Positions 1 to 64,000 of a stretch of DNA of 64,000 nucleotides are shown here, piece by piece; within the stretch, counting starts at the first letter, position 1, and every line of letters starts with the position of its first letter. The position numbers and the translations under genes were made by a program. This DNA comes from Rhodococcus sp. HM1. GTDB lineage: Bacteria; Actinomycetota; Actinomycetes; Mycobacteriales; Mycobacteriaceae. The stretch is taken from positions 124,001 through 188,000 of the forward strand of contig NZ_JALPTB010000002.1 in the NCBI RefSeq assembly GCF_023218075.1, read 5' to 3'. The notes under the pieces were generated by a model, which was not told where the DNA came from, ran no database searches, and was given only the letters and a program-made list of their open reading frames with translations.

Positions 1-111
1 AAGACCCCCGAGCGACTCGCCATCGTCGAGGCGCTGCCGCGGACGGCGCTCGGCAAGATCCGCAAGGCCGAGCTTCGCGCCGCGCACTTCCCGAAGGCCG
101 GCAGCCGATGA
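1..111 (+). CDS. C-terminal end of an AMP-forming acyl-CoA synthetase (partial)
   Basis: An open frame enters from the left edge and ends at TGA 109-111. The 36 visible residues include PRTALGKIRKAEL, which matches the conserved C-terminal motif of ANL-superfamily acyl-CoA ligases; the lysine of GKI(R/L)K is the catalytic lysine for adenylation. The stop overlaps the ATG of the next gene by 3 bases, so it is translationally coupled to the catabolic operon that follows. It would activate a carboxylic acid to its CoA ester. The substrate cannot be inferred from this fragment. Confidence 0.8.
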   Translation, partial: KTPERLAIVEALPRTALGKIRKAELRAAHFPKAGSR

Positions 112-1100
112 ACGTGCGCTGGGAAGACCTGCGGCTGCCGGTGATGGCAGCACCCATGTTCATCGTCTCGAATCTCGATCTGGTGATCGCAGCGTGCCGC
201 GCCGGTGTCATCGGAGCGTTCCCGTCCGCGAACCCGCGGGCTCCCGAGACGCTCGACGGCTGGCTCGGCGCCATCCGTGCCGCCGAACGCGAGAGCGTCG
301 ATTGTGGGAAGCCGTTTGCACCGTTCTGCGTGAACATGCTCGCGTCGTCCGCGCTCGACAAGGACAAACGCGACCGTGCGCTCGCGACCGTCGCAAAACA
401 CGAGGCGCCGCTGATCCTCACCAACATGGGCGATCCGAAGGAGGTCGTCGACGCCGCGCACGGCTGGGGCGGAACGGTCTTCCACGACGTGACGACCATC
501 CGGCACGCCGAAAAGGCGATCGAAGCCGGGGTCGACGGGCTCATGCTCGTCTGCGCAGGTGCCGGTGGACACGCGGGCACGTTGTCACCGTTCGCCTTCC
601 TGCCGCAGGTGCGACGTATGTTCGACGGACCCATCATGCTGGCCGGCGGCATCGCGGACGGCAACGGCATCGCGGCGGCTCTGACGCTCGGCGCCGACGT
701 CGTGGTGATGGGCACACGGTTCATCGCCACCCTCGAGTCGGGAACGGTCGACGACCACAAGAAGATGCTCGTCGATTCGCGCAGTGAGGACGTGGTGTTC
801 ACCGATTCCATCGCGGGCCTGCCGGCAAGCTTTCTCGCGCCGTCGATCGCCGCGAACGGGCTCGACCCTGCCGATCTCCCGAAACCGCTGGCTCGGCATC
901 GGCCGAACCTACCCGCCGGGGTGAAGCCGTGGAAGACGGTGTTCAGCGGCGGACATTCGACCGGACTGATCCACGACATTCCACCGGTGGCGGGTGTGGT
1001 CGACAGGCTGGTCCACGAATTCGATACTGCCCGCGAAGCGATCGATTGGCGAACCGCGCTCGCCGAGTCGGTGGCGCGCAAGAAAGCGAAACAAGCATGA
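108..1100 (+). CDS. Nitronate monooxygenase / 2-nitropropane dioxygenase-like flavoprotein
   Basis: A 330-residue TIM-barrel flavoprotein of the NPD/nitronate monooxygenase family. It starts LPVMAAPMF, typical of the FMN-binding first strand, and carries the phosphate-binding motifs GAGGHAG, GGIADG and GTRFIATLES. Family members oxidise nitronates, but many act as FMN-dependent dehydrogenases or enoyl reductases, including in CoA-ester catabolism. The setting here, between an acyl-CoA ligase and a thioesterase/enoyl-CoA hydratase, favours a role on an acyl-CoA intermediate (inference). The ATG overlaps the stop of the upstream ligase, and its own stop overlaps the next ATG. Confidence 0.82.
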   Translation: MNVRWEDLRLPVMAAPMFIVSNLDLVIAACRAGVIGAFPSANPRAPETLDGWLGAIRAAERESVDCGKPFAPFCVNMLASSALDKDKRDRALATVAKHEAPLILTNMGDPKEVVDAAHGWGGTVFHDVTTIRHAEKAIEAGVDGLMLVCAGAGGHAGTLSPFAFLPQVRRMFDGPIMLAGGIADGNGIAAALTLGADVVVMGTRFIATLESGTVDDHKKMLVDSRSEDVVFTDSIAGLPASFLAPSIAANGLDPADLPKPLARHRPNLPAGVKPWKTVFSGGHSTGLIHDIPPVAGVVDRLVHEFDTAREAIDWRTALAESVARKKAKQA

Positions 1101-1537
1101 CGAACGTCCTGGACCCACGCACCCTCAGCGGTTTCAACTCGCGTCTGGGCATGACATTGACCGAAGTTACCGCCGACCGTGCAGTCGCGACGATCGTGAT
1201 CGCGGAGGAACATCTACAGCCCGCCGGGATCGTTCACGGTGGCGTGCACTGTGCGATCGTCGAGACGCTGGCGAGTATCGCTGCCGGCGAATATTTCTCG
1301 GGCCCCGGCCGCAGCGTTGTAGGGGCGAACAACTCGACGGACTTCATACGCGCGGTGGGCGTGGGAAGTGTACTGACCGCAGAAGCGACGCCCATCCACC
1401 GCGGCCGGACCCAGCAGTTGTGGCAGGTCCGGATCGTCGGATCCGACGGCCGGCTCGTGGCCCGGGGCAATGTGCGGCTGGCAAATCTCGAATCTCGAGA
1501 AGACGATCGATCTGTCACGGAACCGAGGAAATCATGA
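1097..1537 (+). CDS. PaaI-type hotdog-fold thioesterase
   Basis: A 146-residue single hotdog-domain protein. The motif GIVHGGVHCAIVETLAS holds the HGG and downstream acidic residue that form the active site in PaaI/YdiI thioesterases. The expected role is hydrolysis of acyl-CoA or aryl-CoA esters, either to release product or to rescue trapped CoA. The start at ATG 1097 overlaps the previous stop (ATGA), and the length fits the family. An upstream in-frame extension exists but overlaps the preceding gene and has no family similarity. It belongs to the same tightly coupled operon as its neighbours. Confidence 0.85.
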   Translation: MTNVLDPRTLSGFNSRLGMTLTEVTADRAVATIVIAEEHLQPAGIVHGGVHCAIVETLASIAAGEYFSGPGRSVVGANNSTDFIRAVGVGSVLTAEATPIHRGRTQQLWQVRIVGSDGRLVARGNVRLANLESREDDRSVTEPRKS

Positions 1538-2349
1538 CCGACGTGTTGTCCATCGAGCATCCGCGCGATGAAGTCAAGGTGCTGCGGATGGATCGTCCGG
1601 ACAAGCTCAATGCACTGGACCTCGAACTCGTCGCGGCACTGCACCGTGAATTCGACGCGCTCGCGTCGGACCGCACGACCCGTGTGGTCGTCCTCGCCGG
1701 GACGGGCCGTGGGTTCTGTGCCGGACTAGACCTCGACGGTTACGGTGACGTGCCGGGTACCGAGCAGACCGGTCCTGTACACCGGACGATGGCCCGCCAG
1801 GAGGACATCGCTTCGCTCGTGCAGAAGATGCGGAGGCTGCCGCAGGTGTTCGTCGCGGCCGTCAACGGACCGGCCGCCGGCGGTGGGCTCGCCCTGGTGT
1901 GTGCAAGCGACGTGCGTATCGCCGCCGAAAGTGCGGTGTTCGCGGTGTCGTTCATCAAGGTCGGCTTCTCCGGCTGCGATATCGGCACCTCGTGGATGTT
2001 GCCGCGGATCGTCGGTGCAGGCCGCGCGCACGAGCTCATGCTCACCGCACGCAAGTTCGGCTCCGGCGAGGCCTTGCGGATCGGCCTGCTCGCGGATGTC
2101 GTTCCGGACGACCGACTCGATGAACGTGTCGACGCCTGCATCGACGACTTGCTTGCGGCGCCGCCGCTGTCGCTGACGCTGACCAAGCGCGGCATGTGGC
2201 TGTCGCTCGAGATTCCCTCGTTCGACACCGCCGTGGAATTCGAGAACCGGCAGCAGGCACTCACGTCCGTGACCGCCGACCAGTCCGAGGCGATGACAGC
2301 TTTCGTGGAAAAGCGGTCACCCGTCTACGGGAACCGGCGATCGCGATGA
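1534..2349 (+). CDS. Enoyl-CoA hydratase/isomerase family protein (crotonase fold)
   Basis: A 271-residue crotonase-family protein. It shows RPDKLNALDLEL near the N-terminus, the first oxyanion-hole segment GRGFCAGLDLDG, and the second oxyanion-hole segment NGPAAGGGLALVCASDVRIAA. The conserved glutamate pair of true hydratases is not clearly present: the segment after GGG reads FAVSFIKVGFSGCDIGTSW, so isomerase or other crotonase chemistry is possible. The start at ATG 1534 overlaps the thioesterase stop. It probably hydrates or isomerises an unsaturated CoA ester in the cluster pathway. Confidence 0.85.
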   Translation: MTDVLSIEHPRDEVKVLRMDRPDKLNALDLELVAALHREFDALASDRTTRVVVLAGTGRGFCAGLDLDGYGDVPGTEQTGPVHRTMARQEDIASLVQKMRRLPQVFVAAVNGPAAGGGLALVCASDVRIAAESAVFAVSFIKVGFSGCDIGTSWMLPRIVGAGRAHELMLTARKFGSGEALRIGLLADVVPDDRLDERVDACIDDLLAAPPLSLTLTKRGMWLSLEIPSFDTAVEFENRQQALTSVTADQSEAMTAFVEKRSPVYGNRRSR

Positions 2350-3134
2350 CCGACGAGAACACGACAGAACAGACCCCCGTCGCCTTGATCAGCGGCGCGG
2401 GTCGCGGGACCGGTCGCGCCATCGCGCTACGGCTGGCCCGCGAGGGATTCGATATCGCGGGGCTGTATGCGCGCGACGATGCCGCGGCCGACACCACCCG
2501 GGCCGACGTGGAGTCGGCCGGTGTGCGATGCCGGATGTACCGGTGTGATGTGGCGGACGCATCGGCTGTTGCGGAATGCGTGGCCGAGGTCGTCGCCGAC
2601 TTCGGGCACCTCGATGTGCTGGTCCACAACGCCGGAATTGCCAGTCGCGGAAAGACCGTGGCGGATACGGACCCGGCGGAGGTGACCCGCGTAGTCGGGG
2701 TGCACGCCTTCGGGGCGTTTCATCTGCTCTCGGCGGCGATACCGTCGCTGCGCAAGTCCGACCGGGCAGCGGTGGTTCTCGTCTCCAGTACCGCCGCGGC
2801 GACTCCCGCCCCCGGCAACGGGCCCTACACTCTCGGAAAAGTGGCGCTCGAGGCACTGGGAAGGACTGTCGCTGCCGAGGAGGCCCGCCATGGGATCCGA
2901 GTGAACATCGTGGCTCCCGGGTTGATCGTCACCGAGATGGGGGATCGTCTGGCCCGTGCCGTCACCGGTGCCGCGGATGCTGCGGAGCTCGATGCGCGCA
3001 TGCCCTTCGGGCGCGTCACCCGACCGGAAGACGTGGCGGAGACTATTGAGTTCCTCGTTTCGGAGCGGGCCCGGCAGATTACCGGCCAGCGGATAGAGGT
3101 GCACGGAGGTGTTCCGGGCGTCCCGAAAACCTAG
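2346..3134 (+). CDS. Short-chain dehydrogenase/reductase
   Basis: A 262-residue classical SDR with the nucleotide-binding motif SGAGRGTGRAIA, the NAG motif VLVHNAGIAS, catalytic Ser in VLVSSTAAA, and the YxxxK pair in GPYTLGKVAL. It ends in the usual TGQRIEVHGG segment. It would oxidise a hydroxyl group or reduce a ketone with NAD(P)H, plausibly the hydroxyacyl-CoA formed by the preceding crotonase (inference). ATG 2346 overlaps the previous stop (ATGA), so five genes from the left edge form one translationally coupled string. About 110 bp follow before the next gene. Confidence 0.88.
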   Translation: MTDENTTEQTPVALISGAGRGTGRAIALRLAREGFDIAGLYARDDAAADTTRADVESAGVRCRMYRCDVADASAVAECVAEVVADFGHLDVLVHNAGIASRGKTVADTDPAEVTRVVGVHAFGAFHLLSAAIPSLRKSDRAAVVLVSSTAAATPAPGNGPYTLGKVALEALGRTVAAEEARHGIRVNIVAPGLIVTEMGDRLARAVTGAADAAELDARMPFGRVTRPEDVAETIEFLVSERARQITGQRIEVHGGVPGVPKT

Positions 3135-3244
3135 GGGCGTCGAACAGAACTCCAGGAACGTGTCCGTCGCGTATCCTCACCGAGATCTGCAGTAGCACAG
3201 TCATATCAACTGACAGGGTGTCGACGACGTTAGCGAAAGGCGCC

Positions 3245-4177
3245 ATGATGACCGCACAGGAAATCGGTTTCGTCGAAGCCGACGACTACCTGCATCCGGT
3301 CTCCGACAACTTCTACGAGAACGAGACGTTCTGGTTCTCCTTCTTCGTCCCGGAGCGCAATATCGGCGCGTGGATCTACGTGGGGGTGCGGCAGAACGCG
3401 GGAATCACGCACGGCGGGCTCTGGATCTGGGACGACACCGCGGTGGAGCCGTGGGATCTGCCCTTCTACGAGGGTTTTTCGGCACTGAAGATGCCGACCT
3501 TCGACGGACCGAAGCTGATCAGCCCGACCGGCGCGACGATCGCAGTGATCGAGCCGGGGGAGGTCTACGACGTCCGCTACGACGATCGGAACCGGATCTC
3601 CGTCGAACTGTCGTTCCGAGGATTCGAGCGGCCCGTTCCGCTTCTCCGGGGAGCCCCGCCCTATCCGGCGGCGTCGCACTACGACCAGACCGGCCGGGTC
3701 ACCGGGCACCTGATTCTCGACGGCGAACGAATCGAGGTCGACTGCTGCGCGATGCGGGACCGATCGTGGGGTCCGCGCACCGAGCGGGGATACGGTCGCG
3801 TGGGATACACCTGGCTGGCCGACCCCGAGTGCAGCCTGCTCACCTATTCGGTACCCACCGACACGACCGACAGCGTGCACACCGGGTATGTGCGTCGCGG
3901 CAACGAGGTCTCGCGCCTGGTGGGCGGCGAGCGGACGGTGGTCCGGGATCCGGCTCGTGCCTGGGTGGACAGGCTCGAGATCGCGGTGACCGACGAGCAC
4001 GGGGGCGAGGTCGTTGCCACCGGGACCGCTCGGAGCCGGATGATCCTGCCCGGTGCGACCAACGTGTGCATCAATACGCTGCTCGAATTCGAGATCGACG
4101 GCCGGACCGTCTACGGGGAGGACCAGGACGTGTGGTCGATCGAGTTGTTCCGCCGGGCGCGTTCGAACCGGTCATGA
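3245..4177 (+). CDS. CrtC/tocopherol cyclase-like lipocalin-fold protein (DUF7064/7065-like)
   Basis: About 310 residues, no signal peptide. It is rich in tryptophan and short beta strands (NETFWFSFFVPERNIGAWIY, GGLWIWDD, CCAMRDRSWGPR, GYTWLADPE), the pattern of two-domain lipocalin-like proteins related to hydroxyneurosporene synthase. Such proteins recur in actinobacterial steroid, terpenoid and hydrocarbon clusters, but their reaction is not established. The start is ambiguous: AAAGG at 3236-3240 suits ATG 3245 or 3248, while an in-frame GTG lies at 3218. The domain name is from memory; the fold assignment is tentative. Confidence 0.6.
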   Translation: MMTAQEIGFVEADDYLHPVSDNFYENETFWFSFFVPERNIGAWIYVGVRQNAGITHGGLWIWDDTAVEPWDLPFYEGFSALKMPTFDGPKLISPTGATIAVIEPGEVYDVRYDDRNRISVELSFRGFERPVPLLRGAPPYPAASHYDQTGRVTGHLILDGERIEVDCCAMRDRSWGPRTERGYGRVGYTWLADPECSLLTYSVPTDTTDSVHTGYVRRGNEVSRLVGGERTVVRDPARAWVDRLEIAVTDEHGGEVVATGTARSRMILPGATNVCINTLLEFEIDGRTVYGEDQDVWSIELFRRARSNRS

Positions 4178-4197
4178 GTCGGCACGCCGGCGGGCGA

Positions 4198-4932
4198 TCA
4201 GCGGTCGCCGAACCGCTCGTCGATTCCCTCGAGGCGGAAACGGATGCGTACCGCCGCGTCCCGGGCGGTGGCGATCGCGTCGGCGGCAGCGGAGAGGGCC
4301 CGATCGAGTTCCGCATTCGGGTGCAGCGGTGGCCCGGCTGTGGTGTCGGACGCGGGCTGGGGGCGCAGGGCCGGCGCGACGAACGTCCGGAACCGATGGC
4401 GCGCGGCCTTTTCGGAGCGGTCCGGATATTCCGCCGCGAGATAGGTCTGCTCGAGGAGGAAGTCGATCATCTCGCGGACGGGGATATCGGTGCGGATGAT
4501 GCCGGCGGCTTGACCGGCGAGCAGGACCGGACCGGAGATCTCGTCGGTCAGCGACCGGATGTCCTCGTCCAGCACGGCAGCGGAGTGCTGCGCAACCAAT
4601 GCCCTGATGACCGGGTCCTCGGGCAGTTCGCGTGTCGTGTAGACCAGGACGTCTTCGATCTTCCCGAGGATGTCGGGTTGCGCCGCGATGATCTCGCGGG
4701 TACGGGCGATGTGGTTCCGGGCGCGGTGGATACCGACCAGGATGATCATGCGGGACGTGTTGCCGAGCTGACGGAACGCCGTCGCCCGCGAGACCCCTGC
4801 CCGCTCGGCTACCGCCGCCATGGTTATCGCCGTGGTGCCCTGGATGCGCATCTCCTCGTCGGCTGCCCGTACGAGCCGTGTCCGCACGCTCTCATCGCAG
4901 TCGGGGAGCGAGTTGGATGTCTGCGACGGCAT
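4198..4932 (-). CDS. TetR-family transcriptional regulator
   Basis: A 244-residue regulator. The N-terminal helix-turn-helix reads AVAERAGVSRATAFRQLGNTS and is followed by a variable all-helical ligand domain. It is convergent with the lipocalin-like gene (20-bp gap) and divergent from the ferredoxin/SDR/aldehyde dehydrogenase/P450 string. It is therefore the natural candidate repressor for that string, through the 240-bp intergenic region. Its ligand is probably a pathway substrate or CoA intermediate (inference). Confidence 0.88.
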   Translation of the reverse strand: MPSQTSNSLPDCDESVRTRLVRAADEEMRIQGTTAITMAAVAERAGVSRATAFRQLGNTSRMIILVGIHRARNHIARTREIIAAQPDILGKIEDVLVYTTRELPEDPVIRALVAQHSAAVLDEDIRSLTDEISGPVLLAGQAAGIIRTDIPVREMIDFLLEQTYLAAEYPDRSEKAARHRFRTFVAPALRPQPASDTTAGPPLHPNAELDRALSAAADAIATARDAAVRIRFRLEGIDERFGDR

Positions 4933-5173
4933 GCGGTCACTCTAACGGCGGAAGCGGCGGAACGTCTGCTCGACGCGAAGAGTGTGTGGGGTCACTACCT
5001 ATCTATCTATGTGACCTAAGTCTCGACAATATGGACGATTCTCGCTACGATCGACCATGAAAGTCTCAAGCTGTGCGATCTTGCGTGGTTTGAGTCTCAC
5101 GATGAGTCGGATTTCTCGCGGTCGTGTGTCTTGCTCGCTGCGCGCACCGCCCACGTCGAAACGGCAGGATCCA
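4933..5173. promoter_or_regulatory. Divergent promoter region between TetR gene and ferredoxin operon
   Basis: 241 bp with no convincing gene. It contains three CTAT units in a row near 5000-5012 and three copies of AGTCTC (about 5021, 5060 and 5093). Two of these face each other as CTCAA and TTTGAG about 20 bp apart (5063-5095). These are plausible regulator-binding elements, but no single clean palindrome stands out. Confidence 0.4.
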
Positions 5174-5362
5174 ATGAAGCTCACGGTCGACACGAAGAAA
5201 TGTTCCGGACATGCCCGCTGTTACGCCGTGGCTCCCGAAGTGTTCGATATCGACGATCTCGGCTACGCCCTTCCGCTCGACCGCGAGGTCGAGGAACCGA
5301 TCGACGAGCGGATCGCCGCGGGGATCGCGGCATGCCCCGAACGCGCCATCCACCTCCACTGA
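5174..5362 (+). CDS. [3Fe-4S]-type ferredoxin (P450 partner)
   Basis: A 62-residue acidic ferredoxin. The cluster motif is CSGHARC near the N-terminus (the second cysteine of a 4Fe-4S motif is replaced by His) with the final ligand in ACPERAI, the signature of 3Fe-4S ferredoxins that serve actinobacterial P450s. ATG 5174 gives the usual family length; a longer in-frame extension upstream has no similarity to ferredoxins. It lies about 2.5 kb upstream of the P450 in the same direction and probably passes electrons to it from a ferredoxin reductase that is not in this window. Confidence 0.9.
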   Translation: MKLTVDTKKCSGHARCYAVAPEVFDIDDLGYALPLDREVEEPIDERIAAGIAACPERAIHLH

Positions 5363-5487
5363 TCCATCTCCCGCCGGGCGGCGACACCGGCTCATCGCCC
5401 CGGTTCCCGGCCCATCGGACTGCAGTGCCCCGTCTCCAACCGCCAGTGTCTTTCGAACCCACCGTAATCCGAACAAGGACAACAACT

Positions 5488-6348
5488 ATGGGACGTGTAC
5501 AGGACAAGGTCGTCTTCATCACCGGCGCTGCCCGCGGGCAGGGCCGAGCGCACGCCGTCCGGCTCGCGCAGGAGGGCGCGAAGATCGTCGGCGTCGACTT
5601 CTGCGAGGACATCAAGACCAACGCCTACTCGATGGCGACGCCGGACGATCTCGCCGAGACGGTGCGACTGGTCGAAGAAGCCGGAGGCCGCATGCTCTCC
5701 ACGATCGCCGATGTGCGTGACCGCCAGGCGCTGACCGCCGCGGTCGAGGCGGGAGTCGCCGAGTTCGGCCGGATCGACGGTGTCGTCGCGCAGGCCGGCA
5801 TCTGCCCCCTCGGAACCGACGATCCGCAGGCCTTCCTCGACGCGTTCACGATCGACTTCGTCGGCGTCGTCAACGCCGTCGAGGCCGCCCTCCCGCACCT
5901 GGCCGACGGTGGTTCGATCGTCGCGACCGGCAGCCTCGCCGCCCTGCTTCCCGGGTCGACCGACAACCCGACGAACGGGGCCGGTGGCCTCGGATACGCG
6001 CTCGCCAAGCGCTCGATCGCCGCCTTCGTGAACGACCTGGCAGTGGTCCTCGGCCCCAAGGGAATTCGCGTGAACGCGGTCCATCCGACCAACGTCAACA
6101 CCCCCATGCTCCACAGCGAGATCATGTACCGGCAGTTCCGTCCGGATCTCGAGTCGCCGACGCGCGAGGACGCCGAGCCCGTCTTCCCCGTGATGACCAA
6201 CATGGGTGTGCCGTACGTCGAACCCGAGGCTGTCGCCGAGATGGTGCTGTACCTCCTCTCCGATGCGTCGCGCTACGTCACCGGCATGCAGATGCGCGTG
6301 GACGCCGGCGGCTACGTCCGCAACCGCCCGCAGCAGCCCTCCTTTTGA
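5488..6348 (+). CDS. Mycofactocin-coupled SDR family oxidoreductase
   Basis: A 286-residue SDR. The glycine motif is TGAARGQGRAHAVRLAQEGA, with DVRD before the third strand, VVAQAGICP, and YALAK as the catalytic Tyr/Lys. The run GAARGQGRAHAVRLA, a long insertion after the second strand (SMATPDDLAETV), and a C-terminal CG-poor tail are hallmarks of the subfamily that keeps its nicotinamide cofactor bound and needs mycofactocin as electron acceptor (family knowledge). It would oxidise an alcohol produced by the P450 to an aldehyde or ketone. The mycofactocin biosynthesis genes are not in the window. Confidence 0.82.
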   Translation: MGRVQDKVVFITGAARGQGRAHAVRLAQEGAKIVGVDFCEDIKTNAYSMATPDDLAETVRLVEEAGGRMLSTIADVRDRQALTAAVEAGVAEFGRIDGVVAQAGICPLGTDDPQAFLDAFTIDFVGVVNAVEAALPHLADGGSIVATGSLAALLPGSTDNPTNGAGGLGYALAKRSIAAFVNDLAVVLGPKGIRVNAVHPTNVNTPMLHSEIMYRQFRPDLESPTREDAEPVFPVMTNMGVPYVEPEAVAEMVLYLLSDASRYVTGMQMRVDAGGYVRNRPQQPSF

Positions 6349-6379
6349 ACGAGATCCACCGAGAATCCGGAGAACTCCC

Positions 6380-7846
6380 GTGGCACAGAACATCTCGAAG
6401 CTCTACATCGACGGCCGGTGGGTCGACAGTGAGTCGGATGTCGTCCTCGACGTCCTGAATCCGGCGACCGAGGAAGTGATCGGCCGGGTTCCGCAGGCCA
6501 CCGTCGGAGAGGTGAGCCGCGCCATCGACGCCGCGCGGCGCGCATTCGACGAGGGCCCGTGGCCGACGATGTCGCCCCGCGAGCGGGCTCAGGTGATGCT
6601 GAGAATGGCCGACGCGCTGGACAAGCGTCGCGCCGAGCTCGTGGAGCTGAACATCGCAGAGTCCGGCTCGACCCGGATGCTCGCCGAGTACCTGCAGGTG
6701 GGCATTCCGCTGCAGCACTTCCGCGACATGGCCGACCGCATCCTGCCGACTTTCTCGTTCGAGCGCGGGGTTCTGCCGACCATCGGTGACGGGATCGGTC
6801 AGGGCATCGTGGTCCGCGAACCGGCGGGGGTCGCGGTGCTCATCTCGGCGTACAACTTCCCGCTGTTCCTCAACATCATGAAGCTCGCCCCGGCCCTCGC
6901 CGCCGGCTGCACCGTGGTTCTCAAGCCCGCCCCGACCACCCCGCTCGAGGCCTTCGTCCTCGGTGAGATCGCCGACGAGGCAGGCCTTCCCGCGGGCGTG
7001 CTCAACATCGTGACGGGCGACATCGACGCCGGCCGGGAACTGACCACGAATCCGAAGGTCGATCTCGTCAGCTTCACAGGCTCCGACACCGTCGGTCGCC
7101 AGGTCTACGAGCAGGCCGCGCCGAGCCTCAAGAAGGTGGTCCTCGAACTCGGTGGCAAGTCCCCGAACATCATCTGCGAGGACGCCGATCTCGCCGCCGT
7201 CACCACATCCGTGATCGGCAACATGATCACCCATGCGGGACAGGGTTGCGCGCTGTTCACGCGCACCCTCGTGCATCGCTCCCGGTACGACGAGCTCGTC
7301 GCGGCCGTCAGCGCAGGACTGTCGATGGTCAAGGTGGGTGATCCCGCCGAACCGGACACCGTGATGGGGCCGCTGATCAGCGAAGCCCAGCGCAGCAAGG
7401 TCGAAGCGCTCATCGCCAGGGGTGTGGAACAGGGCGCCGAGATCGCGTTCGGTGGTGGTCGCCCGGCGCTCGAGAAGGGCTTCTTCGTCGAACCGACGCT
7501 GTTCGTCGACGTCGACAACTCCATGGACATCGCCCGCAAGGAGTTCTTCGGCCCGGTCGGCGTCATCATCCCGTTCGACGACGACGACCACGCGGTGCGC
7601 CTCGCCAACGACAGCGAGTACGGCCTCGGCGGCAGCGTGTACGCCTCCGACCCCGTACGGGCACTCGCCATCGCCCGGCGGATTCGTACCGGATTCGTCT
7701 CGCTCAACGGCGGTGGTGGGGGAGTCACCCCGCACATTCCGTTCGGGGGATACAAGCAGTCCGGCCTGGGTCGTGAATGGGGCGAGGCCGGCCTCGAGGA
7801 GTACCTGCAGACCAAGGCCATCACCTGGAGCGCAGCCCGCGGCTGA
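6380..7846 (+). CDS. NAD(P)+-dependent aldehyde dehydrogenase
   Basis: A 488-residue aldehyde dehydrogenase. The general base Glu256 lies in LELGGKSPN and the nucleophile Cys290 in GQGCALFTR; the cofactor-binding segment is GSDTVGRQVY and the C-terminal motif PFGGYKQSGLGRE. It starts at GTG 6380, giving the usual N-terminus (KLYIDGRWV). It would oxidise the aldehyde formed by the upstream mycofactocin-type SDR to a carboxylic acid that the CoA ligases here could activate. It sits 31 bp downstream of the SDR and 38 bp upstream of the P450, in one operon. Confidence 0.92.
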   Translation: MAQNISKLYIDGRWVDSESDVVLDVLNPATEEVIGRVPQATVGEVSRAIDAARRAFDEGPWPTMSPRERAQVMLRMADALDKRRAELVELNIAESGSTRMLAEYLQVGIPLQHFRDMADRILPTFSFERGVLPTIGDGIGQGIVVREPAGVAVLISAYNFPLFLNIMKLAPALAAGCTVVLKPAPTTPLEAFVLGEIADEAGLPAGVLNIVTGDIDAGRELTTNPKVDLVSFTGSDTVGRQVYEQAAPSLKKVVLELGGKSPNIICEDADLAAVTTSVIGNMITHAGQGCALFTRTLVHRSRYDELVAAVSAGLSMVKVGDPAEPDTVMGPLISEAQRSKVEALIARGVEQGAEIAFGGGRPALEKGFFVEPTLFVDVDNSMDIARKEFFGPVGVIIPFDDDDHAVRLANDSEYGLGGSVYASDPVRALAIARRIRTGFVSLNGGGGGVTPHIPFGGYKQSGLGREWGEAGLEEYLQTKAITWSAARG

Positions 7847-7884
7847 CGGCCCGCGCTCTCGTCGACTTCCACCTAAGGACGATC

Positions 7885-9105
7885 ATGACCCAGACGGAAC
7901 CCACACCCACGACGCCACCCGCGGGCAGGTGCCCCGTACACAACTTCAACTACGCCGAGTACAAGCCGGTGGGCGAGTGGTTCGCCCGCTACGACGAGTT
8001 CCGGGAGAAGTCGCCGATCTTCCGGAACGAATTCGGACCGGGGTACTACACGGTCTCCAACTACGAGGGCATCCTCAAGGTGATGCAGGACGCGGAGACG
8101 TTCTCCAACAGCGTCGTGACCCCGCTCGAGCCCAATCCGCAGTTCAAGTGGATTCCGGAGATGCTCGACGGTGACGAGCATCTGCAGTGGCGGAAGCAAC
8201 TCGGTCCGCTGTTCTCCCCGAAGACCACCGAGAAGCTGGACGCGAAGGTGCGGGAGCGGGCGATCGAGCTCGTCGAAGGGATCCAGGCGAAGGGCGGCGG
8301 CGCGACCGAGTTCATGGCCGAGTTCGCCCAGCAGTTCCCGACTTCGATCTTCCTGGAACTGATGGGGCTCCCCGTCGAGGAACTGCCGCAGTTCATGGAG
8401 TGGGAACACGCGATTCTCCACGCCTCGGACGACGATCTCGCAGCGCGCGAGGCCGCTCAGGTCGCGGCGATGCAGGCCGTGATGGGACGGTTCTACACGA
8501 CCATCACCGAGCGACGTGCCGAGCCGAAGGACGACATCGTCAGCAAGGCACTCGAATTCGAGATCGACGGCAAGCCCGTCAGCGACGAGGACCTGCTCTC
8601 GTTCTGCCTGCTGATGTTCATGGCCGGTCTCGACACCGTGTCGGTGACGCTCGGCTGGGCGTTCTACCACCTCGCGACGCATCCGGAGGATCGTGCCCGC
8701 ATCGTCGAGGATCCCGAACTGATCCCGGATGCGGTCGAAGAGATCCTGCGGGCGTACGCCATCGTGGTGCCGGCGCGGAAGGTCATGAAGGACACCGAGC
8801 TGCTGGGCTGCCCGTTGAAGGCCGGCGACATGGTGAATTTCGCACTCGCCGCGGCGAATCGCGACGAGGCCGTCTTCGAGAACGGCACCGAGGTCGACAT
8901 CACGCGGTCGCCGAACAATCACATCGCCTTCGGTGCGGGCCCGCACCGTTGCCTCGGTTCGCATCTGGCGCGGCGCGAGCTGCGTATCGCACTCGAGGAA
9001 TGGCACAAGAGGATTCCGGACTACCGGCTCGCTCCGGACGCGGAGCTCTTCGAAACCGGTGGTCAGCTCGGTCTGACCTCGCTCCCACTCCTGTGGGACA
9101 GCTAG
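7885..9105 (+). CDS. Cytochrome P450
   Basis: A 406-residue soluble bacterial P450. The haem-ligand motif is FGAGPHRCLGSHLA with Cys356 as thiolate ligand; the I-helix oxygen-activation motif is AGLDT (247-251) and the ExxR motif lies in EEILR. The start at ATG 7885 has AAGGA at 7875-7879. It probably hydroxylates the pathway substrate as the first step, using the 3Fe-4S ferredoxin encoded upstream. The substrate cannot be read from the sequence. Neighbouring alcohol and aldehyde dehydrogenases suggest terminal or side-chain methyl oxidation (inference). Confidence 0.93.
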   Translation: MTQTEPTPTTPPAGRCPVHNFNYAEYKPVGEWFARYDEFREKSPIFRNEFGPGYYTVSNYEGILKVMQDAETFSNSVVTPLEPNPQFKWIPEMLDGDEHLQWRKQLGPLFSPKTTEKLDAKVRERAIELVEGIQAKGGGATEFMAEFAQQFPTSIFLELMGLPVEELPQFMEWEHAILHASDDDLAAREAAQVAAMQAVMGRFYTTITERRAEPKDDIVSKALEFEIDGKPVSDEDLLSFCLLMFMAGLDTVSVTLGWAFYHLATHPEDRARIVEDPELIPDAVEEILRAYAIVVPARKVMKDTELLGCPLKAGDMVNFALAAANRDEAVFENGTEVDITRSPNNHIAFGAGPHRCLGSHLARRELRIALEEWHKRIPDYRLAPDAELFETGGQLGLTSLPLLWDS

Positions 9106-9160
9106 TCCGACTTGCCGTGCCGTTTCCACCAGCTCACCTTTCGAACCCGGGAGACGCATC

Positions 9161-10339
9161 ATGCCACTGCAAGATCACATGCATTTGATTTCCACCGACG
9201 ATCACCTGATCGAACACCCGCGATTGTGGTCGGACCGCTTGCCGTCGAAGTTCCTCGAGGCCGGCCCGAAGATCATCGAAAAGGCCATGCCGAGCGGTCT
9301 TTTCCCGGTCCCCGGCGCACCCGCCGGAACCCGGCTGGCGGAGGTATGGGAGTACGAGGGCCGGATCTACCCGTACATCGGCCTGAACGCGGTCGCGGGT
9401 AAGAAGCCCGAACAGTACGGCGTGGAACCCACACGCTACGAGGACATGCTTCCGGGATGCTACGACCCGAGCGCACGTGTGCTGGACATGGACATCGACG
9501 GAGTGCAGGCGGCACTGGCGTTCCCCTCGTTCCCCCGGTTCGCGGGCACGGTGTTCCTCGAAGGCGAGGACAAGGAACTCGCCCTGCTGTGCGTCAAGGC
9601 ATGGAACGATTACATGCTCGACGAGTGGTCTCCGACCGCCCCCGACCGGCTGATCCCCATCGTGATGCTCCCGCTGTGGTCGGTGGAGGAATGCGTGCGC
9701 GAGATCGAGCGGACGGCGGCCAAGGGAGCGAAAGCGATCACCTTCCCCGAGAATCCGGTGCCGCTGGGATTGCCGTCGTTCCATACCGATCACTGGGATC
9801 CGGTGCTGTCGGCAGCGGAGGCGGCGGGAATGCCGCTGTGCATGCACTTCGGCACGTCCGGTCAGGCGCCGATCACCGCTCCCGAGGCCCCGATGGCCGT
9901 GATGATCGCACTGTTCGGGTGCAACTCGATGTACGCGACGGCGGATCTGCTGTTCTCCCCGGTCTTCCACAAGCACCCGAACCTGAGGGTGATGATGTCC
10001 GAAGGCGGAATCGGCTGGGCGCCGTACCTGCTGGAGCGGATGGATCAGACCTGGGAGAAGCACCGGTTCTACCAGAACATCGACCAGTCGGCACGGCCGT
10101 CGGAGTTGTTCGCCGAACACATCTTCGGCTGCTTCATCGACGATCAGTTCGGGATCGACAACCGGCATGCCATCGGGATCGACAACATCACCTGGGAATG
10201 CGACTACCCCCATTCCGATTCGAACTGGCCGAACAGCCGCAAGCGCGTGCACGACGCCATGCTCGACGTTCCGGACGAGGACGTGCACAAGATGGTCGAA
10301 CTGAACGCCCGCCGACTGCTGAACTTCCCCCGTCTCTGA
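9161..10339 (+). CDS. Amidohydrolase family protein (PF04909-like, ACMSD-related)
   Basis: A 392-residue metal-dependent TIM-barrel hydrolase or decarboxylase. The N-terminal metal motif reads STDDHLIEH, followed by GVQAALAFPSFPRFAG, and the C-terminal metal/acid region includes WECDYPHSDSNWP. Family members hydrolyse C-N bonds or decarboxylate aromatic acids. Close relatives recur next to P450 and CoA-dependent catabolic genes in actinobacteria, where their reaction is not established. It is in the same orientation, 55 bp after the P450. Confidence 0.85.
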   Translation: MPLQDHMHLISTDDHLIEHPRLWSDRLPSKFLEAGPKIIEKAMPSGLFPVPGAPAGTRLAEVWEYEGRIYPYIGLNAVAGKKPEQYGVEPTRYEDMLPGCYDPSARVLDMDIDGVQAALAFPSFPRFAGTVFLEGEDKELALLCVKAWNDYMLDEWSPTAPDRLIPIVMLPLWSVEECVREIERTAAKGAKAITFPENPVPLGLPSFHTDHWDPVLSAAEAAGMPLCMHFGTSGQAPITAPEAPMAVMIALFGCNSMYATADLLFSPVFHKHPNLRVMMSEGGIGWAPYLLERMDQTWEKHRFYQNIDQSARPSELFAEHIFGCFIDDQFGIDNRHAIGIDNITWECDYPHSDSNWPNSRKRVHDAMLDVPDEDVHKMVELNARRLLNFPRL

Positions 10340-10421
10340 ATTTCCGCCGGTGTGCCGAAACGGCGGCTCCCACCGCCACAAAGGCACACCGGCGCGTCCC
10401 GCGCACTTTCGGAGGATCGAC

Positions 10422-10664
10422 ATGGCCGAACGGATCGACCAGCTGCCGGAGGACGACTGGGTCGACCAGGACCTGCTCACGCGGAACCTGGCCGGCGAGT
10501 TGCTGGACGAAGAGATCGCCGCCGAACGCGACCGGCTCGCACGGCTGGACAGGGGAGAGGGTGGGGACGACATCCACATGTCCCGCGCCGATATGGAAAG
10601 GCGGCTCGCGGCGATGATCGAAGTTCGAAAGCGCGTCAGCGCACCGAATTCCGTGGAATTCTGA
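10422..10664 (+). CDS. Small acidic hypothetical protein
   Basis: An 80-residue protein, strongly charged (many D, E, R), predicted helical, with no cysteine, signal or membrane segment. GGAGGA at about 10411-10416 lies 5 bases before ATG 10422, a good ribosome site. It sits between the amidohydrolase and the DUF35-thiolase fusion in the operon. I do not recognise the family. Its position and size suggest a small partner or accessory subunit of one of those enzymes, but that is inference only. Confidence 0.7.
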   Translation: MAERIDQLPEDDWVDQDLLTRNLAGELLDEEIAAERDRLARLDRGEGGDDIHMSRADMERRLAAMIEVRKRVSAPNSVEF

Positions 10665-10702
10665 CGACCGTGCAGTTCCGACAACCGGGTGATGGAGAAT
10701 AC

Positions 10703-12370
10703 GTGAGCCGAAGTACCGTCGTCGCCACAGGACGGCCCCTGCCGCAGCCGACCCCGGCGACGTCCGAGTTCTGGGCCTCGGGAGCCGACGGGGTGCTGCG
10801 AGTGGCGCAGTGCGGCACGTGTGGCAAGAGAATGCACCCGACGACGGTGCTGTGTCCGGAGTGCAGGGGGCGCGACATCTCGCTGCAAGCGGTCTCGGGC
10901 CGCGCGGTCGTGGTGGGTGTGACGATCAACGTGCAGCAGTGGCTTCCGGATCTCCCACCTCCGTACGTCATCGCGATCGTTGCGCTCGAGGAGGATTCGA
11001 GCGTCCGCCTGACGACCAACATCGTCGGGTGCGAACCCACGGACGTGTCCGTGGGTACCGGGGTGCGGGTCGTGTTCGAGCAGATGAGCGACGAGATCTG
11101 GCTACCGCTGTTCGAACCGGACCCGAACGCGGACGGTGAGCCCGGCCCGCTGCCGGAACCGGAGAACTACCGGGCCCGGTTGCGCCCGCCGGTCACCTCC
11201 GGCAAGTTCGAGGACCGTGTCGTGATCTCGGGGGTCGGGCAGTCGAGGATCGGCCGTCGGCTCATGGTCGATCCGCTGACGCTGACGGTCGACGCGTGCC
11301 TGCAGGCCATCGCGGATGCGGGCCTGTCCGTCGACGACATCGACGGACTGTCCACCTATCCGGGTGCCGCCGTCGGCGGTATCTCGGAGGGTGGAATCAT
11401 GCCCGTCGAGCAGTCCCTGCGGATCCGCCCGACCTGGGTCAACGGCGGCGGCGACCTGCCCGGGCAGAACGGGTCCATCGTCGCCGCGATGCTGGCTGTC
11501 GCGTCGGGACTGTGCCGGCACGTCCTGTGCTACCGCACCGTGTGGGAGTCGACCCATTCCGAACTGGTGCGGTCCGGACAGTGGGAAGCCGGAATCGGGC
11601 GGGCGGCGGGCATGTTCGAGTTCCGCCATCCGTTCGGTGCCATCTCGGCGGCCAACTGGATCGCCTGCCAGGCGTCGCACTACTTCCACCGCTACGGCGA
11701 CGCGAAAGAGACGCTCGGCGCAATCGCTGTCAACGCGCGAACCAGTGCGGGCTCGAATCCCGAAGCGGTCTATCGTGATCCGATCACGATGGCCGATTAT
11801 CTCGGCGCCCGAACGGTTTCCACGCCGTTCGGGCTGTACGACTGCGACGTCCCGGTCGACGGTGCGGTCGCGGTGATCGTCTCCGCCGCCGAGACCGCCC
11901 CGGACCTGCCCCACGCACCGGTGTTCGTCGAGGCGGTGGGCACCCAGATCCTCGAGAACCTGTCGTGGGATCAGGGCACGCTCACGCACCTGCCGCAATC
12001 CCTCGGTCCGTCGGCGCACCTGTGGAGTCGCACCGACCTGCGTCCCGAGGACGTCGACGTCGCCCTGTTGTACGACGGATTCACGTTCAACGCGTTGTCG
12101 TGGCTCGAGGCACTGGGATTCTGCGAGTTCGGCGGTGCCCGGGACTTCGTCGACGGCGGGCGTGGCATCGCGATCGACGGACGCCTCCCGCTCAACCCGC
12201 ACGGTGGGCAGTTGTCCGCCGGCCGCACCCACGGCTACGGCTTCTTCCGGGAAGCTGTGCTGCAACTGCGAAGGCAGGCGCCGGGACTGCAGGTCGCCGA
12301 CCCGGAGGTCGCAGTCGTCACCGCCGGCGGCGGCGTGCCGTCGGGCGCCGTCCTGCTCCGCACCGGCTAG
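10703..12370 (+). CDS. Fused DUF35 (Zn-ribbon/OB-fold)-thiolase-like protein, Ltp2-type
   Basis: A 555-residue fusion. Residues about 20-160 are a DUF35 acyl-CoA-associated domain: zinc ribbon CGTCGKRMHPTTVLCPEC, then an OB fold. Residues about 170-555 are thiolase-like (VVISGVGQSRIGRR; late motif HGGQLSAGRTHGYG). The segment that holds the nucleophilic cysteine in true thiolases reads PGQNGSIVAAM here, with no Cys. This resembles Ltp2-type retro-aldolases of steroid side-chain degradation, which need a DUF35 partner; here the two are fused. It likely cleaves a beta-hydroxyacyl-CoA (inference). GTG 10703 is chosen because GGAG lies 5 bases upstream; GTG 10670 is an alternative. Confidence 0.82.
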   Translation: MSRSTVVATGRPLPQPTPATSEFWASGADGVLRVAQCGTCGKRMHPTTVLCPECRGRDISLQAVSGRAVVVGVTINVQQWLPDLPPPYVIAIVALEEDSSVRLTTNIVGCEPTDVSVGTGVRVVFEQMSDEIWLPLFEPDPNADGEPGPLPEPENYRARLRPPVTSGKFEDRVVISGVGQSRIGRRLMVDPLTLTVDACLQAIADAGLSVDDIDGLSTYPGAAVGGISEGGIMPVEQSLRIRPTWVNGGGDLPGQNGSIVAAMLAVASGLCRHVLCYRTVWESTHSELVRSGQWEAGIGRAAGMFEFRHPFGAISAANWIACQASHYFHRYGDAKETLGAIAVNARTSAGSNPEAVYRDPITMADYLGARTVSTPFGLYDCDVPVDGAVAVIVSAAETAPDLPHAPVFVEAVGTQILENLSWDQGTLTHLPQSLGPSAHLWSRTDLRPEDVDVALLYDGFTFNALSWLEALGFCEFGGARDFVDGGRGIAIDGRLPLNPHGGQLSAGRTHGYGFFREAVLQLRRQAPGLQVADPEVAVVTAGGGVPSGAVLLRTG

Positions 12371-12421
12371 ATCGCCTCACCACCCGGCCACCATTCCACC
12401 CATCCACGATCAGGAGTCGTC

Positions 12422-13651
12422 ATGGACCGTCCCCTGGAGGGCATCCGAATCCTCGAGGTCGCCCAGTTCACCTTCGTTCCGGCCGCCGGAGCGGTACTCG
12501 CGGACTGGGGCGCCGACATCATCAAGGTGGAGCATGCCGAGACCGGCGACGCGCAACGCGGTCTCGTCCGTGTGCTCGGACTCGCCGCGAGCCAGGCCGG
12601 TTCGTCGTTCGCGCCGATCATGGAGGGCCCGAACCGCAGCAAGCGCAGCATCGGACTCGACCTCGCCAAGCCCGAGGCGCGACCGATCCTCGAGAACCTC
12701 GTCCGCAGCAGCGACGTGTTCCTGACCAACTACCTGCCCGGTCCGCTCGCCAAGCTCCGCCTCACCGTCGACGACATCCGCGCCATCAATCCCGACATCA
12801 TCTACGTCACCGGCAACGGCTTCGGCTCCGAGGGACCGGACGCGGACAAGGGCGCCTACGACGCAACCGCGTTCTGGGCCCGCGCCGGCAGTGCCGACGG
12901 CGTCATGCCGCCGGACACCGACCACATGGCGTTCATGCCGGCCGGTGCCTACGGCGACAACATCGGGGGAATGACGATCGCCGGAGGTATCGCGGCCGCG
13001 ATCGCCGGGCGCGAACGCACCGGTGAGCCGTCCGTCGTGGATGTGTCGCTGCTCGCCGTCGGCGCATGGGCAACCCAGTTCTCCGTCAACCTGTCGCTGT
13101 TCCTCGGCGGCCCGCTACCCAAGGTGCGGCGCACGACGGCCGCGCCCGGCAACCCGCTGAGCGGTTCGTACCGCACCTCCGACGGCCGGTGGCTGCAGTT
13201 CTCGATGCTGCAACCGACTCGCTACTGGAACGAGTTCGTTGCCGCGCTCGGTCGCGAGGACCTGGTCGACGACCCCCGATTCGCCACGATGGAAGCGATT
13301 TTCGAGCACTCCCAGGAGATCGGCGATTGGTTCGCCGAGGCGATCGCGAAGCGAACCTACGACGAATGGCTCGAGGTCTTCCGCGACATCTCCGGACAAT
13401 GGGCCCCGGTCCAGGACGGCTGGGAACTCGGACACGACGAGGCGCTGATCGCCAACGGACGGATCGTCGAGATCACCGACGCGGACGGCAAACCGCAGAA
13501 GCTGGTCGCGAGTCCGGTCAAGTTCGACAACGCGCCGGTGAAGATGTCGCGGGCTCCGCAGTTCGCCGAGCACACGGACGAGATCCTGCGGGAGATGGGA
13601 CTCGACGACGAGCAGCTCATCGAACTGAAGATCGCGGGTGCCGTCACTTAG
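12422..13651 (+). CDS. Class III CoA transferase (CaiB/BaiF family)
   Basis: A 409-residue protein that opens LEGIRILEVAQFTFVPAAG, typical of the family, with LADWGADIIKVE and YVTGNGFGSEGPD. Asp147 in KGAYDATAFWARAG aligns with the catalytic aspartate that forms the acyl anhydride in formyl-CoA transferase. It would move CoA between a donor ester and a pathway acid, an ATP-free alternative to the ligases here. It follows the DUF35-thiolase by 51 bp and precedes a CoA ligase, so the cluster has both routes to CoA activation. Confidence 0.9.
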   Translation: MDRPLEGIRILEVAQFTFVPAAGAVLADWGADIIKVEHAETGDAQRGLVRVLGLAASQAGSSFAPIMEGPNRSKRSIGLDLAKPEARPILENLVRSSDVFLTNYLPGPLAKLRLTVDDIRAINPDIIYVTGNGFGSEGPDADKGAYDATAFWARAGSADGVMPPDTDHMAFMPAGAYGDNIGGMTIAGGIAAAIAGRERTGEPSVVDVSLLAVGAWATQFSVNLSLFLGGPLPKVRRTTAAPGNPLSGSYRTSDGRWLQFSMLQPTRYWNEFVAALGREDLVDDPRFATMEAIFEHSQEIGDWFAEAIAKRTYDEWLEVFRDISGQWAPVQDGWELGHDEALIANGRIVEITDADGKPQKLVASPVKFDNAPVKMSRAPQFAEHTDEILREMGLDDEQLIELKIAGAVT

Positions 13652-13730
13652 GTACATCCCCGCTTTCCAACTGTCCTGAGTGCGTGTTCCGGCCGACCGT
13701 CACGACGGCGGCCCTCGTGAAGGGATTGCC

Positions 13731-15275
13731 GTGACGGCGATGAACCTTACGGATCTGGCGGCGGCCGAGGAGAACAAGCCCGCGATCGTGATGGCCGGCA
13801 GTGGCGCGACACTGAGTTACCGCGAACTCGAAGACGCGTCCAACCGCATCGCCCACCTCTTCCGGCAGAGGGGGCTGCAGGCGGGCGATCACATCGCGAT
13901 CCTCATGGAGAACTGCCTGGAGATGTTCCCCGTCGTCTGGGCGGCGCAACGAGCGGGGCTTCTCTACACGCCCGTCAACTGGCACCTCGCCGACGACGAA
14001 GCCGCCTACGTCGTCGAGAACTGCGGTGCCCGCGTGCTGGTCCACTCCGAACACCTCGACCGGCTCGCGTCGGTCGTCGACTCCGGAAACCCTGCTGTGG
14101 AAACGCGATTCACGGTGGGGTGGAAGTCGGCGACCGGAGCCGAGTCGCTCGCAGACGCGGCAGCCGCGCTGCCGGTGACGCCGATCGACGACGAGGTCGA
14201 GGGCTACTACATGTTCTACTCGTCCGGAACCACCGGGCGGCCCAAGGGGATTCTGCCCGAGCTGACCGGTGCGCCCTTCGGGGCCGGGCTGGGCATCGAT
14301 GCGGTGATGCGGAACGCATTCGGATTCGGTTCGGACAGCGTGTATCTGAGTCCCGGGCCGCTCTATCACGCGGCCCCGCTCGGATGGTCCATGGGTACCG
14401 TCCGCAACGGTGGAACCGCGATCGTCATGGAACACTTCGACGCCGAGGGCGCGCTCGCCGCGATCGACCGGTACCGGGTCACCCACACCCAGGTCGTGCC
14501 GACGATGTTCGTCCGCATGCTGAAGCTTTCCGACGAGACGAGGGCGCGGTACGACCTGTCGAGCCTGCGCGTGGTGATCCACGCGGCCGCACCGTGTCCG
14601 GTCGAGGTCAAGGAACGCATGATCGAGTGGCTCGGCCCCAAGATCCTCGAGTTCTATGCGGGGAGCGAGGGAAACGGGTTCTTCATGATCTCCACGCCGG
14701 AATGGCTCGCGCACCGCGGATCCGTGGGCCGGCCCACCGTCGGTGAGGTGCACATCTGCGACGAGGACGGACACGAACTGCCTCCGGGCGAGATCGGCAC
14801 GATCTGGATGAGCGGTACCCCGAGGTTCGAATATCACGGCGACGCCGCGAAGACCGCCGGCGCGTACAACGACAAGGGCTGGAGCACGCTCGGCGATCTG
14901 GGGCACGTGGACGAGGACGGCTACCTCTATCTGTCGGCGCGGCGCACCGACCTGATCCTGTCCGGTGGGGTGAACATCTATCCGCAGGAGATCGAGGATG
15001 CGCTGACCATGCATCCGGCGGTCCTCGACGTGGCGGTCATCGGGCTGCCCGACGACGAGATGGGTCAGCGGGTGCACGCGGTGGTGACTCCGGCGGAGGC
15101 GACCGTCGCGAACGACGACCTCGCGGCCGAGCTGATCGGCTACGCGCGGGAGAGGCTCGCGCATTTCAAGGTGCCGCGCACCGTCGAGTTCGGTGAGGTG
15201 CCGCGCCTGCCGAGCGGCAAGATCCTCAAGCGTGCGTTGCTGTCCCGGTACGAGGGCACCGGCGTCGCGCAATAG
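13731..15275 (+). CDS. AMP-dependent acyl-CoA synthetase (ANL superfamily)
   Basis: A 514-residue ligase. The phosphate-binding loop YSSGTTGRPKGI, the adenine motif YAGSEGNGF, the hinge aspartate region YLYLSARRTDLILSGG and the C-terminal LPSGKILKRALL with the catalytic lysine are all present. The start at GTG 13731 has AAGGGA upstream at suitable spacing; an in-frame ATG at 13740 is an alternative. It would convert a pathway carboxylate, possibly the aldehyde dehydrogenase product, into its CoA thioester. It is in the same transcription direction as the whole 5.2-16.2 kb block. Confidence 0.92.
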   Translation: MTAMNLTDLAAAEENKPAIVMAGSGATLSYRELEDASNRIAHLFRQRGLQAGDHIAILMENCLEMFPVVWAAQRAGLLYTPVNWHLADDEAAYVVENCGARVLVHSEHLDRLASVVDSGNPAVETRFTVGWKSATGAESLADAAAALPVTPIDDEVEGYYMFYSSGTTGRPKGILPELTGAPFGAGLGIDAVMRNAFGFGSDSVYLSPGPLYHAAPLGWSMGTVRNGGTAIVMEHFDAEGALAAIDRYRVTHTQVVPTMFVRMLKLSDETRARYDLSSLRVVIHAAAPCPVEVKERMIEWLGPKILEFYAGSEGNGFFMISTPEWLAHRGSVGRPTVGEVHICDEDGHELPPGEIGTIWMSGTPRFEYHGDAAKTAGAYNDKGWSTLGDLGHVDEDGYLYLSARRTDLILSGGVNIYPQEIEDALTMHPAVLDVAVIGLPDDEMGQRVHAVVTPAEATVANDDLAAELIGYARERLAHFKVPRTVEFGEVPRLPSGKILKRALLSRYEGTGVAQ

Positions 15276-15361
15276 GAACGTCATCCCTTGCGTACCGGCT
15301 GTCGGCAACGATCCGCCGGACGGTACCGTCCCTGGAAACCGAAGGCGACGAGGGGATGGTA

Positions 15362-16213
15362 ATGGGCGTTTATGCGGTGACCGGTGCGGCTTCCGGGATG
15401 GGTAAGGCGAGCGCGGATCGTCTGCGGGCCGCCGGTCACACCGTGATCGGGATCGACCTGAAGGAAGGCGACGTCGTCGCGGACCTGTCGACGTCGGAAG
15501 GTCGCGCCACCGCGATCGCGAAGACACTCGAACTGGCGGAGGGGCACCTCGACGGTGCCGTCCTCGCCGCCGGGCTCGGTCCCGGGCCGGGTCGGGAGCG
15601 TGTCATCGCCGAGGTCAACTTCCGCGGTGTCGTCGAACTGCTCGAGGGCTGGCGCTCGACCCTCGCCGCAGCCGGAAACAGCAAGGTCGTCGTCTTCGGG
15701 TCGAACTCGACGACCACGGTTCCGGCCGCCCCGATGTCGGCGGTGAAGGCATTCCTCGCCGGGGACCTGGAGAAGGCCGTCAAGCGGGCGTGCCGGATCA
15801 AGCCGGCCGGCCCGACGTTCACCTACGCGGCCTCGAAGCTCGCGGTCACCCACTGGGTGCGCCGCGCGGCCGTGACTCCGGAGTGGGCCGGCGCGGGGAT
15901 CCGCCTCAACGTGATCGCACCCGGGGCGATCGAGACACCGCTGTTGACCGCCCAGCTCGACAGCCCGGAAGCCGACCGCGTCCGGGACTTCCCGGTGCCG
16001 ATCGGCGGATTCGGTCGGCCGGAGCAGATCGGGGAGTGGGTCGAGTTCATGCTGTCGCCGGCCGCGGACTTCCTCTGCGGGTCGGTCGTCGTCGTCGACG
16101 GCGGCAGCGAACCCTTCTTCCGCGGCAGCGACTGGCCGCGTCCGGTGCCGATCCGGAAGGTTCCGGCCTACCTGCTTGCGATGCGCCGGTTCAACAACGC
16201 GAAGAAAAAGTAG
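15362..16213 (+). CDS. SDR family oxidoreductase, 3-alpha-hydroxysteroid dehydrogenase-like
   Basis: A 283-residue SDR with the short glycine motif VTGAASGMGKASA, an abbreviated second strand (GIDLKEGDVVADLS), Ser in VFGSNSTTT, and YAASK as the catalytic Tyr/Lys. The compact N-terminus resembles 3-alpha-hydroxysteroid dehydrogenase/carbonyl reductases. A basic C-terminal tail ends in KKK. Two in-frame ATGs exist; 15362 is preferred because AGGGG ends at 15355, directly against the earlier ATG 15356. It closes the catabolic block and is followed by a bidirectional terminator. Confidence 0.85.
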   Translation: MGVYAVTGAASGMGKASADRLRAAGHTVIGIDLKEGDVVADLSTSEGRATAIAKTLELAEGHLDGAVLAAGLGPGPGRERVIAEVNFRGVVELLEGWRSTLAAAGNSKVVVFGSNSTTTVPAAPMSAVKAFLAGDLEKAVKRACRIKPAGPTFTYAASKLAVTHWVRRAAVTPEWAGAGIRLNVIAPGAIETPLLTAQLDSPEADRVRDFPVPIGGFGRPEQIGEWVEFMLSPAADFLCGSVVVVDGGSEPFFRGSDWPRPVPIRKVPAYLLAMRRFNNAKKK

Positions 16214-16239
16214 CCCGCGTCTCCGGAAGTGCCCCTGAG

Positions 16240-16279
16240 TGACGGTCGGTGTACCGATATTTCGGTACGCCGACCGTCA
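16240..16279. terminator. Bidirectional terminator between convergent genes
   Basis: Arms at 16240-16257 and 16262-16279 are complementary over 17 of 18 positions with a 4-base loop. It lies 27 bp after the SDR stop, and the right arm contains the stop codon of the minus-strand TetR gene (16277-16279), so one hairpin ends both transcripts. Confidence 0.8.
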
Positions 16280-16996
16280 TTTCCGTTCCGGCCGAGGCGG
16301 TTCGGTTCGGGACGCGGCGGGCGCGATTCCGAACAGCATGGCGTCGAGCCCCGCGACGAACGCGGCGTCGTTGTCGAGGGTCGTGGCGGCGCCCGAGGAG
16401 TCCGAGGTGAACAGGGCCCTCAGGTGCGGATAGTCGCCGTGCGCGAGCATCTCGGACATGTGCGCGGCACCGCCGCCGCTCGCCGAGGCCGTCTCCCCGG
16501 CCGATTCCTGCGCCGCGAAATTGGTGACCCAGCCGCTGATCAGGGCGACGCCCATCATGGTGGCGGTCGCGTCGAGCCCGGCCGGTGCCAGTGCGCCGAC
16601 GAGCCGGTCGAGGTAGCGGATGCTGTTCGGGCCGAGGTCGGTGGCCGGCGTGTCCCGTAGCCACGGATGACGCCGATGCAGGGATCGGGACTGCTGGGCG
16701 ATGGCGAGTACATCGGTGCGGACGTCACCGGTGAGCGGGGGGAAGTCGAACTCGGCGGCGACCCGGTCGGCCATCAGCGCGAGCAGATCGTCCTTGCCGG
16801 CCACGTATCGGTACAGCGATGCCGCCGAGGTGCCGAGCGCGTCGGCGACGCGCCGCATCGAGAGTGCGCGCATGCCTTCACTGTCGACCAGCCGGACGCA
16901 GGCCTCGCCGATGTCGTCGAGGGTGTACGTCGGGCGGGGCCCGCGCTTGCGTTCGTCGGTGCGCAGCCACAGTGAGGTCGGCATGACCCCCAGCAT
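16277..16996 (-). CDS. TetR-family regulator of the adjacent ABC exporter
   Basis: A 239-residue TetR protein with the helix-turn-helix ALSMRRVADALGTSAASLYRY followed by VAGKDDLLALMADRV. The C-terminal region is of the TetR_C_1 kind found in drug-responsive repressors. It is divergent from a DrrA/DrrB-like exporter 85 bp away, with two copies of an operator-like sequence in between, so local repression of exporter and self is likely. ATG 16984 (MPTSLW) is an alternative start, 4 codons in. Confidence 0.88.
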   Translation of the reverse strand: MLGVMPTSLWLRTDERKRGPRPTYTLDDIGEACVRLVDSEGMRALSMRRVADALGTSAASLYRYVAGKDDLLALMADRVAAEFDFPPLTGDVRTDVLAIAQQSRSLHRRHPWLRDTPATDLGPNSIRYLDRLVGALAPAGLDATATMMGVALISGWVTNFAAQESAGETASASGGGAAHMSEMLAHGDYPHLRALFTSDSSGAATTLDNDAAFVAGLDAMLFGIAPAASRTEPPRPERK

Positions 16997-17011
16997 GCCT
17001 CGAGGAAAGAG

Positions 17012-17063
17012 TTGCGAACGCTGTTCTCATTTATCTACCCTCTAATTGCGAACATTGTTCACA
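17012..17063. promoter_or_regulatory. Two TetR operator-like sites
   Basis: Two related 18-bp sites: TTGCGAACGCTGTTCTCA at 17012-17029 and TTGCGAACATTGTTCACA at 17046-17063. Both contain an inverted GAAC-N3-GTTC core, and the sites start 34 bp apart. They fill the intergenic region between the divergent TetR and exporter genes. Confidence 0.75.
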
Positions 17064-17081
17064 GTTTGAGGGGGAGGGCGC

Positions 17082-18041
17082 ATGAACGTGCTCGAAGCCG
17101 ACGGCCTGACCCGGGCGTTCGGAGACCGCAACGTCGTCGACGCAGTGCACCTGAGCGTTCCCGCCGGGCACATCCATGCGCTGCTCGGCCCGAACGGCTC
17201 GGGGAAGACGACCACCGTCCGCATGCTCGCCACGCTGCTGCGGCCGACCGCCGGTCGTGGCCGCGTCTGCGGCTTCGACGTCGTGCGCGACGCGGCCCAC
17301 GTGAAACGACGCATCGGGTTGGTCGGGCAGTTCCATGCGGTGGACCCCCGGCTGACCGGTCGGGAGAACCTGACGATGTTCGCGCGGCTGCACGGACTCG
17401 ACGGCCGCTCGGCCCGGGTCCGCGCGACCGAGCTGCTCGACCGGTTCGATCTCGCCGACGCCGCCGCCCGCCCGGTGAGCAGCTATTCGGGAGGTATGCG
17501 CCGGCGGCTGGACCTGCTCGCCGGGATGGTCGTGCGGCCCGAAGTGCTGTTCCTCGACGAACCGACCACCGGCCTCGACCCGCACAGCCGCAACGAGATC
17601 TACCGGCTGGTGCGCGAACTCGTGGGGGAGGGCACCGCCGTGCTGCTCACGACGCAGTACCTCGACGAAGCCGACCGCCTCGCCGACAGCATCACGATCC
17701 TCGACGCCGGCGTGACGATCGCGACCGGAACCCCGGCGCAGATCAAGGAGGCGGTCGGAACCGGAGTCGACCTCGCCCTGCCCGCCGCCGCGGACGTCAC
17801 CGAGGCGATCGGCGTGACCGCCGCATTCGGTCTACGGCACATCGCCACCGACGCCGCGTCCGAAACCGGCACCGTCCGGCTGTCTTTCGCCACCGATGCC
17901 GATTCGGTGCCGCTGCTGCCGGTGCTACGCGCCCTCGACGAAGCGGGCGTGCCCGTCGACGACATCGGCCGCCGTCGCGTCGGGCTGGACGAAGCGTTCC
18001 TGACCTTGACCGGACACGCCCGTACGGAGGAGCCCGCATGA
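17082..18041 (+). CDS. ABC transporter ATP-binding protein, DrrA-like
   Basis: A 319-residue ATPase with Walker A GPNGSGKTT, signature SYSGGMRRRLDL, Walker B VLFLDEPTTGLD and the H-loop region TQYLDEADRLADS. The length and the C-terminal extension of about 90 residues match daunorubicin-resistance DrrA-type subunits rather than short importer ATPases. It pairs with the permease that starts 4 bases before its stop. The pair likely exports a hydrophobic compound across the membrane. Repression by the divergent TetR protein is inferred from the two sites upstream. Confidence 0.92.
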   Translation: MNVLEADGLTRAFGDRNVVDAVHLSVPAGHIHALLGPNGSGKTTTVRMLATLLRPTAGRGRVCGFDVVRDAAHVKRRIGLVGQFHAVDPRLTGRENLTMFARLHGLDGRSARVRATELLDRFDLADAAARPVSSYSGGMRRRLDLLAGMVVRPEVLFLDEPTTGLDPHSRNEIYRLVRELVGEGTAVLLTTQYLDEADRLADSITILDAGVTIATGTPAQIKEAVGTGVDLALPAAADVTEAIGVTAAFGLRHIATDAASETGTVRLSFATDADSVPLLPVLRALDEAGVPVDDIGRRRVGLDEAFLTLTGHARTEEPA

Positions 18042-18862
18042 CCACCGCCACCCATGGAAGCTCGGCACTCACCGGCACCCGGACGTTGTTCCATCGGATC
18101 GTCCTGACGTACCGGCACTCGCCCGCGCTGCTGCTCGTCACGCTCGCCGCGCCGCTGGGCATGGTGCTGCTGTTCGGATTCGTCTTCGGCGGCGCACTGT
18201 CCGGCGGTGACGCCGCCGCCTACCGCGCGTATCTGATGCCGGGGGTGCTGGTGCTCGTGGCCGCGATGGGCCTGGCGACCACCGCGGCCACCGCCAACGC
18301 CGACCTGCGCAGCGGACTCTCCGACCGGTTCCGGACCCTGCCCACCGCGCCGGTGTCGGTGCCCGCCGGGCTCGCCCTCGCCGAAACGGCCACCTGTGCG
18401 GTCGCGCTCGTGCCGATGGTCGGTGTCGGATATCTCGTCGGCTGGCGGATCGACGCAGGCGTCCGCGAGACTGCGCTCGCAGTGATGCTGCTGCTGTTCC
18501 GCTTCGCGCTCTCCTGGCTGGGCATCTGGCTCGGCTTCTCGATCCGGGACGAGCAGGTGCTGCAGCAGTGCGCGCCGATGATCTTCGGAACGATCATGTT
18601 CTCCAACATCTTCGTGCCCACCGAGACCATGCCCGCGGTGATCCGGACGATCGCGGAGTGGAATCCGGTCAGTGCCGTCGTGGCCGCCCTGCGCGAACTG
18701 CTGGGCGGTGCCGCGCCGACGGCCGTGGACGCGGCTGTGCCGATGGCCGCGGATGCGGCGTGGCCCCTGCAGCACCCCCTGTTCGCAGCCTTCGGCTGGT
18801 GCCTCGGAATCGTCGCTGTGCTGGTACCGCTCACGGTCCGCCGGTACGTCACCACCCGCTGA
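18038..18862 (+). CDS. ABC-2 type permease, DrrB-like
   Basis: A 274-residue integral membrane protein with about six hydrophobic segments, for example [20 protein letters not shown] near the N-terminus and the last segment [16 protein letters not shown]. The motif [21 protein letters not shown] is characteristic of ABC-2/DrrB permeases. The start at ATG 18038 overlaps the DrrA-like stop (ATGA), with GGAGG at 18026-18030. It forms the membrane part of the exporter. Its in-frame upstream extension lies wholly inside the ATPase gene and is not used. Confidence 0.9.
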
Positions 18863-18930
18863 TCGGGCGCCGATCCGACCGTTACCGACGAGTAACCGGA
18901 CCATCGACAGACAGCGGAAACCGGCGGGAC

Positions 18931-18945
18931 TACCCTGTATACCCG
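18931..18945 (+). promoter_or_regulatory. Probable -10 element of a leaderless lpd transcript
   Basis: TACCCT at 18931-18936 ends 8 bases before the GTG start of lpd at 18945, and no Shine-Dalgarno sequence lies between. This spacing fits transcription starting at or next to the start codon, as is common in mycobacteria and relatives. Confidence 0.5.
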
Positions 18946-20345
18946 TGACCTCACACTATGACGTCGTTGTCCTCGGAGCCGGTCCCGGTGGGTACGTCGC
19001 TGCTATCCGCGCGGCACAGCTGGGATTGAGCACCGCCATCATCGAGCAGAAGTACTGGGGAGGTGTGTGCCTGAACGTGGGCTGCATCCCCTCGAAGGCA
19101 CTTCTCCGCAATGCCGAACTGGCGCATCTCTTCAACAAAGAGGCCAAGACGTTCGGTATCTCGGGGGATGTCTCCTTCGACTTCGGTGCAGCCTTCGACC
19201 GCAGCCGCAAGGTGGCAGACGGTCGCACCAAGGGCGTGCACTTCCTCATGAAGAAGAACAAGATCACCGAGTACGACGGTAAGGGCTCGTTCGTCGACGC
19301 CAAGACCATCGACGTGGCGCTCACCAAGGGCGGCACCGACCGGGTGACCTTCGACAACGTCATCATCGCGACCGGTTCCGTCACGAAGCTGCTGCCCGGC
19401 ACCTCGCTCAGCGAGAACGTCGTCACCTACGAGGAGCAGATCCTCACGCGTGACCTGCCCGGCTCGATCCTCATCGTCGGCGCCGGCGCCATCGGCATGG
19501 AGTTCGGCTACGTCCTGAAGAACTACGGCGTGGACGTCACCATCGTCGAGTTCCTCGACCGCGCCCTGCCCAACGAGGACGCCGACGTCTCCAAGGAGAT
19601 CACCAAGGCGTACAAGAAGCTCGGTGTCACCATCAAGACCGGTGCCGCCGTGCAGACGATCGACGACGACGGCACCAAGGTGACCGTCTCGATCAAGGAC
19701 AACAAGAGCGGCAACGTCGAGACGGTCGTCGTCGACAAGGTCCTGCAGTCCGTCGGCTTCGCCCCCCGTGTCGAGGGCTACGGCCTCGAGAACACCGGCG
19801 TCGCCCTCAACCGCGGCGCCATCGAGATCGACGAGCGCATGCGCACCAACGTCCCCGGCATCTACGCCATCGGTGACGTCACCGCCAAGCTGCAGCTCGC
19901 GCACGTCGCCGAGGCGCAGGGCGTCGTCGCCGCCGAGACCATCGGGGGCGCCGAGACGCTCGAGCTGGGCGACTACCGCATGATGCCGCGCGCGACGTTC
20001 TGCCAGCCGCAGGTCGCGTCGTTCGGTCTCACCGAGGAGCAGGCCAAGGCCGAGGGCTACGACGTGAAGGTCGCGACCTTCCCGTTCACCGCCAACGGCA
20101 AGGCCCACGGTCTCGGCGACCCGAACGGGTTCGTCAAGCTCATCGCCGACAAGACGCACGGGGAGCTGATCGGTGGCCACCTCATCGGCCCCGACGTCTC
20201 CGAGCTGCTGCCCGAGCTGACGCTGGCCCAGAAGTGGGACCTGACCGTCAACGAGCTGGCCCGCAACGTCCACACGCACCCGACGCTGTCGGAGGCGCTG
20301 CAGGAGGCCATCCACGGCCTCGCAGGACACATGATCAACTTCTGA
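18945..20345 (+). CDS. lpd: Dihydrolipoamide dehydrogenase (E3)
   Basis: A 466-residue FAD disulfide oxidoreductase. The N-terminal FAD motif is [20 protein letters not shown], the redox-active disulfide is in [15 protein letters not shown], the NAD motif is [14 protein letters not shown], and the C-terminal interface motif with the catalytic His-Glu pair lies in [13 protein letters not shown]. It reoxidises lipoamide for pyruvate and 2-oxoglutarate dehydrogenases; in mycobacteria it also serves peroxide and nitrosative stress defence. The start at GTG 18945 gives the standard N-terminus. Strong codon bias toward G/C third positions suggests high expression. Confidence 0.97.
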
Positions 20346-20390
20346 CACAGACCTCCGCGCGGGTAGATCCCCGCCCGGATGTACCGGCCT

Positions 20391-20424
20391 CGGCCCGTGG
20401 AGACTTCACCGTCACCACGGGCCG
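20391..20424 (+). terminator. Intrinsic terminator after lpd
   Basis: Perfect 10-bp stem CGGCCCGTGG (20391-20400) and CCACGGGCCG (20415-20424) with a 14-base loop, followed by TTGT. It lies 46 bp after the lpd stop and 40 bp before the end of the convergent regulator gene. Confidence 0.7.
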
Positions 20425-20464
20425 TTGTCGTTGTGGCGCCCCTGTCGTTGGGGTGCGGCTGGGG

Positions 20465-21115
20465 TTACGACGCCTCGGCGTCCCTGTCCGACTTCCGCAG
20501 TGCCAGGCGGATCGAGCAATTGCCGTCCTGCGGGTCCGGGAAGACCGCGGCGGTGTATCGGGCGCCGAACGTGGCCGCGTTGTCGTCGAGGAGCTGCTGG
20601 ATGAGCCCGCGCTGGATGCCGCGCACGACCTCCGGGTTGGTGCGGGCGATCTCGACCAGGGGGCACGTGCACAAAGTGAGCTCGTGGTTTCCGAATGCGC
20701 TTGTTGCGGATCGGGTTTCGAATCCCAGGCGGGAGAGGGCGTCGATGACGAAGGCGCCCGCGTCGGCGGTGTCGGCAGGGGCGAAACCGAGCATGCCCGC
20801 CCAGTCGCGTCCCACCTCGCAGGCCGTGCGCTCCCGCTCCTCGGCGGTGCCGCCGAGCCGGGCCGCGAGCAGTGCGACGAGGTCCGTATAGGACGGTTTC
20901 GGCACGGCGGTGTATCCGAGACGCGGCCGGCCGACCTTCGTCGACTCGAGCTGCCGGGTCCGGACCAGGCCTTCCTCGATGAGCGAGTTGAGGTGGAAGC
21001 GGACGGTTGTGACGTGCAGGTCGAGGTCGTCGGCCAGCAGGTGGGCGTCGAGTGGCTCGGCCGACGTTTCGAGCAGGGCGAGAACGCGGTCCCGTTGCTT
21101 GACCTGTCGTGCCAA
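20465..21115 (-). CDS. ArsR-like winged-helix regulator with cysteine-containing C-terminal domain
   Basis: About 216 residues. The winged helix reads RVLALLETSAEPLDAHLLAD then HVTTVRFHLNSLIEEGLV, and the wing contains STKVGRPRLGY. The C-terminal domain has LCTCPLVEIARTNPEVV and NCSIRLAL. This matches the predicted-regulator group COG2345, some of which bind metals or Fe-S clusters; whether this one does is not shown. TTG 21113-21115 is chosen as start because AGAGGGG lies 6 bases upstream. ATG 21236-21238 is an in-frame alternative but adds atypical sequence. It is divergent from a cupin gene. Confidence 0.72.
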   Translation of the reverse strand: MARQVKQRDRVLALLETSAEPLDAHLLADDLDLHVTTVRFHLNSLIEEGLVRTRQLESTKVGRPRLGYTAVPKPSYTDLVALLAARLGGTAEERERTACEVGRDWAGMLGFAPADTADAGAFVIDALSRLGFETRSATSAFGNHELTLCTCPLVEIARTNPEVVRGIQRGLIQQLLDDNAATFGARYTAAVFPDPQDGNCSIRLALRKSDRDAEAS

Positions 21116-21294
21116 TTCCTGCCCCTCTGCCGAACGCTCGGTGGGACTCCGGTGAGGCCCGCCGTATTCAAATGAGTAATTTCCTTTATAGTCGTCGCCG
21201 GTACAGCGCGACGATGTCAACGTTACGGCGACGGTCATCGGTTCCGGAATTGCGGTCGGGTCGCGCTCGGTCACTACGAAGGAGAGAGTCGAAC

Positions 21295-21651
21295 ATGTCG
21301 CAGAACCCGTCGGTGCACACCGCGCAGGACAGCAGCACCGCCGGTGTGACGCGCATCGAAGGACTCGCCGACCTGAACGTCCAGGACGGGCCCACACCCC
21401 GCATCGAACGTATGGCGGCCGGCCCCGGCGCGACCGTCGTGCGGTTGAGCTTCGCCGCCGGCCAGACCATGGAAGAGCACCGTGCGGGCTTCCCGATTCT
21501 CGTCTCGGGGGCGAAGGGTCACGTGACCTTCGAGGTCGGCGGGGAGTCGATCGAGCTGGTGCCCGGAACCGCCGTTCATGTCGAGGCGGGAATCATGCAT
21601 CGCCTCGTCGCGCTCGAGGACTCGGTGGTGACACTCGTCGTCCTGCGGTGA
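21295..21651 (+). CDS. Small cupin-domain protein
   Basis: A 118-residue single cupin. Motif 1 is weak (GQTMEEHRAGFPILVSGAKG) and motif 2 reads PGTAVHVEAGIMHRLVA, with His residues that could bind a metal. A strong GAAGGAGA ribosome site precedes ATG 21295. Upstream, TATAGT near 21186 could be the -10 of a promoter facing away from the ArsR-like gene. A role in sensing or modifying a small ligand is possible, and pairing with a metalloregulator-like gene is suggestive. The function is not identified. Confidence 0.8.
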   Translation: MSQNPSVHTAQDSSTAGVTRIEGLADLNVQDGPTPRIERMAAGPGATVVRLSFAAGQTMEEHRAGFPILVSGAKGHVTFEVGGESIELVPGTAVHVEAGIMHRLVALEDSVVTLVVLR

Positions 21652-21697
21652 GCTTCGCTCAGTCGGCGCTGACGAGCTTCGCTCGGTGGGCGCTGTC
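21650..21697. repeat. 24-bp tandem duplication at the ends of two convergent genes
   Basis: Units 21650-21673 and 21674-21697 share 21 of 24 bases and start GAGCTTCGCTC. The duplication covers the cupin stop region and the last codons of the HxlR gene, giving it a repeated SA(H/D) tail. Confidence 0.7.
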
Positions 21698-22057
21698 GTA
21701 GCGCTCCTGGGCTGCAATCACTTCCGGCATCGCGTCCTGCACGAGTTCGATCAGGCCGCGCAGGTGCTGCGCGAATCTCGAACCCAGCTCCGTGAGGCGG
21801 TATTCGACGTGCGGCGGAACCGTTGCCCGGACGTCGCGTGCGACGAAGCCGTCGCGTTCGAGCTGCTGCAGGGTCTGCGACAGCATGCGTTCGCTGACAC
21901 CGTCGATCCGGCGCCGGAGTTCCCCGAACCGGTGGGTGCCGTCGCCGAGAGCGACCAGGACGAGGGTTCCCCATCTGCCGGTGATGTCCAGCATCGTCCG
22001 GCGGGATTCGCAACAGCGCGCGAACACGTCCGCTGCGAGCGCTGGGTCCGAGGCCAT
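21659..22057 (-). CDS. HxlR-family winged-helix regulator
   Basis: A 132-residue HxlR/QorR-type regulator. It shows DITGRWGTLVLVALGDGTHRFGELRRRIDGVSERMLSQTL, characteristic of the family (described in parts: ITGRWGTLVLVALGDG, then FGELRRRIDGVSERML). CC at residues 15-16 (ARCCESR) is the conserved N-terminal cysteine region used for redox sensing in QorR and HypR. It is divergent from a quinone-reductase-like SDR, with a 21-bp palindrome between them, so it probably represses that gene until quinone or diamide-type stress oxidises it. The C-terminal end falls in a 24-bp duplication. Confidence 0.88.
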   Translation of the reverse strand: MASDPALAADVFARCCESRRTMLDITGRWGTLVLVALGDGTHRFGELRRRIDGVSERMLSQTLQQLERDGFVARDVRATVPPHVEYRLTELGSRFAQHLRGLIELVQDAMPEVIAAQERYDSAHRAKLVSAD

Positions 22058-22082
22058 GGTGCGACGATATCGCGACCGTCTT

Positions 22083-22103
22083 GCACTTACTAATAGTTAG
22101 TGC
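22083..22103. promoter_or_regulatory. HxlR (QorR-type) operator palindrome
   Basis: GCACTTACTA at 22083-22092, one central base, then TAGTTAGTGC at 22094-22103, whose complement matches the first half in 9 of 10 positions. It lies between the divergent HxlR and QorB-like genes, 25 bp from the regulator start and 43 bp from the reductase start. Confidence 0.78.
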
Positions 22104-22145
22104 TGTGATGGTGGAGAAGTTGAAGCATCAACAACAGGAGTCGAC

Positions 22146-22991
22146 ATGACCATTGCAGTGACCGGAGCGACCGGCAATCTCGGGCGCCTGACCATCGCCG
22201 CGCTCCTCGAGCGGGGTGTCGCCGCGGCCGACATCGTCGCCGTGGTCCGGGATGCTGCGAAGGCCGCCGAGCTCGCCGAAAAGGGAGTGCAGGTGCGCGT
22301 CGCCGACTACGACGACGCGGACGCGCTGCGCGTGGCGTTCGCGGGCGTCGACAAGCTGCTGCTCGTCTCCGGCAGCGAGATCGGCCGCCGCGTCCCGCAG
22401 CACACCAACGTCGTCGAGGCCGCGAAGGCCACCGGCGTCGGATTCCTCGCCTACACCAGCATCCTCGACGCCCAGAACAGCCCGCTGATGCTCGCCGCCG
22501 AGCACAAGGCCACCGAGAACCTCATCGCCGAATCCGGCATCGCTCACGCGCTGCTTCGCAACGGCTGGTACTGGGAGAACTACGAATCGGCCGTCGGCAC
22601 CGCCCGCGAGACCGGGGTGCTGTTCGGTGCCGCGGGAACCGGCCGCGTCGCGGGAGCGGCCCGCAAGGACTTCGCCGAGGCCGCGGCCGCCGTGCTGCTC
22701 GCCGACGACGCCGCCGGCAAGGTGTACGAACTCGGTGGCGACCGGCTCACCTACGCGGAACTCGCCGAGGCGCTGTCCGGCGTCGTCGGGAAGCCGATCG
22801 TGTACAAGGACCTGTCGCGTGAGGAGTACACGCAGGTCCTCGAAGGCGCAGGGGTACCGTCCCAGTTCGCGGCGGTTCTCGCCGACTCCGACGCGGGCAT
22901 CGCCGCCGGAGCCCTCGACACCGACAGCGGCGATCTGCAGCGCCTGATCGGACGCGACGCGACCCCAGTCGCGGACGTGCTGCGCGGCTGA
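22146..22991 (+). CDS. NAD(P)H:quinone oxidoreductase-like atypical SDR (QorB/NmrA family)
   Basis: A 281-residue NmrA/atypical SDR. It starts MTIAVTGATGNLGRLTIAAL with the GxxGxxG dinucleotide motif and has YTSILDAQ and LRNGWYWENY as in QOR2/YtfG. It probably reduces quinones with NADPH to avoid one-electron cycling. The pairing with a divergent HxlR regulator and a palindromic site matches the qorA/qorR arrangement known in Corynebacterium. A perfect 19-bp-stem hairpin follows the stop. Confidence 0.88.
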   Translation: MTIAVTGATGNLGRLTIAALLERGVAAADIVAVVRDAAKAAELAEKGVQVRVADYDDADALRVAFAGVDKLLLVSGSEIGRRVPQHTNVVEAAKATGVGFLAYTSILDAQNSPLMLAAEHKATENLIAESGIAHALLRNGWYWENYESAVGTARETGVLFGAAGTGRVAGAARKDFAEAAAAVLLADDAAGKVYELGGDRLTYAELAEALSGVVGKPIVYKDLSREEYTQVLEGAGVPSQFAAVLADSDAGIAAGALDTDSGDLQRLIGRDATPVADVLRG

Positions 22992-22999
22992 TCTGCGCG

Positions 23000-23046
23000 G
23001 TGATTCGGAATCCGCCCACGCTACAGGGTGGGCGGATTCCGAATCA
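23000..23046. repeat. Hairpin repeat, copy A (also terminator of the QorB-like gene)
   Basis: A perfect 19-bp inverted repeat, 23001-23019 and 23028-23046, with an 8-base loop; the core arm is GGCGGATTCCGAATCA. It aligns without gaps to copies at 24052-24098 and 31848-31894. It starts 9 bp after the QorB-like stop and is strong enough to act as terminator. Confidence 0.8.
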
Positions 23047-23161
23047 TGCGGCGCATCAACCGATCCGACGGTTGTGCACAGGCGCGTCGTTCATCCACAG
23101 AAGTCCTGATTTCGGCTCGGAGTGGGTGGTTCGGCCGGATGGGATCGGGCAGGGTCGCCTC

Positions 23162-24055
23162 ATGACCGACCCTCGACCACTGACCCGAACGCACCTGCTC
23201 GCGACGGGCTTCTCGGACGACCACATTCGTGCCGCGGTGCGGGCCGGCGACCTCGTCGCCCTCACGCGAGGTGTGTACCTGTGGCGCGCCGATCATGACC
23301 GGCTGGACGACCCCGCACGTCACCGGGTGCGGGCGCGGCACGTCGCGTCGACGATGCCGCCCGGCGCGGTGATCAGCCATGTCTCGGCGGCAACGCTCCT
23401 GAACCTGGACGTGTGGAACATCGATCTCGCGCAGGTGCACGTCTCCCGCACCGGATCGCACGGTCGCCGCACCCGGCACCTGCACGTGCACGCGACCACC
23501 TGGACCGACGATGACGTCGTCGACGTGGACGGTCTCGCTGTCACCTCTCCCGCACGCACCGTCGTGGACCTCTCCCGGGCTCTTCCTCTGGACCAGGCAG
23601 TGGTCGTCGGGGACTCGGCCCTGCGGAACTACCCGGACACGCTGGATCTGCTGCCCGCGGCGTTGGCGTCGGCCCGCCATCGCAGCGGGATCGCGCGGGC
23701 CGCGGCAGTCGTGCCGTTCCTCGACGCGCGCAGTGAAAGTCCCGGGGAATCGCTGTCGCGGGTGCGGATCGCAGAGAGCGGACTGCCTCGTCCCGTGCTC
23801 CAGCATCCGATCGTGTTGCGCGACGGACGACGCGTCCGTCTCGACTTCTTCTGGGAGCGGCACGGGGTGGCCGGCGAGTTCGACGGGGCCGGCAAGTACG
23901 CCGACCGTCGCGACGTGTTCGCCGAGAAACTCCGCGAGGACGCGCTGCGCGATCTCGGTCTCGAGGTCGTCCGCTGGACGTGGGCCGATCTGACGCGGTT
24001 CGACGTCGTCGCACAGCGATTCGAGCGGGCAGTCGCCCGGCAATCCACGCGGTGA
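23162..24055 (+). CDS. AbiEi-antitoxin-like winged-helix protein with C-terminal endonuclease-like (DUF559/Vsr-type) domain
   Basis: A 297-residue protein. Residues about 1-120 look like the AbiEi-type winged-helix region (TRTHLLATGFSDDHIRAAVR, LVALTRGVYLW, VISHVSAATLLNL). The C-terminal 100 residues have a PD-(D/E)XK-like pattern: GESLSRVRIAESGLP, RVRLDFFWERHGVAGEFDG, and EKLREDALRDLGLEVVRWTW, resembling Vsr/DUF559 nucleases. This pairing is common as a lone gene in actinobacteria; activity is unproven. It lies between repeat copies A and B and next to a conflict operon, which fits an accessory or defence role. ATG 23162 is the first start after the hairpin. Confidence 0.75.
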   Translation: MTDPRPLTRTHLLATGFSDDHIRAAVRAGDLVALTRGVYLWRADHDRLDDPARHRVRARHVASTMPPGAVISHVSAATLLNLDVWNIDLAQVHVSRTGSHGRRTRHLHVHATTWTDDDVVDVDGLAVTSPARTVVDLSRALPLDQAVVVGDSALRNYPDTLDLLPAALASARHRSGIARAAAVVPFLDARSESPGESLSRVRIAESGLPRPVLQHPIVLRDGRRVRLDFFWERHGVAGEFDGAGKYADRRDVFAEKLREDALRDLGLEVVRWTWADLTRFDVVAQRFERAVARQSTR

Positions 24056-24098
24056 GTGCGAAGTCGCTCACGCGACAGCGTGGGCGGATTCCGAAGCG
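24052..24098. repeat. Hairpin repeat, copy B
   Basis: Aligns without gaps to copy A and to copy C (about 79 percent identical to C by hand count). It shares the core GTGGGCGGATTCCGAA with copy A, but its arms are less complementary. It overlaps the stop codon of the AbiEi-like gene and lies 18 bp from the 3' end of the minus-strand SLOG gene. Confidence 0.7.
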
Positions 24099-24115
24099 GT
24101 GAGCGCATTTCGCTG

Positions 24116-24823
24116 TCAGCCCAGCAGTGCGGCCTCGAGCGCCGTCCGCACTGCGTCGGGTTCGGGCGCGACGACCGTGACGAGCGGGGACACCGCGGTC
24201 GCGGCGAGCAGATCCGCGGCGCGGCCGGTGCCCGCCAGCACGAGAACCGGGCGCCCCTCGGCCAGCGACTGTGTGACGTCGTCGCGCGCGATCCCGCCGC
24301 CGTTCGCGAGCACCGTGACGACGGGCGATCCCGCTGCAAGGGTTTCGGCGACAGCCCCGAGCCACGGCGTTTCGTCGCCCCAGTGATCCCCCGCGACGGC
24401 GACGATGTGGGTGTGATTCGGTTCCAGCGCGGCCGAATCGGGCAGTGTCCCGTCGTGTCCGGGCCAGCGCACCGTTCCTTCCGCGACGATCCCGAGATGC
24501 ACTCCCTGGGCGCCGCTCCGGCGGCGTTCCCGTCCGACCAGTCCGATCACCCCGGAGTCCGTGCCGCCGTCGATCAAGGTCGCGCCGAAGGATTCGATCA
24601 TCGCGACGAGCGGGACGAACAGGCGCTCGCAGAGAGCGGCGTCCGACGGTGCCATACCGTCCGCACCCCCGACGAGGACCACTGCGGGGGCACCGGGGGA
24701 CACACCGGTTGCTCGCAGCAGTGCGGTGAGTCGGTCTCCCGGTCGCGGCGGTGTACCCGGCGGGATACGGATCAGGGCCAGCTCCCGTCCACCCACCTCG
24801 ACCACGTCGCTGCCGACCGTCAC
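24116..24823 (-). CDS. TRPM-type SLOG domain protein (LSDAT_prok-like)
   Basis: A 235-residue Rossmann-like protein. Hallmarks of the SLOG fold as seen in TRPM channels and prokaryotic homologues are VVLVGGADGM, FGATLIDGGTDSGVIGLVG, HTHIVAVAGDHWGDETPW and VVTVLANGGGIARDDV. SLOG domains bind or process nucleotides such as ADP-ribose derivatives and are used as sensors or effectors in conflict systems (family knowledge). GTG 24823 overlaps the stop of the protease gene (GTGA), with GGGAGGTGG upstream, so it is the last gene of the operon. A sensor or producer of a nucleotide signal for its partners is inferred. Confidence 0.72.
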   Translation of the reverse strand: MTVGSDVVEVGGRELALIRIPPGTPPRPGDRLTALLRATGVSPGAPAVVLVGGADGMAPSDAALCERLFVPLVAMIESFGATLIDGGTDSGVIGLVGRERRRSGAQGVHLGIVAEGTVRWPGHDGTLPDSAALEPNHTHIVAVAGDHWGDETPWLGAVAETLAAGSPVVTVLANGGGIARDDVTQSLAEGRPVLVLAGTGRAADLLAATAVSPLVTVVAPEPDAVRTALEAALLG

Positions 24824-26421
24824 GCCACCTCCCTGGCCTGGGGTGCGCGGTGTGCGAGCGCCGCGCGGAGGGCACCGACCGTGATCGCCTCGTTCGCCGA
24901 GTACGTACCGCCCTTGTGGTTCAGTAGCGGGATGTCGACGCCGCCTGCGTGGTGCAACCCGATGAGCCGCCACTGGTCGTCGAACACCGGACTGCCGGAG
25001 CTGCCTCCCTCGGTGGGCGAACGATAGTGCACCCGGGTGTCATCGTAGTCGAGCACGATGTTGTCCTGGAGCGAGAACTGCGGCTGTTGGAGACCGCGCG
25101 GGTGCCCGATCAGATACGCACGGGGCGGACGGGGTTCGAGTGCGGGCAGGCGTGCCGCGACGGGCAACGGTTCGAGGTCGCCGGGCCAGCCGTCCAGTTC
25201 CAGGACGGAGGTGTCCAGCCCCGCGCCGTCGGACGGGGCGTACCACCAGCAGCGCACCGGCCGGAAGCGGTCCGTGCAGGCGTCCAGCGCATGGAACACG
25301 ACCACCGCGTCGCCGGCGGCAACCCCCTCGGGCACGACATGTCCGTTGGTGACGAGCACCCGCTCCGGCAGGTCCGGATGCAGATCCCGGCCGTCGACGA
25401 CGAACCCGGTCCCGACCCCGTCCTCCGACGGTGTGCACACCTGCGCGACCGCGCGGCACCGCGACAGCCCGTGGCGGTACCACGTCAACGACTGGTAGCG
25501 GTCGTGGCCGAACACCTTCTCGAGGTGGGCGAGCCGGGCCGTGCCGACATCGCGATCGCGGACCAGCACGCCGCCGCCGTCGCGATGCAGAAGCGCCGAG
25601 CGCAGCAGCGGCAGCATGGTGTCGCCGGGCGCGGCCGCGGTGGTCAGTTCCCACACCTCCACCAGCTGCCGCAGCAGCGCGGCGATCTTGAACGCATCGA
25701 CTCCCGGATCGGCGAGAAACGCGTCGAGCCATGTATCGGCACCTGCAGGATCGCCGAGTGCGACCTCCGCTTCGCAGGCGGTGGCAGCGCCCCACGCGTC
25801 GGGTTCGGCCGCGGTCTCGATCGCACCGAGCACCTGGGCGGCGAGTGCGCGGGACAACACGGCGGGATCGGCGATTCCGGGGACGGCGAGGCCGTCCCGA
25901 TGTGCGCGGGCGAGCAGGGCTGCCGCATTGATCGCGTGCCACGGCCGGGCCGGTGCCTCGTCACGCGCCGTCAGATACGCGTCGAGTGACATTCGCAGGT
26001 GGTGCGCCCGACGCGGGAGGTCGCCGGTGGTGAGGAACAACTGTTTGTGGCACCGGCCGATCCCACCGCGCGCCTCGATCCGCTCCGACGCCGGCGTGTC
26101 CGGATCGTCGGCCAGCTCGGAATAGAGATGCAATGCGGCCGCCGGCATACCCCGGTCGACGAGCGCCTGGGCGTACTGCCGCCGCACCGCAGGAAGGTCG
26201 AGTCCGCGACCCAGTGCGGCGTCCGCGACGGCAATCACGTCGTCGAATCTGCGGTACCGGCGCAACCCGGCGAGCATCCGCATGACCTCTGCCGGAGGCT
26301 GTTCGGCCGATCCGCGCAGGAATCGGCAGTACTCCTGGACGATTCGGCCCACCTCCGGCCAGTCGAAAGTGCCTGCAGAGCGGGCGATCCGGTCGATCCA
26401 GGCGACGTCGACGGTCGTCAT
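24820..26421 (-). CDS. TPR/TRAFs-binding-like domain fused to trypsin-like serine protease
   Basis: A 533-residue protein, two parts. Residues about 45-310 are helical repeats resembling the DUF4071/TRAFs-binding TPR region (RRQYAQALVDRGMPAAALHL, PWHAINAAALLARAH). Residues about 320-525 are a trypsin-like protease with His361 in LVTNGHVV, Asp403 in GLDTSVLEL and Ser475 in GGSSGSPVFD. There is no signal peptide, so it acts in the cytoplasm. Such proteases occur as effectors in bacterial nSTAND/SLOG conflict operons. The start ATG 26421 overlaps the hydrolase stop (ATGA). Target cleavage on signalling by its partners is inferred. Confidence 0.75.
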   Translation of the reverse strand: MTTVDVAWIDRIARSAGTFDWPEVGRIVQEYCRFLRGSAEQPPAEVMRMLAGLRRYRRFDDVIAVADAALGRGLDLPAVRRQYAQALVDRGMPAAALHLYSELADDPDTPASERIEARGGIGRCHKQLFLTTGDLPRRAHHLRMSLDAYLTARDEAPARPWHAINAAALLARAHRDGLAVPGIADPAVLSRALAAQVLGAIETAAEPDAWGAATACEAEVALGDPAGADTWLDAFLADPGVDAFKIAALLRQLVEVWELTTAAAPGDTMLPLLRSALLHRDGGGVLVRDRDVGTARLAHLEKVFGHDRYQSLTWYRHGLSRCRAVAQVCTPSEDGVGTGFVVDGRDLHPDLPERVLVTNGHVVPEGVAAGDAVVVFHALDACTDRFRPVRCWWYAPSDGAGLDTSVLELDGWPGDLEPLPVAARLPALEPRPPRAYLIGHPRGLQQPQFSLQDNIVLDYDDTRVHYRSPTEGGSSGSPVFDDQWRLIGLHHAGGVDIPLLNHKGGTYSANEAITVGALRAALAHRAPQAREVA

Positions 26422-27353
26422 TCGAGGACCTGACGCAGGAAATCGCGGAGTCGGGGCTGGCCGAGATACTTGCCGATGCTGTGCCGCCAACTGCCGGTGT
26501 TCGACACCCCGACATCGGCGACCTTCCGCTGTCCGGCATGCAGGAAGTCGCCCGCGATCTGCCGGTCGAGTAATCCGCAGACCGGGTCGAGCGGGTCGTA
26601 TACGTTGGTCCATCGGCCGTCGCCGAGGCACCGCGCCGGCCAGCCGTCGTTGCGAGTCCACGGTGGCGTCAGCCCGTCCTGGACCTCCGAGATCCCCAAC
26701 GGGCTACCGACGGTGAGCAGCGCATCCACGCGCGGGGCGTCGTTGATCGCGGTCAGGGCGTCGTAGGCGATGACGCTGCCCAGGCTGTGTCCGACGACGA
26801 CGTGGGGTCCGGGCTGGGAATCGCCTTCCTGCAAGGCTTTCAAAGCTCGCTCGCGGATATCGCTGCGAATTCGGAAGGTTTCGCCCGGTCGCGGCGTGAA
26901 CGAAGCGTCGTAGAGGAAATGATGCACGTCGCGCAGGAACACCTGCATCAGCCGCTTCTTCATCGCGGGTGGCAGCGGGATCGCCTCCAGTTCCGTGTCC
27001 GGCAGCACGAGCGTTTCGCACTCGCCGGGAACGGGTTCGACCGTGGCGACTCCGACCTCGCGGCCCAGACGTTCGACGAACTCCCGCTCGTCGTCGGGCA
27101 GTTCGCAGATCCAGCCCGGATCCTGGACCTCGAACTCGGCGGCATCGTCCGGCCCGAGGGTGGACTCGTGGGCGGTGAACGCGGCAGCGGGCTGCGCGTA
27201 GAGCATGTCCGCCCAGTACACCATCGACGAGGTGACACCCATGGCGTCGAGGTCGAGGCCGTCGTCGTCGAACAGCGCGATCCGCCATTGGTCCAGAAGT
27301 TCGTCGGGGGCGGGCTTGTTGCCGATGCCGTGGACAAACGTTACGTGAGGCAT
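26418..27353 (-). CDS. Alpha/beta-hydrolase (serine hydrolase) of the conflict operon
   Basis: A 311-residue alpha/beta-hydrolase. It starts HVTFVHGIGNKPAP (oxyanion-loop HG) and has nucleophile Ser190 in VVVGHSLGSVIAYDAL. The acid is probably in NVYDPLDPVCG and the catalytic His in SWRHSIGKYLG. It resembles lipase- or esterase-like effectors of bacterial conflict systems; the substrate (lipid, ester or peptide) is unknown. It has no signal peptide. A GAAGGAG ribosome site precedes ATG 27353, and 15 bp separate it from the upstream TIR-STAND gene. It is the second gene of a four-gene operon. Confidence 0.78.
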   Translation of the reverse strand: MPHVTFVHGIGNKPAPDELLDQWRIALFDDDGLDLDAMGVTSSMVYWADMLYAQPAAAFTAHESTLGPDDAAEFEVQDPGWICELPDDEREFVERLGREVGVATVEPVPGECETLVLPDTELEAIPLPPAMKKRLMQVFLRDVHHFLYDASFTPRPGETFRIRSDIRERALKALQEGDSQPGPHVVVGHSLGSVIAYDALTAINDAPRVDALLTVGSPLGISEVQDGLTPPWTRNDGWPARCLGDGRWTNVYDPLDPVCGLLDRQIAGDFLHAGQRKVADVGVSNTGSWRHSIGKYLGQPRLRDFLRQVLE

Positions 27354-27368
27354 GGTGGTACTCCTTCG

Positions 27369-30300
27369 TCATTCGGTGTCGGTGCCGGGGGGAAGGTTCG
27401 GGCACAGCGGCTCGGGTTCGATGTCGGGGGAGATCCACTCGTGCCATTCCTCATCGGTCATGTTGCGGGTGAGTTTGGAACACAACATGTTCGACGCCTC
27501 CTCAGGGGTTGACGGTGGAAGGTTCCAGATCCGGAGGGTGCCATCTGTCCCGCCCGAGACGAGGCGCCTTCCGTCGGAGGTGAATGCGATGGCCGCTGCC
27601 CACCCCGCGTGGCCGGTCATGGGTACCGCGATCAGCCGTCCGGTCTCGGCGTCCCAGAGACGGATGTCGCCCTCGGAGCCGCCGGAGACGATGTAGCGCC
27701 CATCCGGGCTGTATTCGACGCCGGCCGCCCCGCCGCGGTGTCCGGGCATCTCCGGTCCGAGGAGCCGCCCGGTTTCGGTGTCCCACTGCCGCAACGCGGA
27801 GTCCGTTCCGCCGGCGACGATGCGAGTGCCGTCCGGACTGATTCCGACGGGGAACACGGCGGCCTTGTCCCCGGATTCCACGGTATCGATCGACTGTCCG
27901 GTTTCCGGATCCCACAGCTGGAGACCCTGGACGAACGAAACCGAGAAGATCCGGTGGCCGTGTGCGGCGAACCCGACCACCTGCACTTCGGGCCCGACTC
28001 GGATGGGATCGCCGATCGGTTGGCCGGTGTCGGCGTTCCACAGTCGAACGGTGCCGTCGTCGCCTCCGGATACCAGGCGGTGACCGTCGGGGCTGAAGTC
28101 GATTGCGTTGACTGTGCCCTCGTGCCGGGCCTGGACAGGATCGCCGATCGGTTGGCCGGTGTCGGCGTTCCACAGTCGAACGGTGCCGTCGTCGCCTGCG
28201 GAGGCGAGCCGGCGGCCGTCGGGGCTGAAGTCGACGGTCCGGACGGCACCTTGTTGTCCGGTGAGTGGAGCTCCGACGGGCAGGCCGGTGCCGATGTCCC
28301 ACACTCGAACGGTGCCGTCGTCGCCGCCGGAGACGAGGCGGTGCCCATCGTCCGTGGTCGCAATGGCTTGAATGGCACCGTGGTGCCCGGCGAGGGTTCC
28401 CAGCGGTTTTCCGGTGTCGAGGTCCCACAGGCGCAGAGACTCGTCGTCCAGGCTCGCGGACACGATGCGGCGGCTGTCCGTGTCGGTCGTGATGCCGTAG
28501 ACCATCCCGGCGTCGCCGGTCACCGGCAGTGCGGTGGTCGCGTCCCACGTCCGCACCGTCGCATCCCATCCCGCCGACAGCAACTGTCGGCCGTCCGGGC
28601 TGAATGCCATACCGGTCACGGGCCCGTCATGACCGGTGAGAGGTACGCCGATGGGTTGCTGCCGGTCGGTGTCCCAGGCGCGGATCGTCCCGTCGAATCC
28701 TCCCGAGACGACGCGTCGTCCGTCGGTGTCGAAGGCGACACTTGTCGCCGGACTCGGGGTAATCATGGGGTCGCCGATCTCACGGTGCGTTCCGACATTC
28801 CACAGTCGCACGGTGCCGTCGTCGCTGCCCGACACGATCTGCCGGCTGTCCGGGCTGAACGCGAGTGCCGTGACGACCCGAGTATGGCCCGTCATCGTCT
28901 CACCGACGAGGTCGTACCCAGGAGTGGACAGATTCCACAACCGGATTCCGTTGTCGGCGCTTCCGGTAGCGAGCCATCGTCCGTCCGGGCTGAACGCGGT
29001 CGACTGCACCGAACCACCGACGAGTGCGGTCACCGGTTCGCCGTCGAGCTGCCCGGTGTTCGGATCCCACCAGCGGAGCGCCCCATCGGATTGCGTCGAA
29101 AGGATCCGGGATCCGTCGTCGGTGAATGCCAGGCTCGACACCATCGCCGTCGGGTCGTTTGTCGGGCTGCCGATCGGTTGGCCTGTCGTGGAATCCCATA
29201 CACGGACGACGCCGGCGTAGTCGCCCGATGCGATTCGCTTTCCATCCGGACTGAATACCGTCCGGAACACGCCCATGTCGCCGTGCTGCATCGGGTCGAG
29301 GACGGGCAGACCGGTTTGCGAATCCCACACTCGCACAGTGCCGGCATCGTCACCGGTGACGATGAGTGTGCCGTCGGGACTGTAGGTGGCGCTGTGGATC
29401 AACGCCGGAGCTTCGATGATCTTCAGGATGTCACGACGGGCGACGAGTGCGCCGAGCAGTGCACCGGAATCCGTTTCGGCGACATGGGGAGCGGCGAGCA
29501 GCTGATCGATCGCACGAACCTCACTCCCGATGCTGCCACCGGCGAGAACCGACTGAGCCTCGGCCACCAGCCGCGACGCGACCGCCTCGTCGCTTCGAGT
29601 GTCGGCGAGGCGCTCGGAGTGCAGCGCCCAGCCGGATGCAGCGGTTGCGGCGAGGGCAACGACGACCATCCCTGCAAGTACCGTCCGCAGCTTCCGCGAC
29701 TGCTTCTGCAGGACGGTGGCGTATTCCTGAGCTTTCTGCCTCGCTTCCGTTTCCGCAACGGCCAGCGCTTCCGCCGCCTCTTGCTTCTCTCGCGCCGCCT
29801 CCAACTCCGCTTCGCGGCGGAGCTTTTCGTCGGCAACACGTTGGTCCTCCCGTTGCCGCGATGCGAGGAGGTACGGTCGAACCGGACTGAGGCGGTCCCG
29901 GAAGCCCTTTCGCGCAGACAAGGTTTCGGCGTCGGTCAGACGTTCGCCCTCGAGTAGCCACGCCTCTTGCCGATTGTTCTTCCGCCACGCCGCGGCAGCT
30001 CGTTCGAGCGCGTCGGCCTCCCGGAGGTTGTCGCGTTCCTCGTGGAGCCAGCCGGCGAGGTCGGTCCATTGCCGCAGCAGGCTTTCCAGGGCGACTTCGA
30101 CGACGACGTCGCCGTCGCGCTCACCTTTGACGAGGAGCCGACGCGCGACCATCGCGTCGAGCAGCGGCCGGCTCTGCGCGGGTAGGTCGGACCAGCGGGC
30201 GAGGCGGCGCATCGGCTGGTCGGTGTACTGGTCGATGTTCGCCAGCCACGGGACGAACGCGGCGCGCAGGTGCTCGAGTTGTGTGCTGCGTTCGTCGGGA

Positions 30301-31736
30301 TCGGAGGAAAGCAGGTTGTCGATCTCGGTCTGGACGACCGCGTGCATGCCACCCATCGCCGTGTATTCGGCGAGGGTGAGTCGCCCGGAGCTGCCGTAGT
30401 CCTCGTGCAGCCGGGCCATGGTGAGGGCCAGCAGCGGGAGGGTGTCGGCGCCTTGCCCGCACGCGGACAGCAGCCGGTTCAGCAGGGCGGGCTCGACCTC
30501 GAGGGGACGTCCCGCGGCGGTGGCGCGGGCCGCGGGACCGCACACGACTTCCTTGAACTCGGTGCGCGGCATCGGTTTGAGCTCGTTGAACAGTTCGGAT
30601 CGCACGTCCGTCAGCTCCGGGACGGTTTGCAGCGTCTCGAAACGGTCGGAGCGAATCGTCGCTGCGACGAGTAGCAGGGGCTCGTCGTCGCCGGGGGAGT
30701 GACGTGTGATGCGGGCGAGCAGTGTCAGAAACTGCGACGCCTGGGGTCCCGCGTCCGCCGCGAACAGTTCTTCGGCCTGATCGACCGGCAGGATCAGGGT
30801 CGGCAGGGGTGTATTGCCGGTGTCATGGAGCAGCCGGTCGGATGCCTTCTGTCGAATCTCCCTCAGCCACTGGGTGACCCGTGCGGCATCGCCCGATCGA
30901 CACGTCGCTTTGATCTCACCCAGCGGGGGTGCGGGCAACCCCAATTCGGTGCGTGTCGTATGAATCGCGCGGGCCAGTCCGTGCTCGCCGGTCAACGCGG
31001 CGCGCTCGGGGCGCACGATGCCCAGGGGGAGGAAGTGCCGGTCGTCGCGGCGCAACCGGGGGAGCAGGCCCGCTCGCAGAAACGACGACTTGCCCGCACC
31101 GGACGGCCCCAGCACGACGAACAGCGACGCGGACCCCGACGCCCGCATGCCCCGCAGTTTGTCGAGCCCACTGATGATCTGCTCGTCGCGGCCGAAGAAG
31201 ACGGCGGCGTCCTGCTCTTCGAGAGGTTCCCACCCGCGGTAAGGAGCCCGGTCCGGGTCGCCGGGCGGTGGCCACGCGAAATGTTCGGCACCCACCCCGG
31301 CGTCGCGCAGGCCGCGCAGCAGCCTTCGCAGCCCCTCGGTACGGAACACGATCGGTTCGCCGTCGACCGTGATCTCGGTGGTCGGCCCGTCACCGAACAG
31401 GTCGCAATGTTGCCATTCGTGGGTGTACCGGCCGGCCGTCGCGTCGAGGCGGGCGCAGAAGATCCGTTTGTTCAGAGTTTCGGCAGTGCGGTATTCGTTG
31501 GTGCATTCCTGCGACGACTCCCAGTCGGTCGAGAGCAGGCACACGACGGCCTCGCAGCGTGCCGCGGTCCGGGTGAGCGCATCGCGCCACCGCACCCCCG
31601 GCGCCAGCCCGGTCTCCGGATCGATGTCGAGGAAGATCTCCCCGGCCAGGCTCGGTTCGTTCTCGACGAGCCAGCGCATGAGCGCGACCGCCTGCCGGCT
31701 GTCTCGGCTGGAATGGCTCAGGAATATGCGGGTCAT
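27369..31736 (-). CDS. TIR-nSTAND-WD40 protein (bacterial NLR-like sensor/effector)
   Basis: 1455 residues. TIR domain at 1-150 (IFLSHSSRDSRQAV; LLSTDWESSQECTNEY with Glu81 at the NADase glutamate position). nSTAND NTPase at about 170-600 with Walker A GPSGAGKSSFL (210-220) and Walker B LPTLILPVDQAEE (Asp319). A charged coiled coil at about 630-685, one membrane segment at about 686-705 (VLAGMVVVALAATAASGWAL), then about 15 WD40 repeats (780-1400) with FSPDG, DGTVRLW and DTG motifs. This is the architecture of self-versus-nonself sensors: the repeats recognise a trigger, the NTPase oligomerises and the TIR depletes NAD+. It heads the operon; function is inferred from architecture. Confidence 0.88.
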   Translation of the reverse strand: MTRIFLSHSSRDSRQAVALMRWLVENEPSLAGEIFLDIDPETGLAPGVRWRDALTRTAARCEAVVCLLSTDWESSQECTNEYRTAETLNKRIFCARLDATAGRYTHEWQHCDLFGDGPTTEITVDGEPIVFRTEGLRRLLRGLRDAGVGAEHFAWPPPGDPDRAPYRGWEPLEEQDAAVFFGRDEQIISGLDKLRGMRASGSASLFVVLGPSGAGKSSFLRAGLLPRLRRDDRHFLPLGIVRPERAALTGEHGLARAIHTTRTELGLPAPPLGEIKATCRSGDAARVTQWLREIRQKASDRLLHDTGNTPLPTLILPVDQAEELFAADAGPQASQFLTLLARITRHSPGDDEPLLLVAATIRSDRFETLQTVPELTDVRSELFNELKPMPRTEFKEVVCGPAARATAAGRPLEVEPALLNRLLSACGQGADTLPLLALTMARLHEDYGSSGRLTLAEYTAMGGMHAVVQTEIDNLLSSDPDERSTQLEHLRAAFVPWLANIDQYTDQPMRRLARWSDLPAQSRPLLDAMVARRLLVKGERDGDVVVEVALESLLRQWTDLAGWLHEERDNLREADALERAAAAWRKNNRQEAWLLEGERLTDAETLSARKGFRDRLSPVRPYLLASRQREDQRVADEKLRREAELEAAREKQEAAEALAVAETEARQKAQEYATVLQKQSRKLRTVLAGMVVVALAATAASGWALHSERLADTRSDEAVASRLVAEAQSVLAGGSIGSEVRAIDQLLAAPHVAETDSGALLGALVARRDILKIIEAPALIHSATYSPDGTLIVTGDDAGTVRVWDSQTGLPVLDPMQHGDMGVFRTVFSPDGKRIASGDYAGVVRVWDSTTGQPIGSPTNDPTAMVSSLAFTDDGSRILSTQSDGALRWWDPNTGQLDGEPVTALVGGSVQSTAFSPDGRWLATGSADNGIRLWNLSTPGYDLVGETMTGHTRVVTALAFSPDSRQIVSGSDDGTVRLWNVGTHREIGDPMITPSPATSVAFDTDGRRVVSGGFDGTIRAWDTDRQQPIGVPLTGHDGPVTGMAFSPDGRQLLSAGWDATVRTWDATTALPVTGDAGMVYGITTDTDSRRIVSASLDDESLRLWDLDTGKPLGTLAGHHGAIQAIATTDDGHRLVSGGDDGTVRVWDIGTGLPVGAPLTGQQGAVRTVDFSPDGRRLASAGDDGTVRLWNADTGQPIGDPVQARHEGTVNAIDFSPDGHRLVSGGDDGTVRLWNADTGQPIGDPIRVGPEVQVVGFAAHGHRIFSVSFVQGLQLWDPETGQSIDTVESGDKAAVFPVGISPDGTRIVAGGTDSALRQWDTETGRLLGPEMPGHRGGAAGVEYSPDGRYIVSGGSEGDIRLWDAETGRLIAVPMTGHAGWAAAIAFTSDGRRLVSGGTDGTLRIWNLPPSTPEEASNMLCSKLTRNMTDEEWHEWISPDIEPEPLCPNLPPGTDTE
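28006..28197 (-). repeat. Identical 60-bp segments in adjacent WD40 repeats
   Basis: 28006-28065 and 28138-28197 are identical over 60 bp, one 132-bp (44-codon) WD40 unit apart. They encode the DDGTVRLWNADTGQPIGDP segment of two adjacent blades, and neighbouring units are also close. This points to recent unit duplication or gene conversion. Confidence 0.85.
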
Positions 31737-31847
31737 CGTCCGCTCCGCTCGCTGCGGGGAAACTATGACCTCAGCGTTCCGCGCGGTGTCGTCGCAGGCA
31801 CGAGTAGCCGACTACTCGATTTTCGCCGTCGCCTGCCGATCGACGCG

Positions 31848-31894
31848 GTGACTGCGAATCCGCTCACTCTGCAGTGCGAGCGGATTCCGAATCG
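31848..31894. repeat. Hairpin repeat, copy C
   Basis: Aligns without gaps to copies A and B and contains GCGGATTCCGAAT. It overlaps the stop and last codons of the CMD-like gene and lies about 110 bp upstream of the TIR-nSTAND start, so copies B and C bracket the conflict operon in the same orientation. Confidence 0.7.
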
Positions 31895-32442
31895 GTGGGC
31901 GAGTTCGACGCGGGGAAATCGCGTTCGATGCGCAGGGTGCGGATCGTGGTCGCCAGACCGTCGTATTGCGTGATCAGCAGGCAGAATTCGATCAAGCGGC
32001 GGACGTCGAGGTGCTCGGCCAGCGCCGACCACGTCTCGTCGGTGAGGTCCTTGGTCGCGACCAGTTCGTCGACTGCGGCGAGCAGCGCACGGTGACGCGG
32101 GCTCCACCCCTCGGCCTGCGGCCCCTCGATGACACGCTGCAGGATCTCGGCGGTCACACCCGCGCGACGACCGAGCCGCACGTGGTGGTCCATCTCGTAG
32201 TCGCAGCCGCGCAGGTGCGCGACGCGCAGGATGACGAGTTCGGATTCGTGGCGGGGGAGCTTGCCGCCGGGCATCAGCTTGCCGGAGTAGTGCAGCCAGC
32301 CGCGGAACAGGCCGCCGGCGCGACCCAGTGTGCCGAACAGGTGCGCGTCCGAGGTTCCTGCCGCCAGTGACAGGACGCGCCAGGCGATCCAGTTGACCGG
32401 GCCGAGTTGACGGAACCGTCCGGGCGTGATGCGGGGCGTCAT
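31864..32442 (-). CDS. Carboxymuconolactone decarboxylase/AhpD-like family protein
   Basis: 192 residues, CMD fold. The key segment is HESELVILRVAHLRGCDYEMDHHVRLGRRAGV. For comparison, AhpD has a CxxC plus His; here the second cysteine is replaced (CDYE), leaving one Cys and the following His, so a classical disulfide reductase role is unlikely. ATG 32442 starts 5 bp after the GntR stop, in the same minus-strand string. A similar gene lies between lpd and ramB in mycobacteria as I recall, so it may be part of the ancestral backbone. The C-terminal residues are encoded by repeat copy C. Confidence 0.8.
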   Translation of the reverse strand: MTPRITPGRFRQLGPVNWIAWRVLSLAAGTSDAHLFGTLGRAGGLFRGWLHYSGKLMPGGKLPRHESELVILRVAHLRGCDYEMDHHVRLGRRAGVTAEILQRVIEGPQAEGWSPRHRALLAAVDELVATKDLTDETWSALAEHLDVRRLIEFCLLITQYDGLATTIRTLRIERDFPASNSPTDSESARTAE

Positions 32443-32447
32443 GCGCG

Positions 32448-33134
32448 CTAGTCTCGCACGGCCCGCGAGAGCCGGGCCATCGTCCGCGCCGCCTCGGTGC
32501 GTTGCACGATCGCCGCGCACGCGTCGACGATGTGCTCGCGCAGCCGGGTGTGCGCGTCGTCCAGTCTTCCGTCGAGTACCGCCTCCGCGACGGCGATGTG
32601 CTCCTCGACGGCGCGCTCCACCCGCTCCGGGACGAGCTCGTCGAACATCCGGACCGTGCGTACCTTCGCGTTGACCGAATCGAGCGCGTCGCACAGGGCG
32701 TCGTTCCCCGACGCGGCGAGCAGGGCCAGGTGGAACTCCTCGTCGAGCGTGACGAACCCCGAGTCGGGAGCAGGGGGGTCGTCGCGGAAACGGCGCCACC
32801 GCTCGAGTTCGGCCCTGAGCAGGTCCCGGTCGTGGACGACCACCCCGGACAATGCGCGCGTGATGCCGCGTAATTCGAGCGTGGCGCGCAGTTCGTAGAG
32901 GTCGCCGAGGTCCTCGAAGCGCGGACGGTACGGGAAGAGCCCGTGTTCGCGTCGCTCGACGAGACCCTCGGACACGAGGCGGGCCAGGGCCTCCCGCACC
33001 GGTGTGCGGGAGACCCCGTACAGCTCGGCGAGCCGTTCCTCGCTGAGTCGCTCGTCGGGGGAGACGGTGCCCGCTGTCAGATCGGCGCGCAGCGCCCGGT
33101 AGACGCGCTCCCGCCGGGTGCCGCCGGAGAACAT
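32448..33134 (-). CDS. GntR-family regulator with FCD ligand domain
   Basis: A 228-residue FadR-subfamily GntR protein. The winged helix reads RLAELYGVSRTPVREALARL with EGLVERREHGLF as wing, and the C-terminal FCD domain has helix DLYELRATLELRGI and metal-type residues in DEEFHLALLAASGN. Its ATG overlaps the urtE stop by one base, so it is co-transcribed with the urea transporter genes and likely regulates them. The palindrome upstream of urtA at 37972-37985 is a candidate site. The ligand might be urea, a urea precursor or a dicarboxylate; this is not shown. Confidence 0.88.
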   Translation of the reverse strand: MFSGGTRRERVYRALRADLTAGTVSPDERLSEERLAELYGVSRTPVREALARLVSEGLVERREHGLFPYRPRFEDLGDLYELRATLELRGITRALSGVVVHDRDLLRAELERWRRFRDDPPAPDSGFVTLDEEFHLALLAASGNDALCDALDSVNAKVRTVRMFDELVPERVERAVEEHIAVAEAVLDGRLDDAHTRLREHIVDACAAIVQRTEAARTMARLSRAVRD

Positions 33135-33826
33135 CAGATTGCCATCGCGCTGCGAACGGTACGAGCGGCGTCGGCGCCTCCTTCGCCGGTCGCGGTGATG
33201 CGTCCCGATTCCAGGACGTAGTAGTGGCGGGCGTTGTCGAGGGCGAATCCGATGTGCTGCTCGACGAGCAGCACCCCGAGGTCGCCGCGCCGGCTCAGGT
33301 CCACGATCGTCTTCTCGATCTCCTGAACGACGGACGGCTGGATACCCTCGGTCGGTTCGTCGAGAATGAGCATCCGTGGACGGGTGATCAGCGCGCGGGC
33401 GATGGCGAGCTGCTGGCGCTGGCCGCCGGACAACAGGCCCGCGCGGCGATCGAGCAGCGGAACCAGCGCAGGGAACAGATCGAGCATCTCCGCGATCAGC
33501 GCCTTGCCGTTCTTGCGGCCGTCCGCGACCACCTGCAGGTTCTCGGCGCAGGTGAGCTGCCCGAAGGACTGCTGGCCCTGCGGAACGTACGCGAGGCCCC
33601 GGGCCACGCGCGCCGCCGGGCGCAACCCGGTGATGTCCTCACCGTCGAGCAGGATCTTGCCGGAGGCGACCGGCAGCAGCCCGACGGCGGCGCGCAGCAG
33701 GGTGGTCTTGCCGGCACCGTTGTGGCCCATGACGGCGACGACCCCGTCGGACGGGACCGTGATCGTGGCCCCGTGGATGATCTCGGTGCGTCCGTAACCG
33801 GTACGGACGTCGACGAGTTCGAGCAT
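33134..33826 (-). CDS. urtE: Urea ABC transporter ATP-binding subunit UrtE
   Basis: A 230-residue LivF-type ATPase with Walker A GHNGAGKTTLL, Q-loop region YVPQGQQSFGQLTCAENL, signature LLSGGQRQQLAIARAL, Walker B MLILDEPTEGIQPS and H-loop VLLVEQHIGFA. The PQGQQ(S/I)F sequence and EGIQPSVVQEIE are typical of UrtE compared with branched-chain amino acid LivF. ATG 33826 is directly coupled to the urtD stop. With UrtD it powers high-affinity urea uptake. It is the fifth gene of the urtABCDE operon. Confidence 0.93.
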   Translation of the reverse strand: MLELVDVRTGYGRTEIIHGATITVPSDGVVAVMGHNGAGKTTLLRAAVGLLPVASGKILLDGEDITGLRPAARVARGLAYVPQGQQSFGQLTCAENLQVVADGRKNGKALIAEMLDLFPALVPLLDRRAGLLSGGQRQQLAIARALITRPRMLILDEPTEGIQPSVVQEIEKTIVDLSRRGDLGVLLVEQHIGFALDNARHYYVLESGRITATGEGGADAARTVRSAMAI

Positions 33827-34605
33827 CAGATCGCCTCCTCGAGGCTCGCGGTACCCAGGTAGACCTGCTGGACCTGCGGATCGTTCTGCACCTCTTCGAC
33901 GGTGCCTTCGGCGATGATCTTGCCGCGCGCGAGCACCGTCACCGAGGTCGCGAACGCGCGCATGAAGTCCATGTCGTGCTCGACGACGACGGTGCGCTCG
34001 GCGCCGATGCGGCGCAGCAGCTGCCCGGTCTCCTCGCGTTCGTCGTGGCTCATGCCGGCGACGGGTTCGTCGAGCAGCAGCACGTCGGAGTTCTGCACCA
34101 GGAGCATGCCGATCTCGAGCCACTGCTTCTGGCCGTGCGCGAGGATCCCGGCGGGGATGTCGCGATGGGCCGCGAGGCCGGTGGTTTCCAGTGCCTCCTC
34201 GATCTGCGGCAGCACGTCCTTGCGGCGGCGCAGCATCTGCCACGGGCTGCGGCCGGCGCCGGCGGCGATGTCGAGATTCTGCAGCACCGTCAGCTCCTCG
34301 AATACCGACGCCGTCTGGAACGTGCGGCCGACGCCGAGCCGGGCGATCTTGTGGACCTTCTTGCCGAGAAGTTCGACCCCGGACTTGGTGACCGACCCGG
34401 TCGCGGGGACGAGACCGGTGATGGCGTCGACGAGCGTGGTCTTCCCGGCGCCGTTGGGGCCGATGAGGAATCGCAGATCGCCCTGTAGCAGCGTCAGGTC
34501 GACACCGTCGACGGCGGTGAATCCGTCGAACTGCACTCGCAGATCACGGATTTCGAGGTATTGGCTGGACATTCCGGCGTTGCCGCCGAAGGTGGGTTCG
34601 GTCAT
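33826..34605 (-). CDS. urtD: Urea ABC transporter ATP-binding subunit UrtD
   Basis: A 259-residue LivG-type ATPase: Walker A GPNGAGKTTLVDAITG, VGRTFQTASVFEELTVLQNL, LAHGQKQWLEIGMLL (the UrtD version of the signature), Walker B VLLLDEPVAGMSHDE and VVVEHDMDFMRAFA. GMSHDER is a UrtD marker. ATG 34605 overlaps the urtC stop; an in-frame upstream extension lies inside urtC and is not used. ATG 34533-34535 region codons (MSSQYL) are a weaker alternative start. Confidence 0.93.
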   Translation of the reverse strand: MTEPTFGGNAGMSSQYLEIRDLRVQFDGFTAVDGVDLTLLQGDLRFLIGPNGAGKTTLVDAITGLVPATGSVTKSGVELLGKKVHKIARLGVGRTFQTASVFEELTVLQNLDIAAGAGRSPWQMLRRRKDVLPQIEEALETTGLAAHRDIPAGILAHGQKQWLEIGMLLVQNSDVLLLDEPVAGMSHDEREETGQLLRRIGAERTVVVEHDMDFMRAFATSVTVLARGKIIAEGTVEEVQNDPQVQQVYLGTASLEEAI

Positions 34606-35720
34606 CGTGCCGGCTCCATCTCGGTGTTCTCGGCGGTCGGTTCGGGATCGGGTTCCTCTGCGGGGGTGTCGCTTCCGGTGCGCTTGCGACGCCGGAACGC
34701 TGCGATCCCGGCGAGTCCGGCGGGGAAGAATCCGACGACGACGATGAACAGCAGGCCCTGCGCATACGTCCACGCGGACGGGAAGCTCTCCGACAGCGAC
34801 GTCTGCGCCCACGCGACCCCGATCGCGCCGAGTACCGGCCCGAGCAGCGTGGTGCGGCCACCGATCGCGACGCCGATGAGGAACGCGATGGACGGCACGA
34901 TGCCGATGTCCGCCGGGGAGATGATCCCGACGATCGGCACGAACATCGCACCGGCGATGCCGGCGAAGAACGCGGCGACCGTGTAGGCGACGACCTTGAC
35001 GGTCGCGGGGTCGTAGCCGAGGAAGCGGACGCGCTCCTCCTGGTCGCGGACCGCGACGAGCAGTTCACCGTAGCGTGAGTGCATGAGCTGGCGGGTCCCG
35101 GCGACGACGAGCAGCAGGATCGCCGCGACGATGAAGAACAGCATCCGCTTGTTGACCGGATCGGACAGGTCGTAACCGAAGAACGTGCGGAACCGGTTGA
35201 GGCCGTTGGACCCTCCGGTGCTCTGCTGGCCGACGAGCAGGATCGCGAACGCCGCGGCGAGGGCCTGGGACAGGATCGCGAAGTAGGCGCCCTTGACGCG
35301 GCGCTTGAACACGCCGAGGCCGAGCAGCAGGGCCAGCAGTGCGGGCACGAGCAGGATGCCCAGCAGCGTCACGAGCGGCGACGTGAACGGCACCCAGTAC
35401 GCGGGCAGTTCACGGATACCCGCGATCTGCATGAAGTCCGGCACGGTGTCGCCGCGCACCTCGGCGTCGGCGATCTTCAGGTGCATCGCCATCATGTAGG
35501 CGCCGAGGCCGAAGAACACGCCCTGACCGAGGGTCAGCATGCCGCCGCGGCCCCAGGCCAGGCCGATGCCGGCGGCGACGATGGCGAAGCACAGGAACTT
35601 CGCGAGCAGATTCAGGCGGAAGTCGGACAGGACGGCGGGGGCGAGACCGAACAGCACGAGCGCGGCGATCGCAAATCCCGCCCACGTGCGGACCGGTCCG
35701 GGCCGGGTGAGAACGGACAT
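34602..35720 (-). CDS. urtC: Urea ABC transporter permease UrtC
   Basis: A 372-residue LivM-type permease with about ten membrane segments. Typical stretches are KFLCFAIVAAGIGLAWGRGG, LTLGQGVFFGLGAYMMAMHL, GKTVGG-type loop replaced by STGGSNGLNRF, and AVRDQEERVRFLGYDPATVK (the coupling-helix EAA-like region). The C-terminal tail is acidic and cytoplasmic (EEPDPEPTAE). ATG 35720 overlaps the urtB stop. With UrtB it forms the channel for urea. Confidence 0.93.
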   Translation of the reverse strand: MSVLTRPGPVRTWAGFAIAALVLFGLAPAVLSDFRLNLLAKFLCFAIVAAGIGLAWGRGGMLTLGQGVFFGLGAYMMAMHLKIADAEVRGDTVPDFMQIAGIRELPAYWVPFTSPLVTLLGILLVPALLALLLGLGVFKRRVKGAYFAILSQALAAAFAILLVGQQSTGGSNGLNRFRTFFGYDLSDPVNKRMLFFIVAAILLLVVAGTRQLMHSRYGELLVAVRDQEERVRFLGYDPATVKVVAYTVAAFFAGIAGAMFVPIVGIISPADIGIVPSIAFLIGVAIGGRTTLLGPVLGAIGVAWAQTSLSESFPSAWTYAQGLLFIVVVGFFPAGLAGIAAFRRRKRTGSDTPAEEPDPEPTAENTEMEPAR

Positions 35721-36604
35721 CAGACCAGGCTCCTTGTCTTGACCGCGAACAGACCTTGCGGGCGGATCTGCAGGAAGACCACGATGATCACGAACACGAT
35801 CACCTTCGCGATCGACGCGGTGGTGGAGTATTCGATGAACGAATTGAGCAGGCCGAGCGCGACCGCCGCGATCACGGCACCCTCGATGCGACCGAGCCCG
35901 CCGATGACGACGACGAGGAACGCGTCGATCAGGTACGACTGCCCGATCGTCGGGCTCGTCGAGCCGATGAGGGTCAGCGCCACCCCGGCCAGGCCGGCGA
36001 GTCCGGAGCCGAGGAAGAACGTGGTGATGTCGGTGCGCCGGCTGGAGATGCCGACGGTCTCGGCGAGATCGCGGTTCTGCACGACCGCCCGGATGCGACG
36101 GCCCATCGGGGTGTACTTCATCGCCACGATCAGCGCGACGACGCACACGGCGGCCAGCACCAGGATGAACAGGCGGGTTTTCGGAACCACCGCACCCAGG
36201 ATCTCGACACCGCCGGACAGCCATTGTGGGGCAACCACATTGACTGCCGGTGCGCCGAAGATGTCACGGGCGGCCTGCTGCAGCAGCAGGCCCACGCCGA
36301 ACGTCACGAGCAGTGTGTCGAGCGGACGGTGGTACATGCGGCGGATGAGCGTGACCTCGAGCAGCACACCCATCGCGCCGCCGACCAGGAAGCCGACGAG
36401 CAGGGAGATCAGCAGCGAGACCCCGGCCGCGGAGATCACCTGCTGCACAACGTATGCGGTGTACGAACCGGCCATGATGAATTCGCCGTGGGCCATGTTG
36501 ATCACGCCCATCTGGCCGAACGTCAACGACAGGCCCAGCGCTGCCAGCAGCAGGATCGAGCCGATGCTCAATCCCGTGAACAGCTGTCCTACCACGACAT
36601 CCAT
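35720..36604 (-). CDS. urtB: Urea ABC transporter permease UrtB
   Basis: A 294-residue LivH-type permease with about eight membrane segments. Characteristic stretches are LAALGLSLTFGQMGVINMAH, GEFIMAGSYTAYVVQ, AVVQNRDLAETVGISSRR (coupling helix) and FLVVVIGGLGRIEGAV. The first, NMAHGEF, is shared with LivH. It is shorter than many UrtB proteins, which often carry a long N-terminal periplasmic part; several actinobacterial forms are short like this. It is separated from urtA by 38 bp. Confidence 0.92.
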   Translation of the reverse strand: MDVVVGQLFTGLSIGSILLLAALGLSLTFGQMGVINMAHGEFIMAGSYTAYVVQQVISAAGVSLLISLLVGFLVGGAMGVLLEVTLIRRMYHRPLDTLLVTFGVGLLLQQAARDIFGAPAVNVVAPQWLSGGVEILGAVVPKTRLFILVLAAVCVVALIVAMKYTPMGRRIRAVVQNRDLAETVGISSRRTDITTFFLGSGLAGLAGVALTLIGSTSPTIGQSYLIDAFLVVVIGGLGRIEGAVIAAVALGLLNSFIEYSTTASIAKVIVFVIIVVFLQIRPQGLFAVKTRSLV

Positions 36605-36642
36605 ATCGCCCCCTTTCTCGTCGGCTTCCCGGTCGTATCGGC

Positions 36643-37911
36643 TCAGCTACCGGACAGGCTCGAGGCCCAGTCGTAGCTCTTCAGGTACGGGTCCGGCTCG
36701 ATCGGGGAGCCCGAGTCCCACACGGTGTAGATCAGTCCGTCGCCGCGGATCTCACCGATGCGTGCGGTCTTGGCGATGTGGTGGTTGTCGCCGTCGATCG
36801 TGACGGTGCCTTCGGGAGCGTCGAACGTGACGCCGTCGGCCGCCTCCTGGATGTCGGCCACGGCGAACGAGTTCGCCTTCTCGACGGTGTTCTTCCACAG
36901 GTAGACCGAGGTGTAGGCAGCCTCCATCGGATCCGAGGTCGGCTTGTTCGCGCCGTACTTCGCCTTGTAGGCGTCGACGAACGACTTGTTCTCCGGGGAG
37001 TCCACCGTCTGGTAGTAGTTCCACGCGGTAAGCTGGCCCTCGATGTTCTGGGCGCCGATGCCGACGACCTCCTCCTCGGCGATGGACACCGAAACCACCG
37101 GCATGTCAGCGGCTTTCAGGCCGACGTTGGCGTACTCGCGGAAGAATGCGACGTTCGAGTCGCCGTTGAGGGTGTTGAACACCGCGTCCGCGTCGGCGGT
37201 GCGGATCTTGTTGACGATCGTCGAGAAGTCGGTCGAACCGAGCGGGGTGTAGTCCTCACCCTTGATCTCGATGCCGTTGGCCTCGGCGTAGGCGCGGATG
37301 ATGCGGTTCGCCGTCTGCGGGAACACGTAATCGCTACCGACGAGGTAGAGGGACTTGACGCCCTTCTCCTTCAGGTAGTCCAGCGCCGGCACGATCTGCT
37401 GGTTGGTGGTCGCGCCGGTGTAGAAGATGTTCGGCGACGATTCCAGGCCCTCGTACTGCACCGGGTAGTACAGCAGCGCGTCGTTGTCCTCGAACACCGG
37501 CAGCATCGCCTTACGGCTCGACGACGTCCAGCCGCCGAAGACCGCAGCGACACAGTCGGAGCTGATGAGCTTCTCGGCCTTCTCGGCGAACACCGTCGGC
37601 TCGGACGCTCCGTCCTCGGCGACGATCTGGATCTGCTTGCCGAGCACGCCACCGGAGGCGTTGATCTCCTCGACGGCCAGTGCGATCGAATCACGAACGG
37701 TGACTTCGGAAATTGCCATGGTGCCGGACAGGGAGTTCAGCGAACCGACCTTGATGGTGTCGCCGGAGGTGTCGACGCAGGATTCGCCGGTCGCGCCGGT
37801 CGCGGTGTCACCGGCCTTGCTGCCGCAGGCGGTGAGAAGCAGACCGGCAGCCGCGAGTGCCACCGGAACGGCGACGGCACGCTTGGCGATTGTGGACCTG
37901 GCAACTGACAT
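36643..37911 (-). CDS. urtA: Urea-binding lipoprotein UrtA
   Basis: A 422-residue solute-binding lipoprotein. The signal peptide ends in the lipobox LLTAC (residues about 26-30), followed by the mature domain [19 protein letters not shown]. UrtA markers are [36 protein letters not shown] and [16 protein letters not shown]. It captures urea outside the membrane for UrtBCDE. AGGGGG lies just before ATG 37911. It is the first gene of the operon; nitrogen control is usual for urt, but no clear GlnR or AmtR site is visible upstream. Confidence 0.95.
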
Positions 37912-38221
37912 GGAGATGCCCCCTTGTTTGGAAGATGAGAAGCCTCGGTTCCCCGGTGTATCCGGGCGCGTATACAGCGCTGTATTCGTCGGCCAAACAG
38001 TAAAGGGATCGTGTTGCGCAGGTATATCTGCTTGTGACAATTGGATGTTCGATGTTTCGCCTGTGTGAACTCGCCCGCGGGCGGCGCCCGGTGTCCGAGC
38101 GAATGTGCCGCTCGTCTCCTTCAATCGACCGAATGTGCCGCTCGCTCGGAAAGGGGGAGGGGGAGCACGCGACGACCCGGCGCCGCGCGTGAGTACGTGG
38201 CGCCGGGTCGGTGGGTGCGGG
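37912..38221. promoter_or_regulatory. urtA upstream region with palindrome 37972-37985
   Basis: 310 bp without a gene. It holds the urtA promoter region with the perfect 14-bp palindrome ATACAGCGCTGTAT at 37972-37985, about 60 bp upstream of the urtA start, a candidate operator for the operon's GntR protein. Further on, GAATGTGCCGCTCG occurs twice (38101-38114 and 38131-38144), then the ramB terminator. Confidence 0.55.
38173..38210 (-). terminator. Terminator of ramB
   Basis: Perfect 12-bp stem, CGACCCGGCGCC at 38173-38184 against GGCGCCGGGTCG at 38199-38210, with a 14-base loop, starting 12 bp beyond the minus-strand ramB stop. Confidence 0.75.
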
Positions 38222-39634
38222 TCAGCGAATGAGGTAGGGCGAGACCGAGCTGCGGTGTTCGTTGATGTCCAGCTCCTTGCCGAGCGGTGGGAACGCGCGC
38301 TGCGGGCAGTTGACGCGTTCGCAGATGCGGCAGCCTGCGCCGATCGGGGTGCCGGGGTTGGACTCGTCGAGGTCGAGGCCGTCGGCGTAGACGAGTCGAT
38401 GCGCGTGGCGCAGCTCGCAGCCGAGGCCGATCGCGAACGTCTTCGACGGCTGCCCGTAGCGGGCCGCGCGGCGTTCGACGGTCCGCGCGACCCACAGGTA
38501 GCGGCGGCCGTCGGGCATCTGCGCGATCTGCGTCATGATCTTGCCCGGGTACGCGAAGGTCTCGTAGACGTTCCACAGCGGGCAGGTGCCGCCGCTGGTG
38601 GAGAAGTGGAATCCCGTGGCGGACTGGCGTTTGGACATGTTGCCGGCCCGGTCGACGCGGACGAACGAGAACGGCACCCCTCGCAGTTTCGGTCGCTGGA
38701 GGGTGGAGAGCCGGTGGGCGATCGTCTCGTAGCTGACGCCGTAGAACGCCGAGAGCCGTTCGACGTCGTAGCGGAAGTCCTCCGCGATCTCGTGGAACTG
38801 TGTGTACGGCAGGATCATCGCCGCCGCGAAGTAGTTCGCGAGACCGAGGCGTGCCAGGGAGCGGGACGCGTCGGACGTGAAGATGGCGTCCTCGACCATC
38901 TTGTCGATGAGGTCACCGCATTCGAGGTAGGCGAGCTCGGTGGCGAGTTTGAAGACCTGTTGCCCGCTGGACAGCTGAGGGGCTATCTCGAGGGTGCGGG
39001 TCTCCGGGTCGTAACGGTGCAGGACGTTCTCGCCGAGATCGATGCGCTTGACGATCTGCACGTCGTGCACGGACGCCATCCGCTTGGCGATCTCGCCGCC
39101 GACGTCGCCGCGGTGGAACCGGATGCGATTGGCGAGTTCCTCGGCTGCGGTGTCGAGCTCGTGCAGGTAGTTCTGTCGCTGGTAGAAGTAGTCGCGCACT
39201 TCCTCGTGCGGCATCGTGATGGCCCCGCTGCCGCTACCGTCGCTGTACCTGTCCTCGGTCGCGGCCGCGAGCTGGGCGGTGGTGTTGCGGAACCGGCGGT
39301 GCATGTTCACCATCGCCCGGGCCAGCCCGGGATGCGCGGCGACCATCTCGGCGATCTCCTGGGCGTCGGCTTCGATGCCCATCTCCTGATCGAGCGCGAC
39401 CTCCCGCATCTCGGCGATCAGGCGGGTGTCGTCCTGGGAGGAGAAGAAGGTGGTGTCGACGCCGAAGACCTCACTGATCCGCAGCAGTACGGGAACGGTG
39501 AGGGGACGGACGTCGTGCTCGATCTGGTTGAGGTAGCTGGCAGAGATCTCGAGGGTCTTGGCGAGTGCGGCTTGGCTGAGGCCCCGCTCGGTACGCAGCT
39601 GACGAAGGCGGGCTCCCACGAAGGTCTTGGCCAT
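38222..39634 (-). CDS. ramB: RamB-type regulator of acetate/glyoxylate metabolism
   Basis: A 470-residue regulator. The N-terminal Xre-type helix-turn-helix spans residues 1-65 ([35 protein letters not shown]). An IrrE-like central domain ([29 protein letters not shown]) is followed by a C-terminal domain with conserved cysteines ([19 protein letters not shown]). This is the ScfR/RamB architecture. RamB binds TTTGCAAA-type sites and controls isocitrate lyase and related genes. The divergent aceA 1.8 kb away and TTTGCAA sites at its own start and in front of aceA support the assignment. ATG 39634 gives the family N-terminus. Confidence 0.93.
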
Positions 39635-39657
39635 TCGCCCAGCGTACGACCAGCTGT

Positions 39658-39670
39658 AAAGCTTTGCAAC
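39658..39670. promoter_or_regulatory. RamB-box-like site upstream of ramB
   Basis: AAAGCTTTGCAAC lies 24 bp upstream of the ramB start, between ramB and the end of the flavohaemoglobin gene. TTTGCAA is the RamB recognition core, which suggests autoregulation. Confidence 0.55.
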
Positions 39671-39687
39671 GAGCCATTCGCAACGTG

Positions 39688-40989
39688 TTAATCGTGTCGG
39701 CCGGAAACGACCTGCTGGGGGCGGTCGACGCCGAGCCAGGATCCGGGCGCGAACGCCTCGTAGTGGATCGACTCGACGGGTACTCCGCGCGCGACGAGGC
39801 CGTCCCTGACCGTGCGCATGAACGCGACCGGCCCGTACACGTACACCCTGGCCCCCGCCGGGACGTCGAGATCGTCGACGGGCGACCGTCCATGCACGTC
39901 GAACTCCTCGAAATCGTTGTACCGCACCTGCATCCGCGCATTCTCCAGCCGAGAGACGAGGGCGGTGATGTCCGCACGGCGCGCATGGTCGTAGGGGGAC
40001 CGGTCCACGTGCAACGCGACGACGGGCCGCCGCGGATCGGTCTCGGCGAGGCTCTGCAGGGCGGTCAGCGTGCTGGTGATGCCGATGCCGGCGGAGATCA
40101 GCACCAGCGGGGTGCTGCCGGCGTCGACGAGGAGGCTTCCGAAGGGGTGCGAGACGATCAGCTCGTTGCCGGGGCGGACGGTGTCGAAGAGGAACGAGGA
40201 GACCAGCCCGTCCGGGACCCGCTTGATCGTGATGGCCCACTCGCCCGGGACCCGCCCTCGCACGAGGGTGTACTGCCGGATCTGGCGGGTGCCGTCGGGA
40301 AGTCGCACGCAGATCGAAATGTACTGTCCCGGACTGAAATCGGGGAGCGGTCGCCCGTTGAGCGATCGCATCACGAAGGTCGCGACGTCGGCTCCGTCGT
40401 ATTCGACCTCCGAGACGGCCACCAGTCGCCACACGTGTCCGTGGGGTACCCCGGCCGAGTCGTACAGCGCGGCTTCCTGCTTGATGAGCGAACCCGCCAT
40501 GAGTGTGTAGACCTGGTGCCAGGCCGCTGCGACGGCCGGGGTCACCGCGTCGCCGAGCACCTCGGCGATCGCGGCGAACAGGTGGAAGCGGATCATTTCG
40601 TAGTGCCCGGCCTGGATGCCGATCGACGCGTGCTTGTTGGCGATCCGGGACATGATCGCGTCGATGTCCTGGGGCTGCTCGGTGATCAGGAGCTTGGCGA
40701 ACGCGGCGACCGAACTCGCGAGTGCCTTCTGCTGCTCGCGGTTGCGCTGGTTCGTGCGATTGAACAGGTCCGTGCACAGCAGGGGTGCCGCGGTGAACAG
40801 GCGCTCGTAGAACCGTTCGGAGATCCGGCCGATGTGGGCCTCCACGGCGGGCAGCGTGGCCTCGATGACGTCGTACGACGTGGGAGAAAGGATGACCGCT
40901 CCTCTGCTCGTAGGGGGTGGGCGAGACACGAGCAGCTGCGCGGGCATGTGCGCGACGGGTCCAGCCCCGACCTGGTCGTCGCGAGTCAT
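39688..40989 (-). CDS. Flavohaemoglobin-like protein (globin-FAD/NAD reductase)
   Basis: A 433-residue two-domain protein. The globin part (about 45-185) has the B10 Tyr in ISERFYERLF and proximal His in NKHASIGIQAGHYE. The reductase part has an FAD-binding RQYTL, the loop PGQYISICVRL, and the NAD region SAGIGITSTLTAL, YVYGPVAFMRTV and a C-terminal EAFAPGSW. Flavohaemoglobins convert NO to nitrate with O2 and NAD(P)H. The N-terminus is about 30 residues longer than Hmp when started at ATG 40989; ATG 40947 is an alternative. It is in the same direction as ramB, 53 bp upstream of it. Confidence 0.86.
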   Translation of the reverse strand: MTRDDQVGAGPVAHMPAQLLVSRPPPTSRGAVILSPTSYDVIEATLPAVEAHIGRISERFYERLFTAAPLLCTDLFNRTNQRNREQQKALASSVAAFAKLLITEQPQDIDAIMSRIANKHASIGIQAGHYEMIRFHLFAAIAEVLGDAVTPAVAAAWHQVYTLMAGSLIKQEAALYDSAGVPHGHVWRLVAVSEVEYDGADVATFVMRSLNGRPLPDFSPGQYISICVRLPDGTRQIRQYTLVRGRVPGEWAITIKRVPDGLVSSFLFDTVRPGNELIVSHPFGSLLVDAGSTPLVLISAGIGITSTLTALQSLAETDPRRPVVALHVDRSPYDHARRADITALVSRLENARMQVRYNDFEEFDVHGRSPVDDLDVPAGARVYVYGPVAFMRTVRDGLVARGVPVESIHYEAFAPGSWLGVDRPQQVVSGRHD

Positions 40990-41408
40990 GTTACGGCCGG
41001 TCGCGGGAATCCTCCCGATCGACGGCTGCGGAAAATCCCTGCTCGAACCTCCCGGCCGGTGTGAAACCCCCCACATGCGCGGCCGAGGCGACTCCCGGGA
41101 CGGCCGGTCCCACGGGTCCCGGTGTCAGGGAGTGCTCGCCGGGGGTTGCGCCACGAATGCCGAGGTAGAGCTACTCGTCAGTAACCAACGCGGCGATTTT
41201 GTGAAGTCGTTGGAACGGCCATTGATTTACAACCTTTGCAAAGCTCCCGCGAAAACTAGCCAAGGTTGGCATTTGCAACAGGTAGACGGCCTTTTTCGGC
41301 TGTGTCATTGTTTTGGAGTACATCCGAACGGCACGCGAAGGGTGTGAAGTCGTACGCACGTACTGCTGAACACCCGGAGCGGATTCGAATCTAGAGAGTG
41401 GAGCTTTG
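40990..41408. promoter_or_regulatory. aceA control region with RamB-type sites
   Basis: 419 bp without a convincing gene between the divergent flavohaemoglobin and aceA genes. TTTGCAAA at 41235-41242 and TTTGCAA at 41272-41278 match the RamB core, about 170 and 130 bp upstream of aceA. GGAG at 41399-41402 is the aceA ribosome site. Confidence 0.6.
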
Positions 41409-42698
41409 ATGTCGACCACCGGCACCCCGCGGACCGCTGAAGAAATCCAGAAGGACTGGGACACCAACCCCCGCTGGAAGGGCGTCACCCGTAACTACAC
41501 GGCCGAGCAGGTCGTGAAGCTGCAGGGCTCCGTCGTCGAGGAAGCCACCCTCGCTCGTCGTGGCTCGGAGATCCTCTGGGATCTCGTCAACAACGAGGAC
41601 TACATCAACTCGCTCGGCGCCCTGACCGGCAACCAGGCCGTGCAGCAGGTTCGCGCCGGCCTCAAGGCCATCTACCTGTCCGGCTGGCAGGTCGCCGGTG
41701 ACGCGAACCTCTCCGGCCACACCTACCCGGACCAGTCGCTGTACCCGGCGAACTCGGTTCCGCAGGTCGTCCGCCGCATCAACAACGCGCTGCTCCGCGC
41801 GGACGAGATCGCCAAGGTCGAGGGTGACACCTCGGTCGAGAACTGGCTCGCCCCGATCGTCGCCGACGGTGAGGCCGGCTTCGGTGGCGCCCTCAACGTC
41901 TACGAGCTGCAGAAGGCCATGATCGCGGCCGGTGTCGCCGGTTCGCACTGGGAGGACCAGCTCGCGTCGGAGAAGAAGTGCGGTCACCTCGGTGGCAAGG
42001 TGCTCATCCCGACCCAGCAGCACATCCGCACCCTGACCTCGGCCCGTCTCGCGGCCGACGTCGCGGACGTCCCGACCGTCGTCATCGCCCGCACCGACGC
42101 CGAGGCCGCGACCCTCATCACCTCCGATGTCGACGAGCGCGACCGCGAGTTCCTCGACGGCACCCGTACGGCCGAGGGCTTCTTCGGTGTCAAGAACGGC
42201 ATCGAGCCCTGCATCGCCCGTGCGAAGGCCTACGCCCCGTACGCCGACCTCATCTGGATGGAGACCGGTGTTCCGGACCTCGAGGTCGCCAAGAAGTTCT
42301 CCGAGGCCGTCCGTAGCGAGTTCCCGGACCAGCTGCTGGCCTACAACTGCTCGCCGTCCTTCAACTGGAAGGCTCACCTGGACGACGCGACCATCGCGAA
42401 GTTCCAGAAGGAGCTCGGCGCGATGGGCTTCAAGTTCCAGTTCATCACCCTCGCCGGCTTCCACTCGCTCAACTACGGCATGTTCGACCTGGCCCACGGC
42501 TACGCCCGCGAGGGCATGACCGCCTTCGTCGACCTGCAGGAGCGCGAGTTCAAGGCGGCCAAGGAGCGCGGCTTCACCGCCATCAAGCACCAGCGTGAGG
42601 TCGGTGCCGGCTACTTCGACACCATCGCCACCACGGTCGACCCGAACACCTCCACGGCTGCTCTGAAGGGCTCCACCGAGGAGGGCCAGTTCCACTAG
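41409..42698 (+). CDS. aceA: Isocitrate lyase
   Basis: A 429-residue short-form (ICL1-type) isocitrate lyase. The catalytic signature is [12 protein letters not shown], with [34 protein letters not shown] and the C-terminal lid segment also present. It splits isocitrate into glyoxylate and succinate for growth on acetate or fatty acids, and in actinobacteria also serves the methylcitrate cycle. ATG 41409 has GGAG at proper spacing. Its codon use is very biased, with almost all third positions G/C, typical of high expression. RamB-type sites lie upstream. Confidence 0.98.
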
Positions 42699-42709
42699 GA
42701 ACAGGCTTC

Positions 42710-42759
42710 GAAGTCACACCGCGGCGGGATCCGTCCCGGACTCCCGCCGCGGTGACTTC
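42710..42759 (+). terminator. Terminator of aceA
   Basis: Left arm 42710-42729 and right arm 42742-42759 pair over 18 bp (core CGCGGCGGGA/TCCCGCCGCG) with a 2-base bulge and 12-base loop, starting 12 bp after the aceA stop. Confidence 0.78.
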
Positions 42760-42796
42760 ACCCCAGCCGTACCGGCTGGACCGAGCTAGACCCTTA

Positions 42797-42901
42797 CGAC
42801 GATCCGGTCGGTGGATGATCCCCGCCGGATCGTCGTGCAAGAACCCCTCTACAGACTCCGTGCAGGACCACCTGTGCAGGACCCCCTGTGCAAGACCCTC
42901 C
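42797..42901 (+). repeat. Leader hairpin and four 14-bp repeats upstream of fadB2
   Basis: A perfect 11-bp stem (CGACGATCCGG 42797-42807, CCGGATCGTCG 42825-42835) is followed by four copies of GTGCARGAMCMMCT at 42835, 42860, 42874 and 42888, the last three in tandem. They sit in the 236-bp gap before fadB2; function is unknown. Confidence 0.6.
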
Positions 42902-42934
42902 ACGACCAACCCCACATGACGAGAAGGAGCTGAC

Positions 42935-43831
42935 GTGACCAGCGAGAAGATTCAGCGCGTCGGCGTGATCGGCGCCGGGATCATGGGCGCAGGTATCGCC
43001 GAGGTGTGCGCGCGCGCTCATGTCGACGTACTGGTGTTCGAGCAGACCCGTGAACTCGCGGCTGCCGGACGTGCCCGCATCCTCCGGTCCCTCGACCGGG
43101 GCGTGAGCAGCGGAAAGATCACCGAACGGGAGCGGGAGCAGGCCGCGTGGCGCCTCCGGTTCACCTCGGACCTCGGTGACTTCGCGGACCGTCAGCTCGT
43201 CGTGGAGGCCGTCGTCGAGGACGAGAAGGTCAAGAGCGAGATCTTCGCCGAACTCGACAAGATCGTCACGGACCCGAACGCGGTGCTCGCGTCGAACACC
43301 TCGTCGATCCCGATCATGAAGCTGGGCATCGCCACCAGCGCCCCCGAGCGCGTCATCGGCCTGCACTTCTTCAACCCCGTGCCGGTGCTCCCGCTCGTCG
43401 AGCTGGTCACCACGCTGAAGACCAGCTCCACGGTCGCCCAGCGCGCCGAGGCCTTCGCCGCCGACATTCTCGGCAAGCAGGTCGTCCGCTCCTCGGACCG
43501 TGCCGGCTTCATCGCCAACGCGCTGCTCGTGCCCTACCTGCTGTCGGCGATCCGGATGGTCGAATCCGGCTTCGCGACGAAGGAGGACATCGACAAGACG
43601 ATGGTGCTCGGCTGCGCCCACCCGATGGGCCCGCTCGCGCTGACCGATCTGGTCGGGCTCGACACCGTCAAGTCGATCGCCGACTCGATGTACGAGGAGT
43701 TCAAGGAGCCGCTGTACTCGGCCCCGCCGCTGTTGCTGCGCATGGTCGAGGCCGGCCTCGTCGGCAAGAAGTCGGGTGCCGGCTTCTACGAATACGCCGA
43801 AAACGGTCGGGCCTCCAAGAAGGCCAGCTAA
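42935..43831 (+). CDS. fadB2: 3-hydroxybutyryl-CoA dehydrogenase
   Basis: A 298-residue short 3-hydroxyacyl-CoA dehydrogenase. The NAD motif is VGVIGAGIMGAGIAEVCARA; other family segments are VVEDEKVKSEIFAEL, NTSSIPIMKL, GLHFFNPVPVLPLVE (catalytic His), and FIANALLVPYLLSAIRM. It interconverts 3-hydroxyacyl-CoA and 3-oxoacyl-CoA in short-chain fatty acid or butyrate metabolism. GTG 42935 follows AAGGAG. It follows aceA, as in mycobacteria. Confidence 0.95.
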   Translation: MTSEKIQRVGVIGAGIMGAGIAEVCARAHVDVLVFEQTRELAAAGRARILRSLDRGVSSGKITEREREQAAWRLRFTSDLGDFADRQLVVEAVVEDEKVKSEIFAELDKIVTDPNAVLASNTSSIPIMKLGIATSAPERVIGLHFFNPVPVLPLVELVTTLKTSSTVAQRAEAFAADILGKQVVRSSDRAGFIANALLVPYLLSAIRMVESGFATKEDIDKTMVLGCAHPMGPLALTDLVGLDTVKSIADSMYEEFKEPLYSAPPLLLRMVEAGLVGKKSGAGFYEYAENGRASKKAS

Positions 43832-43859
43832 GCAGTAGGTAGCACCACACCGTACTTCG

Positions 43860-43914
43860 GCGCCCGTGCCCGACAGCAGTGCCACCTGCGCACTGCTCGT
43901 CGGTGCACGGGCGC
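43860..43914 (+). terminator. Long hairpin between fadB2 and the MetE-like gene
   Basis: Outer stem GCGCCCGTGC (43860-43869) with GCACGGGCGC (43905-43914), inner stem GCAGTG (43876-43881) with CACTGC (43891-43896). It could terminate fadB2 or act in the leader of the MetE-like gene; there is no clear U-tract. Confidence 0.55.
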
Positions 43915-43944
43915 GAGGTGCATGAGGGAAAGGTCGATTCCGAG

Positions 43945-46254
43945 ATGGCTACCAACGCCACCGGCTACGGATCCAGCATCCTCGGGTACCCGCGTATCGG
44001 TCCCCGCCGCGAACTCAAGCGTGCTCTCGAGTCCTACTGGCACGGCACCGGCACGCGCGACGAACTCGTCGCCGTCGCCCGTGAAATTCAGGAGGACACC
44101 TGGAGCGAGCTCGCGGCGACCGGTCTGACACAGGTCCCCGGCAACACGTTCTCCTACTACGACCACGTCCTGGACAACGCCCTGTTGTTCGGCGCGGTCC
44201 CCGAGCGGTTCCGTTCCTTGGTCGGCGAGCTCGACCCGCTCGACTTCTATTTCACCCTGTGCCGCGGCCGGGAGGACTTCCCGCCGCTGGAACTGGTCCG
44301 CTGGTTCGGCAGCAACTACCACTACCGGCAGCCCGAACTCGACGAGACCACCACGTTCGAGCTGAACTCGGCCGCCGTGCTCGACGAGTTCGAGCGGGCC
44401 AAGGCCAAGGGCATCGAACTGCGCCCGGTCGTGCTCGGCCCGGTGTCGCTGCTGCTGCTGTCGAAGATCTCGCCGACGTCGCAGCAGGAGGGGTTCTCCA
44501 CGCTCGACCTGCTCGACGCGCTGCTGCCCGAGTACGAGAAGCTCTTCGAGCAGCTCGCCAAGGCCGGCGCCACGTGCGTCCAGCTCGACGAACCGTCGTT
44601 CACCGAGGACCGCAGCGACGAGGAACTCGCGGCGCTCGAGCGGGCCTACGAGAAGCTGTCCCACGCGCCGCTGCGTCCGCGCATCCTCGTGACCGGTCCC
44701 TACGGTCATCTCGGCGCGGCGCTGCCGATCCTCGCGGCCTCGAAGATCGAGGCCATCGGCCTGGACCTGATCAACGGCCGGATCAGCGCCGAGGAACTGG
44801 CCGCCGTGCCGGGTCTGAAGCGCAAGCGGATCTACGCCGGTGTCGTCGACGGCCGCAACGTGTGGCGCGCCGACCGTCGTCGCGTGCTCGAATACCTCGA
44901 CTCGATCGCGAAGGTCGCGCCCGACCTGGTCGTGTCGACCTCCTGCACGTTGCTGCACGTGCCCTATGACCTTCTCGTCGAGTACGACATCCCCGGTGAC
45001 GTCGCCGACCGCCTCGCCTTCGCGAAGCAGAAGGTCGGCGAGGTGGTCTCGCTCGCCAAGGCACTGACCACCGGAGCCGAGGAGAAGTGGCGCGTGCCGC
45101 CGACGTCGGTGCACTTCAAGCAGAAGCACACCGTCCGCGCGCGGATCAACGCGCTCAAGCCCGAACACCGGGTGCGGGCACCGTACGAGGAGCGTCGCGC
45201 CGCGCAACAGAAGCGGCTGAACCTGCCGCCGGTCCCGGCGACCACCCTCGGGTCGTTCCCGCAGACCGACGAGATTCGCAAGATCCGTTACGACCTCGGT
45301 CAGGGCCGGATCTCGTACGACGACTACGTCAAGCGGATCCGCGAGGAGATCGAGTCCACCATCCGGTTGCAGGAGGACATCGGTCTCGACGTGCTCGTGC
45401 ACGGCGAGCACGAGCGCAACGACATGGTCCAGTACTTCGCCGAGATGCTGGAGGGCTTCGCCACCACGCACTTCGGCTGGGTGCAGGCCTACGGTTCCCG
45501 GTGCACGCGTCCGCCGATCCTCTACGGCGACATCGTGCGGCTGAAGCCGATGACCGTCGAGTGGATCACGTTCGCGCAGTCGCTGACCGACAAGCCGGTC
45601 AAGGGCATGCTCACCGGACCGGTGACGATGCTGGCCCGGTCCTACATGCGCCAGGATCAGCCGCTGCACGAAACTGCCGATCAGCTCGCGCTGGCCATCC
45701 GCGACGAGATCGCCGATCTCGAGCGGGCGGGTATCGCGATCATCCAGGTCGACGAGCCGGCCATCCGGGAACTGCTGCCGCTGCGTCAGGACGGCCGCGC
45801 CGAGTACCTGGACTGGGCGGTCGACGCGTTCCGTCTCGCCACCGGTGGAGCGAAACCGGAGACGCAGATCCACACACACCTGACGTACTCCGGTCAGAAG
45901 TCGGTCGTCGAGGCGATCGAACGGCTCGATGCGGACGTCACCGCGATCGTCGCGACCCGGTCCATCCGCTGGGTCCTCGAGGCGATCAAGGACCACGCGC
46001 TCACCCACGGCGTCGGCCCCGGCGTGTACGAGAGCCGTTCGGCGCGGATCCCGGACATCGACGAGCTGGACGAACTGCTCACCGAAGCCGCCGAATCGGT
46101 GGACCTGGACCGGTTGTGGGCGAACCCGGACGGCGGGCTCAAGACCCGCCACCACTGGCAGCTCGAACCGTCGCTGCGCAATCTCGTCGCGGCGGCGCGC
46201 CGGCTGCGGCGCCGGGCCGAAGCCCAGCAGGCCGAAGCCCAGCAGGAGCAGTAG
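43945..46254 (+). CDS. MetE-like protein lacking zinc ligands
   Basis: A 769-residue homologue of cobalamin-independent methionine synthase, full length with both barrels (N-term LGYPRIGPRRELKRALESYW; C-term TTLGSFPQTDEIRK, HGEHERNDMVQYF, IIQVDEPAIREL). Homocysteine-contact residues look kept. The zinc site is not: the usual HMC motif reads HLT (645-647), the ligand Glu is Val669 in TAIVATRS, and the NPDC cysteine is Gly730 in NPDGGLKT. The folate-stacking Trp is Arg565. It therefore cannot perform standard MetE chemistry; another methyl transfer or a regulatory role is possible. No frameshift is seen. ATG 43945 follows GGGAAAGG. Confidence 0.85.
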   Translation: MATNATGYGSSILGYPRIGPRRELKRALESYWHGTGTRDELVAVAREIQEDTWSELAATGLTQVPGNTFSYYDHVLDNALLFGAVPERFRSLVGELDPLDFYFTLCRGREDFPPLELVRWFGSNYHYRQPELDETTTFELNSAAVLDEFERAKAKGIELRPVVLGPVSLLLLSKISPTSQQEGFSTLDLLDALLPEYEKLFEQLAKAGATCVQLDEPSFTEDRSDEELAALERAYEKLSHAPLRPRILVTGPYGHLGAALPILAASKIEAIGLDLINGRISAEELAAVPGLKRKRIYAGVVDGRNVWRADRRRVLEYLDSIAKVAPDLVVSTSCTLLHVPYDLLVEYDIPGDVADRLAFAKQKVGEVVSLAKALTTGAEEKWRVPPTSVHFKQKHTVRARINALKPEHRVRAPYEERRAAQQKRLNLPPVPATTLGSFPQTDEIRKIRYDLGQGRISYDDYVKRIREEIESTIRLQEDIGLDVLVHGEHERNDMVQYFAEMLEGFATTHFGWVQAYGSRCTRPPILYGDIVRLKPMTVEWITFAQSLTDKPVKGMLTGPVTMLARSYMRQDQPLHETADQLALAIRDEIADLERAGIAIIQVDEPAIRELLPLRQDGRAEYLDWAVDAFRLATGGAKPETQIHTHLTYSGQKSVVEAIERLDADVTAIVATRSIRWVLEAIKDHALTHGVGPGVYESRSARIPDIDELDELLTEAAESVDLDRLWANPDGGLKTRHHWQLEPSLRNLVAAARRLRRRAEAQQAEAQQEQ

Positions 46255-46270
46255 AACCATCCCGCCCGGC

Positions 46271-46309
46271 CGGTGCGCACCCGCGGACAGCCCCCGCGGG
46301 TGCGCACCG
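46271..46309 (+). terminator. Terminator of the MetE-like gene
   Basis: Perfect 16-bp stem, 46271-46286 against 46294-46309 (core GCGCACCCGCGG), 7-base loop, starting 16 bp after the MetE-like stop and 28 bp before the next gene. Confidence 0.82.
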
Positions 46310-46336
46310 TCGTCTGCGCGGGTGTAGGCATGACGT

Positions 46337-47377
46337 ATGACGATCGTTGCCGCCTACGCTGCCCCCGCCGCAGACGCACCTCTCGCCAAGACCACCATCG
46401 AGCGCCGGGAACCTGGTCCGCTCGACGTGCTCATCCGGATCGAATACGCCGGGATCTGCCACTCCGACATCCACACCGTCCGCAACGAGTGGGGTCGCAC
46501 CCGATACCCGCTGGTTCCGGGACACGAGATCGTCGGCGTCGTCGAGGCCGTCGGCTCCGACGTCACGAAGCACGCGGTGGGGGACCGCGTGGGCGTGGGC
46601 TGCTTCGTCGCATCCTGCCGCGAATGCGACGCGTGCGAGGCCGGGGCCGAGCAGCACTGCGAGAACCGGGTCACCGGCACCTACAACGCCGTCGACGCCG
46701 ACGGCCGGGTCACCCAGGGCGGGTACTCGACCCACATCGTCGTCACCGAGCACTTCGTGCTGAAGGTGCCGGCCGGGCTGGATCCCGCGGCCGCCACCCC
46801 GCTGCTGTGTGCCGGTATCACCCTGTACTCCCCGCTGCGCCGCTACGGTGCCGGCCCCGGCACCCGTGTCGCGATCATCGGGATGGGCGGACTCGGACAC
46901 GTCGGCGTGAAGATCGCCGCGGCGCTCGGTGCCGAGGTCACGGTGCTCGGCCACTCCCTGTCGAAGAAGGACGACGGCCTGCGGTTCGGTGCCGTCGACT
47001 ACCGGGCGACCAGCGACCCGAATCTGTTCAAGGAACTCCGTAACCGGTTCGACCTGATCCTCAACACCGTGTCGGTGAACCTCGACATGGACAAGTATCT
47101 GTCGCTGCTGCGGCTGAACGGCACCCTCGTCGAACTCGGCCTGCCGGAACACCCCCTGACGGTGCGCGCGTTCAGCCTCGGTGCCAACAACCGCGCGCTG
47201 GCCGGATCCAATGTGGGTGGCATCGCGGAAACCCAGGAGATGCTCGACTTCTGCGCCGAGCACGGAATCGGAGCCGAGATCGAACTGATCTCCGCCGAGC
47301 AGATCAACGACGCCTACGAACGGGTGGTCGCGAGCGACGTGCGCTACCGCTTCGTCATCGACGCGGCAACGATCTGA
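46337..47377 (+). CDS. Zinc-dependent NAD(P) alcohol dehydrogenase (cinnamyl/YahK-type)
   Basis: A 346-residue medium-chain dehydrogenase. Catalytic zinc ligands are in GICHSDIHT and PGHEIVG; the structural zinc loop has [15 protein letters not shown]; the NAD(P) motif is [13 protein letters not shown]. It resembles the CAD/YahK group, which reduces a broad range of aldehydes with NADPH. It follows a strong terminator, so it has its own promoter. It is convergent with sigF, 7 bp apart. Confidence 0.92.
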
Positions 47378-47384
47378 GGACCGT

Positions 47385-48170
47385 TCAGAACTGGTCGCCG
47401 AGTTGCTCGCGCAGCTGGGCGAGGGTCTTGGTGAGCAGCCGTGACACGTGCATCTGCGACACCCCGACCCGCTCGGCGATCTGCGTCTGCGTCATGTTCC
47501 CGAAGAATCGCAGCAGCACCACCGTGCGTTCGCGTTCGGGCAGTGCCGCCAGCAGCGGCCGCAGCGTCTCGTGGTTCTCCACCTCGGACAGTGCGGAATC
47601 GTATTCGCCGAGAGTGTCGGCGAGGGTGACGCCGTGCCCGCCGGAATCGGTCTGCGCGCTGCGGTCGACCGACACGGTCTGGTAGGCGTTCCCGGCGACC
47701 AGGCCTTCGGCGACCTCCTCGCGGTCCAGGCCCAGTTCGGCGGCAAGCTCGGGGACCGTGGGGGCACGGCCGAGCTGTTGCGACAGGTCGGCGGTCGCCT
47801 TGTTCAGCGCGATGTGGAGTTCCTTCATCCGGCGCGGAACCCGCACCGCCCATCCGGTATCGCGGAAGTGCCGGCGCACCTCGCCCATGATCGTGGGGAC
47901 GGCGAACGACACGAAGTCCGAGCCGCGGTCCGGGTCGAACCGGTCCACTGCGTTGACGAGGCCGAGCCTCGCGACCTGGACGAGATCGTCGAACGTCTCC
48001 CCGCGTCCGTCGAACCGGCGCGCGATGTGTTCGGCGAGCGGCAGGCATCGCTCGACGATCTTGTCGCGCACCGCCGTACGGGCCGAGGCGTCCGCACCGT
48101 GCGACCGGAACTCGGTGAACAGTTCGATGACGTCGGCATACTCGTCGGGGTCGCGCTTGTTCCCGCTCAC
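47385..48170 (-). CDS. sigF: RNA polymerase sigma factor, SigF/SigB family
   Basis: A 261-residue stress sigma factor. Region 2 is VERCLPLAEHIARRFDGRG with FDDLVQVARLGLVNAVDRFD and FVSFAVPTIMGEVRRHFRDT; region 3 has APTVPELAAELGLDREEV; region 4 has RTVVLLRFFGNMTQTQIAER and VSQMHVSRLL. GTG 48170 overlaps the anti-sigma stop (GTGA), giving the usual rsbW-sigF order. It directs general stress genes; several promoters in this window match its known GTTT-N15-17-GGGTAT consensus. Confidence 0.93.
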   Translation of the reverse strand: MSGNKRDPDEYADVIELFTEFRSHGADASARTAVRDKIVERCLPLAEHIARRFDGRGETFDDLVQVARLGLVNAVDRFDPDRGSDFVSFAVPTIMGEVRRHFRDTGWAVRVPRRMKELHIALNKATADLSQQLGRAPTVPELAAELGLDREEVAEGLVAGNAYQTVSVDRSAQTDSGGHGVTLADTLGEYDSALSEVENHETLRPLLAALPERERTVVLLRFFGNMTQTQIAERVGVSQMHVSRLLTKTLAQLREQLGDQF

Positions 48171-48595
48171 CGAGCGGCACTCCCCTCGGTGAGCGAGAGG
48201 TCGATGGTGGTGACGCTGCCGTCGGCGGTGTCGTCGACGCGCACCTCCACCGAGTCGGCGAGCGAGTTCAGGACGTGCCAGCCGAACGTGCGTGCCGAAC
48301 TCGCGGGCGAGGGTCGGGTCGTGGCGGAGACACTGATGCGCAGCGTCGGCGCGATCGCCTGAAACCGGCACGTGACGTCGGTTCCGTCGACGGCACTCAT
48401 GATCAGGCGCGTGGCTGCTTCGTCGACGGCGAGTTTCACGTCGGCGACGGTGTCGAGATCGAAGTCCTGCTGCAGCGCGATCGCGGCGGCGACGGCACGC
48501 AACACGGGGAGCTGTCCCGGATCGGCGCGGACGCGCAGTTCCACGATGGGATGCGTGTGCGCGCGGTCCGAGTCGATCGAAGCGGTCGTCGCCAT
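48167..48595 (-). CDS. rsbW: RsbW/UsfX-type anti-sigma factor (GHKL ATPase)
   Basis: A 142-residue GHKL histidine-kinase-like anti-sigma factor. The N-box lies in VADVKLAVDEAATRLIMS; the C-terminal part has FGWHVLNSLADSVEVR. It binds and inactivates SigF until released by a STAS antagonist, such as the product encoded at 49602. It lies directly upstream of sigF and overlaps it by 4 bases. A SigF-like promoter precedes it at 48674-48699, which suggests autoregulation. Confidence 0.9.
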   Translation of the reverse strand: MATTASIDSDRAHTHPIVELRVRADPGQLPVLRAVAAAIALQQDFDLDTVADVKLAVDEAATRLIMSAVDGTDVTCRFQAIAPTLRISVSATTRPSPASSARTFGWHVLNSLADSVEVRVDDTADGSVTTIDLSLTEGSAAR

Positions 48596-48673
48596 GGGTT
48601 CGGGGCCCTTTCAGTCGGATTCTCGGTCGGTCGCCGGGTCGACACGATCCGGCACCTCCCGTTCGAGCGGAGA

Positions 48674-48699
48674 ATACCCAAGAAGGTCGTGTATGAATC
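48674..48699 (-). promoter_or_regulatory. SigF-like promoter of rsbW-sigF
   Basis: On the minus strand, GATT (48699-48696) is followed by 16 bases and GGGTAT (48679-48674), about 79 bp upstream of rsbW. The -10 matches the SigF consensus exactly, while the -35 is one base off GTTT. Confidence 0.5.
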
Positions 48700-48722
48700 G
48701 TGACCGCGAAAGGTGAATTCGT

Positions 48723-49445
48723 ATGAGCAACGAGGAGGCACAGCGCGAGGAGACAGGGGCCGTCTTCGCGCGGCTCGCGGAGATCGTGTACGGCCCAGAG
48801 GACTACGCGCAGATGTGCGCAGCGCTGTGCGTCGCGGCCCCGATGCTCGTTCCCGGTTGCGATCGAGCAAGTCTCGTGGTGCGGCGCGGGTCGTCGATGC
48901 GCACGGTCGCGGCCGGCGACGACACGGCCCGCCGAATCGACGCTGCCGAAAGGGAACTCGGCGAAGGCCCGTGCATCGACGTCCTGCACCACGACACGGC
49001 CGAACTCGATACCGACCTGGCAGTCCGCACCCGCTGGCCGGCGCTGACCAAGTGGGTCCTCGAATCCACCCCCGTCCGCGGAGCAGCGGGATTCCGTCTG
49101 ACCGTCGAAGGTGCGGACGCCGCGGCCCTCAACATCTTCTCCGACACACCGGGCGCGTTGACGGAGCAGTCTCTCGACGCGGGCGCGGTGCTCGCCGCGT
49201 TCGCGTCGGTGGCGCTGAGCGCGAGGGCCCACCGGGACCAGGCCGTCTCGCTGCGTGCCGGTCTCGAGAGCAATCGGGAGATCGGGAAGGCGATAGGACT
49301 GCTCATGGCCATCCACGAGGTGCCCGAGGAACAGGCGTTCACGCTGCTCCGGGAGGCGTCGCAGCGGATGAACCTGCGATTATCCGAGGTTGCAAAGCAG
49401 GTGGTGGAGACCTTGAAACGAACGTCCGACGCGTCCGAATCATGA
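48723..49445 (+). CDS. GAF-ANTAR domain protein
   Basis: A 240-residue protein. The N-terminal GAF sensor domain (20-165) includes DRASLVVRRGSSMRTVAAGD and LGEGPCIDVLHHDT. The C-terminal ANTAR domain (about 180-230) reads NREIGKAIGLLMAIHEVPEE then FTLLREASQRMNLRLSEVA. ANTAR domains bind twin hexaloop RNA hairpins and act as antiterminators (family knowledge). It is divergent from rsbW-sigF. The GAF domain would receive a redox or small-molecule signal. A possible RNA target is the leader of the STAS gene downstream. Confidence 0.9.
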   Translation: MSNEEAQREETGAVFARLAEIVYGPEDYAQMCAALCVAAPMLVPGCDRASLVVRRGSSMRTVAAGDDTARRIDAAERELGEGPCIDVLHHDTAELDTDLAVRTRWPALTKWVLESTPVRGAAGFRLTVEGADAAALNIFSDTPGALTEQSLDAGAVLAAFASVALSARAHRDQAVSLRAGLESNREIGKAIGLLMAIHEVPEEQAFTLLREASQRMNLRLSEVAKQVVETLKRTSDASES

Positions 49446-49601
49446 GATTCCGATGTCGTCCGTTGAGCATTGCCGTCGATTTGACGTAGGCTGAGTCCAG
49501 GTTGAGCACACAGCCTGGACCAGGAAGCATCGCGGAAGCGGGCATCCGTGGCAGGCCGCCCGACTTTCTGCGATTCTTCCCATCGTTTCGATGGGAGTGT
49601 C
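49446..49601 (+). promoter_or_regulatory. STAS gene leader with hairpin over the Shine-Dalgarno
   Basis: 156-bp leader with a stem GTCCAGG/CCTGGAC (49495-49501, 49514-49520) and a perfect 8-bp hairpin at 49578-49596 (TCCCATCG-TTT-CGATGGGA). The second hairpin's right arm contains the GGGA of the ribosome site just before ATG 49602, so it could block translation. Confidence 0.6.
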
Positions 49602-50018
49602 ATGACTGTTGTTCCCAATTTTCGCGCCGCTACACGTTGGGCTACCAGCACGGGTGTGCCCGATGAAACATCCGCCGGTGCGCGTTTCGTCACCGAACGG
49701 ATAAGCGGTGACATGGTGCGGGTCGCTGTGCAGGGCGAGATCGACCTGCTCAACGCTCCGGCGCTGCGTCGTTACGCCAGCGACCGGCTGCGTCCGTCCG
49801 CGCGAATGGTGCTCGACCTGTCCGAAGTCGAATTCATCGGGTCCGCGGGGCTCGCTGTGTTCGAGGCTCTCGAAGCGAGGGCAAACCAGTGCGACGCACG
49901 GTGGGTGCTCGTCGGGAAACGGCCGGTGCAACGACTGCTGCTCGCCGCGGGCGAGACCCGTCTGCAACTGCACACCTCGCTCGAGAGCGCGATGGGGGCG
50001 CTCCGGGTCTCGGCATAG
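49602..50018 (+). CDS. STAS-domain anti-sigma factor antagonist
   Basis: A 138-residue single STAS domain with GEIDLLNAPALRRYA and the phospho-site region LSEVEFIGSAGLAVFEAL, where the Ser of IGSAG aligns with the serine phosphorylated by RsbW-type kinases. In unphosphorylated form it would bind the anti-sigma factor and free SigF. ATG 49602 has GGGAG 4-8 bases upstream, within a hairpin. A 17-bp hairpin follows its stop. Confidence 0.9.
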   Translation: MTVVPNFRAATRWATSTGVPDETSAGARFVTERISGDMVRVAVQGEIDLLNAPALRRYASDRLRPSARMVLDLSEVEFIGSAGLAVFEALEARANQCDARWVLVGKRPVQRLLLAAGETRLQLHTSLESAMGALRVSA

Positions 50019-50029
50019 AAGAGGGGGGC

Positions 50030-50066
50030 TCATCCTTGCCGGTCGGGCACCGATCGGCAAGGATGA
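50030..50066 (+). terminator. Terminator of the STAS gene
   Basis: Arms 50030-50046 and 50050-50066 pair over 16 of 17 positions (core TCATCCTTGCCG/CGGCAAGGATGA), with a 3-base loop, 11 bp after the stop. Confidence 0.75.
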
Positions 50067-50169
50067 ACCACCGCGCGGCGTACGGAACCACGACACCCAC
50101 GACTGCCGACGCGACGAACACGAATGCGAGATGCTTCTGATGCACGGCGATTCCTTCGGACGGTAGCGG

Positions 50170-50655
50170 TCAGGATCCGGGTTCGGTTCCTGCTCCGGTC
50201 ACGCGGACATTCTCGACCACGGCCCGCATCTTCGAGAGGAACTCGTCGATCGTGGCGAGTTCCTCGGGGGAGAACGAGTCGAGAACCCCGACAGCCCGGC
50301 CGATGAGCGGCCCGAAGAAGCTCCAGCCGAGTTGTTCGGCGGACTCGGTGACCTGCAACCTCACGCGTCGGCGGTCCTGGCCGTCGCGTTCCCTCGCCAC
50401 CAGGCCGTCCTTCTCGAGACGGTCGACGAGCGCGGTGGTCGACGCGGAGTTCAGGCCGAGTTGCTGCCCCAGCCATCCCGGCGTCGCGACGGCGCCGGCG
50501 CGGGCAGCGTCGAGCAGAGCGATCAGGGCGCGCACATCGGTGGCGTGAAGTCCGTGGGTCCGGGCGAACTCGGAGCCGAACAGGTTCAGCTGCACCACGA
50601 GTTCCCGTAGACCGTGCACCATCGCCAGGGCCCGGCCGTTCTCCGTGTCCGTCAC
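50170..50655 (-). CDS. MarR-family regulator
   Basis: A 161-residue MarR protein: VRALIALLDAARAG, recognition region TPGWLGQQLGLNSASTTALV, and the wing DRLEKDGLVARERDGQDRRR, with a DxRxxR-type motif. It is divergent from an alpha/beta-hydrolase gene, with a perfect 19-bp palindrome between them, and likely represses both. The ligand is probably a phenolic or fatty acid-like compound handled by the hydrolase (inference). Confidence 0.9.
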   Translation of the reverse strand: MTDTENGRALAMVHGLRELVVQLNLFGSEFARTHGLHATDVRALIALLDAARAGAVATPGWLGQQLGLNSASTTALVDRLEKDGLVARERDGQDRRRVRLQVTESAEQLGWSFFGPLIGRAVGVLDSFSPEELATIDEFLSKMRAVVENVRVTGAGTEPGS

Positions 50656-50696
50656 TGCTGATCCTCCGGCTCGACCAGATTACCTCGACAGTCTAC

Positions 50697-50715
50697 TATC
50701 TCGATCGTCGAGATA
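50697..50715. promoter_or_regulatory. MarR operator palindrome
   Basis: TATCTCGA-TCG-TCGAGATA is a perfect 8-3-8 inverted repeat located 41 bp from the MarR start and 20 bp from the hydrolase start. Confidence 0.8.
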
Positions 50716-50735
50716 ATTCCATGGCGGAGGTTGCA

Positions 50736-51614
50736 ATGTCCCAACCGACGATCGAAGAATTCACGAACACCCCGGCAGGTACCGCCTTCCATCGCGCCTA
50801 CGACGCCGTGCTTGCCCGCTGGCCCGACGGCACCACCTCGATCGATCTCGAATCCGGACACGGCAGCACCCGGATCAACGCGTACGGGCCGCCGGACGCG
50901 CCTCCGGTCGTGCTGCTACCCGGCGGGGGTGCGACCTCGACGGCGTGGTTCGCCAACGTCGCGGCACTCGGCGCACGGCACCGCGTCCATGCCGTCGACA
51001 TCCTCGGGGATGCCGGACGTAGTGTCCCGGGCCCACACCCGCCACGGACCGTCGACGATCTGCTCGACTGGTTCTTCGGGGTCGTGAACGGGCTCGGCCT
51101 GGACACCTTCGGAATCGCGGGGCACTCGTACGGTGCGATGATCGCGCTCGCCGCTGCCCTGCGCAGACCTGAACGCGTCGACAAACTCGTTCTGCTCGAC
51201 CCGAATTCGTGCTTCTCGGGGATGCGGCCCGGGTATCTGCTGCGCGCGTTGCCGCTTCTGCTGCGCCCGACCGAACAGCGCGAACGAACCTTCGTCGCGT
51301 GGGAAACCGGAGGTCGCCCGCTGGACGAGGGATGGCTGGACCTTCTCGCGCTCGGTGCGACATTCCCGGCATCGAAGACGATCGTCCCGAAAAGGCCGTC
51401 CGGGAAGGCATTCCGCGACTTCGGCGTCGACACCACGGTGATCCTCGCTCGGCGCAGCAAGGTTCACGACAGCCGCCGCGTCGACGAAGCGGTCCGGCGG
51501 CTCCTTCCCGATGCGCGGACGATCGTGCTGGACGACGCCACGCACCACACGCTTCCCGTGCATCCCGCCGACGCCGTGAACGCCGCGCTCCTCGAGGGGT
51601 TCGGGGGTCGCTGA
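50736..51614 (+). CDS. Alpha/beta-fold hydrolase
   Basis: A 292-residue alpha/beta-hydrolase. The oxyanion region is VVLLPGGGATSTAWF, the nucleophile elbow is GIAGHSYGAMIAL, and the catalytic His is in LDDATHHTLPVHP. The start at ATG 50736 has GGAGG 5 bases upstream; ATG 50721 is an in-frame alternative. The substrate is unknown. It is paired with a divergent MarR regulator across a perfect operator-like palindrome, so it is probably induced by its substrate or a related xenobiotic. Confidence 0.87.
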   Translation: MSQPTIEEFTNTPAGTAFHRAYDAVLARWPDGTTSIDLESGHGSTRINAYGPPDAPPVVLLPGGGATSTAWFANVAALGARHRVHAVDILGDAGRSVPGPHPPRTVDDLLDWFFGVVNGLGLDTFGIAGHSYGAMIALAAALRRPERVDKLVLLDPNSCFSGMRPGYLLRALPLLLRPTEQRERTFVAWETGGRPLDEGWLDLLALGATFPASKTIVPKRPSGKAFRDFGVDTTVILARRSKVHDSRRVDEAVRRLLPDARTIVLDDATHHTLPVHPADAVNAALLEGFGGR

Positions 51615-51649
51615 CCGGCCCGCCGGCGGCGCATTCCGACAGGCTCGGG

Positions 51650-51675
51650 GTTTTCCGGGACGGACCGGTGGGTAT
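51650..51675 (+). promoter_or_regulatory. SigF-type promoter
   Basis: GTTT at 51650-51653, a 16-base spacer and GGGTAT at 51670-51675 match the mycobacterial SigF consensus exactly. The -10 lies 35 bp before ATG 51711. The region also forms a GGTTTTCC/GGAAAACC inverted repeat. Confidence 0.72.
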
Positions 51676-51710
51676 GCCCGGGAAAACCCGATCCGATCGG
51701 AGGTTTCGAC

Positions 51711-52208
51711 ATGGACGCGCTGGGCTGGATCGTACTGGCAATCGTGATCGTCGTCGTGGTGCTGCTGCTCGCCTGGTTGCTGACCAGACGCCGGACGCAA
51801 CATCGTCGCACCGAGGCTGCGCATCTGCGGGCACAGGTCGCCGAACGTGCCCCGGTCGCGGAACAGCGCGCGGCCATCGCCGACGAGACCGCTGCCAAGG
51901 CCCGCCGGGCAGCCGCGGAGGCTTCCGAGAAGCAGGCCGAGGCGGCCCGCCTCGCAAGCCGCGCGAAAGTACAGCGGGAGGAGGCGGAATCGGTTCGCAG
52001 CGAGCTGGACGAGCAGCGTGAACGCGCCGACCGGCTCGATCCCGACGCCGCCGCGCCCTCGGCGCCCGCCGAGTCCCGGGCTTCGGCGGACGATACGGAG
52101 CCGAGGCGGGATCTGCGAACGGACCGGGTGCGGACGGACGAGGTGCGAACGGACCAGGTCCGAACGGACGAGGGTGACGCGAGCCGGGAGGGCCGGCACT
52201 CCGTGTAG
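51711..52208 (+). CDS. Membrane-anchored coiled-coil protein, stress-associated
   Basis: 165 residues. One N-terminal membrane segment (GWIVLAIVIVVVVLLLAWLL, residues 5-24) is followed by basic RRR, a long Ala/Glu/Arg-rich coiled coil (30-105) and an RTD-rich tail (RTDRVRTDEVRTDQVRTDE). GGAGG at about 51699-51703 precedes ATG 51711. I do not recognise a family with a known function; similar anchored coiled-coil proteins occur in actinobacterial stress regulons. The SigF-type promoter directly upstream is the best functional clue. Confidence 0.78.
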   Translation: MDALGWIVLAIVIVVVVLLLAWLLTRRRTQHRRTEAAHLRAQVAERAPVAEQRAAIADETAAKARRAAAEASEKQAEAARLASRAKVQREEAESVRSELDEQRERADRLDPDAAAPSAPAESRASADDTEPRRDLRTDRVRTDEVRTDQVRTDEGDASREGRHSV

Positions 52209-52236
52209 AGGCGCCCGGGGAGGGACACCGACCCCG

Positions 52237-53076
52237 TCACCGAGCCGCGGCCGTGCAGATCCAACGGTCGCGGCGGGTGTCGTAGCGGACCAGACCCAGT
52301 TCGGCGAAACCGTCGAGCCACCCCCGCATCGGCCACCATCCCCACCTTCGTTGGAAAATTGTTGCGTTGGTGACGATGTCGTGAACGTGCTCGACGGGCG
52401 GGTCGGACACCGGGTGATATTGGTGGAACGCGTGAGCGCCCCCGACCCACGCAAGTTCCACATCGGATCGTGCTGCCGTGCAACCGAAGTCGGTGTCCTC
52501 GCCACCGTAACCGGTGTAGTCGGTGCAGAAACCGCCGAGCCGCCGCCAGGTGGTGGCGGTCGTCGCGAACGACAGCGACCAGAACAGGTGATGGTCTCGT
52601 GACGGAAGAACGTCATCGTCGGCCGGGACAGGCCGGGCGGGATGGGGATCGACCATTTCCGGCAGCCGGTCCAGGTCGTAGCCGTTCTCCGGCGGCGGTG
52701 GGAGGTATGTGACCGGCCCGCACAGCAGCGCATCCCGATAGCGCTCGTCGCCTGCGACATCCTCGTAGCGACGCAGCATCCCGGGCGCGGGAATGCAGTC
52801 CACGTCGAGGAACACGAGCAGCTCTGCGCCGAGATCGAGCGCACGGTCCGCCCCGAGATTGCGGGCCGCGGCGAGGGGGAGCCGGCCTTCGGCGTGAGGC
52901 ATGAACACGATGCTGGCGTCGCTGCCGGTACGAGCGACGGTCGATGCCACGCCGGGGTCGCCCATCGCGACGACGACGTGCCGGTCGGGACGTCGGTCGC
53001 CGCGGTACAACCCGCGCAACTGCAAGCTCAGGTGCCGGTGCCGATGCGCTGCAATGGTCACCACGCAGGTCTTCAC
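52237..53076 (-). CDS. GT-A fold glycosyltransferase (family 2-like)
   Basis: A 279-residue glycosyltransferase with an N-terminal nucleotide-binding strand TCVVTIAAHRHRHL, DxD-type motif in LVFLDVDCIPAPGML and the galactosyltransferase-like C-terminal motif DYTGYGGEDTDFG. GTG 53076 overlaps the stop of the next gene upstream (GTGA). It is last in a four-gene operon of glycosyltransferases. It has no membrane segment, so it transfers a sugar in the cytoplasm, possibly to a small acceptor or nascent glycolipid. Confidence 0.85.
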   Translation of the reverse strand: MKTCVVTIAAHRHRHLSLQLRGLYRGDRRPDRHVVVAMGDPGVASTVARTGSDASIVFMPHAEGRLPLAAARNLGADRALDLGAELLVFLDVDCIPAPGMLRRYEDVAGDERYRDALLCGPVTYLPPPPENGYDLDRLPEMVDPHPARPVPADDDVLPSRDHHLFWSLSFATTATTWRRLGGFCTDYTGYGGEDTDFGCTAARSDVELAWVGGAHAFHQYHPVSDPPVEHVHDIVTNATIFQRRWGWWPMRGWLDGFAELGLVRYDTRRDRWICTAAAR

Positions 53077-54074
53077 GCGCAGCTCGATTCGCCGGCGACC
53101 TTCTCGATCGCTGCCGCGGCCCGCGCGGCAGCACCCTCCGTGCCCCACAGATCCCAGCGACCCGGATCGGACCGGCGGGCACGATCGAGCAACCCGGGCC
53201 ACGCCTGCGCCTCCGGCCAGCCGGTCAGAGCCACGGCGAGGCCGGCGTGATCGAGGGCGGTGACGGTGGCGCGTTGTTCGTCGAAGGGCCGTGGCTCGGC
53301 GACGAGCACGGCGGGCCGGCGTGCCGCGGCGATGTCGGCGACCGTGTTCTGACCGGCGTGGCCGACGACGACGTGTGCGCGGCACAGCGCCGGCCACGGG
53401 TCGTCGACCCACTCCCGGCCGGCGATGCCGAGACCCTCCCACGCGAAGCGCGGATCGCACCCGGAGTACGCCTCGAGGTCCGCGGCAGTGAGGGAGGATC
53501 CTCCGCTGCCGCCGAGAACCAGCACCGTGTCCTCGTCGGGACGGAACCGCGACGAGGACCGTCCGTCGAAGCGGCTGATGCCTCCCACATAGTTGGTCCG
53601 GTCGGCGAACGGCTGCAGCCATTCCGGTTCGTACATCGCGCGCGGCCAGGCCGCGATGATGCGATCGGACAATCGGTAGGCCAGCTGATGCGCTGCGTCC
53701 GTGCGGTTTCCGGGCATGGCGACCGTCACCACGGGAATGCCGAACAGTCGTGCCGTCAGCGCGATCTCGACGGACACGTCCACGACGATCGCGGTGGGCC
53801 GCGCCCGTTCGATCCACGCGGCGAATGCAGCCTGACGGCGGCGCAGGCCGGGATCGAGGCGGGGAACCCAGTGCAGGGTCCCGAACGCGGTCGGGTCCTG
53901 CACGGTCGGCGCGGCGTCGTCGCGGGGGAGGACCACCGTCTCGGCGAAGACGCCGTCCGGATCGGAAACCGGCTCGGAGCACAGAGCGGTGACCGGGATG
54001 CCGAGGTGGGCGCAGATCGCCGCGGCGCGGGAGCGGTGCCCGTGGCCGTGATGGTGGATGTAGTAGCCGATCAT
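53073..54074 (-). CDS. GT-B fold glycosyltransferase (MurG/MGT-like)
   Basis: A 333-residue protein. The start IGYYIHHHGHGHRSRA is a glycine/histidine-rich acceptor-side loop seen in MurG- and UGT-like enzymes. The C-terminal donor domain has VLVLGGSGGSSL, HVVVGHAGQNTVADIAAARR and VLVAEPRPFDEQ, resembling the UDP-sugar-binding region. ATG 54074 overlaps the upstream stop (ATGA); GTG 54098 would add 8 residues. It is the third gene of the glycosyltransferase operon. Confidence 0.85.
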   Translation of the reverse strand: MIGYYIHHHGHGHRSRAAAICAHLGIPVTALCSEPVSDPDGVFAETVVLPRDDAAPTVQDPTAFGTLHWVPRLDPGLRRRQAAFAAWIERARPTAIVVDVSVEIALTARLFGIPVVTVAMPGNRTDAAHQLAYRLSDRIIAAWPRAMYEPEWLQPFADRTNYVGGISRFDGRSSSRFRPDEDTVLVLGGSGGSSLTAADLEAYSGCDPRFAWEGLGIAGREWVDDPWPALCRAHVVVGHAGQNTVADIAAARRPAVLVAEPRPFDEQRATVTALDHAGLAVALTGWPEAQAWPGLLDRARRSDPGRWDLWGTEGAAARAAAAIEKVAGESSCA

Positions 54075-55177
54075 CAGGTGACACCCACTCGGGGACATGC
54101 TGTTCGGAGCAGGTCCCGGTAGAGGTCGAGGTAGGTGGCGACCATGACCTGCTCGGAGCAGTACGACTGCGCCCGCGCCCGTGCCGCCTCGCGCGGGAGA
54201 GTCGCTGCGACGGGCACGGCCTCGGCCATCGCGGCGGTGTCCCCGTCAGGGACGAGAACCCCGCAGTCGGGTGTGAGGAGTTCGGGGATCGCACCGCGCG
54301 CGAACGCCACCACCGGGGTTCCGCAGGCCAGCGCCTCGGCGACGACCAGACCATAGGGCTCGTCCCAGCAGGGTGTCACCAGGACAGCGGCGGCGCGACC
54401 CACCTCCGCGGCGAGATCGGCACGATCGAGATGCCCGAGATGGATCACGTCGTCACCGAGGTGCGGGTCGATGTGCTCGTCGAAATAGGAAGGGGCGCAG
54501 ATCGGTCCGGCGATCCGGAGTCTTCGGCCGGAGCGCCGGGCCGCGTCGATCGCCAGGTGCGCACCCTTCTCCGGAACGAGGCGACCGAACCACATCAGGT
54601 CGGTTCCGCCGGGGCCGGGCGGCCAAGCCTGCAGGTTCACCCCGTTGTGGATCACGGTCGCGGGTGTCCCGAGCGCATGACGCCACGCCGCGGCGGTGTG
54701 ACGGCTCACCGCGACGAAGGTGGCGGGACACCCGCCGGGCGTGGCCAGCGCGGATTCGATCCACGGCGTCGGGGGCGTGTGGAGCGTGCACACCACCGGA
54801 ACGTCGAGCGTGTGCGCCATTGCCACCGGCAGGTAGTGGAGGCTGTGGTTGTGGATCACGTCGAAGCGCCCGGCGAGCGGTCCGGCCAGCTGCAGCATCA
54901 ACGACAGATACGCGTGGTGGTCCGCGAGAAACGTTTCCGGCACCATCGATTCGTCGGTGCGTGCGGCCGCGCTCGGGGCGAACTCGTGGACGTCGAGAAA
55001 CGTGGCGTGCAGACCGGGATCCGATCCTTCCGCTGCGAACAGCGTGACGCGGTGCCCGGCATCGGTGAGCGCGTGGGCCAGGTGCCAGATGTGCGCCTCG
55101 AGTCCACCGGCGAACGGCTCGCGGATGGGGTACCTGTTGGACGCGATCAGCGCGATCCGCAGCGACCCGGTGCTCAC
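54074..55177 (-). CDS. GT4-type glycosyltransferase
   Basis: A 367-residue GT-B enzyme of families 4/1. N-terminal motif PFAGGLEAHIWHLAHAL, then FDVIHNHSLHYL, central TVIHNGVNLQAWPPG and FGRLVPEKGAHLAIDAARR, and C-terminal ExxxxxxxE motif EPYGLVVAEALACGTPVVAF. It transfers a sugar from a nucleotide donor with retention. GTG 55177 overlaps the stop of the upstream glycosyltransferase. It is the second gene of the operon. Confidence 0.9.
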   Translation of the reverse strand: MSTGSLRIALIASNRYPIREPFAGGLEAHIWHLAHALTDAGHRVTLFAAEGSDPGLHATFLDVHEFAPSAAARTDESMVPETFLADHHAYLSLMLQLAGPLAGRFDVIHNHSLHYLPVAMAHTLDVPVVCTLHTPPTPWIESALATPGGCPATFVAVSRHTAAAWRHALGTPATVIHNGVNLQAWPPGPGGTDLMWFGRLVPEKGAHLAIDAARRSGRRLRIAGPICAPSYFDEHIDPHLGDDVIHLGHLDRADLAAEVGRAAAVLVTPCWDEPYGLVVAEALACGTPVVAFARGAIPELLTPDCGVLVPDGDTAAMAEAVPVAATLPREAARARAQSYCSEQVMVATYLDLYRDLLRTACPRVGVT

Positions 55178-56262
55178 GACCGTCCCCGTTCACGCAGTGC
55201 CCGCTCGTAGAGATCCCGGTGGGTGCGCGCGATGTTCCGGCGCTGGGCGAGCCGGCTCTCCCATGCGGGCCGAGGAAGAGGCCGAGGGCGGTGGTACAGA
55301 TCGCGGATGCCGCGGTCGAGCGAATCGGGATCGAACCGGTGCTCGTCGAATTCGAAGACCGCGCACGGTTGTTGCTGCCCGTAGAAGCCGCAGCTCGGCG
55401 CGGCGACGGCGGTTCCCAGGTCGTGGCAGGCCTCCAGCCACCCCGAGTGCGTGCCGAAGCGGTAGGGCAGGACCGAGACGGTCAGCGACGAGAGGTAGCG
55501 CCACAACTCGTCGTCGGAGAAGTAGGGGTGGACCAGCACCTCGACGCCGGGGCGGTCCGCGAAGGTCGTCAGTGCGGCTCCGGTGTCGGGTGCGTACCAA
55601 TGATTGCCCGGATCGAAGATCTCGTCGTGGAGGTCGATGCGCAGGATCGCTCCGGGCAGCGAACCGATTGTCTCGGACAGTGTTTCGACGACGGGCAGCA
55701 CGTCCATGTTCGCGCGCAGGCTCTTCGCGTGCACACCGACCACGAACCGGTCCTCGGCCGGGCGCGTGCGGTCGAACCACTCCTTCTCCACGACGTGCGG
55801 ATGCGGGACGACCGTGGCGGAGCGTCCCCACACCTCGTGGATGCGTGCCGCCGCGCCGGGGGTGAGGGTGATCAGTTCGGTGGCGCCGCGGATCAGGACG
55901 TCGAGTTGTTTCTCGTGTGCACCCGGAGTGTCGTGGTGCGGATTACGAAGATCGTGCACCGTGTACACCAACGGGATTCGATGGTCGTCGAGCTCGGCGA
56001 CGATGTCCTCGAGCTGGGCAGGCTCGATCGCGTCGAATCCGAAATGCACGTGGAAGACGTCGAATTCGTGGTGGTGCTCGGTGACCCAGCCGGGCTCGAG
56101 CATCAGCGGAGGCCACCAGCCGCCGGGAACCGTGCGGCCGTCCGCCGGCACCGGATCCGGCATCCGCGTCACCCCGTCGCCGTCCGGATCCGCCAGGTGC
56201 CGAACGTAGACATGCGAGGCGGGTACCGACGCAACACGAACGGATCGCACGAGTTCGCTCAC
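55174..56262 (-). CDS. Glycosyltransferase (GT-B), first gene of the operon
   Basis: About 362 residues. FDVFHVHFGFDAIEP and VYTVHDLRNPHHDTPG form the N-terminal domain; ELITLTPGAAARI, VVPHPHVVEKEWFD and SVLPYRFGTHSGWLEACHD the C-terminal domain, which holds a GT4-like donor site. The start is uncertain: GTG 56262 or GTG 56250; the longer frame up to 56463 overlaps the hemerythrin promoter and looks non-coding. GGGTAT lies near 56310-56315 on the minus strand, a possible SigF -10 without a convincing -35. Confidence 0.75.
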   Translation of the reverse strand: MSELVRSVRVASVPASHVYVRHLADPDGDGVTRMPDPVPADGRTVPGGWWPPLMLEPGWVTEHHHEFDVFHVHFGFDAIEPAQLEDIVAELDDHRIPLVYTVHDLRNPHHDTPGAHEKQLDVLIRGATELITLTPGAAARIHEVWGRSATVVPHPHVVEKEWFDRTRPAEDRFVVGVHAKSLRANMDVLPVVETLSETIGSLPGAILRIDLHDEIFDPGNHWYAPDTGAALTTFADRPGVEVLVHPYFSDDELWRYLSSLTVSVLPYRFGTHSGWLEACHDLGTAVAAPSCGFYGQQQPCAVFEFDEHRFDPDSLDRGIRDLYHRPRPLPRPAWESRLAQRRNIARTHRDLYERALRERGRS

Positions 56263-56397
56263 TTCCCACGAGATCGGGTGACGGCCGTATCGACGGTGGC
56301 CGGCCGGGACGACCGAGGGATACCCAGAAAGTCGACTGCCACACCCGAGAGGTTCGGAAATCGACCCCGCGGTCCGGAAATCGGCAGGCGGCCGAAC

Positions 56398-56422
56398 GGT
56401 TTCCGGGAACCCGGACCGGGTT
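56398..56422 (+). promoter_or_regulatory. SigF-like promoter of the hemerythrin gene
   Basis: GTTT at 56398-56401, 15-base spacer, then GGGTTA at 56417-56422, one base off the GGGTAT consensus, 35 bp before ATG 56457. Confidence 0.55.
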
Positions 56423-56456
56423 ACCCGCCACTGGAGCAATCGAAGGGAAGGTAGCG

Positions 56457-57032
56457 ATGACAACGAGCGAGCGCGACGTGATCGAGGTCCTCACCCACGA
56501 TCACCGCGAAGTGGAACGGATGTTCGCCGAACTCGAGGCACTCCACGGCATCGGAACCGACGAGGCGCGGCAGCGGCGCAAGGATCTCACCGACCAGGTG
56601 ACCATCGAGCTGGTGCGGCATTCGGTCGCCGAGGAGGCCGACGTCTATCCGGCCGTGAAGAAGAAGGTCAGCGAAAGCGAGGCCGAGCACGCCAAGGAAG
56701 AGCACGCGGAGGCCGAGAGAACGATGAAGCGGCTGGAGGGGTTGAAGCCGGACGAGCCGGAGTTCGAAGCCCAGCTCGCACTGCTGATGCAGGAGGTCCG
56801 CGAACACGTCGCCGAGGAGGAGAGCGAGATCTTCCCGCACATGCGGAGCGTCTTCACCCAGGAGGAACTGATCGACCTCGGGAAGAAGGTGGAGTCGACG
56901 AAGAAGCTGGCGCCGACGCGGCCGCACCCGTCCGCCCCGGACGAACCGCCGGGCGACAAGATCCTCGGCCCGGTCACCGGCCTGCTCGACCGTATGCGTG
57001 ACGCGGTGACCAAGCGCGGAACCGAACGATGA
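56457..57032 (+). CDS. Hemerythrin HHE-domain protein
   Basis: A 191-residue helical protein with two HHE units: THDHREVERMFAELE and VRHSVAEEADVYPAV in the first half, then AKEEHAEAERTMKRL and VREHVAEEESEIFPHM in the second, giving the His/Glu ligand set for a di-iron site. The C-terminal 40 residues are proline-rich and basic. Such proteins in mycobacteria bind O2 or NO and affect peroxide resistance and SigF output. GAAGGGAAGG precedes ATG 56457. Confidence 0.92.
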   Translation: MTTSERDVIEVLTHDHREVERMFAELEALHGIGTDEARQRRKDLTDQVTIELVRHSVAEEADVYPAVKKKVSESEAEHAKEEHAEAERTMKRLEGLKPDEPEFEAQLALLMQEVREHVAEEESEIFPHMRSVFTQEELIDLGKKVESTKKLAPTRPHPSAPDEPPGDKILGPVTGLLDRMRDAVTKRGTER

Positions 57033-57056
57033 GGACGTGATCGATCGGGGATTGTG

Positions 57057-57084
57057 CCGATTCGGGAGGACTGTGCCGAATCGG
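57057..57084. terminator. Hairpin between convergent hemerythrin and PAS-ANTAR genes
   Basis: CCGATTCGG (57057-57065) pairs with CCGAATCGG (57076-57084), a 9-bp stem with a 10-base loop. Each arm is also nearly palindromic. It is a moderate bidirectional terminator candidate. Confidence 0.45.
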
Positions 57085-57128
57085 ACAGTTCGGGTGATAC
57101 CCGCGAGCCGGCCCGGGGTGCAGGTCGC

Positions 57129-57824
57129 TCAGGGGCGGCTCGCGGGGCGATCCTCGCGGGAGATCGTCCGGTGCACGGTCATCAGGAAGTGGTCGAACTC
57201 GTTTCGCGAGGAATCGGAAATCTTCGGTCCGGATCCGCCGGTGACGACGTCGACGATGCGCTGGGCCAGCGCCCGGAGCTTGGTGTTCGTCTCCTGAGAC
57301 CGCCACGTGAGGATCTCGAAGGCGTGCTCGGCGGAGATTCCGTACACGACCATCAGCACACCCTTGGCCTGCTCGATGATCGCGCGTGACTCGGCGAAAG
57401 TGGACATCGCTTCGTCGACGGTCTCACGGATCTCGTCCGCGTAGCTCTCGGTGAGGTCGACGTAGAACCCGGACGTGCCGATGACCGCGCCGGTGTCGTC
57501 GAGCAGCTGGTCACCGACCACGACGACCTGCTTGACGTTCCCGGCGACGTCCACGATCCGGTGCCGGCTGCTGAACGGCCTGCCGGTCGTGCGCTGAGCG
57601 TTCAGCACCTCGGTGATCTGCTGCAGATCCTCCGGATGCTTGTGGGACAGAACCAATTCCGTTGTCGGATGCACCGTACCGGGCTCGTATCCGTGCATCC
57701 GAGCCACCGCATCGGACCACTCCCATTCGTCGGTTGCGACGATGTACCGGAAGCTGCCGACACGCTGGGGCCTGTCGGCGCGCAGCTCCCGTCCTGCGCG
57801 GGTATCCGTGGTCGAATCGGTCAT
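57129..57824 (-). CDS. PAS-ANTAR domain protein
   Basis: A 231-residue protein with a PAS domain (22-130: GSFRYIVATDEWEWSDAVAR, HPEDLQQITEVL, GTSGFYVDLTESY) and an ANTAR RNA-binding domain (about 140-200: IIEQAKGVLMVVYGISAEHA, then LRALAQRIVD). It is the second ANTAR protein in this window and has a different sensor, so at least two signals may feed RNA-level control here. It is convergent with the hemerythrin gene. Confidence 0.9.
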   Translation of the reverse strand: MTDSTTDTRAGRELRADRPQRVGSFRYIVATDEWEWSDAVARMHGYEPGTVHPTTELVLSHKHPEDLQQITEVLNAQRTTGRPFSSRHRIVDVAGNVKQVVVVGDQLLDDTGAVIGTSGFYVDLTESYADEIRETVDEAMSTFAESRAIIEQAKGVLMVVYGISAEHAFEILTWRSQETNTKLRALAQRIVDVVTGGSGPKISDSSRNEFDHFLMTVHRTISREDRPASRP

Positions 57825-58017
57825 TCCGCGATTATGCCGCGAAGGGTGTTACCTCGACCACTCGGTCCCGATTCCCGAACCGCCGAGGGGCACCGACCGC
57901 GGGGAGACGGTCGCCTTCTGTGACGGGTGTGCAGGAAACCGACCGTGCGGGTTGAAATTCCGTTCGCGGGGTACTCCTGTGCGCACCGTATGCGGCGGTG
58001 CAGCTCGGGAGGTTCCG

Positions 58018-58458
58018 GTGCGTTGGCGGCGAGGCGTGGTCGCAGGAATCGTGGCGGTGTCCTTGTCGTGCGGCTGCTCGGGTCTGCCCGGGGGAACGGA
58101 GGGGGATCTGTCGCGGGCGGCGGAGGATGCGGCATCGGCGACCGCGTCCGCCCAGCTGGGACTGTCGCTGGTCACTGCGCACCGCACCACCGGTAACCAC
58201 GCGGACGTGGTGCTCGACGACGCTCTGGAGACGGTTCTCACCTCCTACAGCGCTACGGCCACCGCCGAGACGGCGTCGCCGGAGGAGGCGGCGCACCGGG
58301 ACGTGCTGCTCGGCTACCTCGACGACGCGGTAGCGGTGCTCGGCCGGGCCCGCGGGCACGTCGCCGGCGTGCCGGGGTCCGCGGACGCAGCGTCCCTCGA
58401 CCAGGAACTTCGCCGGCTCACCGACACGCTGTCGGCGTTCGGGGAGGGCGCGCGGTGA
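58018..58458 (+). CDS. Putative small lipoprotein or secreted protein
   Basis: 146 residues. The N-terminus MRWRRGVVAGIVAVSLSCGC looks like a signal peptide with cysteines at its end, but the lipobox (SLSC or SCGC) is imperfect. The mature part is Ala-rich and helical. GGGAGG ends 5 bases before GTG 58018. Its stop overlaps the Nramp-like GTG start, so it is the first gene of that operon. I do not recognise a family. It may assist the transporter outside the membrane (inference). Confidence 0.7.
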   Translation: MRWRRGVVAGIVAVSLSCGCSGLPGGTEGDLSRAAEDAASATASAQLGLSLVTAHRTTGNHADVVLDDALETVLTSYSATATAETASPEEAAHRDVLLGYLDDAVAVLGRARGHVAGVPGSADAASLDQELRRLTDTLSAFGEGAR

Positions 58459-59684
58459 CGAAACTGTTCGCCGTCGCACTCGGCGTTCTCACCGCCATCG
58501 GCGGTTTCCTCGATATCGGGGACCTGGTCACCAACGCGGTCGTCGGATCCCGTTTCGGGCTGAGCCTGGTCTGGGTCGTCGTGCTTGGGGTCGGGGGCAT
58601 CTGCCTGTACGCGAACATGGCCGGACGGGTCGCCGCGGTCAGCGGGCGCGCGACGTTCGAGATCATCCGCGAGCGTCTCGGTCCCCGCGCGGCGCTGGCG
58701 GACCTCGCAGCGTCCTTCCTGATCAACCTCATGACACTGACCGCCGAGGTCGGCGGCGTCGCGCTGGCGCTGCAACTCGCGTCCGGCGTCGGGCCCCTGA
58801 TGTGGATGCCGGTCGCGGCGTTCGCGGTGTGGCTGGTGATCTGGCGGGTCCGTTTCACCGTCATGGAGAACGTCACCGGACTGGCCGGACTGTGCCTGAT
58901 CGTGTTCGGGGTGGCGCTGTTCCTGCTGGGGCCCGACTGGGGTGAACTCGGACAGCAGATCCTCGCCCCGGCCGTCCCCGAAGCCGAGTCGACCGCGGTG
59001 TACTGGTTCTATGCGGTCGCATTGTTCGGGGCTGCGATGACGCCGTACGAGGTGTTCTTCTTCTCGTCGGGTGCGCTCGAGGAGAAGTGGACCGTCGAGG
59101 ACCTGGGCAAGGCCCGGCTCAACGTGCTCGTCGGTTTCCCGCTCGGCGGGGTCCTCTCGGTGTGTGTGGCCGCCTGCGCCGCGGTGGTGCTGCTCCCGCA
59201 GAACATCGGCGTCGAATCCCTCTCCCAGATCGTCCTGCCGGTGGCCGAGGCCGGCGGTCGCCTGGCGCTGGCGTTCGCGATCGTCGGGATCGTCGCCGCG
59301 ACTTTCGGTGCGGCCCTCGAGACGACGCTGTCCAGCGGCTACACGCTCGCGCAGTTCTTCGGCTGGCGGTGGGGCAAGTTCCGGGCTCCCGCGGACGCCG
59401 CCCGTTTCCACCTGGTGATGATCGTGTCGCTGCTCGTGGGACTCGCGATCCTCGCGACCGGCGTCGATCCCGTTCTGGTGACCGAGGTTTCTGTGGTCTT
59501 CTCGGCGGTGGCGCTGCCGTTGACCTACATTCCGATCCTCATCGTCGCCAACGACCCCGAATACATGGGCGAGCACGTCAACGGCCGGGTCGTCAACGCT
59601 TTCGCGCTGGCCTACGTGCCCGTGATCGTCGCCGCCTCGGCCGCTGCGGTACCCCTGCTGATCATGACGGGAGCCGGATCGTGA
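58455..59684 (+). CDS. Nramp-family divalent metal transporter, atypical
   Basis: A 409-residue membrane protein with about 11 hydrophobic segments and Nramp-like topology. The first-helix metal motif, DPGN in classical Nramp, reads DIGD (residues 20-23). The sixth-helix MPH motif reads TPY in FGAAMTPYEVFFF, so the metal-selecting Met is replaced. These changes suggest a substrate other than Mn2+/Fe2+, such as Mg2+ or another ion. GTG 58455 overlaps the lipoprotein stop; the next gene starts within its own stop. PRC-barrel-like partners follow. Confidence 0.82.
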   Translation: MTKLFAVALGVLTAIGGFLDIGDLVTNAVVGSRFGLSLVWVVVLGVGGICLYANMAGRVAAVSGRATFEIIRERLGPRAALADLAASFLINLMTLTAEVGGVALALQLASGVGPLMWMPVAAFAVWLVIWRVRFTVMENVTGLAGLCLIVFGVALFLLGPDWGELGQQILAPAVPEAESTAVYWFYAVALFGAAMTPYEVFFFSSGALEEKWTVEDLGKARLNVLVGFPLGGVLSVCVAACAAVVLLPQNIGVESLSQIVLPVAEAGGRLALAFAIVGIVAATFGAALETTLSSGYTLAQFFGWRWGKFRAPADAARFHLVMIVSLLVGLAILATGVDPVLVTEVSVVFSAVALPLTYIPILIVANDPEYMGEHVNGRVVNAFALAYVPVIVAASAAAVPLLIMTGAGS

Positions 59685-60085
59685 CCGAATCGGACGCTCT
59701 GCCTCGGCTGCCGATCGAGGGTCGTGTCCTCGACGCGCGGTTGCACCTGCTGGACCGGCTGCTCGTCGACGTCGACGGCCGCCCGGTCACCACCGTCGAC
59801 GATCTCGAGCTCGACGGCATCGAAACGGGACGGGAGATCCCGGCCGGGGCGGCGCCGCCGCGGGTGCAGGCGATCCTGAGCGGCAACGCGCTGCCGACGC
59901 GCATCTTCGGCGGCACACCGCCGGACTCGCGGCTGGACCGCATCGACTGGGCGGACGTGGACCGCATCGACGTGGCGGTGCACCTGACCGTGCACGGTGA
60001 CGACCTCGACCACCTGTGGATCGAACGATGGGTCCGCGACCACGTCGTCGGACGGATCCCGGGAGGTCGTCGTGCGGTTGAGTGA
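59681..60085 (+). CDS. Hypothetical PRC-barrel-like protein
   Basis: 134 residues, soluble and acidic. Its first half (GRVLDARLHLLDRLLVDVDG, then RPVTTVDDLELDG) resembles a PRC-barrel beta sheet; the middle has ILSGNALPTRIFGG; the end is charged (DHLWIERWVRDHVVGRIPGG). GTG 59681 overlaps the transporter stop. It overlaps the next gene by 14 bp. It is likely a cytoplasmic partner of the Nramp-like transporter, as PRC proteins commonly accompany metal carriers. Confidence 0.7.
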   Translation: MTESDALPRLPIEGRVLDARLHLLDRLLVDVDGRPVTTVDDLELDGIETGREIPAGAAPPRVQAILSGNALPTRIFGGTPPDSRLDRIDWADVDRIDVAVHLTVHGDDLDHLWIERWVRDHVVGRIPGGRRAVE

Positions 60086-60389
60086 GATCGTCGGGGCCCG
60101 AGTCCGCGACAGCGACGGCAACGGTCTCGGCACGGTCGTCGACGTCCGGTTCGCTCTTGCGGGGAATGAGGGCCCCACCCTGGCGGCGCTGCTGGTCAGC
60201 CCGAGATCCGCGGGCTCGTTCCTCGGATACGAACGGAGTTCGGTCGACGCCCCGGCGCTGATCGCCCGCTATCTGCGGTGGCGGCACCGCGGTACGTTCC
60301 TGGTCCGGTGGGCCGATGTGCGCCGTGTCGGAGACGGATGGGTCGACGTGCGCGACGGTTACCGCAAGTTCGCGCCCGCCCTGCCGTGA
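60072..60389 (+). CDS. PRC-barrel domain protein
   Basis: 105 residues: RLSEIVGARVRDSDGNGLGT then VVDVRFAL is the PRC-barrel core, and the C-terminal half ends GDGWVDVRDGYRKFAPALP. GTG 60072 has GGGAGG 5 bases upstream within the previous gene, so translation is coupled. It is the last gene of the lipoprotein/Nramp-like/PRC operon. PRC domains often regulate partners by protein binding; the target is inferred to be the transporter. Confidence 0.78.
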   Translation: MRLSEIVGARVRDSDGNGLGTVVDVRFALAGNEGPTLAALLVSPRSAGSFLGYERSSVDAPALIARYLRWRHRGTFLVRWADVRRVGDGWVDVRDGYRKFAPALP

Positions 60390-60425
60390 CTCCGGGCGGA
60401 GTCGATCGGCTGGCTGACGAGGGGT

Positions 60426-60509
60426 TCATCCTTGCTGGCGCGGGCCCGATCTCTTGGCGATCACGAAGACGACGACGCCGATCAGAATGAGGATTGCAAT
60501 CAGTTCCAT
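60426..60509 (-). CDS. Possible 27-residue single-pass membrane peptide
   Basis: MELIAILILIGVVVFVIAKR followed by SGPRQQG: one hydrophobic helix and a short basic tail, a common form for small membrane proteins. No clear ribosome site precedes ATG 60509. It lies in the 180-bp gap between the PRC gene and the decarboxylase gene. Coding status is uncertain. Confidence 0.35.
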   Translation of the reverse strand: MELIAILILIGVVVFVIAKRSGPRQQG

Positions 60510-60569
60510 GGCGCAGGGGTACCCCGTGGTGCCGAATCGAACCGGTCCCGAACGGGTACCCGCTGCGGC

Positions 60570-62048
60570 ATGAGCGGAGATCGGAAGGATCAGGGGAGGG
60601 CGCCGCTGCTCGACGCGCTCGCGGACTACCACCGGCAGGACCGCTACGGATTCAGCCCGCCGGGACATCGCCAGGGCCGCGGCGCCGACCCGCGCGCGCT
60701 CGACGTGCTCGGTGACGCCTATCGATTCGATGTGCTGGCGACTGGCGGACTCGACGACCGGCTCGCGCGCAACCACTACCTCTCCGACGCCGAGGACCTG
60801 ATGGCCGAAGCCGTCGGCGCCGAGCACGCGTTCTTCTCCACGTGCGGAAGCTCGCTGTCGGTGAAAGCGGCGATGATGGCGGTGGCCGGGCACAGTTCGG
60901 GCGGGCTGTTGCTCAGTCGCGACTCCCACAAATCCGTCGTCGCCGGGCTGATCTTCGGAGGCATCCAGCCGCGGTGGGTCACCCCGCAGTGGGACGCCGA
61001 GCGGCACATGTCGCATCCGCCGTCGCCGGAGCAGATCCGGGAAGGCTGGGAAAAGCATCCGGACGCGGCGGGAGCCCTGATCGTCTCACCCAGCCCGTAC
61101 GGGACGTGCGCGGACATCGAGGGCATCGCCGAGGTCTGCCACGAACGGGGCAAGCCGCTCATCGTCGACGAGGCGTGGGGCGCGCACCTGCCGTTCCACG
61201 ACGATCTGCCCACCTGGGCGATGAACGCCGACGCCGACGTGTGCGTGGTCAGCGTCCACAAGATGGGTGCCGGATTCGAGCAGGGCTCGGTCTTCCACAC
61301 CCAGGGAGATCTCATCGACTTCGCCCACCTGTCGACGTGCGCCGACCTGCTGATGACGACGAGCCCGAACGTGCTCGTCTACAGCGGAATCGACGCGTGG
61401 CGCCGGCAGATGGTCGAGCGTGGCGAGAGGCTGCTGGGCGACGCGCTCGAGCTGAGCAGGCAACTGCGCGAACGTCTTTCGCAGATTCCCGGGCTGCAGG
61501 TCCTCGAGGACGAACTGCTCGGCCACGAAGCCTCGCACGATCTGGACCGACTGCAGATCCTCGTCGACGTCAGCGAGACCGGTGCCTCCGGTTATCAGTT
61601 CGCGGACTGGATCCGGGAACACTGCCGGGTCGACATGGGGCTGTCCGACCACCGCCGCATCATGGCGACGATGTCGATGGCGGACGGCCCGGAGACCGCC
61701 GACCGGCTGATCCGGGCGTTCGAAGCCTGCGCGGCCGCGGCGGACGGTTTCGAGCCGCCCCCGCCGATCCGCCTGCCGTCACCGGACGAACTGCAACTCG
61801 AATCCCGGATGTCGCCCCGGGACGCGTTCTTCGCGGAGAAGGTCGAGGACGTGCCCGCCGCACAGGCGCCCGGACGCATCGCGGCCGAGCAACTGACGCC
61901 CTATCCACCGGGCATTCCGGTGGTTGTGCCCGGCGAGTTGATCGACGACGCGGTCGTCGACTATCTGCGCAGCGGGCTCGCCGCCGGGATGGCCGTCCCC
62001 GACGCCACCGACCCGAAACTCGACACCTTCCGGGTGGTCGCGCAGTAG
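60570..62048 (+). CDS. PLP-dependent Orn/Lys/Arg decarboxylase family protein
   Basis: 492 residues, fold type I. Motifs: FSPPGHRQGRGADPRALDVL (substrate entry), EHAFFSTCGSSLSVKAAMMA, LLLSRDSHKSVVAGL, LIVDEAWGAHLPFH and CVVSVHKMGAGFEQGSV with the Schiff-base lysine. It lacks the N-terminal wing domain of large inducible decarboxylases, like Bacillus SpeA. It would make a polyamine (agmatine, cadaverine or putrescine) from a basic amino acid; which one is unclear. Polyamine or acid-stress use fits the surrounding stress island. Confidence 0.88.
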   Translation: MSGDRKDQGRAPLLDALADYHRQDRYGFSPPGHRQGRGADPRALDVLGDAYRFDVLATGGLDDRLARNHYLSDAEDLMAEAVGAEHAFFSTCGSSLSVKAAMMAVAGHSSGGLLLSRDSHKSVVAGLIFGGIQPRWVTPQWDAERHMSHPPSPEQIREGWEKHPDAAGALIVSPSPYGTCADIEGIAEVCHERGKPLIVDEAWGAHLPFHDDLPTWAMNADADVCVVSVHKMGAGFEQGSVFHTQGDLIDFAHLSTCADLLMTTSPNVLVYSGIDAWRRQMVERGERLLGDALELSRQLRERLSQIPGLQVLEDELLGHEASHDLDRLQILVDVSETGASGYQFADWIREHCRVDMGLSDHRRIMATMSMADGPETADRLIRAFEACAAAADGFEPPPPIRLPSPDELQLESRMSPRDAFFAEKVEDVPAAQAPGRIAAEQLTPYPPGIPVVVPGELIDDAVVDYLRSGLAAGMAVPDATDPKLDTFRVVAQ

Positions 62049-62100
62049 GACGAAGCGCCGATCACGTGTCGTCGTCCCCGCGGCTGGGTACCCCCCGGGG

Positions 62101-63111
62101 GTGAGGCTCGGTCTACTCGACATCGGTTCCAACTCGGCCCAGCTGCAGATCGTCGAGGCAGAGGTCGGTGCGCCCCCGCTGCCCGTGCACGCGATCCGGG
62201 TGCCGACCCGGCTCGCCGACGAGGTGCAGCCGGACGGATCCCTCAGCGTCGCAGGCGCGGACCGCGCGGCAAGCGCGGTGGCGACGGCGGTCGACGCGGC
62301 GTACCGGTACGGAGTGGATCGGCTGTTCCCGTTCGTGACCGCGGCGATCCGTGACGCCGAGAACCGGGACGCGGTGCTCGACCGGATCGTGCAGGCGTCC
62401 GGTATCCGCCCCGAATACCTCTCGGGCGATCAGGAGGCGCGGCTGACCTACCTCGCGGTGCACGCGTGGTACGGCTGGTCCGCGGGCCGGCTGCTGGTCC
62501 TCGACATCGGCGGCGGCTCGATGGAACTGGCCCTCGGGCGCAACACCGAGCCGGACATCGCGCTGTCGCTGCCGCTCGGTGCGAACCGGTTGACACGCCG
62601 CTATCTCGAGAGCGACCCACCCACCGCGAAGGAACTCAAGAGGCTGCGCCGAGACGTGCGGGACACCCTGGGTGACGCATCGGACCGACTGAAGTGGGAG
62701 GGCGATCCGCACGTTACCGTCGGGGCGTCGAAGACGTTCAAGCAGCTGGCTCGGCTGACCGGTTCCCCGGCCCAGCGCAAGGGACCCTTCGTTGCCCGCA
62801 CACTGCAGCTCGACCAGCTGCGCCGGGTGATCGACAAGCTTGCGGGCATGCCCGCACAGCACCGCAGCCGCTTGCCCGGTGTGTCGGAGTCCCGCGCCCG
62901 GCAGGTGCTCGCCGGCGCGATCGTGGCCGACTGTGCGATGACGGCACTGGGCCTGGACAGCCTCGAGATCAGTCCGTGGGCGCTGCGGGAGGGGATCGTG
63001 TTGCGGCACTTGTCGTCCCTCGCCGACGACCGCGACGCGCTGCCGTTGCAGCCGTTGCCGGAGCGCACGGAGGAGGGCGCGACGGTGACCACGCTGCCCA
63101 AGCAGATCTGA
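62101..63111 (+). CDS. Ppx/GppA exopolyphosphatase family protein
   Basis: A 336-residue member of the ASKHA superfamily. The phosphate-1 motif LLDIGSNSAQLQIVE and phosphate-2 motif LLVLDIGGGSMELALG are present, with GDQEARLTYLAV between them. It removes phosphate from polyphosphate or pppGpp; mycobacterial short forms of this kind have been reported with either activity. GTG 62101 follows a GGGG-rich stretch. It is followed by a bidirectional terminator and the convergent katE gene. Confidence 0.9.
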   Translation: MRLGLLDIGSNSAQLQIVEAEVGAPPLPVHAIRVPTRLADEVQPDGSLSVAGADRAASAVATAVDAAYRYGVDRLFPFVTAAIRDAENRDAVLDRIVQASGIRPEYLSGDQEARLTYLAVHAWYGWSAGRLLVLDIGGGSMELALGRNTEPDIALSLPLGANRLTRRYLESDPPTAKELKRLRRDVRDTLGDASDRLKWEGDPHVTVGASKTFKQLARLTGSPAQRKGPFVARTLQLDQLRRVIDKLAGMPAQHRSRLPGVSESRARQVLAGAIVADCAMTALGLDSLEISPWALREGIVLRHLSSLADDRDALPLQPLPERTEEGATVTTLPKQI

Positions 63112-63173
63112 CACATCCGGATCCGGCGCGCGATGGGCTCCCGCCCACGGCGTGCCGGATCCGGCGAGTGTCA
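63109..63173. terminator. Bidirectional terminator spanning both stop codons
   Basis: TGACAC (63109-63114) pairs with GTGTCA (63168-63173), and CCGGATCCGGC (63117-63127) with GCCGGATCCGG (63154-63164). The outer stem holds the Ppx stop (63109-63111) and the katE stop on the other strand (63171-63173). Confidence 0.75.
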
Positions 63174-64000
63174 TGCCGGCACGGAGTCCACCTCGCGGTC
63201 CCATGCCCGGTGCCGCGCCATGACGTCGGCGAAGGCGTCGAAGAACTCTCCCGGCAGTGACGCCTCGGCGGCCGTGGAGGTCACCACACCCGCATGGGTG
63301 AGGACGTCGGGGCCCTCGGCGACCGGGCAGTGCAGCCCGGCGGCGGGCAGCAGGTCCAGACCCGCCCCGAACGCTGCGATCGGCTTGGCGTGCTTGTACG
63401 CCTCGGCCAGGAAGTGCAGCGTGTAGCCGTCCTTCCGGAGGGTCGCGATCGCGTCGGGCCCGCACGGGACCACCACCGCGTCGTACAGCACCGACGCCAT
63501 GGTGTTGATCGCGCGGTCGACGGCGATGTCGCCCCCGGAACCGCCGGTGAGCACGCCGCCGCCCTTGGGCGCGAGCACCTCGACGATCGCGCCCCGTTCG
63601 GTGAGCGCCTCGACGAGTCGGTCGACGCCGGTGACGTCGACACCGTCGGCCGCGAGTACCGCGACGCGCCGGCCGACGATGCTGTCCATCGCAGTGTTCA
63701 GCTGGGAGAGCGCGGGGGAGGGCGGCACGATGTCGACGAGCGACGACTCGGGTGGGGCGTCGAGGCCGAGTTCACCTGCGACCCGTGATGCCAGGCCGTG
63801 ATCGACCAGGTCGAGCTCGGCGACGACGCGTTCGCGGATGTCGACGTCGGTGACCTTCCCCAGCTCGAAGCCGAAGGCCGCGACGATGTGATCGGCTTCG
63901 ACCTCGGACATGCTGTGCCAGAACAGACGTGGCTGGCTGTAGTGGTCGGTGAAACTGTCGCTGCGGGCCCGCACCACGTGCCCGTCCACGTGCTTCGCGT
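63171..64000 (-). CDS. katE: Catalase HPII, C-terminal part (KatE, large-subunit clade 2; partial)
   Basis: The frame enters from the right edge and ends at 63171, about 276 residues. SDSFTDHYSQPRLFWHSMSE, VEADHIVAAFGFELGKV and DIRERVV belong to the C-terminal end of the catalase core. The rest is the flavodoxin/DJ-1-like domain found only in large catalases (RRVAVLAADGVDVTGVD, VVPCGPDAIATLRKDGY, KPIAAFGAGLDLLP). It breaks down H2O2 and is typically controlled by the stationary-phase or stress sigma factor. The haem-binding part lies outside the window. Confidence 0.92.
   Translation of the reverse strand, partial: AKHVDGHVVRARSDSFTDHYSQPRLFWHSMSEVEADHIVAAFGFELGKVTDVDIRERVVAELDLVDHGLASRVAGELGLDAPPESSLVDIVPPSPALSQLNTAMDSIVGRRVAVLAADGVDVTGVDRLVEALTERGAIVEVLAPKGGGVLTGGSGGDIAVDRAINTMASVLYDAVVVPCGPDAIATLRKDGYTLHFLAEAYKHAKPIAAFGAGLDLLPAAGLHCPVAEGPDVLTHAGVVTSTAAEASLPGEFFDAFADVMARHRAWDREVDSVPA

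Follow-up and report, generated by a model that had tools for sequence, protein, structure and literature searches.

The conserved unit of the four-gene operon described here is a two-gene module, an alpha/beta hydrolase followed by a TPR-S protease, that recurs across phyla. The operon as a whole, which lies in Rhodococcus sp. HM1 in a 64-kb window (the entire stretch of 64,000 nucleotides that was analysed), probably serves in defence against viruses, and its protease and hydrolase pair may kill the infected cell. We give an even chance to the fuller reading, a mobile or often-lost abortive-infection operon in which a TIR-made signal would be passed to the TPR-S protease and the hydrolase. 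The sequence basis consists of the domains, the intact catalytic residues, the conserved pair, the recurrent TIR and two sister genomes that lack the operon or have lost it; the biochemical steps, their order and the trigger are what we infer from it. The features concerned are the following:

24029..24105, plus strand: left copy of a 77-bp direct repeat bracketing the operon
24116..24823, minus strand: gene 4 (P0004), LSDAT_prok, a TRPM-type SLOG domain, 235 aa, GTG start (PF18171, E 1.3e-49)
24820..26421, minus strand: gene 3 (P0003), TPR-S and V8/trypsin-like serine protease, 533 aa, with H361, D403 and S475
24955..25413, minus strand: Trypsin_2 protease domain of gene 3, aa 337-489 (E 1e-18)
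25912..26244, minus strand: TPR-S sensor domain of gene 3, aa 60-170 (PF20308, E 1.7e-10)
26418..27353, minus strand: gene 2 (P0002), alpha/beta hydrolase, 311 aa
27369..31736, minus strand: gene 1 (P0001), TIR, nSTAND1 NTPase, possible TM helix and WD40 beta-propeller, 1455 aa
27495..29405, minus strand: WD40 repeats of gene 1, about aa 778-1414, outer limits approximate (14 stretches, E 1.6e-111)
29964..31244, minus strand: nSTAND1 NTPase of gene 1, aa 165-591, Walker A GPSGAGKSS at aa 210 (E 1.1e-68, searched with aa 161-770 of P0001 alone)
31389..31727, minus strand: TIR domain of gene 1, aa 4-116, catalytic-type Glu at aa 81 (TIR_2, E 2.7e-10, searched with the first 160 aa of P0001 alone)
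31825..31901, plus strand: right copy of the same repeat (77 bp), 79% identical to the left

The initial annotation had proposed a single four-gene operon from a conflict system; its coordinates, strand, 15-bp gap and two 4-bp overlaps are as claimed, and the conflict-system reading is supported. In the host genome, the only matches to TIR_2 (at E 0.001), LSDAT and TPR-S all fall within the operon. A sigma-70 type promoter was looked for and none was found, and Rfam gave no match at gathering scores anywhere in the 64-kb window. The four proteins have only partial matches in PADLOC (the WD40 part to a HEAT-ARM model, 2.1e-50; the protease domain weakly, 0.001-0.004), none of the 41 aligned hydrolases matched PADLOC-DB, and a full-text literature search found no description of this type of operon.

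Three of the four proposed domain assignments are firm by Pfam (TIR_2, nSTAND1 and WD40 in gene 1; TPR-S and a trypsin-like protease in gene 3; LSDAT in gene 4). For the hydrolase, the alpha/beta-hydrolase triad stands while the Pfam cut-off is missed (top family Abhydrolase_6, 25.9 bits against 26.3). The residues named earlier are all in place: all 39 aligned TIR domains have Glu81, the Walker A motif starts at aa 210, Ser475 lies within GSSGSP, and Ser190 of the hydrolase is invariant, together with D253, D256 and H291, in 41 of 41 aligned homologues. For the transmembrane segment claimed for gene 1, the top 19-residue hydrophobic window of P0001 (from aa 686) has a mean of 1.88, which makes a membrane helix plausible, not strong.

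The TPR-S identity and V8-like character of the gene 3 protease are additions to the initial annotation. By sequence, the nearest solved structure to the protease domain is the V8 protease (1qy6, E 2.2e-10), and its catalytic residues are invariant in 26 aligned proteases; among 29 related proteases, Pfam finds Trypsin_2 in all 29 and TPR-S in 25. The TPR-S domain, with invariant polar residues R123, K126, Y149 and N165, resembles by sequence the TPR region of MAP3K5/ASK1, a human stress kinase (5ulm, E 3.3e-5). Since this domain is Pfam's TPR-S 'sensor', it is probably the gene 3 protease that receives the TIR signal. Burroughs and Aravind are said to have predicted in 2020 that TPR-S senses NAD-derived signals; our literature search found no experiments on TPR-S.

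We hypothesize that the WD40/nSTAND1 protein would detect an invader signal and then cluster, its TIR using NAD+ to make a nucleotide messenger. Binding of this messenger by the TPR-S of gene 3 would switch on the V8-like serine protease, and the cell would be killed or stalled by the protease together with the alpha/beta hydrolase of the same transcript, a putative lipase or esterase that is most likely a partner or substrate of the protease. The LSDAT/SLOG protein could bind or process the same NAD-derived nucleotide, and so tune the signal.

How tightly the genes belong together was assessed in 45 loci from five named phyla, for which the hydrolase served as search bait. The hydrolase is directly followed by an adjacent, co-directional TPR-S protease in 40 of them, a count biased upward because five of the six sequences behind the hydrolase patterns came from pair loci. 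Inheritance of all four genes as one set, as proposed earlier, thus holds for the protease and hydrolase, fails where LSDAT is taken as a constant component, and leaves the TIR in between; a fixed four-gene system was rejected because LSDAT occurs in one and nSTAND1 in three of the 45 loci (many contigs being cut). One Agrobacterium plasmid site, with flanks 77-84% identical among plasmids, holds either the hydrolase and TPR-S protease (two plasmids) or a caspase and a hydrolase relative (one). Caspase genes also adjoin hydrolase relatives on other plasmids.

More tentatively, the pair could be an undescribed cross-phylum class of effector, a gated pro-hydrolase: a TIR-made nucleotide would bind TPR-S, and the glutamyl-endopeptidase-like protease would cut the insert between E63 and E123 of the hydrolase. 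This insert (aa 64-122) is variable and acidic, and all 41 aligned hydrolases have both glutamates; they are also present in four hydrolases that lack an adjacent TPR-S protease (L045, L046, L059 and L069), and may therefore be structural. Less likely than the main reading is that the protease does the killing by itself: switched on by the TIR product, it would degrade cell proteins, and the hydrolase would be a regulator or a second effector acting independently, not the protease's substrate; V8-like proteases can indeed be broad. A TIR-signalled protease has a precedent in type IV Thoeris, in the available excerpts of that work (PMC12847820). Against the protease acting alone, a tighter pair is suggested by the hydrolase's almost constant position beside the protease (40 of 45 loci) and by the caspases next to hydrolase relatives.

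The claimed link of TIR with the protease and hydrolase genes is borne out: TIR recurs around the pair, with TIR ORFs in 21 of the 45 loci, and all 34 tested ORFs match TIR_2 at E 0.001 (32 in the 45 loci, two in L028). The flanks of the pair (638 kb) contain 30 TIR domains against 0.61 expected, about 50-fold above a background of 183 TIR in 192 Mb of the 42 genomes that carry these loci. Part of this enrichment could come from defence islands in general, the sole counter-control being an even-spread test, in which 14 of 31 TIR domains fall within 1.3 kb of the pair against 6.2 expected (p ~6e-4). TIR is scattered over the hydrolase tree, at least 7-9 changes being required for operonic TIR. 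No TIR was found within the examined flank in 24 of the 45 loci, some of them on short contigs, and so other signals may be sensed by TPR-S, or the pair may work by itself. It is unlikely that the TIR protein acts as the effector in its own right, by plain NAD+ depletion, with the other three genes accessory or a second system on this transcript: the catalytic-type Glu, the TIR-STAND proteins without a hydrolase-protease pair in L021 and the pair loci without TIR are consistent with it, but TIR is enriched and close beside the pair in many lineages, and the host's only TIR_2 and only TPR-S both sit in this operon.

Gene 4 does not regularly accompany the module. Compared with solved structures, its top matches are to TRPM2 and weak, and LSDAT, found in one of the 45 loci, lies beside the pair only in this operon and in L043. 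SLOGX, another conserved family that lies near the pair in 12 of the 45 loci and in L028, was considered as a SLOG domain and rejected, and is treated as unassigned; two of its 13 rows match YAcAr (best E 0.0011) and four of 13 carry TPR-S, profile comparison finds it unrelated to LSDAT (probability 0.2), and no match to it was found among solved structures.

The operon appears to come and go. One sister genome has an operon-free site with a single copy of the 77-bp repeat, and another retains a deletion scar of the operon. The repeats were also considered, and rejected, as part of a neighbouring gene (23000-24055), which has no homologue near the other repeat copies (eight loci). Full-length gene 3 occurs in one of 18 genomes of the genus and in one of 397 in a sample of the order; at E 1e-40, the protease profile matches in 396 Actinomycetota genomes only the operon's own copy, and at E 1e-10 gene 3 finds matches in three further genomes of the genus and at another site in the host, in the protease domain only. 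Relatives are located on plasmids. The operon neighbours, judged by eye, seem to be ordinary genes for metabolism, regulation and transport. WD40/STAND proteins in actinomycetes can serve stress or developmental signalling; that the operon does so, and not defence, would suit these neighbours and a viral_contigs search in which none of 13 pattern matches was a hydrolase relative, but is very unlikely given the patchiness of gene 3, the loss scar and one-repeat site, and the plasmid-borne relatives.

The operon may be read as a variant of an already known kind, nucleotide-signalled and protease-executed abortive infection. Burroughs and Aravind reportedly described in 2020 TPR-S fused to effectors, with TIR and SLOG as makers or readers of signals. 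By that definition, the likeness is twofold: (i), TPR-S is fused to an effector (PF20308 with Trypsin_2 in P0003); (ii), TIR and LSDAT share an operon, TIR being present in 21 of 45 related loci. What may set the operon apart from these TPR-S and NAD-derived systems is the conserved hydrolase partner and the four-gene set. Unlike type I Thoeris, there is no SIR2-SLOG ThsA effector: the SLOG gene is an unfused LSDAT_prok, and the SIR2 family is absent from the full lists for genes 2-4 and for aa 1-770 of gene 1, and from the best 25 of 61 families in the WD40 part of gene 1.

In type IV Thoeris, as the available excerpts describe it, TIR-made N7-cADPR activates a caspase-like protease and the genes share an operon (PMC12847820). 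Here too, one operon encodes a predicted TIR enzyme and a putative nucleotide-activated protease; going by those excerpts, the differences are that the protease is of the Trypsin_2/V8-like serine type with TPR-S, not caspase-like, and that the operon also encodes a hydrolase and LSDAT, its TIR being fused to a STAND/WD40 sensor. If true, a TIR signal would be tied to a serine protease via TPR-S. The nSTAND1 NTPase of gene 1, with Walker A and C-terminal repeats, is like those of STAND sensors. In conflict systems, nSTAND1 NTPases occur and the effectors include TIR, trypsin and alpha/beta-hydrolase domains (PMC8195603, PMC7159879), all three also being found fused to bDLD3 (PMC8195603); going by the parts of these papers available, the TRPM-type SLOG and the gene pair of TPR-S protease and hydrolase distinguish the present operon. 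Nuclease-protease pairs, in turn, are known from Hachiman, AVAST and caspase-nuclease (canu) loci and, in the available excerpts, are likewise recurrent two-gene units of a trypsin-like or caspase protease with a second enzyme, under various sensors, the second enzyme being switched on when it is cut at conserved positions; unlike their MBL nuclease, the partner here is an alpha/beta hydrolase (Ser-Asp-His) (PMC12799240). If a gated pro-hydrolase, the pair would mirror the nuclease-protease pairs as a unit that cleaves lipids or esters, and on other plasmids a caspase would take the protease's place. The one-repeat site and scarred copy in sister genomes offer natural comparisons. The pair could provide a compact cross-phylum unit in which to ask whether bacterial proteases switch on lipid-type hydrolases as they do nucleases.

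Gene calls bear out a single four-gene operon on the minus strand, at the positions proposed in the initial annotation, and Pfam profile searches support the TIR, nSTAND, WD40, protease and TRPM-type SLOG assignments made there:

27369-31736, minus strand: gene 1, TIR_2, nSTAND1 and WD40 (Pfam)
26418-27353, minus strand: gene 2, alpha/beta hydrolase (sub-cut-off Pfam match and conserved residues)
24820-26421, minus strand: gene 3, TPR-S and Trypsin_2 (Pfam)
24116-24823, minus strand: gene 4, LSDAT_prok, "SLOG in TRPM, prokaryote" in Pfam (Pfam)

The alpha/beta hydrolase proposed for gene 2 falls just under the Pfam cut-off (best score 25.9 bits versus 26.3), but S190 (in GHSLG), D253, D256 and H291 are invariant in all 41 aligned homologues (the window and 40 of 45 loci; L050, L061, L078, L083 and L087 left out), and the assignment rests on the near-cut-off match together with these residues. 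The LSDAT GGT (aa 86-88) is invariant in 8 aligned rows; among solved structures LSDAT comes nearest to TRPM2 channels, though weakly by sequence (best E 0.00048). The host genome (6.9 Mb) has a single TIR_2, a single LSDAT and a single TPR-S match (E 0.001), all within the operon; another nSTAND1 match lies elsewhere (L115, G000:C238) and, at 370 bits, is stronger than the operon's.

A six-sequence hydrolase profile run against genome_contigs (84,980 species) recovered 45 loci (L-numbers), and a same-strand gene 3 homologue follows the hydrolase in 40 of them, a count biased by the bait because five of the six profile sequences come themselves from loci with this pair. Pair loci span Actinomycetota, Pseudomonadota, Bacteroidota, Acidobacteriota and Nitrospirota. 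The five loci without an adjacent gene 3 homologue are L045 (where a pentapeptide-repeat gene comes next), L046, L059 (which nevertheless also carries a full pair), L069 (where a Trypsin_2-Endonuclease I fusion, 7481-9619, is divergent from the adjoining hydrolase relative) and L087 (where the contig stops 94 bases past the hydrolase). Searching plasmids with gene 3 as a less biased bait matched 45 records; among the 20 listed, the hydrolase directly precedes the protease in all of the top six (by coordinates; four inspected), and the remaining 14 match within the protease domain alone. On one plasmid, a hydrolase (L036) lacks an adjoining TPR-S protease. Pfam scans of 29 protease rows, made up of the window's, three from plasmids and 25 from among the 40 pair loci, found Trypsin_2 in all 29 and TPR-S in 25; in a 26-row alignment H361, D403 and S475 are invariant, as are R123, K126, Y149 and N165 of the TPR-S region.

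The initial annotation's idea of four genes inherited together thus holds for hydrolase and protease in the neighbourhood survey but not for LSDAT, which accompanies the pair in no locus other than the window and L043, a Pseudonocardiales MAG. The latter is the nearest relative (hydrolase 65% identical), with hydrolase, TPR-S protease and LSDAT ordered as in the window and a divergent TIR-WD40 gene. Because TIR occurs within the stretch in four of nine LSDAT loci compared (window, L019, L021 and L043; the others being L020, L022, L030, L031 and L033), LSDAT may be linked more closely to TIR than to the pair, although nine loci are small numbers. On one strand of L021 (6217-18000) lie a patatin, LSDAT, a Pfam-unmatched ORF and two TIR-STAND proteins, 46-56% identical to the window's in TIR and STAND.

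TIR ORFs are present in 21/45 loci according to an HMM that was seeded with five TIR domains and then passed through one round of rebuilding from its own matches. All 34 collected TIR ORFs, two of them from plasmid locus L028, reach E 0.001 or better against Pfam TIR_2; that of L043 is below the Pfam cut-off (25.9 versus 28 bits). The genomes of 42/45 loci (L045, L070 and L087 left out) hold 183 TIR_2 matches in 192 Mb, and against this background 30 TIR domains were observed in 638 kb of flank versus 0.61 expected, an approximate ratio given the different models behind the two counts. Within 1.3 kb of the pair lie 14 of 31 flank TIR domains versus 6.2 expected under even spread (p ~6e-4, a weak L073 domain removed by filter). 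On the hydrolase tree, "TIR in same operon" (11 rows, set by eye from strand and spacing) requires 9 changes, at least 7 via well-supported branches; because shuffled labels average 9.9, operonic TIR is scattered rather than inherited once. In Sinorhizobium K101, hydrolase, TPR-S protease and a TIR-STAND protein (36% identical to the window in TIR, 41% in STAND) are consecutive. Downstream of the pair in L053 is a prokaryotic YEATS-TIR fusion (13540-14262).

Other genes also lie beside the pair. A GH108 lysozyme-type domain, possibly a third, cell-wall effector, ends 26-80 bases upstream of the hydrolase in 12/45 loci and L028 (L028, L067, L068, L072, L073, L074, L076-L080, L083 and L087; three Pfam-checked). 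A Lipase_3 gene directly upstream in L052 (8542-9993) and L055 (4221-5945) is a second lipase-type enzyme within the same gene run. A conserved domain of no assigned family is found near the pair in 12/45 loci and L028 (e.g. L076 7376-9427, L080 378-2426, L087 2762-4177), fused to TPR-S in 4/13 rows (L076 and L080 included) and to GH108 in L087.

Full-length gene 3 is found in 1/18 genomes of the genus and 1/397 of the order sample. The operon is bracketed by two imperfect direct repeats (24029-24105 and 31825-31901; 77 bp, 79% identical) of an imperfectly palindromic, dispersed element found at 12 places in the host genome; a third window copy (23000-23056) has a strong predicted fold (z -8.55) and sits at the start of an ORF (23000-24055) that by eye is DUF559/AbiEi-like. 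In sister genome G017 both repeats survive, and between them roughly the final 164 bp of gene 4 abut the initial 56 bp of gene 1 in a scar (L108, ~7150-7420) with ~7.4 kb gone; because of these remnants, its ancestor evidently carried the operon, with at least one loss. In sister genome G004 the same flanks enclose a single repeat and no operon, either a pre-insertion state or else an excision.

The most likely scheme from these domains is that the WD40/STAND part of gene 1 would sense a trigger and cluster, its TIR would then make an NAD-derived messenger, and binding of this messenger by TPR-S would activate the gene 3 protease, which with the hydrolase would shut the cell down, LSDAT tuning the signal. 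TPR-S was reportedly predicted by Burroughs and Aravind in 2020 as a sensor of NAD-derived signals, and Pfam names PF20308 "Tetratricopeptide Repeats-Sensor". According to PMC9503650, TIR and SLOG domains make, read and possibly process such signals.

How the protease might act on the hydrolase can be considered from both partners. Among solved structures the protease profile best matches V8 glutamyl endopeptidase (1qy6, E 2.2e-10), and T470 and H490, invariant in 26/26 rows, align with the Glu-binding T164 and H184 of V8. In the hydrolase, E63 and E123 are invariant in 41/41 and bound a highly variable stretch (aa 64-122); neither stays invariant once five more distant relatives, beside caspases or AAA ATPases, join the alignment. 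On plasmids L037, L039 and L042, all three inspected, such relatives (24-30% identical) adjoin caspases; on Streptomyces plasmids L038 (1172-6837) and L041 (5725-11090) they overlap AAA family ATPase-annotated genes with WD40 matches. One Agrobacterium plasmid site holds hydrolase and TPR-S protease (L034, L035) or caspase and hydrolase relative (L037) between ParB-like and helicase proteins 77-84% identical; protease type is swapped there while a hydrolase persists.

A full-text literature search, covering few subscription papers or preprints, found no description of the pair or the four-gene operon, and 0/41 hydrolases matched PADLOC-DB of 2023. TIR, trypsin and alpha/beta hydrolase are already named among effectors of one conflict-system type in PMC8195603. 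The arrangement of E63 and E123 would fit a gated pro-hydrolase by analogy with nuclease-protease pairs, in which cleavage occurs at two conserved isoleucines (PMC12799240), but both residues also persist in four hydrolases without an adjacent TPR-S protease.
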